The notes under the pieces: generated by a model
Told to the model about the DNA's origin: nothing
Databases searched by the model: none
Seen by the model: the letters and a program-made list of their open reading frames with translations, nothing else
Position numbers and translations under genes: made by a program
In this document: positions 1-37,444 of the stretch, in pieces
Numbering within the stretch: the stretch's first letter is position 1
Layout: every line of letters begins with the position of its first letter
Source of the DNA: a virus
Direction: 5' to 3' (one strand)
DNA: 37,444 bases
Virus record (IMG/VR): IMGVR_UViG_3300044957_000447
Location: 1-37,444 of that record

Positions 1-2694
1 AGCTTCGCCACCACCCGATTTTTTACTTTCTCCACCGGTTTCACCACCGGTTGGCTCACCACTTGCAGGTTCACTTTCACCGGTTAGATCAACTCCGCCG
101 CCAGCTTCTCCACCGGCTCCGGCACCACCTTCTTTATCTTTTGACTTTAAAAATACTAGCGCGGGGTCATTACCTTCATCCTCAATTTGCTTAAACCTAT
201 AAGATCCCTTGGCATCATCAAAAAGTTGTTTTTGTAATTCAATCATGTCTTGGTCACTCATACCAAATACATTTTCATATACCCATTTCTTACTAAACAA
301 CTTTTGTTCAGCCATGTCTTTGCTAACCTCAACCTTGCTCTTCCATACATCAATCTTTTCTTTTTCAAATATTGTAGAAGGATTGGTAAGTTCAAGACTA
401 AAATCAACCAACGATTCATCTCTATATCCTTGACTATATAAGTGAACCACAGCAATCTTGTTCAATTCACTAACAATAATACGTTGTACACGTTGAATAG
501 TACGTGCAAAACGAATATCTTCTGCTGCCAACGTTGCTTTGCCAGAAAGCGATTCATCATAACCCAAGAATGCCTTTGGAATTTTGAGTGCTGCCATCAT
601 TTTGTTTCGTAGATATTCAATATCGTCTGTACCAGTCCATTCCAGACCAGGCAAGTTATCAATACTGGTTCCGCTGTCTCCACCACGAACTGGCAAGAAA
701 ATGTCTTCAACCATGTTTTGTAGATTGAAACGAAGGTTGTAGTCACCTGTGTTTTGATCCAAATATGGAGTTTTCTTCATTTGTTGAATGATGCGATCTA
801 CGTGATTATCAACTTCATTTGGAGGAATATTACCAATATCAATCTTGAATATTCTCTTTTCTGGAGCACGCATGATACGATGAATTAACATTGCGTCTTC
901 CATCAAACTCAATTGTTTCCATACACGACGTGCGCCTTCTAATATACTCTTACCATATGGCAAGAAATTGCTATCACTCAACAATCTAAAATGTGCTATT
1001 TGATAATTTTCACATTCCTCGATTTTATTTCCATATGGCAAATTAACTTGGAATTTAACAAAATTTTTATTTGTTAAATGTGCATTTTCAATACGAGTAA
1101 CATAATAGCTGCTAAGGGGCTCTACCATGTATACACCATATTCTGGACTGATGTACAATCTCATATAAAAATCACCATATTTAACCAAACTACGAGTCCA
1201 ACTCCAAAGGTTGAATTCGATATTGAGAATGTCGTAGAACAAGTTGTTTAAGATGTTTTTAATTTCATCGTTGTTTGAACGAACTGCGATTACATCACCC
1301 ATCTCATTTCGTGTAGTACATTCGTCCGCATAAATGTCCAAAGCAGATGCCAAAATTGGGTCCATGTCCATTGTATTTGAAACGAAACAACTATCTGTTG
1401 CAAAATTTTCGTATTTTTCGACAGTAACATCATATACATCAACTTCACCGATCTGTTCTATTGATACTATTTTATGGTTTAATGTAGAAACCACTTCATT
1501 TTTGAATGATTTCCAATCGTGTCCTTCTTTTTTGAGACGATTTTGTAGAGTTGACTGATCACAATTAATATGTGCAATAAAATCCCACAAATTAATTTTT
1601 GAATATTCTTTATAGTATTCAAAAGCTTTTTCTTTTACATTCTCAAAAGTAACATCATGACGATATTTTGGATTTTTAATATCCGTTTGATCTCTATCCT
1701 TAAATGTTTCTTTTAATGTAGAATATCGTTTTTCATTGGATTCGTCGGAACGAGTTTTTCCGTAAAATGGGTTATTTTTCTCAGAACGTTCTCCATCCCA
1801 TCTGTAAAACTTTCTGTTGATATAACTTGGATGCGATTTTAACTTATTAAGTTGATTTTGATAATTATTATCTCCCCACAGTATATTTTTATTATATTCA
1901 CTGTGATATTTTTTGTGTTCTTTCCAATCCATTATGAGTAGATTGTCCGGAGAATTATTGGAACCATTTATATCTAAATGATGAACCACTTCATTTTTTC
2001 CAAGTGTTCTGTAAAATTGTTCAGCTACAATTTTATGTTCACTTTGCCATCCTTTTGAAAAATTGTATAAACGACGATATCTTTTAAATCCATGTTTTTT
2101 ATAGCCATATCCTTTCTGATAAAATGGCATTATAGAATCACCAACTCGGAGTTCAAATGTTCTTTTATATGTACCGTCCCTCATCATAAATGGATGTTTA
2201 AGACTCGCTATAATATATTGTCCGTTGTCAAATGTAACTTTATATCCTTGTCGTTTTCCACTTTTCTTTCTCGGATGATAAGCTTTTCCTAGCTTAATAC
2301 TGTCAGTTTCGTGGTCATACGAGAATACATAAAATCTTTCTTGTGGTTTATCTTTATATTTCTCAGCAAGTTCTGCTATTGTTGGAGTTGTTCCATCAGG
2401 CAACGGAACAATCGTATCTGGTCCCACGCAATCATAATCTCTAAACAGCTCTACACGACTGCTTTGATAACTAAGATTAAAGTCTCTTGTATATTGATTA
2501 TACGATGTTGTACGAAGTCTATTAAAACGGTCTCTTAGGCTGTTACGGTCTGTTGCGTATTGTATTTCATCGGTATCAATTACTTTTAATTTTTTACCAC
2601 CGACATTTCTTACAATAACATCGTTGCTAAACAATCGTTTTAATCTAGCAAATAATGAACGATTCTTTAGCTCTTGAAATGTGTTATCAGCCAT
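1..2694 (-). CDS. gp20: Portal protein (gp20-like), interrupted by an intein; 3' end outside window
   Basis: Forms the dodecameric portal at the head vertex through which DNA is packaged and to which the tail attaches. Translating from ATG 2694 gives one frame open to base 1. The N-terminal extein is residues 1-88, an intein covers 89-440, and the C-terminal extein runs from 441 to at least 898. The extein around the junction (VELFRDYD / TMDMDPILASALDIYADE) and the later APEKRIFKIDIGNIP and IPKAFLGYDESLSGKATLA segments fit T4-type portals. The visible end becomes Gly/Glu/Ser-rich (about residues 850-898), probably a flexible tail. The gene starts 26 bases after the terminase gene, the usual packaging-gene neighbourhood. 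No clear Shine-Dalgarno sequence precedes the start. The frame was checked codon by codon and has no stop. The portal call is strong; the true C-terminus is not visible. Confidence 0.9.
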   Translation of the reverse strand, partial: MADNTFQELKNRSLFARLKRLFSNDVIVRNVGGKKLKVIDTDEIQYATDRNSLRDRFNRLRTTSYNQYTRDFNLSYQSSRVELFRDYDCVGPDTIVPLPDGTTPTIAELAEKYKDKPQERFYVFSYDHETDSIKLGKAYHPRKKSGKRQGYKVTFDNGQYIIASLKHPFMMRDGTYKRTFELRVGDSIMPFYQKGYGYKKHGFKRYRRLYNFSKGWQSEHKIVAEQFYRTLGKNEVVHHLDINGSNNSPDNLLIMDWKEHKKYHSEYNKNILWGDNNYQNQLNKLKSHPSYINRKFYRWDGERSEKNNPFYGKTRSDESNEKRYSTLKETFKDRDQTDIKNPKYRHDVTFENVKEKAFEYYKEYSKINLWDFIAHINCDQSTLQNRLKKEGHDWKSFKNEVVSTLNHKIVSIEQIGEVDVYDVTVEKYENFATDSCFVSNTMDMDPILASALDIYADECTTRNEMGDVIAVRSNNDEIKNILNNLFYDILNIEFNLWSWTRSLVKYGDFYMRLYISPEYGVYMVEPLSSYYVTRIENAHLTNKNFVKFQVNLPYGNKIEECENYQIAHFRLLSDSNFLPYGKSILEGARRVWKQLSLMEDAMLIHRIMRAPEKRIFKIDIGNIPPNEVDNHVDRIIQQMKKTPYLDQNTGDYNLRFNLQNMVEDIFLPVRGGDSGTSIDNLPGLEWTGTDDIEYLRNKMMAALKIPKAFLGYDESLSGKATLAAEDIRFARTIQRVQRIIVSELNKIAVVHLYSQGYRDESLVDFSLELTNPSTIFEKEKIDVWKSKVEVSKDMAEQKLFSKKWVYENVFGMSDQDMIELQKQLFDDAKGSYRFKQIEDEGNDPALVFLKSKDKEGGAGAGGEAGGGVDLTGESEPASGEPTGGETGGESKKSGGGEA
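1375..2430 (-). other. Intein with HNH homing endonuclease inside the portal protein
   Basis: In-frame protein insertion of 352 residues that should splice itself out of the portal. It begins with Cys1 (CVGPDTIVPLPDG, block A) directly after the portal motif FRDYD. Intein residues 75-79 (SLKHP) look like block B with Ser in place of the usual Thr. The ending VYDVTVEKYENFATDSCFVSN is like blocks F and G. Its last Asn is followed by Thr as the +1 nucleophile, and the usual penultimate His is Ser. The centre holds an HNH nuclease (VVHHLDINGSNNSPDNL then EHKKYH, about residues 148-176). A NUMOD3-like stretch (NNPFYGKTRSDE, about 219-230) and a possible helix-turn-helix (about 280-310) follow. The parts are complete enough to expect both splicing and homing, but the Ser before the terminal Asn could slow splicing. 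Confidence 0.9.
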
Positions 2695-2720
2695 AATTTT
2701 AGTCTATATTATATAAGTAT

Positions 2721-4202
2721 TTACAATAACCAATTTAAACTTTCTTTTTTACCTCCAGCAACTCCTCCTTGTACTTCACCCGCACTGAATTGCCAAGTTC
2801 TCATAGGATCGTCAACCGGACTTACATCTCGTACATCTTTAGTAACCATAACCCCCGAATCTTTTCTGGTTATTTTGCCAAGCATCGCTCGATTATATGC
2901 AATCTGCTCATTGCGGAGTTTCAAAGCAGTTTCTCGTACCCAAAGTCCTATACCAAATGACATTACTAAATCGTCATTATAACCTTTCATAGCTTCTGCT
3001 TTTGGTCCGTTCCATACAAATACATTTAATTCTTCCAATATTCTGTTTGATTTTATAATAATTTGTTTTTGACGAAAAAATAGTTCTAAGTTACTAATAA
3101 CCAACGGTCTAGTTTTAGTTGTAGTACTAAAACCTGGTATTAGTTTTTTATCTTGACTGTTAAGTTTATTTGTATATGTTTTTTCTACATCTACAATAGC
3201 CAAATCAGCTGAACTATAAAAAGTATTTTGATAATCTCTATCTATAACTTGTTGTAGAGCTGCCCATCCTTGATTGTTATTTTCTACTACCAATAAAGCA
3301 TTATTATATTCCGTAGCTACGGTTACTAACAAATTGCCGTAGTCTTTCGTAGTTAACTGACCTTTATATTCAGCCACTTGTTCCATTGTTTCTATATCAA
3401 TTATATGAAAAGCACTAAAGTCTGCTCCATCTCCTCTAGCACAGTCAGCCGTAACCATATAATTTTTACTATAGTTTGGATAGTCCCAGATCCATAAATC
3501 TTGTCGATTGCCCCGTCTTTCTATAGGATCTTTAATATAAGTTTGTTTATAAAATTCAAGAATATCAGTATTTACAACTTGATTACCCGATGTTGAAAAA
3601 TTACAATCACATTCTTGTGCAGCACCTTTTACACCTGATAATTCAGTTTGTTTGTCACGCCAAGATTGGTCTCGCTCCGGATGTAAATGCCAAGGCAAAC
3701 TTATAGTTTTAAAATTATTTTTTCCTTCTTCAGCTTCAACCCAAGTTTTGTGGAAAAAATTACCTACACCATTCGGAGTACTTAATACAATTGCTCTACC
3801 ACCGGTGCTTAATGTATATTGAGAGGATAACCATATTTCTTCTATACCATCAATAAATGCACAATTATGACTTACAACATCGTTGGAATAAAATTCTTGA
3901 TTTTTTTCAATATTCAATAAATCATACAAATCGGTTTTTTTAACAATTGTTCTTTTTGATTTTACAATTTTATCTATACCATTTTTTCCCTGTAATATCA
4001 TTCCGTTTTTAATTTGTAAGGCATATATAAATGTATTATCTTTTAATTTAAGTTTATGTGATGTCGAACATTCTATATGAGTTTCATCTTCGAAAACAAT
4101 TTTAACAATTCTATCTTTAACAACCTTTTTAATGCCTGAAAAATTGCTCCAACCAGATGGAGTCAATACTTCCCAGTCATTTATATTTTTAATATCACTC
4201 AT
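2721..4202 (-). CDS. terL: Large terminase C-terminal gene: split-intein C-half plus nuclease domain
   Basis: Second half of the DNA-packaging motor ATPase/nuclease. Residues 1-113 are the C-terminal part of a split intein. Residues 114-493 are the rest of the terminase, beginning CAFIDGIEEIW, which continues the Walker B strand left at the end of the upstream gene. GGRAIVLSTPNGVGN (about 134-148) is the ATPase coupling region. The RNase H-type nuclease shows Asp253 in TADCARGDGADF, Glu307 in VVENNNQG, and Asp410/411 in KGYNDDLVMSFG. The two exteins total 160 + 380 = 540 residues, a reasonable terminase length. ATG 4202 is the only possible ATG in this frame because a stop lies nine bases upstream. 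It lies in a different frame from the N-terminal gene, so splicing in trans is needed. The Shine-Dalgarno sequence is weak. Confidence 0.9.
   Translation of the reverse strand: MSDIKNINDWEVLTPSGWSNFSGIKKVVKDRIVKIVFEDETHIECSTSHKLKLKDNTFIYALQIKNGMILQGKNGIDKIVKSKRTIVKKTDLYDLLNIEKNQEFYSNDVVSHNCAFIDGIEEIWLSSQYTLSTGGRAIVLSTPNGVGNFFHKTWVEAEEGKNNFKTISLPWHLHPERDQSWRDKQTELSGVKGAAQECDCNFSTSGNQVVNTDILEFYKQTYIKDPIERRGNRQDLWIWDYPNYSKNYMVTADCARGDGADFSAFHIIDIETMEQVAEYKGQLTTKDYGNLLVTVATEYNNALLVVENNNQGWAALQQVIDRDYQNTFYSSADLAIVDVEKTYTNKLNSQDKKLIPGFSTTTKTRPLVISNLELFFRQKQIIIKSNRILEELNVFVWNGPKAEAMKGYNDDLVMSFGIGLWVRETALKLRNEQIAYNRAMLGKITRKDSGVMVTKDVRDVSPVDDPMRTWQFSAGEVQGGVAGGKKESLNWLL
3864..4202 (-). other. C-terminal half of a split intein (IntC, 113 residues)
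   Basis: Residues 1-113 of the downstream terminase gene. VLTPSGWSNFSGIKKV then IVFEDETHIECSTSHKL form the early intein beta strands and a block B-like segment (STSH, with Ser at the usual Thr position). DLYDLLNIEKNQEFYSNDVV followed by SHN is the block F/G ending with His-Asn, and the next residue is Cys. Layout and wording resemble, from memory, the AceL-TerL family of atypically split terminase inteins, whose long C-part starts with its own Met. Together with the 33-residue N-part the intein totals 146 residues, a mini-intein with no room for an endonuclease. Strong call on structure; splicing activity is inferred. Confidence 0.9.
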
Positions 4203-4279
4203 ATATTTTTAGTCTCAAATGATATAGAAATTTATTCATCGAGGAGTGTTGAGTTTTATCAACCTCACAAAACGTTATG
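4203..4279 (-). other. Break between the two split terminase genes
   Basis: Seventy-seven bases separate the stop of the N-terminal terminase gene from the ATG of the C-terminal gene. No endonuclease or other protein is encoded here. A small hairpin can form at 4244-4266 (stem gttga/tcaac plus gag/ctc around one bulged base), with no T-run after it on the minus strand, so it is not a typical terminator. The motif AGACTAAAA lies just before the downstream start (4207-4215). Confidence 0.6.
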
Positions 4280-4861
4280 TTATATATATTCTTTTTGCTC
4301 ATATAATTCACCAATATTAACCGGCTTCACTTCACCAGTCAATTTGTTACGAATGTATATAGTATTGTGAAACCCCAAACACTCATCAATAATTAATAGT
4401 GACAAAGCTGTTGAACGACCTGCGGTGCCAGCACTAGATACCGCTTTGATTTGAGATCCATTTTTAAGACGCAGTGATAGACGATTGTCTTCTATACATG
4501 GAACCTTTAACCAAGCTGGAAGATTATCATTTGCAAACCTAACTTTTGTAACGATTTCTTTTGCGGTTTCTTGAGTAATACTAATACAGAGAATATTCTT
4601 ATCACTGTGAAACGTCATCAACCATAAACTATAAGCCGATGTGAGCGTGCTAATGCCCATCTGTCTACTTTTAAGAACTATGTTAAGACTGTTTTCAACG
4701 AAATCTTTAAGTGTACTTTCTTGAAATGGATACAACTCAAAGTTTACAGTTCCTCTTACAGGATGTTGTATTTTAACATACTTTTTTATGAAGTATATAG
4801 GGTCTTCTATACACTTCTTATATTCACTTTTTATTATTTCTCTTAGATTTGGCTGACTCAT
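4280..4861 (-). CDS. terL: Large terminase N-terminal gene: ATPase half plus split-intein N-half
   Basis: First half of the packaging ATPase. Residues 1-160 are extein: an adenine-binding/Q-motif region (ELYPFQ, 42-47), a deviant P-loop LKSRQMGIST (63-72), a central ATPase strand region (NILCISITQETAKEIVTKV), and a Walker B strand ending LLIIDE (155-160). In T4 gp17 this acidic pair is followed by CAFI; here residue 161 starts an intein instead. Residues 161-193 are the intein N-part, then a stop. The P-loop lacks Lys just after Gly; a Lys five residues earlier (Lys64) could serve, as in lambda gpA (KSARVGYS). The start overlaps the previous gene by 38 bases and has a good AGAGG six bases upstream. 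This protein alone cannot be a working terminase; it needs trans-splicing. Confidence 0.92.
   Translation of the reverse strand: MSQPNLREIIKSEYKKCIEDPIYFIKKYVKIQHPVRGTVNFELYPFQESTLKDFVENSLNIVLKSRQMGISTLTSAYSLWLMTFHSDKNILCISITQETAKEIVTKVRFANDNLPAWLKVPCIEDNRLSLRLKNGSQIKAVSSAGTAGRSTALSLLIIDECLGFHNTIYIRNKLTGEVKPVNIGELYEQKEYI
4283..4381 (-). other. N-terminal half of a split intein (IntN, 33 residues)
   Basis: Residues 161-193 of the upstream terminase gene. It begins with Cys1 in CLGFHNTIYIRNKLTGEVKP and continues VNIGELYEQKEYI before a TAA stop. This matches intein block A and the strand after it, with the typical IxELY pattern. The split comes before block B, unlike DnaE-type split inteins, which break after about 100 residues, so it is an atypical split site. 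It should bind the C-part encoded at 3864-4202 and join LLIIDE to CAFIDG. Confidence 0.9.
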
Positions 4862-5468
4862 ATATAGCCTCTAACTCTTTTATTCTATCATCAATAATCT
4901 TAAGTCTTTCATATATAACTTTTAAATCCGCTGTAACATCGTTATATATTTTACTATAATCTTCTTTACCTTCCCAAACTTCAGTAGTACCGTCGTCTTC
5001 TACAAATGTTACAGGTTTACCTTCTTTATGCTGTTCACACCAAGCTTTTGTTTCTTCAAATTTTTGTTTTATGTCATTCAACATTGATTTTTCATTACGA
5101 ATATCTCGTAGTTCATTGAACTCATGCCAGATACCCATAATCTTCAAATTTGTTTCTTCTTCAATAAAACAATCGTAACAAAGATGTGTTTTCGGCCAAA
5201 CCTGATCGTCTAAATAATTACCAAACCGTATGTCTGCATTACAACTCTTACATCTTTGTTCGTTAATTATGACAGCTTTCTTTGGTAATCTTTTAACTAT
5301 ACCATTCTTTTTAATCCACTTATTACCACTATTATCTTCCCACTCTTCACCTTCTTTTCTATTTGAATTTTCTAAATTTGAATCGTAACCTAATTGTACG
5401 AATGGACGGTTACCTTCTAAATAATCTTTAACAATACCCAGATTACTTTTACCAGATACTTTTTTCAT
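4824..5468 (-). CDS. Zinc-ribbon protein at the small-terminase position
   Basis: 214 residues of uncertain function. Four cysteines, CKSC (73-76) and CYDC (97-100), form a likely zinc ribbon in the middle. The N-terminal part (KSNLGIVKDYLEGNRPFVQLGY) looks conserved-type but I cannot name a family. The C-terminal 45 residues are charged and probably helical or coiled coil (DLKVIYERLKIIDDRIKELEAIYE). Its end overlaps the start of the large terminase gene by 38 bases, so the two are translated together. In T4 the small terminase gp16 sits directly before gp17, so a role in DNA recognition for packaging is possible. I see no direct sequence match to gp16, and gp16 is not known for a zinc ribbon. 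No clear Shine-Dalgarno sequence precedes the start. Confidence 0.75.
   Translation of the reverse strand: MKKVSGKSNLGIVKDYLEGNRPFVQLGYDSNLENSNRKEGEEWEDNSGNKWIKKNGIVKRLPKKAVIINEQRCKSCNADIRFGNYLDDQVWPKTHLCYDCFIEEETNLKIMGIWHEFNELRDIRNEKSMLNDIKQKFEETKAWCEQHKEGKPVTFVEDDGTTEVWEGKEDYSKIYNDVTADLKVIYERLKIIDDRIKELEAIYESAKSKRNNKK
4868..4872 (-). promoter_or_regulatory. Ribosome binding site of the terminase N-terminal gene
   Basis: AGAGG on the minus strand, six bases before ATG 4861, inside the end of the upstream gene. It is one of the few clear Shine-Dalgarno sequences in the window and supports this start. Confidence 0.6.
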
Positions 5469-5486
5469 AACAAATATGTATTTATT

Positions 5487-6521
5487 TTATTTCCTAAACT
5501 TACTTTCAAGTCCTTTTATAATAAAACTTCCAGTAATCTTGAAGGGATCGCTGTATATACTAGTATCTCTCACAACCATACCTTCATGTTTTTCCAAATC
5601 ACCGATTTCGCTAGTAGTCTTACTAAGTATTTCATCTCCTAGTTTAATAGTAGTTAGATATACAATTGTATCATTAATTACTTTATTGATATCTTGACCA
5701 GCAAAATCTTGTTCTATATTTTTACTATCGGCCGCTTGAATAAATTGTTGTCGTGTAATCAGTGGAGTGCTTATCTTTACAGTTTTCAACCAATCTTTTA
5801 GTGGTTTAGTAACTTCTGCGCCGTTCGGATATAACGTAACCGGTGAAGTCAATACTTTAGCAAGATCTGGTTCCGATTTAAATGTAGTAGACACACTTCC
5901 TAATACCTTAAATCCGTGTTTCATCGCAACAATGTTTAATTTATCAATATAAGATTGCATTGCAGCTTTATCATATGGAATTTCACTTGCGACTCTAGAC
6001 TTTACATTACCATCTTTACCAAATGTAGCCGGTTTAATTTCTTTTAATCCATGTATTGCTAAAAAGTTACCAATATCACCATATCCCACAACATTTGTCT
6101 GACCTTCTACATATTCAATATTCAATAATATATTTGGATTATCTAACAAGCCTAACTTTTTAAGTTCACTTCCAGTACTTGGAATTGCTTCGTCAAATAT
6201 ATTGATAACTTTAGCTCCAATCTTTATGAATCCGTAGCCTGGCTCAAATCTTGACGAAAGATCTTCGGGTCTGATTCCTTTAATATCTAGAGGTTTTGCA
6301 GATCCTCTATCCATTACAAATTTACCATCAACCAAACGAATGCTAGCATTTACTCCATCAATTTTTACGCTGCCAGATCCTTTTTTAAGAGACTGTACAG
6401 ATTTGGCAAATACATCAACCAATTGTTTTCCTGTAGATGTAAAATCAAATGGATGTGCCATATGTCCACCGGCGCCGCCTTCACGAATTACTTCATTTAA
6501 TATATTATTTAATTTAATCAT
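5487..6521 (-). CDS. KxDG-type nucleotidyltransferase, probable RNA/DNA ligase-like protein
   Basis: 344 residues with the motif order of covalent nucleotidyltransferases (ATP-dependent nucleic acid ligases). Motif I is VKIDG (52-56, Lys53 the likely adenylated residue) followed by NASIRLVDGKF. A motif III-like strand is ILLNIEYVEG (131-140), motif IV is KHEGMVVRD (311-319), and a motif V-like strand is FKITGSFIIKG (327-337). In that family the enzyme forms a lysine-AMP and seals nicks or RNA breaks; here that role is inferred. The N-terminus (MIKLNNILNEVIREGG) resembles T4 capsid-targeting peptides, with possible L-x-E / I-x-E cleavage sites. The start overlaps the stop of the upstream flavodoxin-like gene in an ATGA. 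The substrate cannot be told from sequence. Confidence 0.65.
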   Translation of the reverse strand: MIKLNNILNEVIREGGAGGHMAHPFDFTSTGKQLVDVFAKSVQSLKKGSGSVKIDGVNASIRLVDGKFVMDRGSAKPLDIKGIRPEDLSSRFEPGYGFIKIGAKVINIFDEAIPSTGSELKKLGLLDNPNILLNIEYVEGQTNVVGYGDIGNFLAIHGLKEIKPATFGKDGNVKSRVASEIPYDKAAMQSYIDKLNIVAMKHGFKVLGSVSTTFKSEPDLAKVLTSPVTLYPNGAEVTKPLKDWLKTVKISTPLITRQQFIQAADSKNIEQDFAGQDINKVINDTIVYLTTIKLGDEILSKTTSEIGDLEKHEGMVVRDTSIYSDPFKITGSFIIKGLESKFRK

Positions 6522-7279
6522 GTTATTTTAAAAAACGTATTATCAAAAACTTTTATTGCTTTATTGTATGATCGATTAGTCTCGTCCAATTTGTTATCTG
6601 TGAATTGCCAATTCCAATACAAGGATTCCGGCGTATTAAACCCAAAAAATTTTAATACTTCTCTTTGAGTTTCAGTGACATGTTTTCCATTCCAATTTTG
6701 TCCCACGGCAATAAATCCCGAATCAATGTTTTTTACTATATTACTTTCTCCTAAAGTACTATGTCTATTTTCAATCCAAGTTAATCTTTCAATCAATTTT
6801 TGATAATAACCATTGGCTTGACCCCAACGAATACTTGCAAAAAATACCACACAGTCGCTTTCAAATAGTTCTTTTGTTATTTTCCAAAGTTCATCACTTT
6901 TATTATTTATACTGGCCCAACAACGGTGATATCCACTTGGATTTTTTTCTTTATCCTTCAACACAGAATCTTTTGTTCCACAGTGATTTCCCCACTTAGA
7001 AGATACATTACCTTCACATGGAAAAATATTTAACTTTGTAGTATCAATAACCGTTACTTTTTCTTTTCCTAATATTTCTTGAATCTTAAACGCTAATTGT
7101 GTGCTTTTGGCACTATCATCTTTGTGACCACTCCATCTATTACTAGTAGTTAATAACAACACTTTATTTTTATCACGGAGATAATCAATGGTCTTCTTGT
7201 ATTTTTTTGCATACAAGTCCATGTCTTGTTCGCTAATAGGTAACTTAGCTTCTAGTAAAAGGTCTGACAGACTAATCAT
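6518..7279 (-). CDS. Flavodoxin-like / NADPH-dependent FMN reductase-like protein
   Basis: 253 residues with a flavodoxin-like pattern. A first strand and phosphate-loop region (KVLLLTTSNRWSGHKDDSAKST, about 39-60) is followed by a second strand KVTVIDTTKL, a WASINNKSDELWKITKELFESD helix, a strand VVFFASIRWGQANGYYQKLIERLTW, and SGFIAVGQNWNG. This order fits FMN-binding reductases of the WrbA/FMN_red kind, which move electrons with NAD(P)H. The N-terminal dozen residues (MISLSDLLLEAK) precede the fold and look like a capsid-targeting peptide with an L-L-E cleavage site. It overlaps the ligase-like gene by four bases (ATGA), so the two are probably co-translated. Such a protein is an unusual cargo for a phage late operon; its partner and role are unknown. 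Confidence 0.65.
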   Translation of the reverse strand: MISLSDLLLEAKLPISEQDMDLYAKKYKKTIDYLRDKNKVLLLTTSNRWSGHKDDSAKSTQLAFKIQEILGKEKVTVIDTTKLNIFPCEGNVSSKWGNHCGTKDSVLKDKEKNPSGYHRCWASINNKSDELWKITKELFESDCVVFFASIRWGQANGYYQKLIERLTWIENRHSTLGESNIVKNIDSGFIAVGQNWNGKHVTETQREVLKFFGFNTPESLYWNWQFTDNKLDETNRSYNKAIKVFDNTFFKIT

Positions 7280-7295
7280 CTATTATAAATAGAGA

Positions 7296-8801
7296 TTATT
7301 TCCGAATCCATTCAAATTTCATATGTCCACAGTCCCAAATTCTATCATAATCATTAAGTTGCATATTTTGCCATTCACTTAAATTATTATCAAACTTGTC
7401 AAGTTTTTTACTTAATTTATGTTTTTGGAAATGGGTTCTTTCAATTAGTACACCTTTATTTTTATGAAAATAATGATATCCAGGAGGAGTATTATCAACA
7501 AAACTCAGCCCAATTTGATTGTATAAATTACCAGTAAATAACCGTCTATCACTGTATGTCACAATAGAATTTACAGCATAGTTTTTTGTAAAATAATCAA
7601 ATAATTTAGAAGCGCCCCCTATGACATTTGTATTCAATAAATTACAGTATCTAGACAATTCGTACTGATATTTTTTGTCATATCTGGATTTAACAAATGT
7701 CATCAAGCAAACCAAGTTGTCTGCATAGTATAAACTCAATCTTATAGAAGATGTATCATCTCCCTGTATATGATTATTAATGAGAAAGGTTGATTTATCA
7801 TCATTATTTACCTCTTTAATAATACATTTTCTAGCATAAATTTTTTTAGATTTACCAATTTTATTTAATAAAATGCTTTTTATTATATCTTGTTTACATC
7901 TCCATTCCCAATCCCATATGTGCATCAAATTTATATTTTTATTTGAAGATAATGTTGTTTTATTTAAATGATAATCTTTATTTTTACCACCCGCAAGTTC
8001 ACTGTGCCAATATATTCCGTCACATTCTATACCTAAATTTAAATGCGGCATTACAATATCAATTTCTTCTCCGTCTAATACACTTCTATCGTGGTGTTTC
8101 GTTGTAATATTATGTGAATGTAAAAAACCCAAAATTTCAGTTTCAATTGAAGATTTAAACCTATTATGTGGATTGCATATTAAACATCTAGGTATATTTC
8201 CTGAATATAAATTATCTTCAAACTCATTATTACATATACAACATTTGAATTTATATAAATTATTATAATCTGTCCCTACATATTCACTTTTGTTAAATAA
8301 TGGAGTAACTATACCTTTCAATCTATTTCCTTCAAAAATGTTATGTAAAGATTCTTGAATTTTATGAGTTCTTCGTTTTTCCTTTACCGATGATAATTGA
8401 GATATATTATCAATGTTATTATTTTCCAAATATTGTTTATATTTTTCAGACTTAAAACCAATTTCCCCACTATTAGCTCTTTCTTTTGTTTTTTTAAGAG
8501 TATTTGGAGACACATTCATGCCATACTTCTCATTGTTGGTTTTTAACATTTTTTCTCTATTATTAAAATTTTTATCTCCGTATTTCTCCAGTTTAGTTTT
8601 TTTGCTTTTTTCTAAATTATTGTAATTTTCATCGCCATATCTCTCTTTTAAAGTTTCTTTCATTTTGGAAATCATATTATCATATGCACCATTTTCCCTT
8701 TTCCGTTTTATTTTTTCTTTAACACTGGGCAATTGTGATGGATGATATACACCATATTTTTTAAAAAACGATTCTCTAATTTTTTTACCTCTTTCAGTCA
8801 T
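7296..8801 (-). CDS. Free-standing Vsr-like homing endonuclease
   Basis: About 501 residues from ATG 8801. This start has AGGAG eight bases upstream; an in-frame TTG at 8807 is too close to it. The N-terminal 140 residues carry repeated KYG-type motifs (KKYGVYHPSQ, ERYGDENYNN, EKYGDKNFNN, EKYGMNVSPN), typical of modular DNA-binding repeats of homing enzymes. A zinc-ribbon-like Cys cluster follows (CCIC and CLIC). The nuclease core shows EEIDIVMPHLNLGIECDGIYWHSE with Asp248, Glu259, Asp261 and His266, fitting the Vsr-fold EDxHD homing endonuclease family (I-Bth0305I type). The C-terminal domain (INNHIQGDDTSS, YSDRRLFTGNLYNQIGL) is often linked to such nucleases. It should cut a specific site and promote its own spread. 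That family is known from fractured phage genes with split inteins, and a split intein lies 3 kb away. Confidence 0.85.
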   Translation of the reverse strand: MTERGKKIRESFFKKYGVYHPSQLPSVKEKIKRKRENGAYDNMISKMKETLKERYGDENYNNLEKSKKTKLEKYGDKNFNNREKMLKTNNEKYGMNVSPNTLKKTKERANSGEIGFKSEKYKQYLENNNIDNISQLSSVKEKRRTHKIQESLHNIFEGNRLKGIVTPLFNKSEYVGTDYNNLYKFKCCICNNEFEDNLYSGNIPRCLICNPHNRFKSSIETEILGFLHSHNITTKHHDRSVLDGEEIDIVMPHLNLGIECDGIYWHSELAGGKNKDYHLNKTTLSSNKNINLMHIWDWEWRCKQDIIKSILLNKIGKSKKIYARKCIIKEVNNDDKSTFLINNHIQGDDTSSIRLSLYYADNLVCLMTFVKSRYDKKYQYELSRYCNLLNTNVIGGASKLFDYFTKNYAVNSIVTYSDRRLFTGNLYNQIGLSFVDNTPPGYHYFHKNKGVLIERTHFQKHKLSKKLDKFDNNLSEWQNMQLNDYDRIWDCGHMKFEWIRK

Positions 8802-8809
8802 ATACAATA

Positions 8810-8814
8810 CTCCT
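8810..8814 (-). promoter_or_regulatory. Ribosome binding site choosing the ATG start of the homing endonuclease
   Basis: AGGAG on the minus strand with eight bases to ATG 8801. The in-frame TTG at 8807 lies only two bases away, so the ATG is the better start. Confidence 0.6.
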
Positions 8815-8860
8815 AATCTAATAGATAAATATTAGAAAATCAATCAAAAAAACTAAAAAT

Positions 8861-8893
8861 AAAAAAACCTCGCTTAGAAATAAGCGAGGTTTT
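8861..8893 (-). terminator. Rho-independent terminator after the sheath gene
   Basis: A perfect 13-base inverted repeat (aaaacctcgctta / taagcgaggtttt) with a four-base loop at 8877-8880. On the minus strand it is followed by a run of seven T and further T-rich sequence. It starts 15 bases after the sheath stop codon, so it ends the sheath transcript and separates it from the homing endonuclease gene. The 8808-8860 stretch beyond it is AT-rich with no clear promoter. Confidence 0.9.
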
Positions 8894-8908
8894 GTAAGTT
8901 ATTTATTA

Positions 8909-11900
8909 TCAGACATTAAAAGATGCGCCCGTAGGAAGTATGTTGAAATCAAGTATGATGAATTCAGCAGTACGGGCTGGTTGAATAAAAATTTGACCAT
9001 ATAGAATATTTCTATCTATCAAATCAGGCGTATTATTTGTATCATCCATCTTAACTTGGAAGGCAAAGATACCATTTCTTTGTTGTACAGATTCCAAATA
9101 TGGATTTACAATACTCAAGAAACGATTTCTTGTGGCGGCAACATTTTGTTCGAATACCAAGTAGTTGCTGCTGCTTGCTATAAACTTCTTCAAGTTGATC
9201 AACAAGCGGCGAACATTAATACGATCCAAAGCACTTGGAGCGATTTGAAGTGTCTTTTGACCCCAGACACAGATACCTTGACCAGGGAATGCTGCGATTG
9301 GATTTACACGACCTTCATAGAGAGTGTCACGTTCACTGTGAGTTACTCTATCAAGCACTTGTACAGCTTGTGTAATTCCACCACGATTCAAACCGGCTGG
9401 AGCGAACCATTCAGCAGCAGCATTATCGTTAGCAGCATAAATTGCTGGTAATACAACACTTGGTGGTACACTGATAATCTTGTTAGTATTTGTATCCAAG
9501 ATCTTAACCCAAGGATAATATGTGGCAACATAGTTACTGTCGATTGTAGCTACACTGTTGATAGCAGCATCAATCAATCCTACGGTTTGATTACTTGCTG
9601 GGAACACTACATTGTCCATGATGTAGAAACAATCTTGACGAGTTTCACACATGTCAATTACTAACTGTGTAACATAACTATGTTGTTCACGGAAGATACC
9701 AGGCAACACTATCAAGTTGATGTCAAATTCATCGGGATTACCGAGAGCAGCAATAGCTTGTTTATAACCGATGCTACCTGGGCTATTGATATTTGTACAA
9801 TCTAAACCTTGTGTATTACCGGCGGTAATATCACTGCCTACATTGATAGGAATTGCTGGCCATTGACCATCAAATCCGCCTTGAAAACCTACGATAAACT
9901 TACGAAGTCTAACATAAGTGCTTTCATTTACAGCATCATATGTACTTGGAATACTACCACTCAAGCTTGGAGCGAGTAATGAACCTGTACTTGCTGATAC
10001 ACCTTGAGCATAATATTTAGCAATCGATGTGCCCCAAACTTTATCTTCGAGATCGAAATCAATATTCAACCCATTACTATCTACACTTCCAAAGTATGGA
10101 AGAGGTTTGAAATATTGCTTTGTATCAGTATCGACACCTACACCAAATGATGAGGTTGGATAAAGTTTTTGAATTTCATCACTGGCTTCTGGTAATCCGC
10201 CAAAAACTGTACCAGATGGATATTTACCAGGGCCTAACCCGTAAATACTAGCTTTACTATATTTTACAGTAGGTATATAAATGTTTGCTGTACTATCAAT
10301 TGGTGTAAGATAAGATTCAAATCCGTAAGGAACACATGTGCTTGGATAAGCAATATCATTCGTTTCAATTCTGATATACTTACTTAAAGTATTATATGTT
10401 CCGAATTCTATAATCTTACCAGCGAAAGTAATATAAGCATACTTATCACCAATTTTACGAGCAATAAAGTTTGCACTATTAGGATCTAAGTTACAGTTTT
10501 GGAATATTTCCAAATACTTAGGACGTTTATCAGTATCACTATAAGCACGAACTGCCAATGTAAATGTACCGTAGTCGCTTCCAGGTACTGTACCTGCTAA
10601 CTTGACATTACTAATTTCAATCTTATACTTTTGATTGCTTAATGTACCATCACTCAAAGTATGAACCTTGAACAACTTAAATTTAGTTGGTACAGCGGCT
10701 TCGTTTGCACTACCTTTAAATGGAGCAATTTTTTGACTGTAGATCCACGGTGTCTTAGCATTTGTGATACTAAATTGGCTATCGCCAGCGTTTAAGTTTG
10801 TACTATATTGATCGACAAACTTAAGTGGTTCTCCAACAAATGAACTGCCTGAAAGATCACTGGTACCTACCATCAATTTCCAACCTAATGTACTTGTCTT
10901 TTCAGCTACGAATTTTTTAATACTATCTTCGAATAATACATAATTGTAAGCAGCTTCAACTTTTTGACCAGCAATTTGTTTTGATGGGTTACCTACCGTA
11001 GGATTTGTACCAAATACATCTTTAATATAGTTATTATCACTTTCATTTAATGTGAAATCATAATAACCATATGTTCCGGAAGAAGTACTTCCATCTGGAT
11101 TGACAAAGTTATACTTAAGTGCTAAATTATAAAGATTTTCATTAGGATTAATAACTCCCTTATATGGGAATGTACTACTTGTTACTTGTGAAAGCGTTGT
11201 AGTATTAAATCCATATACTTCAAAATCATTACTAAATTGTGTTGAAGCATTTTGTGTATTAGCTAATACGGCGACAATCATTTTTTGACGGCCATCAATG
11301 TTTGGATTACATGCATCTATACCATCATTATTATCGCTTGGTGTAAATGTTCCATCGTATTTACCATATTCACCACTTATAACACCGTTTAATTCAACTC
11401 CAGAACTACAAGCGCCTGATATTCTTACCGAAGCAAAACTTGCACTGTTTAAGTCAACATCTGTATTAGCTTCGTAGTTAAAATTATTAGTATTGACTGT
11501 CAATGTGTGATTAAAATATGAAGAACTTAACAAATAAGTTGTTGTAGTACTTTCATCGAATGCTGTAGATATTGCTGTTTCAGGTGAAACATCTTGACCT
11601 TGAACACTTGATGTTAAATAAAAGTAAGGTAATTTTAGACCTACGCCTTTTCTATTAAATACAACATTGGTTATTGTACCAATTTGAATAGTTTTGCCTG
11701 CATATAGTATACTACCACTTAAATCAGCGGCGTCCCCTCCATTTAATTGACTAGTAACAATTGCTGATGTAGCAGATATATCACCGAAGGCCGCTGTAAT
11801 ATCACCTGATAACGACAGTCTTGATATATCATATCTCGAAAGTATTTTTACAGAAGATGATAACCCCGAACCAGGATTTCCTGTTGAATTGCCACCAATA

Positions 11901-12907
11901 CTAGCAGTATAAAAACTAATATTTTGTTTTGAACGTGCAAATACAAATCCGTAGTTGATGTCAGAACCAACTTGAGTAAATGAATTTGTTAAATAATTTA
12001 AATACAAAGGTCTGGCCATTGGTGCTTTATTAATACTTCCACTTCCAGCGTCATTCCAAGCAGTATCAAATGTAAGTACATGGGTGGCCGGCCCGCCCTC
12101 GCCCTCCTTGACCAGTGATCCAGAAACACTTAAACTTCCACTTACGCGAGAAAGTTCAGGATGAAATGGCGCTAATGTGTAACCCGAGGTTTTATCAACT
12201 TTTTTACCATTTTTTGTAACAGATGTACTGAATCTATTACTTAATTCACGGGTAGTAATACTAAATAATTTACCTTTACTTGCAGATGTATATAATAAAC
12301 TATTTAACGTGGATATATTTGGTAAATCACCTAATGCTGTAATAAATGTATCAATACTTGATGTAGCTATACTACCTGTAATTTTACTAAACTTTAACGA
12401 AGCTGACATGAATCCAGACGGTTTATTACCACCTAAATCGGATGATCCAGTTATATTCCAAATTGAACTACTGTGTTGATAATTAAATGTCGATAGATAA
12501 TTTCCACTATCAACTGAAATAAACGAATCCTCACTTAATGCACCCAAATCCTCGTTTCTACCCCATGTACCTGGTTGAGCAAAAATGATCAATGGATTCT
12601 TCTGCCAGTAGCCTGTAAGACCGCCTACACGAACCACTGTTACAATACCTTGTTCTTGAAGATATTGTTTTGCTGTATATGGTCCGTAATAAACTCCATC
12701 TGCTACTCCGAATGTAGATTCTAAAGTTGATACTTCGGTCATTGTTTTTGGAAAAAATGCTGGACCGTCAGCAAACGGAGCAACTATAGCTCCACCTATG
12801 TTAGCGACTCCTTGCGCTAGACCTGATAAATCGTTTTCTCTGGTAAATACACCAGCACTTACTATATTTTGAGTTGGGGCGAATTTTCCACCTTCTGTTA
12901 TTGGCAT
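8909..12907 (-). CDS. gp18: Contractile tail sheath protein (gp18-like), very large
   Basis: Subunit of the tail sheath that contracts to drive the tube through the host envelope. The N-terminus (TQNIVSAGVFTRENDLSG, then FAPFADGPAFFPKTMTEV and TVVRVGGL, about residues 1-110) and C-terminal third (about 990-1332) match T4-type sheaths. The latter has FIVGFQGGFDG, NVRRLLINLKKFIASSSNYLVFEQN, and DRNILYGQIFIQPARTAEFIILDF. Between them lie roughly 870 residues rich in Ser, Thr, Gly and Asn that the 659-residue T4 gp18 lacks; they probably form extra surface domains. The gene stands alone, with a candidate late promoter 60 bases upstream, an AAAGGA Shine-Dalgarno sequence and a strong terminator behind it, fitting a protein needed in many copies. 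A short GC-rich patch interrupts the insertion. The sheath call is strong; the role of the insert is unknown. Confidence 0.93.
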   Translation of the reverse strand: MPITEGGKFAPTQNIVSAGVFTRENDLSGLAQGVANIGGAIVAPFADGPAFFPKTMTEVSTLESTFGVADGVYYGPYTAKQYLQEQGIVTVVRVGGLTGYWQKNPLIIFAQPGTWGRNEDLGALSEDSFISVDSGNYLSTFNYQHSSSIWNITGSSDLGGNKPSGFMSASLKFSKITGSIATSSIDTFITALGDLPNISTLNSLLYTSASKGKLFSITTRELSNRFSTSVTKNGKKVDKTSGYTLAPFHPELSRVSGSLSVSGSLVKEGEGGPATHVLTFDTAWNDAGSGSINKAPMARPLYLNYLTNSFTQVGSDINYGFVFARSKQNISFYTASIGGNSTGNPGSGLSSSVKILSRYDISRLSLSGDITAAFGDISATSAIVTSQLNGGDAADLSGSILYAGKTIQIGTITNVVFNRKGVGLKLPYFYLTSSVQGQDVSPETAISTAFDESTTTTYLLSSSYFNHTLTVNTNNFNYEANTDVDLNSASFASVRISGACSSGVELNGVISGEYGKYDGTFTPSDNNDGIDACNPNIDGRQKMIVAVLANTQNASTQFSNDFEVYGFNTTTLSQVTSSTFPYKGVINPNENLYNLALKYNFVNPDGSTSSGTYGYYDFTLNESDNNYIKDVFGTNPTVGNPSKQIAGQKVEAAYNYVLFEDSIKKFVAEKTSTLGWKLMVGTSDLSGSSFVGEPLKFVDQYSTNLNAGDSQFSITNAKTPWIYSQKIAPFKGSANEAAVPTKFKLFKVHTLSDGTLSNQKYKIEISNVKLAGTVPGSDYGTFTLAVRAYSDTDKRPKYLEIFQNCNLDPNSANFIARKIGDKYAYITFAGKIIEFGTYNTLSKYIRIETNDIAYPSTCVPYGFESYLTPIDSTANIYIPTVKYSKASIYGLGPGKYPSGTVFGGLPEASDEIQKLYPTSSFGVGVDTDTKQYFKPLPYFGSVDSNGLNIDFDLEDKVWGTSIAKYYAQGVSASTGSLLAPSLSGSIPSTYDAVNESTYVRLRKFIVGFQGGFDGQWPAIPINVGSDITAGNTQGLDCTNINSPGSIGYKQAIAALGNPDEFDINLIVLPGIFREQHSYVTQLVIDMCETRQDCFYIMDNVVFPASNQTVGLIDAAINSVATIDSNYVATYYPWVKILDTNTNKIISVPPSVVLPAIYAANDNAAAEWFAPAGLNRGGITQAVQVLDRVTHSERDTLYEGRVNPIAAFPGQGICVWGQKTLQIAPSALDRINVRRLLINLKKFIASSSNYLVFEQNVAATRNRFLSIVNPYLESVQQRNGIFAFQVKMDDTNNTPDLIDRNILYGQIFIQPARTAEFIILDFNILPTGASFNV
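12081..12113. other. GC-rich patch inside the sheath gene
   Basis: A 33-base stretch that is mostly G and C within an otherwise AT-rich gene. On the minus strand it encodes part of SLVKEGEGGPATHVL, using GGC, GGG, CCG and GCC codons that are rare around it. The reading frame stays open. Confidence 0.6.
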
Positions 12908-12916
12908 ATGTTATTA

Positions 12917-12922
12917 TCCTTT
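12917..12922 (-). promoter_or_regulatory. Ribosome binding site of the sheath gene
   Basis: AAAGGA on the minus strand, nine bases before ATG 12907. It is clearer than the sites of most genes here, which fits high expression of the sheath. Confidence 0.55.
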
Positions 12923-12967
12923 CAACATTTAATTAATAAATATAGTCTAAAAAATGGAACAATGAAC

Positions 12968-12975
12968 TATTTATT
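12968..12975 (-). promoter_or_regulatory. Candidate late promoter of the sheath gene
   Basis: AATAAATA on the minus strand, one base from the T4 late consensus TATAAATA and matching the looser NATAAATA form described for marine T4-like phages. It is 60 bases upstream of the sheath start, in the 86-base gap after the glycosyltransferase gene. The DNA is AT-rich, so chance matches are common. Confidence 0.4.
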
Positions 12976-12993
12976 ATAACTTTTAAAAAATTA

Positions 12994-15129
12994 TTATAAT
13001 TCTTTGTCTTTTATCAAACGTTCAATAACTTTTATAACCATTTCGGGTGTAATTGACTTTGTACATTCAAATAATTCTTTTTTGTTTGGTTTAGGACACC
13101 ACATCCAATCTCCTTTATCAAATAGTTCGTCATTCCAACATCCTGTACAAACATTATGATTTTGTACACGATACGGAGTTTTAAATTCTGTATAAGAGTA
13201 TGAAAATCCACTTATTAATACGGTTGGAACTCCAACAGCCCATGCTAACCATGATAATCCAGATGGTAGACCTATAAAAAACTCACAGTGGTGAAGTTGA
13301 TTGATTCTTTCTTTTAGTGGGTGGTCGCCTGTAAAATCCAATGCGTTACTAGGCATGTTATTTATATGTGTAGATAATCCGTATTTTTTATGTTTATCTA
13401 TACAAATTACTTCGTATCCTATAGAATTTAAATAACTTATTACTTTTTCCCAACCACCTACATTATTCCAATATTTTGCTTGAGCCGTACTTTGAGTAGC
13501 AATTGCCACATATTTTTTATCAATTGGTCTCTGTAATATTTCATAATCTAAGAAGGGTGGTTCAGCAACATATGTAAGGCCTAAATAATCGCTTGCAATT
13601 TTTTGTAAAGGAACTTTTCTAGGGTCGTTTTTATTTCTATCTTTATTGTAATCATTATTATCAACATACCAACCTATCTTATAAGTTGCATATAAATTCA
13701 ATCCATCAACATTATCAACGAATTTTATATGAGGATATTTCTTAGCAAATAAATAATTTAATTGGAACTTGACAAATAAATTACAATTATGTTTTTTTCT
13801 AAACTGTTCGACGACAGGCATCCAAGCTAACTGATCGCCTAGTGAATTTGATTCGTATTCTATTAATACATTTTTATTTTTCAAATTCAAATCCGCAGTG
13901 TACAAAATTTGTTCATTTTTATTTTTTATTGTTATATTGATGGGAGTATAATAATTTGTATTACACGCTGCCCACCAACCGTGTTTTATATCGCAAGTAA
14001 ATTTTACAGTATTTGTAGATGTATCTGTGAACGATACATTAAACACCTCTTCTTCATTTGTCGGATTTTCTACTTCTACGGTTGGTCTATCATTGAAATG
14101 ACAATTAAAAATTGGTGGTAAACTAATCGAAGTTTCAGACTTGCTTAGATTTTCATAGACATTTATAAATTTGTTAGCAAACAATTTTTCTGTAAATTCG
14201 TCATACAAGTCAACGAGTTGTTTGACTCTTGATTTATAACAATTAATCGACGACATTTTTAATGCGTTTAATTGATAAGATGCGTAATTTTTGGTAATGT
14301 CATTAATGGCGTTAACTATTTGTTTAACATCACGTTCTACAACTATCATGCCATCGTAAACTTTATCTTCAAATGTACCTACTACGGGCAACCCACAACT
14401 CATTGCTTCTAATAAAGTTAGATTTGGATGTCCGGCCTCTAATTCGGAAGCGTGAATAAAAATTGAATGTCGGTTATATAACTCCACCAACTCGGATTCA
14501 GTTAAATCGAAAACCTTTGTCAACTTAGAATAGTTATTTAATTTATCGTCTAATTTTTCGAAAAAATTCTTATTATTAGATGGACCAGCAATTGTTATAG
14601 GATAATCTAACTCCATTGCGGCTTCTATAGCATACTTAAAACCTTTTCTGTCAAAAGATGTATTATTTGCATATCCGTTATTTGCAACACACAATAATTT
14701 ATTTATAGGCTTTTCATAACTTAAATATTTGAATTCCTCGGTATTTACGGCGTGCGAAAAATATCTAAGTTTTTTACTTCCAAAATAGTCAACCAGATAT
14801 TTTGCTGGACAGGTAGATATTACACTTTTCTCTATAGCTTCTAAATTTTGTTTAAATACAAACGAATCTTTTCCATACAAATATGCGTGGTGATCATGAA
14901 TGGTAAAAATATATGGTATTCCTCGTTTATGACATTCAATTGCTAAATTAGCAACGTGTACATGGACGATTGTATCGTCTGTGTAATTTATATCATCTAA
15001 ATATTTAATTTCACATGGCAATCCCATCGCATTTAAATTTTGATGATATTCCCATACAATTTTTTCTATTGCACCCCATCCATTTGGTGGTATTGGAAGT
15101 AGTCCTAAATGTACTTGTATAACTTTCAT
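12994..15129 (-). CDS. Bifunctional glycosyltransferase: GT4-like domain plus autotransporter heptosyltransferase (BAHT)-like domain
   Basis: 711 residues, two sugar-transfer modules. Residues 1-320 are GT-B/GT4-like: GWGAIEKIVWEYHQNL near the start and the EAGHPNLTLLEAMSCGLPVV donor-binding signature at 231-250. A beta-rich linker (about 340-415) follows. Residues 420-705 resemble autotransporter heptosyltransferases (TibC/Aah, BAHT type): SLGDQLAWMPVVEQFRKKHNC (429-449), GLPSGLSWLAWAVGVPTVLISGF (620-642), and four cysteines at 661, 664, 678 and 689. The spacing C-x2-C-x13-C-x10-C matches the metal (iron) finger idea of that family. Known members put heptose on serines of surface proteins. 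The stop is 86 bases before the sheath start, and the start overlaps another glycosyltransferase by ATGA. A virion protein or a host glycan could be the target; this is inference. Confidence 0.85.
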   Translation of the reverse strand: MKVIQVHLGLLPIPPNGWGAIEKIVWEYHQNLNAMGLPCEIKYLDDINYTDDTIVHVHVANLAIECHKRGIPYIFTIHDHHAYLYGKDSFVFKQNLEAIEKSVISTCPAKYLVDYFGSKKLRYFSHAVNTEEFKYLSYEKPINKLLCVANNGYANNTSFDRKGFKYAIEAAMELDYPITIAGPSNNKNFFEKLDDKLNNYSKLTKVFDLTESELVELYNRHSIFIHASELEAGHPNLTLLEAMSCGLPVVGTFEDKVYDGMIVVERDVKQIVNAINDITKNYASYQLNALKMSSINCYKSRVKQLVDLYDEFTEKLFANKFINVYENLSKSETSISLPPIFNCHFNDRPTVEVENPTNEEEVFNVSFTDTSTNTVKFTCDIKHGWWAACNTNYYTPINITIKNKNEQILYTADLNLKNKNVLIEYESNSLGDQLAWMPVVEQFRKKHNCNLFVKFQLNYLFAKKYPHIKFVDNVDGLNLYATYKIGWYVDNNDYNKDRNKNDPRKVPLQKIASDYLGLTYVAEPPFLDYEILQRPIDKKYVAIATQSTAQAKYWNNVGGWEKVISYLNSIGYEVICIDKHKKYGLSTHINNMPSNALDFTGDHPLKERINQLHHCEFFIGLPSGLSWLAWAVGVPTVLISGFSYSYTEFKTPYRVQNHNVCTGCWNDELFDKGDWMWCPKPNKKELFECTKSITPEMVIKVIERLIKDKEL

Positions 15130-17165
15130 TTTTTGAACCTTATATATCCATTAATACCTATTTCTTCTAAAGTTTTAAATGTTTTTATATACGATCTAAG
15201 TATTTTATTTGTTTCATCCAAAATTATATTTTCAACTTCATATTCATTTTCATTCTCAAATTTATATGGTAAATAAAACCCTTCTTTAGATTTTACTTTA
15301 AACGTAAAGGTTTCCACAACCGTGCCATTCTTTTTAATAATCATTTTATTAAATCGATCATCTAATTTATTATTAAATGTACTAAATACAACGAATTTTT
15401 TTTCATTTTCAACTGGCAACACAGTCAGATATTCGACCATCGAAAATATATTTGTTTTGCTGTTTGAAAAATAAGTTTCTTCATTATTGGAATAATCGAC
15501 ATATATAGAGTTCAAATTATTTTTCAACCTTTGATAATAAAATTGTTCCAATCCATTACTGGTTTGATTTAAATTTACTAAATTAGTATACTCTTCTGTA
15601 GTATAATATTTGAATGTATCCAAATAAAAATCAATGTTTATACCGTGAAATACTGTTTTTAAAGTTTCTCCCTCAAGAGCCTTATCAAAAAAGAAAAAAC
15701 CTTTTTTTAATTTTAAAATATCAAACACTTCGTCTAACTTTTCAAAATCTTTATCACCGATTATTAAATCGTAATTATAACAAACTGCTTCATCAAATCC
15801 CAAAGACTTAGCAAAATGAAGTCCATTATAATAATTTGTCAATACAGCCAATCCATGATAGTCATCTGACTCACACGACTTAAAATTTAACTTAGCTTGA
15901 AAATTTTCATCATCATGGTTCCATGTGCTATAAAAATTATGCTTCAGCATAGGATTATTTTTATCATAAATATAATAATCTACGATATTTTGAATATCTT
16001 CATTCACAGGAAAATGTGAAGATAATATTACTTTATATCCAGATTTTTTTGCTTGTATAACTGATAATTTTGTGGTATCTGATATCGATTTACGATATGG
16101 ATGTGTTGATATAACAATCACTGATTTATTTTTGTCCACTTTTTTATCAACATTAACATCGACTACTTCAACATCAATAAAGTTATTATTGATGGTTTTT
16201 TTCTCCGAAATGTTTAGCTTTTCCCTTATTAATTCTACATTGTGATAAAAATCTGATTCATCAAGATAGTCTATAGTAGAATATTCCGAGTATCTATTTA
16301 AATAGACGGAAAGATTATATAGTAAAGATGGCACATTATAAGATATAGCCTCTTTTATGACGATTGGAGCAGTTTCTTTATCATTTGCGTGGCCTCTGCT
16401 TGTGAATAAAAAAAGATCCATACAACTGTAAAAATTGTCCACATCTTTTCTCTCACCCCACAACTTTACATTTGATGGCAAATTATTAATTAATGGTTCC
16501 CAATAAAATTTAAAATTATCTGCCATATTTCCAATACAATGAAACTGAACATTTTCGTCCTCCATCATTCTGGCATATTCGATAAATTCTTGTTGATTTT
16601 TTCTAGGTGTAAATAAACCAACATGAAATACGTGTTTTTTATTTACATCCAAACCTAGAAAATTTAGTCCTTCATCTCTACTTTTTCTTAGTTTAACACC
16701 AACCGGATATTCTATAACTTCCGAATCGATCTTTAAAGATTCAACATTTTGTTTTTGATATCTACTTACAAAAATAAATTTGTCTGGAAAAACTCTCTTT
16801 CGTCTGCTATCAAAACTACTATCGTGTGAAGTTTCTATGATAGTATAAGTTCTATTTCTAGCATAGATTTTTTTAGCCAGAGATAAATCCATAAAATATT
16901 CAGGCATTTCTTCAAAATGAATGAAATCCGGATTAATTTTTTTTATTAAATTTAATATTTCACCTTTGTCATCGCCTAAACTAAAAAATCTATCTCCGCA
17001 AATTTGTCGAACTTGATCTCTCTGAACAATAAAAATACCACTGTGATTACTATATTCTATACAATATATTTCATACTCATCTTTTAATGATTTTATTTTC
17101 TTCAAAAGAAATTGAGGCAATCCTCCAGTAGATAAGTGGGGCGACACACACAACAGTTTTTTCAT
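15126..17165 (-). CDS. Two-domain glycosyltransferase (GT4-like N-terminal half)
   Basis: 679 residues. The N-terminal half (1-330) looks like a GT-B enzyme: VSPHLSTGGLPQFLLKKI near the start, HVFHVGLFTPRKNQQEFIEYA (179-199) at the start of the second Rossmann domain, and an E-x7-E pair Glu264/Glu272 in ETAPIVIKEAISYNVPSLL. A charged linker (about 325-345) leads to a second module (about 347-545: SVIVISTHPYRK, KSLGFDEAVCYNYDLIIGD) that looks like a GT-A/sugar-nucleotide type domain, less certain. The last 80 residues seem beta-rich. It overlaps the BAHT-like gene by four bases (ATGA), so the two enzymes are probably made and act together, perhaps building one glycan in two steps. Acceptor and sugar are unknown. 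A TATAAATA five bases before the start is too close to be a normal late promoter. Confidence 0.75.
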   Translation of the reverse strand: MKKLLCVSPHLSTGGLPQFLLKKIKSLKDEYEIYCIEYSNHSGIFIVQRDQVRQICGDRFFSLGDDKGEILNLIKKINPDFIHFEEMPEYFMDLSLAKKIYARNRTYTIIETSHDSSFDSRRKRVFPDKFIFVSRYQKQNVESLKIDSEVIEYPVGVKLRKSRDEGLNFLGLDVNKKHVFHVGLFTPRKNQQEFIEYARMMEDENVQFHCIGNMADNFKFYWEPLINNLPSNVKLWGERKDVDNFYSCMDLFLFTSRGHANDKETAPIVIKEAISYNVPSLLYNLSVYLNRYSEYSTIDYLDESDFYHNVELIREKLNISEKKTINNNFIDVEVVDVNVDKKVDKNKSVIVISTHPYRKSISDTTKLSVIQAKKSGYKVILSSHFPVNEDIQNIVDYYIYDKNNPMLKHNFYSTWNHDDENFQAKLNFKSCESDDYHGLAVLTNYYNGLHFAKSLGFDEAVCYNYDLIIGDKDFEKLDEVFDILKLKKGFFFFDKALEGETLKTVFHGINIDFYLDTFKYYTTEEYTNLVNLNQTSNGLEQFYYQRLKNNLNSIYVDYSNNEETYFSNSKTNIFSMVEYLTVLPVENEKKFVVFSTFNNKLDDRFNKMIIKKNGTVVETFTFKVKSKEGFYLPYKFENENEYEVENIILDETNKILRSYIKTFKTLEEIGINGYIRFKK

Positions 17166-17168
17166 ATA

Positions 17169-20100
17169 CTATTTATATAGTACTTTGCTAAATCCGTTTT
17201 CTTTTTTTATTTCAATCTGACGGTCTACCATGTCTCTCATTTGATCCAAATGACTAATCACCCAGATAAAATCAAATTGATTCTTCAAATAACTAAATAA
17301 AGCGCCCATTTGACCTAAATGATCACTATCTGCACATCCAAATCCTTCATCAATGCAGATAATATTTGGTCTTGGTAAGTTACTTATATTAATAAGTGCA
17401 ACTCTAATGGCTAATCCACTGACAAACTTTTCCATTCCACTTGCCATTTCAAGTGGCCACTTTTTATCATCATAAACGATGTTCGTCATGATATTCTTAC
17501 CATCGGTTTGAAGAGTAACACTGAACTCCACAACTTGATGTAGAATGTTATTTACTTCTTTCTCAATCTCGGGAAGAGTCTTTGTAATAATCTCGTAAGG
17601 TATGCCATCCCGGCTAATTATATTTGTATATAACTTATAAGACTCATATTGAGTTTCAAGTTCCTTAACTTTATTAAGTTTCTCTAATAAATCATTGTAT
17701 TGAAAATCAAAAGTTCCCTTTTGGGTAGACGCACTAAACAAGCTGTTATTAATAGATTTAATTTGTCCATCAATTGTTTTAATGACCGACTTTATTTCTT
17801 CAATCTCAACAAGCAACTTTGAATTATTTTCAATAATATCTTTATTTTTATAAAATGTATCAATACTTTCTTCAACATTCTTCAATTTATTCTGAATGGT
17901 GATTAGATTGTTCTCATTTTGTAACATAGAACCATTAATTGTACTTTTATTCTTTTCAAGAGTCAACTTTTCATTATTTAGTTGATTGCATTTTGAATAT
18001 AGTGATTCAACATCGCCATACGATTCTAATTTTTCTTTAATTGCATTAAACTCTCCAACAATTACACTTGCTCTTTCTTTGTCTTGGTTAAGTTCTTCTT
18101 TCGTCTTGATTGCATCTTTTACGAATACATTGTTTACACAATACGAACAATTTGGGTCATATTTGTGTCCCTCAAGTTTCTTCAACTTGTCAACTTTATT
18201 TTTGATAACAAGTTTTAACGTGTCAATTTCCTTTTCTTTATCGTTAAATTTCTTTTTCCAATCTTTAAATTCAACATAACGATTTTCAATATTTTCACAC
18301 TCTTCAAGTGAAGAACTTAACTTGGTTAACTTGTCTTCTACAGACTGTAATTTAGCCTTTTGATCAACAAATTCACAATTGACTTTAGTTATCTTACTAC
18401 ATAAATCTGTCTTTTCTTTCTCCAACTTTACTATATCAAAGTTGAAGTTGTCTGCTTTTATTATATTATTTGATAATTCAAGCAATTTATTGCCCCACGA
18501 TTCTTTTTCAGTTTCTTTTTCTTTAATCTGTGTAGTATAAGATACAATATTATTGTTATTAGTTGTTATACTACCGGTGACAAATGTTAATTGATTCTCC
18601 AATTCATCCTTGCTTGAATTCTTAAGCAAAGTATTGATTTCTTTGTACTTATCATTTGCGATAGTATAAAGTTGATCAAACAGATTCAAACCCATGAACT
18701 GACACAATAAATCCTTTCGTTCAGTCTGACCTAAATCAATAAACGATCCAGCCTTGCTGTTTTGAATACTAAGTACGGTCAAAATGAAATCTTCGTATGT
18801 GCCAACATAATCTCTAATAATATCGTTGGTACTTCTACGTGCCTCACCATTGAGTGGCACTTCGTTACCATCCTTATCAGTCTTGTAGAACTTGACTTCA
18901 ACCTTGACATTACCCTTTTTATCAGATTTACCTTCTCGTTCAATAAAATAGTCTACTCCACTTACCTCAAAATTAAATTTACATTTGAAACCCATCTTTT
19001 GGGTGTTCATTACGTGGCTAGCCTTAAATCCTTTGCTGAATTTATCAAATACACAAAATGCAAGGGCATCCATAATACTAGATTTACCGCTAGCATTTGG
19101 TGCAAATAGGCCGATAGTACCTTTTAGCTTGGTAAAATCAATATAATTACCTTCACCATAACTAAACATATTATCAAATTCAAAAGTCTTAGGCTTCCAA
19201 CGAATGTTTTTCGGTGCCTTATCCTTGGCTATTTCCTTATTAATAGTCTTGTTAAGTTCCTTTACCGTTTCAATTAGAACCTTATCTGTGTTCTTGGCTA
19301 CTAGATTATCTTCAATAAGTTTGTTTTGATAATCTACATCTAATATGTTGTGAATATCAAACACTTGTCCGTTTTTGAGCGTCAAATCAACTTCAGCTTC
19401 ATCTACTCTGATAAATGTTGACTCAAGAATTTCACATCTATCCTTGATATTATTCATTATCTCTTTTACCTGTGACGGTATAGACTCAAAACACTTGGTT
19501 CGTATACGAGCCTTCTTTGGCATATTGGTAATATCAGTTACCAACTTACCTTTATTGATTTCTACAGTAAAGTAACCATATTCATTGGGCAGTTCATAAT
19601 GTTTGAATGATTTACTTTTTAAGTCCCACATTACAAATCCATGTCCCCTAATATCTTCACCGTGATTTTGTTGAATCATACTCGATGCATAAACCATAAC
19701 TGGTTTATTGTCAACTTCATCGTATTCTTGTAGTATCTGATGTTTGTGAATATCACCTAACATTGCGATATGATGACCATTAAATAGTTCATTTGTTATA
19801 GAACGATTGCTTACGGTATAACCAATATCAGTAACCGCATTATGTACTGGTCCGTGGAATAATGCTATATGATAATCGGTTTCTATCTTATATTTGGATG
19901 GAATATCATCGTACTTAATGTATTTATCGAGGTCATCAAATACACTAAAGTTATTGAATAGTATATTTTCATAACGATATACATCTGTATCCTTAAGATA
20001 ATACAAATTGTTGTGTTGAAGTGCTTCAACAATAGGAGTCAAACAATCTAGACGAGACTTATTAGCAAGTGTAGCGTCGTGATTTCCTGCGGTCAATATA

Positions 20101-20357
20101 GTAGGTACTCTGTCTGCACAATTTTTAAGAAAATCGCTACCAATCTTTACACATTCGGGACTTAAATCACTCTTATTATGAAATACATCACCTGCAATAA
20201 CCAATACAGAACTCATCTTCTTCACTTTATCAAGAGCTTGATAGAATTTGTTGAATATAGCAGTGTATTCATCGTGCCTCTTGGTGAGACGAATGTGAAT
20301 ATCGGCAATATGCACTACTACATTGATTTTAGTATCTGTATTTTTAAGTAATTTCAT
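17169..20357 (-). CDS. gp47-gp46: Fused Mre11-Rad50 recombination nuclease (gp47-gp46 / SbcD-SbcC in one chain)
   Basis: Processes DNA ends for recombination-dependent replication and host DNA breakdown, normally as a two-protein complex. Here one 1062-residue chain carries both. Residues 1-345 are the Mre11/gp47 phosphoesterase: ADIHIR (Asp19, His21), AGDVFHNKSD (Asp57), AGNHD (His93), FHGPVH (His168) and MLGDIHKHQ (His204, His206). After a linker (about 346-385), residues 386-1062 are Rad50/gp46. These include Walker A GLFAPNASGKSS (416-427), a long coiled coil with zinc hook CSYC (737-740), the signature region MASGMEKFVSGLAIRVAL (971-988), Walker B NIICIDEGFG (998-1007) and the His switch VISH (1033-1036). 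All key motifs are present. T4 uses two genes of 339 and 560 residues. The start overlaps the primase stop by ATGA. Confidence 0.95.
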   Translation of the reverse strand: MKLLKNTDTKINVVVHIADIHIRLTKRHDEYTAIFNKFYQALDKVKKMSSVLVIAGDVFHNKSDLSPECVKIGSDFLKNCADRVPTILTAGNHDATLANKSRLDCLTPIVEALQHNNLYYLKDTDVYRYENILFNNFSVFDDLDKYIKYDDIPSKYKIETDYHIALFHGPVHNAVTDIGYTVSNRSITNELFNGHHIAMLGDIHKHQILQEYDEVDNKPVMVYASSMIQQNHGEDIRGHGFVMWDLKSKSFKHYELPNEYGYFTVEINKGKLVTDITNMPKKARIRTKCFESIPSQVKEIMNNIKDRCEILESTFIRVDEAEVDLTLKNGQVFDIHNILDVDYQNKLIEDNLVAKNTDKVLIETVKELNKTINKEIAKDKAPKNIRWKPKTFEFDNMFSYGEGNYIDFTKLKGTIGLFAPNASGKSSIMDALAFCVFDKFSKGFKASHVMNTQKMGFKCKFNFEVSGVDYFIEREGKSDKKGNVKVEVKFYKTDKDGNEVPLNGEARRSTNDIIRDYVGTYEDFILTVLSIQNSKAGSFIDLGQTERKDLLCQFMGLNLFDQLYTIANDKYKEINTLLKNSSKDELENQLTFVTGSITTNNNNIVSYTTQIKEKETEKESWGNKLLELSNNIIKADNFNFDIVKLEKEKTDLCSKITKVNCEFVDQKAKLQSVEDKLTKLSSSLEECENIENRYVEFKDWKKKFNDKEKEIDTLKLVIKNKVDKLKKLEGHKYDPNCSYCVNNVFVKDAIKTKEELNQDKERASVIVGEFNAIKEKLESYGDVESLYSKCNQLNNEKLTLEKNKSTINGSMLQNENNLITIQNKLKNVEESIDTFYKNKDIIENNSKLLVEIEEIKSVIKTIDGQIKSINNSLFSASTQKGTFDFQYNDLLEKLNKVKELETQYESYKLYTNIISRDGIPYEIITKTLPEIEKEVNNILHQVVEFSVTLQTDGKNIMTNIVYDDKKWPLEMASGMEKFVSGLAIRVALINISNLPRPNIICIDEGFGCADSDHLGQMGALFSYLKNQFDFIWVISHLDQMRDMVDRQIEIKKENGFSKVLYK

Positions 20358-21271
20358 AATTTATTCGTCAATTTGTAACGATACAAGATGCTTTCACTCA
20401 TTTTAACACCGCCGTGAATGGTTTGCCAAGTTTTTTCATGGCCAACTTCATTTGGATCTTTGCCATCTAATAATATTAGATATGTGTTTATTCCGTTCTG
20501 TATTAAGAAATCGCAAATCTTAAGACTCGATGATAATGCGTCGTTGTCTAGCAGTACATTTACTCTGGGTGGTCTAGTCTCTACCAACTTCATCTTTAAT
20601 TTTTTAGAAAGAGTCTTTCCAAACAACGGAATGGCATTGTATTTTACACTCATCGCATCAAATACTCCTTCAACTAAAGTTAGTTCGTGATTGAAATCTG
20701 TAAAAAGTTCAAATCCAATCATGTCTTTACTGCCGTCACACAGTCTATATTTCAGATATCCGTCACAAAAATCTCTGCCACAATAAAAATTCAATTGCGT
20801 ATTTGCATCATATGATGGAACAATAATTCTGTTAGCAAAATTTCCTGATGCGCAATATCCGATGTTATATCTTACGATGTCATGTATACTAATATTTCGA
20901 TTTAACAAATATGACAAGGCGTTTTTATATGCTGGATCCGAAGATTTCTTGTAGAGTGGGTGAAATTCTTGCGGCAGTTCAAGCCTCGTTTTATCTTCTT
21001 TGGCTAGATTAACAATTCTAGGCTTATTTTTGCACAGAATTTCATAAAACTCTTTGGGAGCCTTGATTTTTCTAAGAAGACTATGAAAACTTTTACCACT
21101 AAAACCACAGACCCAACACTGATAGTATCCTGTGCGAGTATTAATATTTAGTTTTCTTTTATGATGACTACACAGTGGACAAAATACCAATATCTCTTTC
21201 CCGCCCTTTTGGATGGCAGGCTTTTGTTTGAAAAGCTTAGATAATGTGTCTACTACAAGATAACCAGTCAT
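20354..21271 (-). CDS. gp61: DNA primase (gp61-like, zinc finger plus Toprim)
   Basis: Makes RNA primers for lagging-strand synthesis. From ATG 21271 it is 305 residues; an in-frame TTG at 21280 would add three. The N-terminal zinc finger is FCPLCSHH...YYQCWVCGFSGKSF (Cys31, Cys34, Cys52, Cys55), as in CHC2-type primases. The Toprim core is LVEGVFDAMSV (Glu201) and VNVLLDNDALSS (Asp242, Asp244), followed by LLDGKDPNEV. The central part (ALSYLLNRNISIHDIVRYNIGY, FANRIIVPSYD) fits DnaG/gp61-type primase linkers. Length is close to T4 gp61 (about 340). It sits between a RuvC-like resolvase and the fused gp47-gp46 gene, forming a small replication-recombination block. No helicase lies nearby, so it must work with one encoded elsewhere. 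Strong call. Confidence 0.88.
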   Translation of the reverse strand: MTGYLVVDTLSKLFKQKPAIQKGGKEILVFCPLCSHHKRKLNINTRTGYYQCWVCGFSGKSFHSLLRKIKAPKEFYEILCKNKPRIVNLAKEDKTRLELPQEFHPLYKKSSDPAYKNALSYLLNRNISIHDIVRYNIGYCASGNFANRIIVPSYDANTQLNFYCGRDFCDGYLKYRLCDGSKDMIGFELFTDFNHELTLVEGVFDAMSVKYNAIPLFGKTLSKKLKMKLVETRPPRVNVLLDNDALSSSLKICDFLIQNGINTYLILLDGKDPNEVGHEKTWQTIHGGVKMSESILYRYKLTNKL

Positions 21272-21301
21272 TTGGAACAATATAACACGTACACATCATC
21301 A

Positions 21302-21814
21302 TCACAAGTTTTTATATAGAGATGCAACGATTCCATCATACATGTCACCATTTCGTTCGTCCCAATTACCTTTTTTATTTGCCACAGTGAATTTTTTTAC
21401 TTCCGGTAATAATAATTCTAAATGGTGTTTTACAAAGTCTTTGGATTTCATACCCTTGATTCTACACTTTCCAAATATTTGTTTGCGCATTGTATTTACG
21501 CTTAGAAGATTCACCTTCTTTTTAAAGTGTTCTTCTATGATATATGCAAAAACTGCGTTGTGTCTGGCAAGCGTGATGATAGTTTGTTGACTTGTAAAAC
21601 CGCCGGCGAATCCACTTAGAGCGGCTTCCAAGTTAATTTGTTCAAACAATTTACAATATTTGTTTGATTCCAACTCAGAAATCACATGAGATGTTTTTTC
21701 TTTAGTTGTATAAAATTTTTTTGTGTCAATAAAGCCAGCATCCAGTATCTTTCCGTTTTCACTGAAAGACCAACCTGTTACTAATGTAGAAGAATCTAAC
21801 CCTAATATAACCAT
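21302..21814 (-). CDS. RuvC-like Holliday junction resolvase
   Basis: About 170 residues from ATG 21814; a TTG at 21820 would add two. The start VILGLDSSTLVTGWSFSENGKI is the first strand of an RNase H-like RuvC fold, with Asp7. Glu63 in INLEAALSGFAGGFTSQQT fits the second acidic residue, and Asp157/Asp160 in NGDMYDGIVASLY fit the C-terminal pair. The length matches RuvC (about 173 in E. coli). Such enzymes cut four-way DNA junctions; in a phage they clear branched DNA before packaging, the task done in T4 by the unrelated endonuclease VII (gp49). No such T4-type gene is visible here, so this may replace it. It is close to the primase and gp47-gp46 genes. Confidence 0.8.
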   Translation of the reverse strand: MVILGLDSSTLVTGWSFSENGKILDAGFIDTKKFYTTKEKTSHVISELESNKYCKLFEQINLEAALSGFAGGFTSQQTIITLARHNAVFAYIIEEHFKKKVNLLSVNTMRKQIFGKCRIKGMKSKDFVKHHLELLLPEVKKFTVANKKGNWDERNGDMYDGIVASLYKNL

Positions 21815-21826
21815 TAACAATATATA

Positions 21827-22150
21827 TCAACGAGTAAATCCACCGCTTGTATATTTTTGATTATTAAAACCCTTTAGATAAAGAGATTGTTGTAAAGACT
21901 CTTGACCGCTAACGGCATCTTTAAACTCGGTTTGTAAAATGCCTTGTTTAATTTTAAAACCATTGGTTACTGTATAATTTGTTTGAGATGTACTTCCTCC
22001 CACTGAAATTTCATTTGAACCTTGTAATTTAACATTTTTTTGTACAGGACTATAAGCACCGCCTGCAGATTGATTGGATAGATATCTATCTGCCAAACTG
22101 ATTTTGTTAGATTCACGGTCAATTATTTTACTGTCAGATAATGTTGCCAT
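21827..22150 (-). CDS. Small protein of unknown function, possibly a virion component
   Basis: 107 residues, no family recognised. The sequence is polar and rich in Ser, Gly, Gln and Asn (SNQSAGGAYSPVQKNVKLQGSN, then VGGSTSQTNYTV), with no membrane segment or Cys. It ends the run of tail-type genes and has the same AACATATG start context as the sheath and the 371-residue gene. The gap to the propeller gene is 33 bases of AT-rich sequence. A small structural or chaperone role in the tail is possible from position only. Confidence 0.6.
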   Translation of the reverse strand: MATLSDSKIIDRESNKISLADRYLSNQSAGGAYSPVQKNVKLQGSNEISVGGSTSQTNYTVTNGFKIKQGILQTEFKDAVSGQESLQQSLYLKGFNNQKYTSGGFTR

Positions 22151-22183
22151 ATGTTTTTATAGTTTATTATATAATAAATATAA

Positions 22184-24811
22184 TTAAGTATCCCATTTAA
22201 CAACAATATTTATCGGAATTTCTCCTGTATTTTTAATTGGTTGTGCTAATTTTGCAATCGCCACCAAATTAGATTCATTGTATAATCCAACCGTTGTAAT
22301 ATACGGAGCTAAATATGATCCAGTTGGATCAACTGATGAACTATAGTTGTATTGAAAGAATTGTGGTTTGATGTAATTTTTGCTAAACTTTCCTGTTTTT
22401 TCGTTCAAGAAAGAAACCATGTCATTGTAGTTGGTCCGTCTCGATCTTGGATTTATATAATCTTTGTAATTATTTATAGTTAGATCTTGTATAAAATACT
22501 TCCATATAGATGTTCCATCTTGAACGTTTACAACTCCGTCAGCATTCACATCAAAATTTATATAAGAACATTTATTTTTTAATTGTTCTGTCAATCTGTT
22601 ATCTTCATAATTTACAAATGAAGATGTGTAGAAATTAAATATTGATTCTTCAATGTCGCCGTTTACAAAATTGTTCCACCATTTTTCTGAGTTTGTGGTA
22701 GTAATATTGTAATTTATATATCTTAGTATTAAATCCAAATTGTTAAAATCAAATGTAGAGGTATTACTTATTCCGTAATCAAATACAGAAGAAGTTACGG
22801 CGGAAGGGTTTGTAGATATATTAAATTCACCGGGATCAACTGTGCAAATATATTGTTTTTCAAATAAAGATATTTGACTTTGATACTGCATGTATAAATA
22901 AGGTTTTTCTGAATCTCTTGGATCTAATGTTAGATTTTTAAGTATACTGCCTGTATTGTTTATTATAATTTTATTATTGTTGTAAAATATATTTCCAACT
23001 ACATAATCTTTTTCCAAATCCGATATATTATATATAAAAGCTTTTCCAAATATATTTTCGCCAATATTATAATATTCACCTTGCTCGTCAACGAAAACTG
23101 CCAACTCTGTACACGCACCGGATACTGCTCCAGACAAATCGCACGATAAACATTCTTCCATTCTAAAGTAGATTAAAGCAGAAGAAGTTTCACAAGTTTC
23201 ACTTTGATATGATGATGTATGAAGATAACCAGAAAATTTAGAATCAACACTAATGCTGCCTGATTCTGTGATTAATAATCCAGATAAATGAAAGTCGTCA
23301 TTTAACGGAATTGGTGCGCCAATAGCCAAATTACTATCAGATACTGACACAGAATAACCAAATGCCGTAAATGGTTTTCCAAACTCTTTTCGTTTAGCAA
23401 TTGGTTGCGAAGTCAATTGCTTTACACTAGATCCAGTTATATAATAGAGTAAACTTTGACCACAGTATGTGGATTCTCCAAAATCATTTTGATTAAAAGT
23501 GACATCGTAGTAATCTATCGAACTGGATATAAACAAAGAACTAAAAGGAAAATATGGTTTAGGAGATCCAACCAACAATTTTTTATTATAAACTGATACA
23601 GAATAACCAAATAAATTGTCTTTAAATGTATTGTTATCTCCATATAATTTGGCTATTAATTTAAAATCGCTGTTAACATCAGTTGAACATTGTTGATTAT
23701 CGTAAACATACACACTACCTCTTTGTCGTAATGTATTTGAACCAGAATATTCCCAATAAACCAAATCGTTAGGTGCTCCGATTGCCAATACCGTATTGTA
23801 CAATGAGACCGAATATCCAAATCTAGAATTTATCTGACTTCCGCTTGGCCAAAGTTCGACGGTAGAATTTTCTATATTATAATAAACCGAACTGGTGTTC
23901 TGATTGAAAGTTTGAGACAACTGCCATCCATTTGAAGAAGATGTGTATAGATATACGTATGATCTTGATAATTGGTTACTTCCAACTATTATTTTATCCT
24001 CTAAATATTTATCTAAACATATTGTGTGTCCAAAACCATATTGTTCTGGGTACGAAGATAAATCACACGTTAACCGCGATTCAAATTTATATATACAATT
24101 TGTATCGGTATATTTGTATATATAAACGGCGCCTCTGCCACCATTGTAATTTGGAGCGCCTACTGCTAAATATTTATTGGTGACACTCACCGAATGTCCA
24201 AACTTTTCTAAAACAGACCCGGATATAGAACACAATGGATAAGAATTTATTTCATAATTGTTGATGTAATTTGAAGAATTAGCTGATACTTCGACCAAAT
24301 ATCCACTTGAATTTAAAAAATAATTCGGATTAACAACATAAATATCGACTGATGCTAGGGATAAGGTTTGTCCAAAATAAAAACTACCGGTTACGCCCGT
24401 ATCACCTATTGCCAAGAAATACTCTGAAATATCTATAGCAGAACCATAATTCGACTGATATATAACACTGTTTCCATCTTCAATTATAAGATAACTACAT
24501 GATGTAGTTGTATCATTCAGATTTCCTGAGTCTTTAACCAAGGACGCTGTATATACAGTGCTACTACTTTGTTCTGTATAGTATGTTGGAAAATAACTGG
24601 AATTTGAATCCAAATGTTTATGTAATATTTTAACGGTTTGGTAATTTGAATTGAATTCGTCTTTTTTAATTACATAAACTTGTCCAACTCTGCTTATGCC
24701 TTCATAAGGATCATACGATTTATACGGAGGATTTCCAACTACAACAAAATTACCGTTGGTAACAACTGAAGTACCATAATTTTGATTAAATATGTTCTCT
24801 AAATTGGCCAT
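22184..24811 (-). CDS. Integrin-like FG-GAP beta-propeller tail protein with dockerin-type calcium loop
   Basis: 875 residues, probably a virion adhesin. Seven FG-GAP-like repeats are visible: YGTSVVTNGNFVVVGNP (12), YGSAIDISEYFLAIGD (122), FGHSVSVTNKYLAVGAP (204), FGHTICLDKYLEDKIIVGS (260), FGYSVSLYNTVLAIGAP (331), FGYSVSVYNKKLLVGSP (401) and FGYSVSVSDSNLAIGAP (484). Seven such blades would close a propeller like that of integrin alpha chains. Residues 754-765 (DVNADGVVNVQD) fit a calcium-binding dockerin or EF-hand loop. The last 65 residues (PYITTVGLYNESNLVAIAKLAQPIK) match the end of the 371-residue protein at 25656-26771, suggesting a common docking module. No signal peptide, as expected for a virion protein. 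A late promoter lies 61 bases upstream. The propeller call is good; the ligand is unknown. Confidence 0.8.
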   Translation of the reverse strand: MANLENIFNQNYGTSVVTNGNFVVVGNPPYKSYDPYEGISRVGQVYVIKKDEFNSNYQTVKILHKHLDSNSSYFPTYYTEQSSSTVYTASLVKDSGNLNDTTTSCSYLIIEDGNSVIYQSNYGSAIDISEYFLAIGDTGVTGSFYFGQTLSLASVDIYVVNPNYFLNSSGYLVEVSANSSNYINNYEINSYPLCSISGSVLEKFGHSVSVTNKYLAVGAPNYNGGRGAVYIYKYTDTNCIYKFESRLTCDLSSYPEQYGFGHTICLDKYLEDKIIVGSNQLSRSYVYLYTSSSNGWQLSQTFNQNTSSVYYNIENSTVELWPSGSQINSRFGYSVSLYNTVLAIGAPNDLVYWEYSGSNTLRQRGSVYVYDNQQCSTDVNSDFKLIAKLYGDNNTFKDNLFGYSVSVYNKKLLVGSPKPYFPFSSLFISSSIDYYDVTFNQNDFGESTYCGQSLLYYITGSSVKQLTSQPIAKRKEFGKPFTAFGYSVSVSDSNLAIGAPIPLNDDFHLSGLLITESGSISVDSKFSGYLHTSSYQSETCETSSALIYFRMEECLSCDLSGAVSGACTELAVFVDEQGEYYNIGENIFGKAFIYNISDLEKDYVVGNIFYNNNKIIINNTGSILKNLTLDPRDSEKPYLYMQYQSQISLFEKQYICTVDPGEFNISTNPSAVTSSVFDYGISNTSTFDFNNLDLILRYINYNITTTNSEKWWNNFVNGDIEESIFNFYTSSFVNYEDNRLTEQLKNKCSYINFDVNADGVVNVQDGTSIWKYFIQDLTINNYKDYINPRSRRTNYNDMVSFLNEKTGKFSKNYIKPQFFQYNYSSSVDPTGSYLAPYITTVGLYNESNLVAIAKLAQPIKNTGEIPINIVVKWDT

Positions 24812-24872
24812 TATGCATATAAATATTTTTTTGAGTCAAATACTGTTATTTTAATATGTATTATCAAACTAG

Positions 24873-24880
24873 TATTTATA
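24873..24880 (-). promoter_or_regulatory. Late promoter TATAAATA upstream of the propeller gene
   Basis: An exact match to the T4 late promoter on the minus strand, 61 bases before ATG 24811 and overlapping the last codons of the previous gene. The position fits a leader of about 50 bases. It could drive the propeller gene and the 107-residue gene, and perhaps the genes beyond. Confidence 0.55.
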
Positions 24881-25622
24881 CACAACTAAATTCGCCTGTA
24901 CATATGTATTTTGCGAGTCCTTGTTCACAGTAATTTACTACACTTCCTGTATTTTCAGCAGATCTTTCAAAATCGTTGATAAAATATGTACCCGATAAAA
25001 ATAAATTATTATAACCATCGTCGTGAATGTTTGCAACCACATCTCCAGTTTGATTATTTATAATAACGCTAAATGGTCGAATTTTATCTCCGCTTTGCGT
25101 GACATTTAATGAATATAAACCAAATGTATTAGACAAATTTAATTTTGCTTGTGAAGTAATGTATCCATCAAACCCAAAAATGTTATACGAATTGTTATAA
25201 TTATTATAAAACATGTTTTTTATAGTATTATAAACCAGACCTTGATATGTTCCATCCTCATTAACAGGATTTACATCAAAATTATATTGTATATCGTCCA
25301 CCGTATAAAATGGAATATCAGATGTATATTTTTTACCGATTTGAAAATGTGGATTATTTTCGTCGATAATTGGAGAACAAGCCAAGTATCCGCTTTCATT
25401 TAATACATTATATTGACACGACTCAAATATCGTTGTCAATGATTCTGATACATTTGAAGTATTAAAATTGTAATTACACTCTTCAATTGGAATTAATAGT
25501 GGAAATGAATAATTTTTATCATTTGCCAATATCAAATCCAAGAACAAATTGTTTGCTGTCTTTTGTTTAGACACAGCAAAATTTGCGATCTGAATATCTT
25601 GATTTTTTAAAAATTTAACCAT
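24876..25622 (-). CDS. Virion-type protein of unknown function
   Basis: 248 residues, family not recognised. It is rich in Asn, Tyr, Phe and Ser with predicted beta structure throughout (PLLIPIEECNYNFN, IRPFSVIINNQTGDVVANIHDDG). Six or so cysteines are spread out, and the C-terminus is cysteine-containing (NYCEQGLAKYICTGEFSCV). No membrane segment or signal peptide. Its place among tail and baseplate genes and its composition suggest a tail or adhesin subunit. The start ATG follows directly on TTAGG, too close for a working Shine-Dalgarno sequence. Confidence 0.6.
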   Translation of the reverse strand: MVKFLKNQDIQIANFAVSKQKTANNLFLDLILANDKNYSFPLLIPIEECNYNFNTSNVSESLTTIFESCQYNVLNESGYLACSPIIDENNPHFQIGKKYTSDIPFYTVDDIQYNFDVNPVNEDGTYQGLVYNTIKNMFYNNYNNSYNIFGFDGYITSQAKLNLSNTFGLYSLNVTQSGDKIRPFSVIINNQTGDVVANIHDDGYNNLFLSGTYFINDFERSAENTGSVVNYCEQGLAKYICTGEFSCV

Positions 25623-25655
25623 CCTAATATAAATAGGAAGATTTTGTTAAGTTTC

Positions 25656-26771
25656 TCAAAAATCTATCCGAACCTTAATCAAAAGTTCGTTGTCAAATGA
25701 TTTTTGAGCGGGTGCGCTTAATTTTCCGATTGCCAATAATTCATTGTTAAAATCGTACAATCCAACCGTGGTTATGTAAGTTCTTGGATTTGTAATCAAC
25801 TCTGGATAAATTATAGTTCCTCTCGTTTGTCCGTCTGTACCATCAGACACAAATGTCGGATTGTTACTATAATTAAATTCTTTATTTTTAACTCTAACAA
25901 AGTAATTGGATGATGGAACAAATTCGGATTTACGAACTGCCATATTTTTGTTTGATTTTTTCAAACTCAAATAGAATTTTCTCAACCAATTTCTCCAGTA
26001 ACCTTTAAACGATGTTGAGTAGAAATTGGAAGTTCTAGTAGTTGTAATTTCTTGATTAGGAGTTGCAGCCGTAATACCAACCTTAGCATCTAATTTTATA
26101 GCATTTAATATTACTACTCCATTTGTTGGATAAAATAGACCCATTCCTTCATAATATGCACTGGTAGAGCCTCCATTCGTAAATGGAGTTGGAACTCCGT
26201 TTACTACGGATCCAGAAATTAAATTATACACATTTTGTTGAACATTTATAACTTGAGAATCGTCGATATAGGAATATTGACCATTTGCACCGCTAAAATT
26301 TAATTGAATTTGACCAGGATCAATTTGATCCTGGAATTTGTCGGCCACATAGTTCAAAACAAAAATTGCAGTGCTATCAACCGATTTATCAATACTTCCA
26401 GATGCAAAGCTAAAGTAGTTATCGCCCGGTTGTAACAGCGTATTTTTATACTGTGTATAAATCACCTTAGTTTCGTTTGTCAAAACATCTGCGGTACCAT
26501 TGTTTGGATAATCTAATTTGCTACTTCCACTATTTTCATAGTCACCATATGCTATGGAAAAATATTCATCTCCACCACTGTATACATCAATATAATATTG
26601 TCCATTTTTAACATCATACGGAGATGATCCTGTCAAAACATTGGCCTGTGCGGATGATGTAATGAATGTAGACTGTGCGATTGTTAAACTTCCAGTGCCA
26701 AACATACCAGAAGAAACTTGATTTATTCTTCCTGCTACAATATCGTCGGTTGTAAATTTAGTAAATATCAT
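25656..26771 (-). CDS. Tail/baseplate structural protein sharing a C-terminal module with the propeller protein
   Basis: 371 residues, no T4 homologue recognised. The N-terminal part is rich in Ser, Gly and Asn and looks beta-structured (SGMFGTGSLTIAQSTFITSSAQ, YFSIAYGDYENSGSS). A basic segment (YWRNWLRKFYLSLKKSNKN, about residues 265-284) follows. The last 75 residues (FVRVKNKEFNYSNNPTF and YITTVGLYDFNNELLAIGKL) closely resemble the end of the 875-residue propeller protein. That module is therefore probably how both attach to the same tail or baseplate partner. Eleven bases after its stop codon's far side the upstream 214-residue gene ends, so the genes are transcribed together. Confidence 0.65.
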   Translation of the reverse strand: MIFTKFTTDDIVAGRINQVSSGMFGTGSLTIAQSTFITSSAQANVLTGSSPYDVKNGQYYIDVYSGGDEYFSIAYGDYENSGSSKLDYPNNGTADVLTNETKVIYTQYKNTLLQPGDNYFSFASGSIDKSVDSTAIFVLNYVADKFQDQIDPGQIQLNFSGANGQYSYIDDSQVINVQQNVYNLISGSVVNGVPTPFTNGGSTSAYYEGMGLFYPTNGVVILNAIKLDAKVGITAATPNQEITTTRTSNFYSTSFKGYWRNWLRKFYLSLKKSNKNMAVRKSEFVPSSNYFVRVKNKEFNYSNNPTFVSDGTDGQTRGTIIYPELITNPRTYITTVGLYDFNNELLAIGKLSAPAQKSFDNELLIKVRIDF

Positions 26772-26777
26772 ATGTTA

Positions 26778-27416
26778 TTAATTCGTAGGCACGCTTATGG
26801 TTACATTAATCGAAGCATTTCCTCCACTTTCATTTCCAACAATGGTAATATTTGTGGTAGTAGTTTTTGACAAAGAACTATTAGGTATAAATCTAAATTT
26901 ATTTCCGACCACAACTTGAGAAGACTGTGAAGCTAAATCCCCCGCAAATGTCGGTATAGTAGCGGTTGTAGAATTTATACTATTTGTTTCGGTAACAACA
27001 AGTGTGCCCACATTTTTATTAGCAAGTATAGCTGTATAACCGAGAGTCACATTATATGTGGGCGATGTATTCGGAATTACATCTATAGCTGCGGTATAAG
27101 TACGAGGAACAGAAATTACAGGAGGAGCTATACTTATAGTTGGTACAGATGTAACCCCATCATTAAGAGTTACCAATTTATATTTCATAACTTGTGACTC
27201 ATCTGTAATAGGCTCCATTATCGGAGCATTTCTTATGGCTATATCAAAGTATGCGCTTCCAAGTGGATGATTTGGGTTAAATTGTGTATAATCAATTTCA
27301 TCGTCTGCTAACGCAAAAGCTGTGATGTTTAGTCCACCAGTTTTGGCCAGAATTTCACGACCTTTTTTTGTCAATATTGCGTTGACAGTGAGTACATTGT
27401 TGTCTAAATATGCCAT
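26778..27416 (-). CDS. Conserved virion-type protein with Ig-like C-terminal half
   Basis: About 212 residues from ATG 27416; a TTG at 27422 would add two, but neither has a clear Shine-Dalgarno sequence. The N-terminal half (LTVNAILTKKGREILAKTGG, ITAFALADDEIDYTQFNPNHP, GSAYFDIAIRNAPIMEP) is of a kind I associate with structural genes of large phages, though I cannot give a named function. The second half (about 100-212) is Thr/Val-rich and beta-structured (PTYNVTLGYTAILANKNVGT, FIPNSSLSKTTTTNITIVG), like an Ig-type domain often added to phage surface proteins. It lies within the tail gene cluster. Confidence 0.65.
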   Translation of the reverse strand: MAYLDNNVLTVNAILTKKGREILAKTGGLNITAFALADDEIDYTQFNPNHPLGSAYFDIAIRNAPIMEPITDESQVMKYKLVTLNDGVTSVPTISIAPPVISVPRTYTAAIDVIPNTSPTYNVTLGYTAILANKNVGTLVVTETNSINSTTATIPTFAGDLASQSSQVVVGNKFRFIPNSSLSKTTTTNITIVGNESGGNASINVTISVPTN

Positions 27417-27462
27417 ATACAAATAATTATCTAAATTTTTAAGTTTTTAATCAAAAATTATA

Positions 27463-30400
27463 TTATAAATTCATAATATAAGTATTTAAACTTGCGCTAG
27501 CACATGTAGAACAAGTCAATGGTTGTGGTATAAATAGACTAGTTGGGTCTCCGATTGAACCTGTCAAAGTACCATATAGTGGGAAATTGTCGCTCTCCAT
27601 ATCTACTGCTAAAAATCCTTTTATTGTAATAATTGGAGATGATCCATTATTGACACCTTTTCTGTTAACCGTCATTAACGTTGTATTTTGACCTTTTGTA
27701 TAAGTATAGTATGTTACTTTTCCAGCAGTCAAAGTTTTAACTCCGGCTATTATAGTGTATTTTGATACGGATATAGCTTGTTTTTTTACTCTCGTTCCTA
27801 CTTTTACAAATTTACTCAAATGTCTGTTTGAATAACCGTTTCCAAAAGATCCGCTATATAATTTTGGAAGGTACTTACTGCCAGTTATTTGTTGTGAATT
27901 TAATCCAGAACCCGATCCAACAATTTGTATAGTATCATAACTTGAAGTAAATGTAGTAATTTTACCATCGTTATTTACCAATTGATAATAATCATTTGAT
28001 GGAAATTTAATAGCGTTTCTGATATTATAACCATTTTTATCTAAATATATGTATTTACCATACTTGGCAAATATAAAATCTCGGTCATCAACCACATCTT
28101 TTATTTCAAACAAAGAATAGTTGTAAGTGTTATGATCGGTATCAAGTTGAGATATATAGTCGAGGGATACAATTCCATAACTTGAAGAATCATTTGTGTT
28201 AATTAATGACGAACTAAACGACGGCGTGGAATTTAATACTAATATGCTGGAACTGTTGTTTGTATCCACAGTAGTAGTGACCACATCCTTGTAGTTAAAT
28301 TTAACTCTTTCAAATATAGATGGCTCAAGTAATAATCCGGTTTTTAAAGTAGAACGAGTTGGTGACACCTTTTTAATAAAATCAAATACTGAAAAATCTA
28401 TATAAAATTTATATGTGCTGTAATTTTCTTGGGGATAAACATATTTTAGATTAGTTTCTGCAAATTTTTTTTGTCTTAACTTCAACTCAGGATAATTTCT
28501 AGAAGTTAAATATTTTGGATCTCCAATAATATCACTTATACCTTCTTTACCCAAGAAATCTGCAATCTTAGAATTTAAATATTGATATGGTGTAATATAA
28601 TATCCAACTAAATTTGAATCACTAGCCTGTATGTCATTCGTGTAAGATGAATATGCATACGGCACCAAATTAGAATCAACTGTCTGAGTTATTTTATTTA
28701 TATTTGCATTTGATTTAAAATTTGGACCATATCTGTTAGAGTTTATTGCTTGCTTTATGTTAAAGTTTTCAAACTGGTATGGGAAAATATCGGTCGAAAC
28801 TACATCACAGTGTGGGTATCCTCTTGTTGTTGAATTTCTATCAAAATTGTATGCGTAAAAAGATGTATCATAAAATCCATTCTGGTTAGCAACCGTAGAA
28901 TATGGAGTTCCATACAAATTTACAGGCGTATCGAAACTCCACAGATAATACATATTGCTATAAATAAGTGCTTTATCAACAATGGAGATTGAGTTTAAGT
29001 TATAAGAGTGTTCGGTAAAATCATCGTCGGATAAAGGTAATTTTTGAATCTTAATTTTATCGAGATTTCCATAAAATTGTTTTGACGACGAATAATTAGC
29101 CACATAATAACTTCCAGAAGAAAAATACTTGTTCTGTGAGTAAGCAACAGTCTTAGTTACGGTATCGGTAAAGTTTAACCGACTGCCGTAATATTGATTA
29201 ACACTTAACTTGTAAGTATGTGGAACATATTGTTGTGCTGCAGACGATGTAAGAGATTGAGTTGTATTATTATAATTTAAGTTAGAAATTAAGTTTAATT
29301 TATCTATTTGTATATTTGGCGTTGGCTCTCTTGTTACCATAAAGGTAAAAAAGTCGCCATTCAAATAAGGCAATTCCATCGTTGATAGACTTGATGTAAA
29401 TCCAGATTCCTTGGGAATCAACTCAAATATTAAATTAGCAGATTGTTGTTGTTTAGACTTTTTTAAGTATACTTGCCAATCTACTTTATTATTTCTTAAT
29501 TTCTTAATTACAGGAATTTTATCTTGAAAATCATATTTGGTTGATTGATCTAGTCTGAATGTGGCTTCAATTGTGGATACACCTGTAAATACTTCCTGAC
29601 ATGACTTTGTTAATCTTAAATTAGAAGATCCAGATGTCCACTGTGATGTTATATCTAAACTATATTCACTTCCTGTAAAATTAAATTTTAGATATTGATT
29701 ATCTGTGAATCGCGTCATATACACGACATCATCAAAATCATAATAGATATTTTTGCTTGCTAACACATCTGGACTAGTATATTCTGTGACATTTATTAAA
29801 TCTGTAGAAATGCCAAATATAGATCTAATCAACCCAAAAGATGTTGAAGTTCCTTTTGTTTTATATATATAATTTAAATTATTAGCAATTCTATTAAATA
29901 TAGATTTTGCATACGTGAAATAAGAAGATGAAATCGTGCCTTCCATCTGTGTATTATTGAAAAGCAACTTATTTATATCGCTTTTATTAAATTTGTCATT
30001 GGTTACATTCCAGTTAAATGAGTTTAATAATTCTTCTATATAATTTTTTGGATAAGAATTATCGTCGTTGTAATCTAAAGGATATGATTTTGGAAATTTT
30101 TTGATAAACACAAGTATATTATCAAAAAAATGACCAACCATTGCGGTAAACTTTAAATAATCTGAACAATCGCTACTATCTTTTATGTATTCTGGAAGCT
30201 GATATATCAAACTATTATAGTTTGACTTATCAAACTGAACACCATTTTCAATTTTATCGTCTATACTTGATGTGTCATAAAACAAATATGATTCATATTC
30301 ATCAAAGCTATCCAACAACAAAATTTGTTCATTTTCAATTTTACCAAATTCATCGGAATATGACGCTGATATGGAAGTGTTTGTTTGAGAATTTGCTTTT

Positions 30401-31911
30401 TGAGCCAATTCCGTTTTTGAAGCTTCAAGTGTATGAAACTTTGATATTTTGTTTTTTGCAATCTTACTTCTCAACTCAGCTGAAGAAAAATTTATAAAGT
30501 TAGTAAACTCATCGTAGTTTATTAACAAGTCGTTTACTTTTTGTTGTACTCTGGATTTTGCGGAGAACAGTGTGTTAGATTGATATCCTGAAAACTTGTC
30601 GTTTGACGAATCTATAGCCGGAACATTTACAGTAAAATTTACACCATTTAAATACACTTTTCTAGAAACTGGTTCAGTATATAAATTTATCGTAAAATAC
30701 ACAGGAGATAGAGAGATATTAGATATCCAACATGTATCTTTTATAGAATATTCCAGTGGAAGTGGAGAGTCCAATTTAATTTGAATATTCATTCGTCCAT
30801 CTGACGGATTCAAATAGCTAGTGTGGTTTAAAATTTTTACAAATTTACCAAGATCGAAATTTAAAACATTTTTATATATGCCATAGTATTTGTCACTATA
30901 ACTCTCTAATAGTTCTGAAATCTCAGGACTCAACCAATCATTAAAAATTATGGTTGTAAAAACATTTAAAGTTTCTTGCAAATCTAGATCTGTTAATGAT
31001 GTTTTTTGTAATATTGCATCTTGACTTACTTTTGTAACAATAATTTGTACAGCATCGAGTATTTCTTGTATTGAAAACTTTATATCGTTATATGTGTATA
31101 TAAAATTTTTAATTTGATCAGATACGCCGACAAATATAGAATTTTCGTTAACGACTGTATCTGCTGAATCAGACAAATTTACAGTTTTGTTATATCCTAT
31201 ATAAACGGAATTAATAAATTCTTGTAGTTGAGCTGATGATTTTAAACCCAACAATTGCGCATATTTAATGTAATTAAATGTATTACTCTCCAATGTAAAT
31301 GATTGATCTATAGGATTTTTATCTACAATTGGAACCAATTCGTCTATCACTTGTAAAAAAACAAATTTTTTATCAGCGAAAGATGAGATTTTAATAGAAT
31401 CTAAACGATTAGTTTCGTTGGTTGTGGTATTAAACGCAAATGACAACCTTAACTCAGTTCTGCTGGGAGAAATTTCTTTTATGAACAATCTATTTTTTAC
31501 ATTTCCAGCTATATTTCTTATTGGGTTATATAACACATAATATTGACCAGGATTTAATTCGTTAATTTTTAAATCAAATTGTGAATGTAAAAGCAATTCG
31601 TTGCCGTATATAGCATAATTGGTTATAGGATTTTTTACATTGTAATTTTTTAGAGTTCCATTTATATCACGATAACTTCCCTGTACCACACTATAAGTCG
31701 TTTTTGGTATGACGCGATTAAATAATATGGGTTCTTGATTGCTATTATATATACTTAATTCTAAAATGTCATCATCCGAATCTCCGAAAAACTCTTGTGA
31801 ATTTAGAATTTGTTGTTCGTATAAAGATTGAATATCCTTACTAAAATACGAAGCACTTACTATTCCGTAAGATAAGTCTTGTTCATTAATTGTTAAATAA
31901 TCGTAAGGCAT
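27463..31911 (-). CDS. Giant tail/baseplate protein with LamG-like region
   Basis: 1482 residues, the largest protein here. The N-terminal 450 residues are beta-rich (PFVF-type strands, ITNYAIYGNELLLHSQFDLKI). A helical, charged stretch (about 470-530, SKIAKNKISKFHTLEASKTEL) follows. Around residue 675-700, NRIANNLNYIYKTKGTSTSF and LIRSIFGIS fit a motif common in phage tail proteins that bind the baseplate. Residues about 735-970 look LamG/concanavalin-like, ending FYGNLDKIKIQKLPLSDDDFTEH, which is typical of glycan-binding lectin folds. It is next to gp6 and gp25 in order, where T4 has gp7 and gp8, so a wedge or peripheral baseplate role is plausible. It has no clear sequence match to either. 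The C-terminus is Ser/Thr/Cys-rich (LTCSTCASASLN). Confidence 0.7.
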   Translation of the reverse strand: MPYDYLTINEQDLSYGIVSASYFSKDIQSLYEQQILNSQEFFGDSDDDILELSIYNSNQEPILFNRVIPKTTYSVVQGSYRDINGTLKNYNVKNPITNYAIYGNELLLHSQFDLKINELNPGQYYVLYNPIRNIAGNVKNRLFIKEISPSRTELRLSFAFNTTTNETNRLDSIKISSFADKKFVFLQVIDELVPIVDKNPIDQSFTLESNTFNYIKYAQLLGLKSSAQLQEFINSVYIGYNKTVNLSDSADTVVNENSIFVGVSDQIKNFIYTYNDIKFSIQEILDAVQIIVTKVSQDAILQKTSLTDLDLQETLNVFTTIIFNDWLSPEISELLESYSDKYYGIYKNVLNFDLGKFVKILNHTSYLNPSDGRMNIQIKLDSPLPLEYSIKDTCWISNISLSPVYFTINLYTEPVSRKVYLNGVNFTVNVPAIDSSNDKFSGYQSNTLFSAKSRVQQKVNDLLINYDEFTNFINFSSAELRSKIAKNKISKFHTLEASKTELAQKANSQTNTSISASYSDEFGKIENEQILLLDSFDEYESYLFYDTSSIDDKIENGVQFDKSNYNSLIYQLPEYIKDSSDCSDYLKFTAMVGHFFDNILVFIKKFPKSYPLDYNDDNSYPKNYIEELLNSFNWNVTNDKFNKSDINKLLFNNTQMEGTISSSYFTYAKSIFNRIANNLNYIYKTKGTSTSFGLIRSIFGISTDLINVTEYTSPDVLASKNIYYDFDDVVYMTRFTDNQYLKFNFTGSEYSLDITSQWTSGSSNLRLTKSCQEVFTGVSTIEATFRLDQSTKYDFQDKIPVIKKLRNNKVDWQVYLKKSKQQQSANLIFELIPKESGFTSSLSTMELPYLNGDFFTFMVTREPTPNIQIDKLNLISNLNYNNTTQSLTSSAAQQYVPHTYKLSVNQYYGSRLNFTDTVTKTVAYSQNKYFSSGSYYVANYSSSKQFYGNLDKIKIQKLPLSDDDFTEHSYNLNSISIVDKALIYSNMYYLWSFDTPVNLYGTPYSTVANQNGFYDTSFYAYNFDRNSTTRGYPHCDVVSTDIFPYQFENFNIKQAINSNRYGPNFKSNANINKITQTVDSNLVPYAYSSYTNDIQASDSNLVGYYITPYQYLNSKIADFLGKEGISDIIGDPKYLTSRNYPELKLRQKKFAETNLKYVYPQENYSTYKFYIDFSVFDFIKKVSPTRSTLKTGLLLEPSIFERVKFNYKDVVTTTVDTNNSSSILVLNSTPSFSSSLINTNDSSSYGIVSLDYISQLDTDHNTYNYSLFEIKDVVDDRDFIFAKYGKYIYLDKNGYNIRNAIKFPSNDYYQLVNNDGKITTFTSSYDTIQIVGSGSGLNSQQITGSKYLPKLYSGSFGNGYSNRHLSKFVKVGTRVKKQAISVSKYTIIAGVKTLTAGKVTYYTYTKGQNTTLMTVNRKGVNNGSSPIITIKGFLAVDMESDNFPLYGTLTGSIGDPTSLFIPQPLTCSTCASASLNTYIMNL

Positions 31912-31912
31912 A

Positions 31913-32386
31913 TTAAGTTAGTGGTAAAAACGGAAAATCGTCTCCAAAATCAGATGGAACTTTTCCTTGACCCAATTGTATTCGCAATGCAATAATAGTA
32001 TCTTTTTGTGCATTAATTACTTGCTTGTCGTCATTATTTTCATATTTTTCTATCAAACCATTAACCGTCTGATTTAAAATTCGATTTTCTTCAAGAAGAT
32101 TGTTATATTGCTCCAATACTGCGGCAGTATTTCTTTTTTCTTCCACTTGCAAAGTTTGTAACTCTGTAAACTCAGTTGAATTTGAATCCAAAATTTTATC
32201 ATTGTTATAAACAATCGTTTTTAATGGTACCTTGACATAATTTAAGTTACCATTCATCGATTGAGCTACAGAAAAAACTAATTGATAATTTCCAAACGAA
32301 TCTACATTATTTGAAAAATTTCCTAGATTTTTGAAAGAATCAACTTCATCAACCGCAACATCATAATTTAATGGGATATTTTCCAT
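31913..32386 (-). CDS. Coiled-coil protein in the baseplate cluster
   Basis: 157 residues, family not recognised. The first 65 residues look beta-structured (YQLVFSVAQSMNGNLNYVKV). Residues about 75-135 are a likely coiled coil (LQVEEKRNTAAVLEQYNNLLEENRI and VNGLIEKYENND). The end is short and Pro/Phe-rich (DDFPFLPLT). It is wedged with one-base gaps between the DNRLRE-like and 1482-residue genes, so the three are surely co-expressed. It may be a small linker or trimeric stalk subunit of the baseplate or tail fibres. That is inference from shape and position. Confidence 0.6.
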   Translation of the reverse strand: MENIPLNYDVAVDEVDSFKNLGNFSNNVDSFGNYQLVFSVAQSMNGNLNYVKVPLKTIVYNNDKILDSNSTEFTELQTLQVEEKRNTAAVLEQYNNLLEENRILNQTVNGLIEKYENNDDKQVINAQKDTIIALRIQLGQGKVPSDFGDDFPFLPLT

Positions 32387-32387
32387 G

Positions 32388-34280
32388 TTATCTTATAATT
32401 TTAAATATTTTACCAGTGTCTACGATGTCAACGGATTTGTCGTCATACTCCGATTTTATAAATATTTTCATGTATCGTTCCTGCGGTAATCCTGTGGTTT
32501 GCAATTTAAAATAATTGCCCTGTACAGGATCACAACTCAACTTAGTATATCTGTCGAACCCAACTAATACCTCTTCAGATTCTGCGTCTTTAATCATATA
32601 ATATGAACTAGACGGTAGATATTTTGGAGTTATCATTGCCGGTTGTTGATACGATTTGTTAAATTGCTTCAATGGATATCTATCTCTAGCAAATACAAAT
32701 ATTTTTGGCAAACTTCCAGCTTTATACTGATCTTTTAAATATTGTAAATTTATAATATTTTGAATAGAACCAGTAACTGGCGCCAAACTTCCTTTATTAA
32801 ATACACTATCATCCCAAGCCACATCGATATATGGACTGTAAATTGTATTTGTATCTCTACTGAAGAACTGTAACAATCCATTTGTATTGTGTAATGGTGG
32901 AGTGTCAATTTCAAATGAGCTCAATAATATTAATCCGCTGTTTGGTATACAACCACATAGCCAAGATCTAACAATCGTGGTTATATCCATGGAAATATCG
33001 CTCTGTTCTCCATAATTAAATGATTGACTGCAAATCAATCGACTATTTACTAACGAAGAATATTGTGTAGAATTGCAAATCCACTTTGGCTTATTTGTAT
33101 ATGTGGCCGGAACATTATAATACCAAGTTCCACCTTGGTTTTGAAAACTTGCGGACGAATATGATGATGTTAACAGATAATTTACTTGTGGATAACTGCT
33201 AGTTAGTGAATTTCCATACCACAATTTATTTTCATAATAATCTCTATAATTCCAACTAACTCCCAACTGAGATCCATCATCAGCATATCTTCCGTTTCCA
33301 TTGTCCCAACTTTGACTTATAGGATAAGCATAAATCTTATATCCCAACGGAAGATTTCTTGCTCCACAAGCTTTTAAATTAAGAGTGAATTTAATGTTTG
33401 AACCGCTGATACTGTTATTTGATATAGACTGACTGAGTTCGGATATATCAAACTTAATTAAAGTTCTACTAAATTCTGGAGTTATCAAATAGTTTGCAGT
33501 TGATGGAGTTTCAAATGAACCAGAATAATATCCTTTAAAATATCCTTTAAAATTAACCACATCTACATAAAATAATTTACTTGAAGTAACTGTGTTGATA
33601 TATCCATTGAAGTTTGATCCACTAAAAGAGCCACTGAAAGATCCTGAATTCAAATTACCTACTGGAATATAAAATCCGGATGTACATGGAATTCCTGTAT
33701 TAGATTTGCCTTGCAATTTTCCTCTAAATTGAGTAAAACTACCTGTTCCATTCAAAGATGATGTTAATGGCGAAACTGTGTAATTTTTATTTCCAAGTTT
33801 AAGTTTGGTAAAAAATGATCCTACTTTTAATGATCCAGAAAAACTGCCTGTAGTCCAGGAGCCAGTAAAATATGAATAGTTTATTATATTCATACTTCCG
33901 CTAAAAGATCCAGATGCATAAGTTGAAGACCCAGAAACATATAGTGGTTTCTTTGGATTAGATATTACATTTGATAATCTGCCAGTAAAATTTGATATAA
34001 ACGATGTGTTGGGTACTACCGAAGACGTTAATCCAAACGCATACCACTTACTGCCAGAATAAATGTATATATGTTCTGTGTCATACGCTAACCATCCTTC
34101 ATTACCATACGATGATGCGGTAAGAGGAGCATCGTGCCAATTTGGATTTGTATAAACAGTTTTTGTACCTAAATTGGATGCATAAATCTCCAATATTTCA
34201 TCCAGACCAAAATTTTTATTAATATATTTGTCTGAATTATTTATGTAAGAGTCTTGAGATGAATATATAAATGTATGCAT
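32388..34280 (-). CDS. DNRLRE-like virion protein with Gly/Ser repeat insertion
   Basis: 630 residues. The start (HTFIYSSQDSYINNSDKYIN then FGLDEILEIYAS) and residues 264-315 (YLITPEFSRTLIKFDISEL, then FTLNLKACGARNLPLGYKIYAYPIS) together look like one DNRLRE/CBM96-type beta domain. These domains hold together cell-surface or carbohydrate-binding proteins. Between them lies an insertion (about 36-262) with GSFSGS at 124-129, 145-150 and 213-218 and many short F-x-G turns, probably a beta-repeat. The rest (about 320-630) continues the domain (WDNGNGRYADDGSQLG) and ends in a beta-rich tail. It follows gp6, where T4 has gp7. A receptor-binding or baseplate-decorating role is inferred. Confidence 0.65.
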   Translation of the reverse strand: MHTFIYSSQDSYINNSDKYINKNFGLDEILEIYASNLGTKTVYTNPNWHDAPLTASSYGNEGWLAYDTEHIYIYSGSKWYAFGLTSSVVPNTSFISNFTGRLSNVISNPKKPLYVSGSSTYASGSFSGSMNIINYSYFTGSWTTGSFSGSLKVGSFFTKLKLGNKNYTVSPLTSSLNGTGSFTQFRGKLQGKSNTGIPCTSGFYIPVGNLNSGSFSGSFSGSNFNGYINTVTSSKLFYVDVVNFKGYFKGYYSGSFETPSTANYLITPEFSRTLIKFDISELSQSISNNSISGSNIKFTLNLKACGARNLPLGYKIYAYPISQSWDNGNGRYADDGSQLGVSWNYRDYYENKLWYGNSLTSSYPQVNYLLTSSYSSASFQNQGGTWYYNVPATYTNKPKWICNSTQYSSLVNSRLICSQSFNYGEQSDISMDITTIVRSWLCGCIPNSGLILLSSFEIDTPPLHNTNGLLQFFSRDTNTIYSPYIDVAWDDSVFNKGSLAPVTGSIQNIINLQYLKDQYKAGSLPKIFVFARDRYPLKQFNKSYQQPAMITPKYLPSSSYYMIKDAESEEVLVGFDRYTKLSCDPVQGNYFKLQTTGLPQERYMKIFIKSEYDDKSVDIVDTGKIFKIIR

Positions 34281-34281
34281 A

Positions 34282-36261
34282 TTATACTACTATCCCCCTT
34301 ATGTCAGAATCTGGAAATTTAACTTCAAATACAGCAGGATCTTTAGGAGGATATATTATATTATTTTGTGTTGCTATACTCATGCTATATGCAATTGGAG
34401 AGTAGTTTCCATCGTCTATAGTTAAATTTTTAATACTAATTTCGCTCACAGATTGAACACCCTCATTTTGCATTATTTCAAAGTTTATCTGACTCAAATT
34501 GATAGGTTGATTAAAACTCCAATTATCGATATCAAAGAAATTTTTTACAGATTGTACGCACGCATTTAATACTTCAAATTTATTGAAACCCTTAAATACG
34601 GTTATTTTAAATTGAACATCGATGTTTATAATGTATCCATCAATTATGTTTATTCTGTCGGTAAGAATTTTATAATTTTCTAAATATGTAATTAAATTTT
34701 CTAATGTTGCCTGATTTATTTGAGTTAAATTTTTATTAGCATCATATCCCAATAGATACAAATTGTTTGTAAATGGATTATTGGATTGTAAAAATTTTCT
34801 TCTATCCAACGGATTCAACGGAGTGAGATCTACAGTCGTATTATTCAATGTATTTGTCAATCCGTTAATCAATCCATTGTATTGAACTTCTCTGGTCAAA
34901 TTACTTTGTACAAATCCTTTAGATATATTACCAAGTTCGGGTGGTAACGCATATACTCTCAACAAAAAATCGTCCTCGGTAACCATTCTGTTTTGTGAAG
35001 AAAAATTTAAAATAGCATTTTGTCTTATTTCTTCATCTGTTTCTGCGTCAGCTCCACCAGTTGAGGACTCAACATTATTTACATTGAGTGAATTTTTAAT
35101 ATTATTCAATAATATAACCTCACTATCTGTAAGTGCAGTTACATCATTCATATAAGATACAGCGTTTATTTTATTTATGTCCCCAGAATTTACATTTGAG
35201 TTTAAACCACCACCAATAATGTATGTTACTGTTAGTGTTGTATTTGATGGTGATACACCATATGAATTGGCTTTTAATACATTCGTGTTATCTAATGAAA
35301 TGTTTAGATTCTTTAAGTTAGAAAGTGCTACACCAACATTTGTAGGGTTTGGTATAACAACAGTATTATCATAATTTTCAGTGTTTGCGCCGAATTGAAT
35401 TGTAGTAATATTATTTTCATTAACAGTAGTAACAAACCGCATTTCGGTTCTCAAATATTTTAATATTTTCGGAGTTTCACTTCTGTATTGTGATAGAGTT
35501 TGATTGTTTAATGGAACATTATCTATTTGGATAGGAATTGTATCTTGTGCGAGATAATTAACTTCGTAGTAATTATTGTTGTTATTATCAACAATACTTA
35601 TTATCTTTAATACATTTGTTTCATCTAAAGATATTGTCAAAAATGGAACTGCATCTGTAACTGAAAATTGTTTTGTTATTATTTTTCCAGAATAAGCTCT
35701 TGCAGATTTTTTGATCAAATAAAATTGCGGTGCTCCTGTATTATCACGATTGTATACAGTAATTTCTCTTGGAGAAAACTTTGTGTCTTGACTAAAATCT
35801 ATACTATCCTCAATAATAAAATCAACGCCAGCACCACTGCCTAATTGAGTAAATGGTTGTAATATTAAACAATATCTTTCATCCGGTACATATTCATTGT
35901 TTGATGTTCTCAATGCAGGCAATAGTTGAAATACATCCACTATTGTAGACGATGCGGATGACACTTTAGGTTTATATCCCAGATATCTCGCCGCATTAAT
36001 AATGTTTCTACGATCTTTTGCAAACTGAATAAAACTTTCAAAAAACTGTTGATCGGTGTAGTATGATAACACATCGCCTACATAAGCGGCTTGTTCAATG
36101 AATATTTGTCCTGGGGAACTTTCACTGAAATCTTTATATGATTGGGGATAATACTGCTTTGTAAAATCAATCAACTGTTGACGAAGAGATGAAAAATCTC
36201 TATTAAGATAATTAATATCCTTGGTGTTTGCATTAAAAGTTTTATTGATTAATTTTGCCAT
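34282..36261 (-). CDS. gp6: Baseplate wedge protein gp6
   Basis: 659 residues, almost the same as T4 gp6 (660). It forms the inner baseplate ring that opens when the sheath contracts. The start (NYLNRDFSSLRQQLIDFTKQ, then PGQIFIEQAAYVGDVLSYYTDQQ, FAKDRRNIINAARYLGYKP) is the N-terminal part typical of gp6/baseplate J proteins. A TGGADAETDEEIRQNAI stretch (about 398-414) and RMVTEDDFLLRVYALPPELG (about 422-441) are the J-domain core. The last part (QPINLSQINFEIMQNEGVQSV) matches the C-terminal domain. Its start overlaps the gp25 stop by one base (TAATG), so translation is coupled. Strong call. Confidence 0.9.
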   Translation of the reverse strand: MAKLINKTFNANTKDINYLNRDFSSLRQQLIDFTKQYYPQSYKDFSESSPGQIFIEQAAYVGDVLSYYTDQQFFESFIQFAKDRRNIINAARYLGYKPKVSSASSTIVDVFQLLPALRTSNNEYVPDERYCLILQPFTQLGSGAGVDFIIEDSIDFSQDTKFSPREITVYNRDNTGAPQFYLIKKSARAYSGKIITKQFSVTDAVPFLTISLDETNVLKIISIVDNNNNNYYEVNYLAQDTIPIQIDNVPLNNQTLSQYRSETPKILKYLRTEMRFVTTVNENNITTIQFGANTENYDNTVVIPNPTNVGVALSNLKNLNISLDNTNVLKANSYGVSPSNTTLTVTYIIGGGLNSNVNSGDINKINAVSYMNDVTALTDSEVILLNNIKNSLNVNNVESSTGGADAETDEEIRQNAILNFSSQNRMVTEDDFLLRVYALPPELGNISKGFVQSNLTREVQYNGLINGLTNTLNNTTVDLTPLNPLDRRKFLQSNNPFTNNLYLLGYDANKNLTQINQATLENLITYLENYKILTDRINIIDGYIINIDVQFKITVFKGFNKFEVLNACVQSVKNFFDIDNWSFNQPINLSQINFEIMQNEGVQSVSEISIKNLTIDDGNYSPIAYSMSIATQNNIIYPPKDPAVFEVKFPDSDIRGIVV

Positions 36262-36665
36262 TATATTACATTGTTATTCAGACTAAGCTCAGTTTTACCA
36301 ACTGTATTATTATATCTGAATGTTATACTTATAAATATTGAATTTTCGTCTTTATTATCAGACTGTTCTTTAGATAATTCTACATTCAATATGGTAGTGT
36401 CATTTACAAATCTATCTATATCTCGTTGTAACACATCAACAATGATATTGTTATTGACTTCTTCACCAACTGTTTGAAATAAAAGATTATACAATCCAGA
36501 CCCAAATTGATTATTGAATCTTCTTTCTCCCGGAACTGTCAATAATAAATTCTTAATATTATCTCCAATTTGAGAAATCGTAGTTGTGTTCGTTGCAAAA
36601 TATCCATTATTACCAAGTTGTATTGGTAACGATAATCCTATTGCTTTTTTTGGAGATAAAATCAT
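36261..36665 (-). CDS. gp25: Baseplate wedge protein gp25
   Basis: 134 residues, like T4 gp25 (132). It ties the wedge to the sheath and tube and belongs to the GPW/gp25 family. The signature EDGERRF-type core appears as LLTVPGERRFNNQFGSGLYNLLFQ (about 41-64). LPIQLGNNGYFATNTTTISQIG precedes it, and IDRFVNDTTILNVELS followed by ISITFRYNN is the beta-strand end. It lies directly before gp6, the order seen in T4. Strong call. Confidence 0.9.
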   Translation of the reverse strand: MILSPKKAIGLSLPIQLGNNGYFATNTTTISQIGDNIKNLLLTVPGERRFNNQFGSGLYNLLFQTVGEEVNNNIIVDVLQRDIDRFVNDTTILNVELSKEQSDNKDENSIFISITFRYNNTVGKTELSLNNNVI

Positions 36666-36671
36666 AAGATA

Positions 36672-37112
36672 TTACTTAGATCTTTTTTTATCAACCGCTT
36701 TCATTAAAGATCTATAATCTCTATTCATCGCATTATACACCGATTTAACTGGCTCTGGTGAATTTTCAGGCGCTTTTGTTTCGGTAATGACTTCTCTTGT
36801 AGTCTCACCATAGCCACCCATCATGCTAACCATTCCGCCTTCTTGAGGAATTCCGCCAGTCGTTTCATTCAATATATTATTCAAAACAGGATTATTCGTA
36901 TATTTTACAGCTTTCTTTGGTTTCTGAGTCGAAACATTGACGGCTTCTTCTACAATAGATTCTGACTTTTCCAAATAATTAACTTGTTTTGATTTACCAG
37001 AATTACCCAACAAAATTTCCGCAAGTTGAGTTTTTAACTCTTCTCTGAGAACATTTTTTACTTCTTGTTGTACAGTTTTTTTAATATAGTCCTTTAATAC
37101 ATCAATTTTCAT
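36672..37112 (-). CDS. Small helical virion-type protein of unknown function
   Basis: 146 residues. The first 40 residues form a charged amphipathic helix (VLKDYIKKTVQQEVKNVLRE). The middle is disordered (NYLEKSESIVEEAVNVSTQKPK), with a Gly/Met patch (TTGGIPQEGGMVSMMGGYG, about 90-108). The end is basic (YRSLMKAVDKKRSK). No family recognised. It sits six bases before gp25 and after the Gly-rich gene. A baseplate hub or tape-measure-associated role is possible by position only. Confidence 0.55.
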   Translation of the reverse strand: MKIDVLKDYIKKTVQQEVKNVLREELKTQLAEILLGNSGKSKQVNYLEKSESIVEEAVNVSTQKPKKAVKYTNNPVLNNILNETTGGIPQEGGMVSMMGGYGETTREVITETKAPENSPEPVKSVYNAMNRDYRSLMKAVDKKRSK

Positions 37113-37129
37113 AATATTATATATAATTA

Positions 37130-37444
37130 TTAACCCAAAGGAGATTTTGGTAAATTTAATAATGCTTGAGCACCTTTTGTATTGTCGGGTCTTGGTATTT
37201 TTACTGTTTTAATACGGGGTGTGTTTGTTGGTTTTGGTATATTTGGCTTTGGTAATCCTTTTTGTACACCAGCTAATTTTGCGGCCGCAGCACCAACAGC
37301 GCCACCTAAAACAGCTCCTATACCAGCTCCTTTACCACCACCAACTAATCCGCCGATACCAGCTCCTTTACCACCACCAACTAATCCGCCGATACCAGCT
37401 CCTTTACCACCACCAACTAATCCGCCGATACCAGCTCCTTTACC
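37130..37444 (-). CDS. Gly-rich protein, C-terminal end only (gene continues beyond window)
   Basis: The visible 104 codons run into the right edge with no start. The frame is open from base 37444 and ends at TAA 37130-37132. It begins with at least three copies of a 12-residue unit GGLVGGGKGAGI, then GAVLGGAVGAAAAKLAGVQ, a Pro/Lys/Asn/Thr-rich linker (LPKPNIPKPTNTPRIKTVKIPRP) and ends LLNLPKSPLG. The Gly/Ala pattern resembles glycine-zipper segments that insert into or pass through membranes. This could be a tail-tip, lysis or head-associated protein; too little is visible to say. Confidence 0.7.
   Translation of the reverse strand, partial: GKGAGIGGLVGGGKGAGIGGLVGGGKGAGIGGLVGGGKGAGIGAVLGGAVGAAAAKLAGVQKGLPKPNIPKPTNTPRIKTVKIPRPDNTKGAQALLNLPKSPLG
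37320..37444. repeat. 36-bp tandem repeat in the Gly-rich gene
   Basis: Unit ataccagctcctttacca plus caccaactaatccgccg, exactly 36 bases (12 codons), with copies starting at 37320, 37356, 37392 and 37428. The first three are complete and identical and the last is cut at the window edge. It keeps the frame and encodes GGLVGGGKGAGI. Identical DNA copies suggest recent expansion or an assembly edge effect. Confidence 0.95.

Follow-up and report, generated by a model that had tools for sequence, protein, structure and literature searches.

Inteins in the structural, non-enzyme genes of phages have been little studied. Portal inteins have already been reported in the cluster C1 mycobacteriophages (PMC5050341). 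Seven intein sites are known in Prp8 (PMC6805012) and seven in the terminases of mycobacteriophages (PMC5050341). Class 1 phage inteins without a penultimate His have likewise been reported in mycobacteriophages, where the block-F His is able to take over the role of the penultimate one and where splicing of one intein with a penultimate Gly became worse once this residue was mutated to His (PMC5050341). The intein considered here interrupts the gene for the portal, the essential DNA-entry protein, of an uncultured T4-like phage (IMG/VR record IMGVR_UViG_3300044957_000447, positions 1 to 37,444; this whole 37,444-nt stretch is referred to as the window).

The portal intein and its domains

The portal ORF lies on the minus strand, begins at position 2694 and continues past position 1, where the window edge cuts off its C-terminus. 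It encodes a T4-type, gp20-like portal protein which matches Portal_T4 (Pfam) on the extein with an E-value of 2.1e-68, and its joined exteins match the solved T4 gp20 portal (3ja7) at 1.7e-23. The N-extein (2431..2694, minus strand) consists of 88 residues ending in LFRDYD, and the C-extein (1..1374, minus strand) starts with TMDMDP. Between them lie exactly 352 codons (2430..1375, minus strand; precursor residues 89-440) encoding an intein of about 41 kDa that begins with CVGPDTIV and ends with ATDSCFVSN, and the reading frame is open across both junctions. The original prediction of a complete 352-residue intein between FRDYD and TMDMDP is borne out by the unbroken ORF and by intein profiles at both ends; its position and extent were right, and the strand, which it had not given, is minus.

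The intein matches the Pfam Intein_splicing model at 9e-18 (65 bits against a cut-off of 35.8) and both terminal NCBIfam intein models above their cut-offs. The N-terminal splicing part (2116..2430, minus strand; residues 1-105; intein_Nterm, TIGR01445, 6.6e-10) contains the nucleophilic Cys1, which opens the in-frame insert where class 1 inteins have C or S, and the block B motif (T/S)xxH as S76-L-K-H79. The C-terminal splicing part (1375..1482, minus strand; residues 317-352; intein_Cterm, TIGR01443, 3.8e-5) can be aligned with DnaE and DnaB inteins and contains D334 of block F and S351-N352 of block G, so that the class 1 arrangement of a C-terminal Asn followed by C, S or T is present as N352 and T+1. 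The penultimate His, which is usual but not obligatory in class 1, is absent, its place being taken by Ser351, and the block-F His position is occupied by Glu341.

The HNH core (1903..2037, minus strand; residues 132-176) matches the HNH endonucleases of PHROGs at 2.3e-13 and Pfam HNH_3 at 3.4e-5, the latter at 23.8 bits narrowly under the cut-off of 24.8. It is followed by a NUMOD3-like segment (1732..1779, minus strand; residues 218-233, NNPFYGK..S.ESN..R) which scores 18.8 bits (0.0016) against Pfam NUMOD3, again narrowly under the cut-off of 20.4, and by a helical, HTH-like C-terminal part of the endonuclease region (1486..1653, minus strand; residues 260-315) that presumably contacts DNA and has weak TetR/AraC HTH matches (VIA Z about 6). 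The HNH part of the original prediction is recovered with its motif intact, and the NUMOD3-like part as a match under its threshold. Across 30 aligned alleles the splicing residues C1, S76, H79, D334 and N352 are invariant, as are H150, H151, N159, N163, H172 and H176 of the HNH and N220, P221, F222, K225 and S231 of the NUMOD3-like segment.

An AlphaFold2 model built from these 30 alleles (mean pLDDT 77.9) shows the helices of the HTH-like part, and its splicing part can be superimposed onto the Ssp DnaB intein (1mi8; VIA Z 17.3, rmsd 2.1 over 133 residues), identifying a HINT fold. The endonuclease part alone gave no strong match in a search of PDB structures (Z about 5-6). A chance resemblance or pseudo-intein is ruled out by the profile scores together with the 56 loci encoding relatives in a first scan of IMG/VR. 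A class 3 intein is ruled out as well, with Cys1 present and block F containing D334 in VYDVT and no Cys nucleophile. By its residues and profiles the insert is a class 1 intein with an HNH endonuclease, ordinary in kind, and is very probably functional.

The splice junction

The original prediction singled out Ser-Asn/Thr as a less common combination, which proved overstated. Among 51 distinct alleles the penultimate residue varies freely between H, K, S, G, R and A, and the +1 residue is Thr in every allele with a readable junction. Class 1 phage inteins without a penultimate His are already published, which makes the Ser-Asn/Thr ending unremarkable. The well-studied Npu DnaE intein also natively ends in Ser-Asn. 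More notable is that the clade of the window intein lacks both His residues. A His is found in block F only (YHNF) in 20 of the 51 alleles, in the penultimate position only in 15, in both positions in one and in neither in the remaining 15, which include the window intein with its Glu341 and Ser351. This apparent avoidance of both His residues together gives a Fisher p of 6e-4, a value that ignores the relatedness of the alleles and serves as a lead only. The naturally occurring alleles of this site, some having and some lacking the two usual His residues, provide a ready series for studying Asn cyclisation in their absence.

Distribution of the intein

A profile scan of IMG/VR found 272 stretches with relatives of the intein. 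After removal of duplicates, 57 distinct portal ORFs remain that are interrupted at spliced-portal residue 88, a sample that is enriched for intein carriers; in a comparison unbiased for the intein, seven of the 80 best portal matches carry it, in intact form in three cases and truncated or frameshifted in four. N-exteins 90-100% identical to that of the window occur in relatives both with and without the intein. Occupied and empty alleles are found together in single metagenomes, namely 3300020183 (L002, L028), 3300010160 (L103, L050) and 3300020204 (L003, L038). The insertion is at precisely one site, and the flanking DNA is conserved in both occupied and empty alleles, as required of a homing site. 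The empty site of L031, for example, differs from the window at five positions of the 60-base flank. Portal inteins with frameshifts or out-of-frame deletions are seen at L012 (1094-2027), L118 (5001-6055) and L122 (5001-6064); unless due to sequencing errors or to a split arrangement, these would disrupt the portal.

Phage isolate records hold no close relative, the best full-length matches being 27-28% identical and located in other genes, and the scanned GTDB genome contigs hold no relative. A bacterial reservoir was rejected on the same GTDB result, and plasmids gave only matches to the HNH core, in Deinococcus. The earlier statement that no portal intein had been described at this site stands as far as isolates and the searchable papers are concerned, but not for IMG/VR, where the 57 distinct portal ORFs partly bear out what had been named as grounds for doubting it, namely that the site is a common one. 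The insertion place is new as far as could be checked.

Mobility and endonuclease turnover

The intein has moved horizontally between related phages. The window shares an identical (100%) N-extein with L142 and an intein of 84% identity, N-exteins of 94-95% and inteins of 64-65% with L061, L110 and L171, and an N-extein of 69% and an intein of 77% with L224. Over 1275 pairs the identities of intein and N-extein are correlated with r = 0.23. A 12-member extein clade imposed on the intein data is rejected (AU p 1.4e-70), as is a 7-member intein clade imposed on the extein data (AU p 1.8e-43); both clades were chosen with the trees already in view, a bias far too small to account for likelihood differences of 236 and 241 units. 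Purifying selection acts on the HNH, whose motif is intact in 48 of the 51 distinct alleles. Against its four nearest alleles the window has a dN/dS of 0.06-0.09 across the full intein and of 0.06-0.15 in the HNH part, values that are rough because synonymous sites are near saturation. With the intein and extein trees in conflict and the HNH under purifying selection, the window intein probably still homes or did so recently. The suggestion in the original prediction that it may still home can be raised to probable on these grounds and on the existence of intein-free alleles.

A contig of metagenome 3300044954, found as L001 (also L081 and L140), is 100% identical to the window at the DNA level from intein nucleotide 31 to the window end, about 2.4 kb. 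Just upstream it is only about 70% identical, with the last mismatch 13 bases before the intein and the junction at about locus position 2486-2529. Its upstream part resembles L131, L174 and L162, and beyond the end of the window it resembles the window-like L012, L142, L060 and others. L001 could be the product of a recent recombination at the edge of the intein or an assembly chimera. It was not accepted as proof of recent homing because everything downstream is window-like, which one crossover or a chimera explains equally well.

The endonuclease region has itself changed at residue 88. The intein of L125 is reduced to 263 residues; the HNH is gone and most of the NUMOD3-like and helical parts are kept. 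L127 and L261 have a quite different intein middle with zinc-ribbon-like repeats by sequence, and that of L127 holds an HNH of Pfam PF01844. The DNA of L127 and L182 is 96% identical over the upstream extein and the first ~320 intein bases, has no detectable similarity in the intein middle and aligns once more, at 91% identity, across the final 35 codons and on through the C-extein. This pair looks like the replacement of an endonuclease within one intein.

Proposed mechanism and alternatives

Taken as a whole, the locus very likely contains a class 1 intein that houses an HNH homing endonuclease, lies in a conserved portal stretch, and both splices itself out and homes. Judging from the residues and the fold, Cys1 would attack the peptide bond after extein Asp-88, Thr+1 would take over the N-extein and Asn352 would cyclise without either a penultimate or a block-F His, leaving the exteins joined as a normal portal. 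In a co-infection by related phages, the HNH domain, guided by the helical and NUMOD3-like segments, would cut those portal alleles that lack the intein, in or close to GATTATGAT/ACAATGGAYATGGA (the site is also given as GATTATGAT/ACAATGGA), and the intein would spread as the break is repaired from the copy that carries it. We infer that the HNH was the cutting enzyme behind past transfers. An HNH of this type is not indispensable for the persistence of the intein, since two alleles have a different endonuclease and one is without the HNH.

The survival of the intein in L125 after loss of the HNH would also fit an intein that splices but is immobile, its HNH a relic, and that is inherited vertically or carried along passively when phages recombine in the ordinary way. 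Such phages do recombine freely, and L001, the sole very recent transfer signal that involves the window, is a single junction. This is nevertheless an unlikely explanation given the HNH residues that are all intact in nearly every allele, the low dN/dS of the window HNH against its nearest alleles and the strong incongruence of intein and extein. The junction of L001 at the 5' edge of the intein, a possible chimera, and the frameshifts inside the inteins of L012, L118 and L122 are what could be cited for a chimeric insert or chimeric junctions created by assembly. The recurrence of an identical insertion site with an open frame in 57 distinct portal ORFs from many unrelated metagenomes leaves this with next to no probability; as an account of the presence of the intein it is already refuted, and it could apply to L001 only.

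Since the window clade lacks both the penultimate and the block-F His, like the other alleles of its class (15 of 51), slow or conditional splicing is conceivable, and the intein might act as a regulator which times the assembly of the portal ring. Conditional inteins are known (PMC6195587), and in other inteins splicing responded to changes of the penultimate residue (PMC5050341). However, some 90% of the nearest portal relatives are intein-free (seven of the 80 best matches carry it), so the intein is not needed by the portal, and nothing was found that points to regulation; such a role is highly improbable. Self-splicing combined with homing remains the preferred reading, and its homing cycle is directly testable because the portal family supplies dozens of alleles at one site, empty sites from the same samples, an HNH-deletion derivative and an endonuclease swap.

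The portal gene as a target of multiple inteins

Inserts in portal ORFs were placed by aligning each ORF to the joined exteins of the window with cheap long gaps. They fall at nine positions of the spliced portal, residues 88, 97, 106, 151, 230, 243, 364, 367 and 371, the last three being distinct by sequence (EEDL/SGKATL, SGK/STL and KATLA/SED). The evidence for some positions comes from one to three lineages, and that for 371 from a single one (L106/L133 and the overlapping L164/L194). NCBIfam intein models match representatives of all nine; the residue-151 representative falls slightly short in the N-terminal model (22.2 bits, cut-off 24.5) and matches another intein-bearing model at 1e-27. 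L106 and L133 each encode four inteins in one 1929-aa portal ORF. L202 has at residue 106, with Cys+1, an intein related to those at residue 88 (48% identity to that of the window), and its presence there suggests a move between sites. At residue 151, L133 and L170 encode portal inteins that start with Pro rather than Cys or Ser (SWTRNM/PVKYDSYIPLL...FIKN/CKYGDF), representing two lineages.

The T4-type portal of this uncultured virus group would seem, on balance, to be among the most intein-invaded genes known, with at least nine non-allelic sites, up to four inteins per ORF, one intein with an N-terminal Pro and endonucleases exchanged between nearly identical phages while the splicing domain stays fixed. 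No description of such a portal hot spot in T4-type phages was found in the searched literature, which covered few subscription papers. The hot spot is the interesting part of the system and merits a proper survey.

Other mobile elements and unusual genes

The large terminase subunit of the window (2721-4861, minus strand) is encoded by two ORFs with an apparent split (fractured) intein at Walker B (LLIIDE/CAFIDG), made up of a 33-aa N-intein (4283-4381) and a 113-aa C-intein (3864-4202); the latter matches the engineered consensus intein CatC at 3.8e-14. The same split intein is present in L082 (2000-3600), L118 (2000-3600) and L130 (790-2360), with a free-standing endonuclease ORF between the halves that encodes a TnsA-like N domain and NUMOD3; the window has only about 77 bases there. 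The terminase exteins of L130 and the window are 94-97% identical, their split inteins only about 50%. An intein-like terminase insert at another site, around residue 86 of the C-terminal half, is found in L017, L063, L075, L084, L088, L113, L115 and L125. A nine-site portal beside an intein-rich terminase suggests that homing elements share the head-packaging genes of these phages as a common trading ground.

Elsewhere on the minus strand the window encodes a free-standing homing endonuclease (7296-8807) of PHROG 3339 (7e-109) with a weak MTES_1575 restriction-type domain. A 1062-aa ORF (17169-20357, minus strand) seems to join an SbcC-like ATPase to an SbcD-like nuclease, the latter matched by residues 14-96; the two are usually encoded by separate genes. 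The tail sheath protein (8909-12907, minus strand) is very long at 1332 aa and has sheath domains only in its last 300 residues.

Comparison with known systems

HNH-containing class 1 inteins are found elsewhere in the ribonucleotide reductase of the huge phage LR756501, where the intein is unannotated (626333-627232, L138), and in SP15_022 of Bacillus phage SP-15. Like the window intein they have HINT halves around an HNH, but they reside in other host genes and are 27-28% identical to it over their full length. The HNH region also gives a weak profile match (E 0.024) to the phage HNH homing endonuclease I-HmuI (1u3e), which is intron-encoded whereas the HNH of the window is nested in an intein. 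The PORT inteins of cluster C1 mycobacteriophages (PMC5050341) likewise interrupt a phage portal, in another phage group. In the huge phages LR756508 and LR756511, T4-type portals are also interrupted by unannotated inteins, at other residues of the spliced portal (230, 243, 367 and about 106); LR756508 (L136) has three such inteins in a single portal ORF, where residue 88 is free, and the ORF preceding its portal contains another intein-like insert. With many non-allelic sites in one essential gene, the portal resembles Prp8 and the mycobacteriophage terminases, its own count being nine with up to four inteins in a single ORF.

What the first reader, a model, noticed from the sequence alone, without database searches (positions are those of the whole stretch)
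2721..4861. Large terminase split into two genes joined by an atypically split intein
The upstream gene ends LLIIDE then an intein N-part of 33 residues (CLGFHN...) and a stop. After a 77-base gap and a frame change, a new gene starts with 113 residues of intein ending SHN, followed by CAFIDG. The insertion is exactly at the Walker B / catalytic Glu of the ATPase, so no active motor can form without trans-splicing. The short N-part and Met-started long C-part fit the AceL-TerL type (recalled, not searched). The homologue differs in sequence and may have its own kinetics.
Basis: partly seen in the sequence, partly recalled or inferred. Interest (0 to 1): 0.82.

Follow-up and report, generated by a model that had tools for sequence, protein, structure and literature searches.

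The report
Packaging motor gene split by intein
A phage encodes its DNA-packaging motor as two separate proteins, each carrying part of a self-splicing "intein" that should stitch them together exactly at the motor's catalytic site; it is a new member of a known kind of system, best read as a split intein that has lost its accompanying DNA-cutting gene.

Summary
On the minus strand, ORF 4861..4280 encodes terminase residues 1-160 (…LLIIDE) plus a 33-residue IntN; a 77-base gap follows; ORF 4202..2721 encodes a 113-residue IntC (…VVSHN) plus CAFIDG… (380 residues). Dozens of intein-free relatives are contiguous at exactly this Walker B/catalytic-Glu point. IntC matches the solved split intein CatC (6dsl) by sequence (E 4e-14) and by fold. 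The split is natural: about 30 phage records share it.

(2) In most same-site relatives the gap holds an endonuclease ORF; here it is absent, so this looks like a "fractured gene" without its homing gene. (3) Exteins are 95-97% identical to L001 but inteins only ~50%, and the trees conflict (AU p=0.0006): the intein turned over laterally. (4) Of 113 related loci with DE|xAF/GF and no intein, 109 have Ala at +1; this lineage's carriers have the required Cys.

Splicing itself is untested. Known kind, new member.

The parts
4382..4861 (-). TerL N-extein, residues 1-160 (Walker A-like SRQMGIST; Walker B ...LLIIDE)
   Evidence: PF03237 above cut-off; phrog_5989 E=2.5e-42; 97% identical to L001
4283..4381 (-). 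IntN, 33 residues, starts with Cys1
   Evidence: aligned with same-site relatives; stop codon 4282..4280
4203..4279 (.). 77-base gap where relatives carry an endonuclease ORF
   Evidence: no ORF, no similarity to relatives' endonuclease
3864..4202 (-). IntC, 113 residues, own ATG, ends ...VVSHN
   Evidence: CatC 6dsl E=3.8e-14; fold match to 6dsl
2721..3863 (-). TerL C-extein, 380 residues from Cys+1 (CAFIDG...), motif STPNG and nuclease part, with stop
   Evidence: 94% identical to L001; phrog_2

Best explanation
The phage large-terminase gene was invaded at the codon after the catalytic Glu (DE|C) by a split intein of the short-IntN class. The two genes are translated separately; IntN (33 aa) docks on IntC (113 aa) to complete a HINT fold; Cys1, Cys+1 and Asn113 carry out class 1 protein trans-splicing, giving a 540-residue TerL with a seamless Walker B motif. 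Neither half alone has a complete ATPase centre, so packaging depends on splicing (inferred). The gap is where an endonuclease gene lies in most relatives; this allele most likely descends from a 'fractured gene' (IntN - endonuclease - IntC) that lost the endonuclease while the split stayed. The intein lineage moved laterally between related phages. Shown: anatomy, homology, fold of IntC, empty sites, tree conflict. Inferred: docking, splicing, endonuclease loss.
For: ORF anatomy and exact empty sites. IntC to CatC 6dsl E=3.8e-14, profile 8e-25, best fold match. All splice residues present and conserved. Same-site split loci with an endonuclease-like ORF in the gap: L001, L081, L147, L155, L157-L167, L174-L178, L190, L203, L218 and isolates HY03, TG1, PspYZU05; short gap without an ORF of 100 aa: window, L150-L152, L154, L156, L179/L180. 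+1 residue is Ala in 109 loci without the intein and Cys in the window, L001 and L081, a two-base change. Extein tree joins window with L001 (100/98) while the intein tree puts L001 with L157 and L081; holding window+L001 inteins together is rejected, p-AU 0.0006. dN well below dS in the intein parts of L001-L081 (0.039/0.37; 0.065/0.83) and dN<dS for window-L001.
Against: No experiment shows splicing. dS between the window's intein and its nearest kin is near saturation, so selection on this particular intein is weakly measured. The gap holds no recognisable endonuclease remnant, so loss versus never having had one is decided only by relatives, and deep forks among inteins with and without endonuclease are poorly resolved. 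IntN alone gave no intein match in the PDB. The wider genome is not available.
Confidence: 0.9

Rival explanations
1. The two halves work as a two-chain terminase without splicing, as some genes-in-pieces enzymes do; the intein parts only hold the halves together, or are dead.
For: A phage ribonucleotide reductase in pieces that keeps its function is cited in PMC3322345. Association through the intein parts would still bring the halves together.
Against: All catalytic splice residues are intact; Cys+1 goes with intein presence against Ala in 109 empty alleles; unspliced, 146 intein residues would remain in the ATPase centre.
Confidence: 0.06
2. The split is a decayed gene or an assembly error of a contiguous intein; the true gene is one ORF, or another copy exists.
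For: Contiguous same-site inteins exist (L099 phage SRB7757, L110 VmeM-32, L181, L188); the record is an incomplete contig.
Against: Several stops and a frame change would have to be undone; IntN ends at 32-34 residues in most independent same-site relatives; extein dN/dS is low; no second terL in the record.
Confidence: 0.03
3. The intein is still mobile with an endonuclease acting in trans, the 503-aa homing endonuclease at 8807..7296.
For: It is a homing endonuclease (phrog_3339 E=7e-109), 2.4 kb from TerL on the same strand.
Against: The same gene sits in the same place beside intein-free terL (L117, L119, L123, L131) and beside terL with inteins at another point (L118, L125). One search compared the gap ORFs only with one another, so its relation to them was not measured.
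Confidence: 0.05

Closest known systems
Walker-B-site TerL inteins of isolated phages (HY03, vB_YenM_TG1, PspYZU05; JK32, kaaroe, Thanatos-2; Campylobacter phage Los1)
   Same: same insertion point DE|CAFI, short IntN, homologous IntC (30-42% identity), N and C genes separate
   Different: gap filled by an endonuclease ORF, or IntN fused to it; in Los1 the halves lie about 24 kb apart on opposite strands
AceL-TerL / GOS-TerL / engineered Cat (PDB 6dsl)
   Same: host protein TerL, short IntN (25 and 37 aa), long IntC, split after the first helix (PMC13014065; PMC11766414); homologous IntC and fold; Cys1/Cys+1 as in AceL
   Different: natural inteins closest to Cat are at the |CEFLG site (L195, E=1e-42); ours is at Walker B with Ala, not Glu, at +2; GOS-TerL has Ser1
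Fractured genes (Dassa et al. 2009; cited in PMC7090010; full text not held)
   Same: relatives L001 and L081 have the layout split intein plus separate endonuclease gene between the halves
   Different: no endonuclease gene here; relatives' gap endonucleases are TnsA-like by Pfam and were not tested against the Dassa endonuclease family
IMG/VR contigs L001 and L081
   Same: same site, IntN 33 aa, IntC start at the homologous codon; L001 exteins 95-97% identical
   Different: endonuclease ORF of 350-357 residues in the gap; inteins only about 50% identical; penultimate residue Ser instead of His

Membership tests
T4 gp17-like large terminase | terminase profiles on both halves, with Walker A and Walker B | tested here: met
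   PF03237 above cut-off on the N half; phrog_5989 and phrog_2
Class 1 intein | Cys1, block B His, terminal Asn, Cys/Ser/Thr at +1 | tested here: met
   C1; H49, D94, H112, N113 in IntC; C+1
Class 1 intein | HINT fold | tested here: met
   IntC model pLDDT 87.5; best PDB match 6dsl, then other inteins
Class 1 intein | splices | not testable with these tools
   needs expression
Atypically split intein with short IntN | natural IntN of 15-37 aa on one gene and a long Met-started IntC on another | tested here: met
   33 aa and 113 aa; range from PMC13014065
AceL/GOS-TerL allele | inserted before Cys-Glu-Phe in TerL | tested here: not met
   ours is DE|CAF; Cat-like natural inteins sit at |CEFLG.
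Fractured gene with endonuclease | endonuclease ORF between the two halves | tested here: not met
   77-base gap, no ORF, no similarity to relatives' endonuclease

The most novel reading that the evidence does not exclude
The Walker B point of TerL is home to an old family of split inteins that can lose the endonuclease yet stay split for long periods and is repeatedly replaced laterally between nearly identical phages; the need for trans-splicing at the catalytic Glu would act as a built-in delay that switches packaging on only when both halves have accumulated.
Probability: 0.12. Interest if true: 0.65.

Novelty: new member of a known kind. Interest (0 to 1): 0.42.

Why it matters
It adds a natural Cys1/Cys+1 split intein with a 33-residue IntN at an extein context (DE|CA) different from that of AceL/Cat (|CE), hence a possible orthogonal labelling tool. 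It also belongs to a graded natural series at one point of one gene (contiguous; split with endonuclease; IntN fused to endonuclease; split without endonuclease; halves 24 kb apart) on which the origin and fate of fractured genes can be tested, with the +1 Ala/Cys residue as a marker for intein gain and loss.

Tried and rejected
Endonuclease remnant in the gap: only 13-14-base chance matches. Structured gap RNA: z -1.0. Frameshift or readthrough product: multiple stops. The 503-aa endonuclease as cognate homing enzyme: present beside intein-free and differently interrupted alleles. Cellular genomes with this intein: 82 pattern matches, none confirmed. IntN alone against the PDB: no intein match, too short. 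PF03354 in the own record: no match, another terminase family. Dassa 2009 and the Cat histidine paper are not held. On exteins, a clade L001+L157+L081 without the window is not rejected by itself (p 0.086), but L001+L157 as extein sisters is (p 1e-6). One search sorts loci by simple rules and holds near-duplicate contigs, so its counts are approximate.

Full report
Observation. The upstream gene (4861..4280, minus strand) holds 160 residues of a T4-type large terminase ending LLIIDE, then 33 residues of intein N-part and a stop. After 77 bases and a change of frame, the second gene (4202..2721) starts with 113 residues of intein C-part ending VVSHN and continues CAFIDG for 380 residues. In intein-free relatives such as L003-L040 the two extein parts match back to back, with no base between. 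The insertion is scarless and lies right after the Walker B Asp and the following Glu; that this Glu is the catalytic one rests on general knowledge of T4 gp17.

Is it an intein? IntC matches CatC of PDB 6dsl at E=3.8e-14 and, as a profile with ten same-site relatives, at 8e-25, followed by gp41-1 and VidaL. An AlphaFold model of IntC (pLDDT 87.5) has 6dsl chain B as its best structural match and other inteins after it. Cys1, block B His49, block F Asp94, penultimate His112, Asn113 and Cys+1 are all present and conserved. Splicing itself was not tested.

Is the split real? Yes. A profile-guided scan and searches of phage records found about 30 records with a split intein at the same point, most with an IntN of 32-34 residues and a separate IntC gene. 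They include isolates: Tequatrovirus HY03, Yersinia phage TG1 and Pseudomonas phage PspYZU05 with an endonuclease gene between the halves; Krischvirus JK32 and kaaroe and Shewanella phage Thanatos-2 with the endonuclease fused behind IntN; and Campylobacter phage Los1 with the halves at 2-718 (minus) and 24983-26311 (plus) of its genome. Nitratidesulfovibrio phage SRB7757 and Vibrio phage VmeM-32 have one contiguous ORF.

The gap. In most relatives it holds an ORF of about 200-580 residues. Eleven of the fourteen compared are homologous to each other, and a TnsA-like nuclease domain is found in those scanned (L167 below the curated cut-off); L147, L190 and L203 carry another type (DUF7487). 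In the window there is no ORF and no trace of one. The IntC start codon corresponds to that of L001, where the endonuclease ORF overlaps it by four bases. The simplest reading is an endonuclease gene lost while the split remained. Among split loci the intein tree needs at least three changes between with and without endonuclease, but its deep forks are unsure. That the ancestor carried an endonuclease is inferred, not shown.

Turnover. The window and L001 share 96.9% and 94.5% of extein residues but only 51.5% and 49.6% of intein residues; L001 and L081, whose exteins are 80-89% identical, have inteins 85-91% identical. The extein tree joins window and L001 (100/98); the intein tree joins L001 with L157 and L081. 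Forcing window and L001 inteins together is rejected (p 0.0006), and so is forcing L001 and L157 exteins together (p 1e-6). The intein has therefore moved or been replaced laterally.

The +1 residue. 109 loci without an intein at this point read DE|AAF...; four have DE|C without one (L128, L133, L136, L140); the window, L001 and L081 have Cys. Ala to Cys takes two base changes. This fits an intein that brings or requires its own nucleophile; the Cys-empty alleles may be scars of intein loss. More distant TerLs have other residues, and in T4-like phages Cys may be native, so the association is claimed for the close relatives.

Relation to AceL-TerL. The literature puts AceL-TerL (25-residue IntN) and GOS-TerL (37) in the group split after the first helix, and Cat is their consensus. 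Natural inteins most like Cat lie at a different TerL point, E|CEFLG (L195: 6dsl E=1e-42, with Cys-Glu after the splice point in both). The window's intein is a homologue at another point, so 'AceL type' is right for the architecture but not for the allele. A further group sits at ECD|CDF in close kin (L048, L082 and others).

Neighbouring endonuclease. The 503-aa ORF at 7296-8807 is a free-standing homing endonuclease found next to intein-free and differently interrupted terL genes alike, so it is unlikely to be the missing partner.

Verdict. A real, well-supported naturally split TerL intein at the catalytic site: a new member of a known kind, in an endonuclease-free state shared by a few relatives. 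What remains is an experiment showing that the halves ligate.

Noticed in passing
window 1-2694 (-): The next gene, the T4-like portal (Gp20), carries a contiguous intein of about 350 residues with HNH_3/NUMOD3 endonuclease parts (Intein_splicing E=1e-16). Two packaging genes in a row are thus interrupted by inteins of different kinds.
   Followed up: partly
window 7296-8807 (-): 503-aa free-standing homing endonuclease (phrog_3339), conserved in place downstream of the tail sheath gene in many related phages.
   Followed up: yes
L133:7540-7768 and L140:9348-9576: TerL with Cys at the Walker B point but no intein there, and the start of another intein-like insert at a third point (AIILS|CVTDDTYVF); both contigs end inside it.
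   Followed up: partly
L048, L050, L082-L096, L125: Close kin carry a split intein at another TerL point (ECD|CDF), some with a 250-aa endonuclease ORF in the gap, some (L082, L083, L089, L125) without.
   Followed up: partly
L097, L113, L229 (Campylobacter phage Los1): TerL halves about 24 kb apart on opposite strands, both with intein parts and annotated as separate terminase proteins: a dispersed split gene.
   Followed up: partly
L106 (Campylobacter phage IBB_35): At least three intein C-parts match within the terminase region, described in its paper as an intein plus an intron; the 'intron' may be split inteins.
   Followed up: no
L150, L156: The gene after TerL in several distant kin (portal position) also shows intein-like matches.
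   Followed up: no
window 37130-37444 (-): Tandem GKGAGIGGLVGG protein repeats at the contig end.
   Followed up: no

Follow-up and report, generated by a model that had tools for sequence, protein, structure and literature searches.

The phages phi11, PRD1 and phiKZ each have a propeller in a receptor-binding or baseplate protein, namely the five-bladed Gp45 of phi11, P2 of PRD1, and the seven-bladed gp131C of phiKZ, which lies at the baseplate periphery (PMC4901313). The protein described here is probably also a baseplate protein of this kind, resembling them in having a propeller and built on a different anchor. FG-GAP_2 repeats themselves are carried by phages, both in the window, by which is meant the whole stretch of 37,444 nucleotides analysed (IMG/VR record IMGVR_UViG_3300044957_000447), and in the cyanophages S-TIM5, where the protein is annotated as a virion structural protein (Pfam E 1.3e-79), and S-SCSM2R, where it is annotated as TolB (E 4.9e-43). 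In contrast to the protein of the window, those of the two cyanophages lie in different genes and context and show no match to the conserved virion-protein core termed B below, in an alignment that covered the propeller part only. Among the papers searched, none combined FG-GAP with phage tail, and dockerin, bacteriophage and tail fiber came together in nothing beyond a structure-model resemblance in a phage paper. Two further likenesses are to the propeller of integrin alpha chains, which has the same seven-blade fold and supplies the best PDB matches, and to type I dockerins, with which the protein shares the loop of the second F-hand and the following helix, as reflected in profile matches. 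What appears to be new is the arrangement, in which a tail-protein core is split, a propeller occupies an exchangeable slot in it, and a dockerin-like insertion lies inside the anchor.

The propeller protein and its gene block

The protein is encoded by a single ORF of 875 aa whose coordinates, 22184-24811 on the minus strand, are exact. Its parts and neighbours, all on the minus strand, are the following:

22184-24811, minus strand: the target ORF, 875 aa, in which the propeller is joined to B2, the C-half of the B core carrying a dockerin-like insertion
23012-24790, minus strand: predicted FG-GAP_2 seven-bladed propeller, residues ~8-600 (to ~608 in the model), from Pfam, six-frame search, AlphaFold2, Foldseek and VIA
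22784-23011, minus strand: first stretch of the C-half of the B core (VGNIFY...GEFNISTNP), residues ~601-676, from hhalign
22367-22783, minus strand: dockerin-like helical insertion, residues ~677-815, missing from compact B proteins
22703-22762, minus strand: degenerate first F-hand, helix FNNLDLILRYIN lacking calcium ligands, residues 684-703, from reading of the alignment, with the helix present in the model
22517-22552, minus strand: canonical dockerin-type calcium loop DVNADGVVNVQD, residues 754-765
22187-22336, minus strand: last part of the B core (SYLAPYITTVGLY...VVKWDT), residues ~826-875, common to paralogue A
24876-25622, minus strand: B1, a 248-aa ORF of its own that encodes the N-half of the B core, from hhalign and as a conserved upstream neighbour
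25656-26771, minus strand: paralogue A, 371 aa, from hhalign against B and the tandem A-B order in many contigs
34282-36665, minus strand: genes for gp6-like and gp25-like baseplate wedge proteins, which belong to the same block and lie upstream, from PHROGs

That the feature is not a product of chance follows from the Pfam matches, the fold matches, the invariant loop and the dockerin profile hits. FG-GAP_2 (PF14312) matches the protein in three stretches with 72.9 bits against a cut-off of 23 (E 2.3e-20), and a six-frame search places it at five positions. In an AlphaFold2 model built from 16 relatives, which is confident over much of residues 10-500 and poor beyond 600, seven blades can be counted from the strand list within residues ~8-608, the last being closed by strands 487-499 and 590-595, between which runs a long loop that is poorly modelled. 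The FG-GAP repeats and the propeller of the original prediction are thus borne out, the model predicting a closed propeller of seven blades. Foldseek ranks integrin alpha chains at the top (E 1.6e-13), and VIA-align gives Z 31.5 over 358 residues against integrin alphaM and Z 28.9 against the seven-blade WD40 protein Ciao1; together with the strand list, these matches place the domain nearest to integrins, by a small margin over WD40. No DxDxDG loop is present within the propeller, the only one in the protein lying outside it at residue 754, and the calcium sites that mark the blades of integrins are therefore absent. The proposed resemblance to integrins accordingly holds for the fold and fails for an integrin-like calcium mechanism. 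Integrin leg domains are also lacking from this phage protein, which has the B core in place of the thigh and calf domains.

Enzymatic propellers exist in phage tailspikes, the K1F endosialidase being an example, and this precedent speaks for the idea that the propeller degrades surface polysaccharide in the manner of tailspike depolymerases. Such an activity is nevertheless extremely unlikely, given that Pfam, PHROGs and NCBIfam place no enzyme family in the protein and that its closest folds, integrin and WD40, are binding propellers.

The ORF lies with B1 and A downstream of the baseplate wedge genes, in a myovirus block of baseplate and tail genes, which agrees with its having been called a phage tail protein. 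Given this position, the propeller of integrin fold and the dockerin-type loop, host binding is a reasonable idea.

Other genes of the window have features of their own. The tail sheath protein (8909-12907, minus strand) has 1332 aa, the PHROG sheath matches being C-terminal, at about residues 967-1331, and among the structural genes lies an HNH/homing endonuclease gene (7296-8807, minus strand; phrog_3339, E 7e-109). Two large ORFs at 12994-17165 (minus strand) have glycosyltransferase domains (Glycos_transf_1 and Glyco_transf_9). The portal protein (1-2694, minus strand) contains an intein, with an N-terminal splicing region at residues 89-170 (E 4.6e-9) and a C-terminal one at 419-441 (E 3.9e-5), as well as HNH endonuclease matches (PHROGs). 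The terminase large subunit is encoded in two ORFs (2721-4202 and 4280-4861, minus strand) and looks like a naturally split intein: the first ORF ends in ...LLIIDE followed by CLGFHNTIYIRNKLTGEVKPVNIGELYEQKEYI and the stop, and the second begins with about 113 aa, ending in YSNDVVSHN, before CAFIDGIEEIWLS, the NCBIfam intein match on this second ORF being weak (E 0.019). We take this arrangement to resemble AceL-TerL. The name AceL-TerL occurs in PMC11766414.

The split B core and its slot

hhalign identifies A and B as paralogues (E 3.1e-26). They stand in tandem in many IMG/VR contigs, A (about 340 aa) being followed by B (about 300-380 aa), and a pattern scan listed 593 stretches encoding a relative. 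In the window, two ORFs come after A, B1 first and then the propeller ORF. hhalign aligns ORF 24876-25622 with the N-half of B (E 3.8e-9 and 5.2e-12) and the target, from residue ~603 onwards, with the C-half (E 4e-20 and 2.3e-18), relative to which residues ~677-815 are an insertion; the propeller matches no part of the single-gene B proteins. B is thus divided between two genes, the propeller lying at the point of division. This division is also seen in relatives, in which B1 is a conserved upstream neighbour of the propeller ORF. A sequencing error was considered as its source and ruled out, because the separate ORFs recur in relatives, with a 4-base overlap in two of them (L019 and L020), and because other relatives have extra genes directly upstream of the propeller ORF.

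The last 39 residues of the target resemble the end of ORF 25656-26771 with 46% identity, and the relatives of its C-terminus include compact proteins lacking both the propeller and the dockerin part. The segment formerly taken for a docking module turns out to be the C-half of a virion-protein core that is conserved and also present in A. Docking of the C-terminus on a cohesin was rejected, since this segment belongs to the core that A and B have in common. The C-terminal 280 aa gave a low-confidence structure model and no PDB match, so that the anchor role assigned to this part rests on conservation and gene order. Searches of PDB sequences with profiles of B and A found nothing beyond two chance antibody matches. 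A similarity of the motif ITTVGLY to the N-terminal domain of the P2 tail fibre (PF12571), covering 24 residues with an hhalign probability of 58% for B and 27% for A, is retained as a weak lead.

In the named phages compared, B is a single gene with a homologous core of N- and C-halves, lying directly or closely after A in the tail block, and contains neither the propeller nor the dockerin-like insertion. Flavobacterium phage immuto has a compact B (gp105) followed by genes annotated as tail fiber and tail spike. In LR756508 (484 kb), A, a compact B (a 304-aa ORF), a RuvC-like ORF and a primase-like ORF follow the order of the window with two other ORFs between, the names being given by reading. 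In the B protein of the Microcystis phage Mel-JY01 (WWT39517.1), a laminin-G domain (Pfam E 3.2e-14) is found between the N- and C-halves, in the same slot as the propeller of the window. Laminin-G is a typical carbohydrate- or ligand-binding fold.

The content of this slot bears on whether the protein could be purely structural, a baseplate or fibre-attachment component whose propeller would serve as a platform for other tail parts and make no contact with the host. A platform would fit the strong conservation of two propeller loops, NDLVYWEYSGS and KPYFPFSSLF, in relatives whose overall identity is about 48%, as well as the divergence of the propeller, only moderately above that of some other tail genes. 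However, in other phages the slot is swapped between unrelated binding-type domains or is empty, and a required platform is hard to reconcile with this, since exchange or emptiness would not be easily tolerated. A structural platform is thus considered rather unlikely.

Directly upstream of the propeller ORF, related contigs (L007, L022, L023, L026, L027, L029 and L031) carry two to six extra ORFs, some of which are glycosyltransferase-like by eye, and in L022, L023 and L026 these ORFs separate the propeller ORF from B1; the site is a cargo hotspot inside the tail block. B1 of the latter three (L022:4053-5663, L023:689-2314 and L026:2446-4089) is extended by long Thr-Pro repeats and by additional sequence at the C-terminus. 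Relatives of A occur in five MAG contigs, three of which are named Flavobacteriales/Flavobacteriaceae/Winogradskyella, and are too distant to name the host of the window phage; no relatives of the C-terminal part were found in bacterial genome contigs.

The dockerin-like insertion and its calcium loop

The calcium loop is of the canonical dockerin type, and none of 16 relatives, which reach down to 48% identity, departs from D754, N756, D758, G759 and D765 at loop positions 1, 3, 5, 6 and 12; the earlier claim of such a loop is therefore upheld. When a profile of residues 596-875 was run by hmmsearch against all PDB chains, dockerins came first (best E 1.3e-4), and 11 of the 13 matches up to E 10 were dockerins or dockerin-bearing cellulosomal enzymes. 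Across all 11 phage records searched, Dockerin_1 (PF00404) matches only the loop region of the target protein family, with the caveat that weak matches (E up to 10) also occur in 9 of 14 control genomes; the window protein scores 14.8 bits, below the Pfam cut-off of 22.9, which two relatives exceed. The canonical F-hand is one of the two that make up a dockerin. Unlike in type I dockerins, the first F-hand is degenerate, having no ligands as read from the alignment, and lies about 50 residues away, and the whole segment is inserted inside another domain. Pfam Cohesin matched nothing in the 11 related phage records, which are fragments. Given the single canonical F-hand, the dockerin score below the cut-off and the lack of Cohesin in these records, the proposed docking on a cohesin is unsupported.

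The same evidence weighs on the broader model of the original prediction, in which the protein would be an adhesin dependent on calcium, docking on a cohesin-like receptor in the fashion of integrins. The integrin-nearest fold and the invariant canonical loop are in its favour, but the model is very unlikely in view of the propeller without calcium loops, the degenerate F-hand, the dockerin and cohesin results, and the conservation of the loop region, which is higher than that of the propeller, unlike what a host-facing contact would show. Most likely, the insertion is a calcium-stabilised spacer or link and not a partner of cohesin. It is very improbable that it forms a working calcium-dependent docking module, by which the propeller head would be assembled or attached through a dockerin-cohesin type of contact with an unrecognised partner in the virion or on the host.

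Rate of change and proposed role

Among near relatives, identity to the window is 58-62% for the propeller, 57-68% for B1, 65-70% for the 1482-aa ORF, 70-76% for the C-terminal core with its insertion, 79-81% for A and 86-91% for ORF 26778. A distant group has 37-44% in the propeller and 59-62% in the C-terminal part, and in the relative L009 the replication genes are 87-91% identical to those of the window and the propeller only 58%. Mean pairwise identity in the family is 0.53 for the propeller, 0.60 for the dockerin-like insertion and 0.86 for the final core. The propeller is thus among the fastest-diverging parts of the locus, although not hypervariable. This pattern of sequence divergence agrees with a head that faces outward from a conserved anchor, but it is not proof of one, since B1 and ORF 21827, like the 1482-aa ORF, also diverge quickly.

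The protein probably serves an uncultivated, large T4-like myovirus as a baseplate-anchored, receptor-binding tail protein, with a split B core, a propeller head and a calcium-stabilised insert, and by analogy with other phages it most likely recognises the surface of the host cell. The analysis establishes the propeller fold as a prediction, the loop, the split, the insertion sites, the gene order and the faster divergence of the propeller. The B core would be an old virion protein that the lineage of the window makes as two polypeptides, B1 and B2, and these presumably come together again on the baseplate or on a fibre. The FG-GAP_2 propeller, inserted at the B1/B2 junction, where other phages have laminin-G or nothing, may project outward as the host-contacting head, and the calcium loop of the insertion inside the C-terminal core may stabilise the linker between head and anchor.

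A and B thus form a paired tail-protein family that is common in viral metagenomes and has no convincing Pfam or PHROG family. In this family, the probable outward domain is exchangeable, being either laminin-G or a propeller, or is missing, and one lineage has the gene split at the insertion point. This provides a concrete rule by which likely receptor-binding domains can be sought in large T4-like phages of unknown host, and makes the protein a clear case for asking whether a dockerin-type calcium loop has been put to new use in virus particles.
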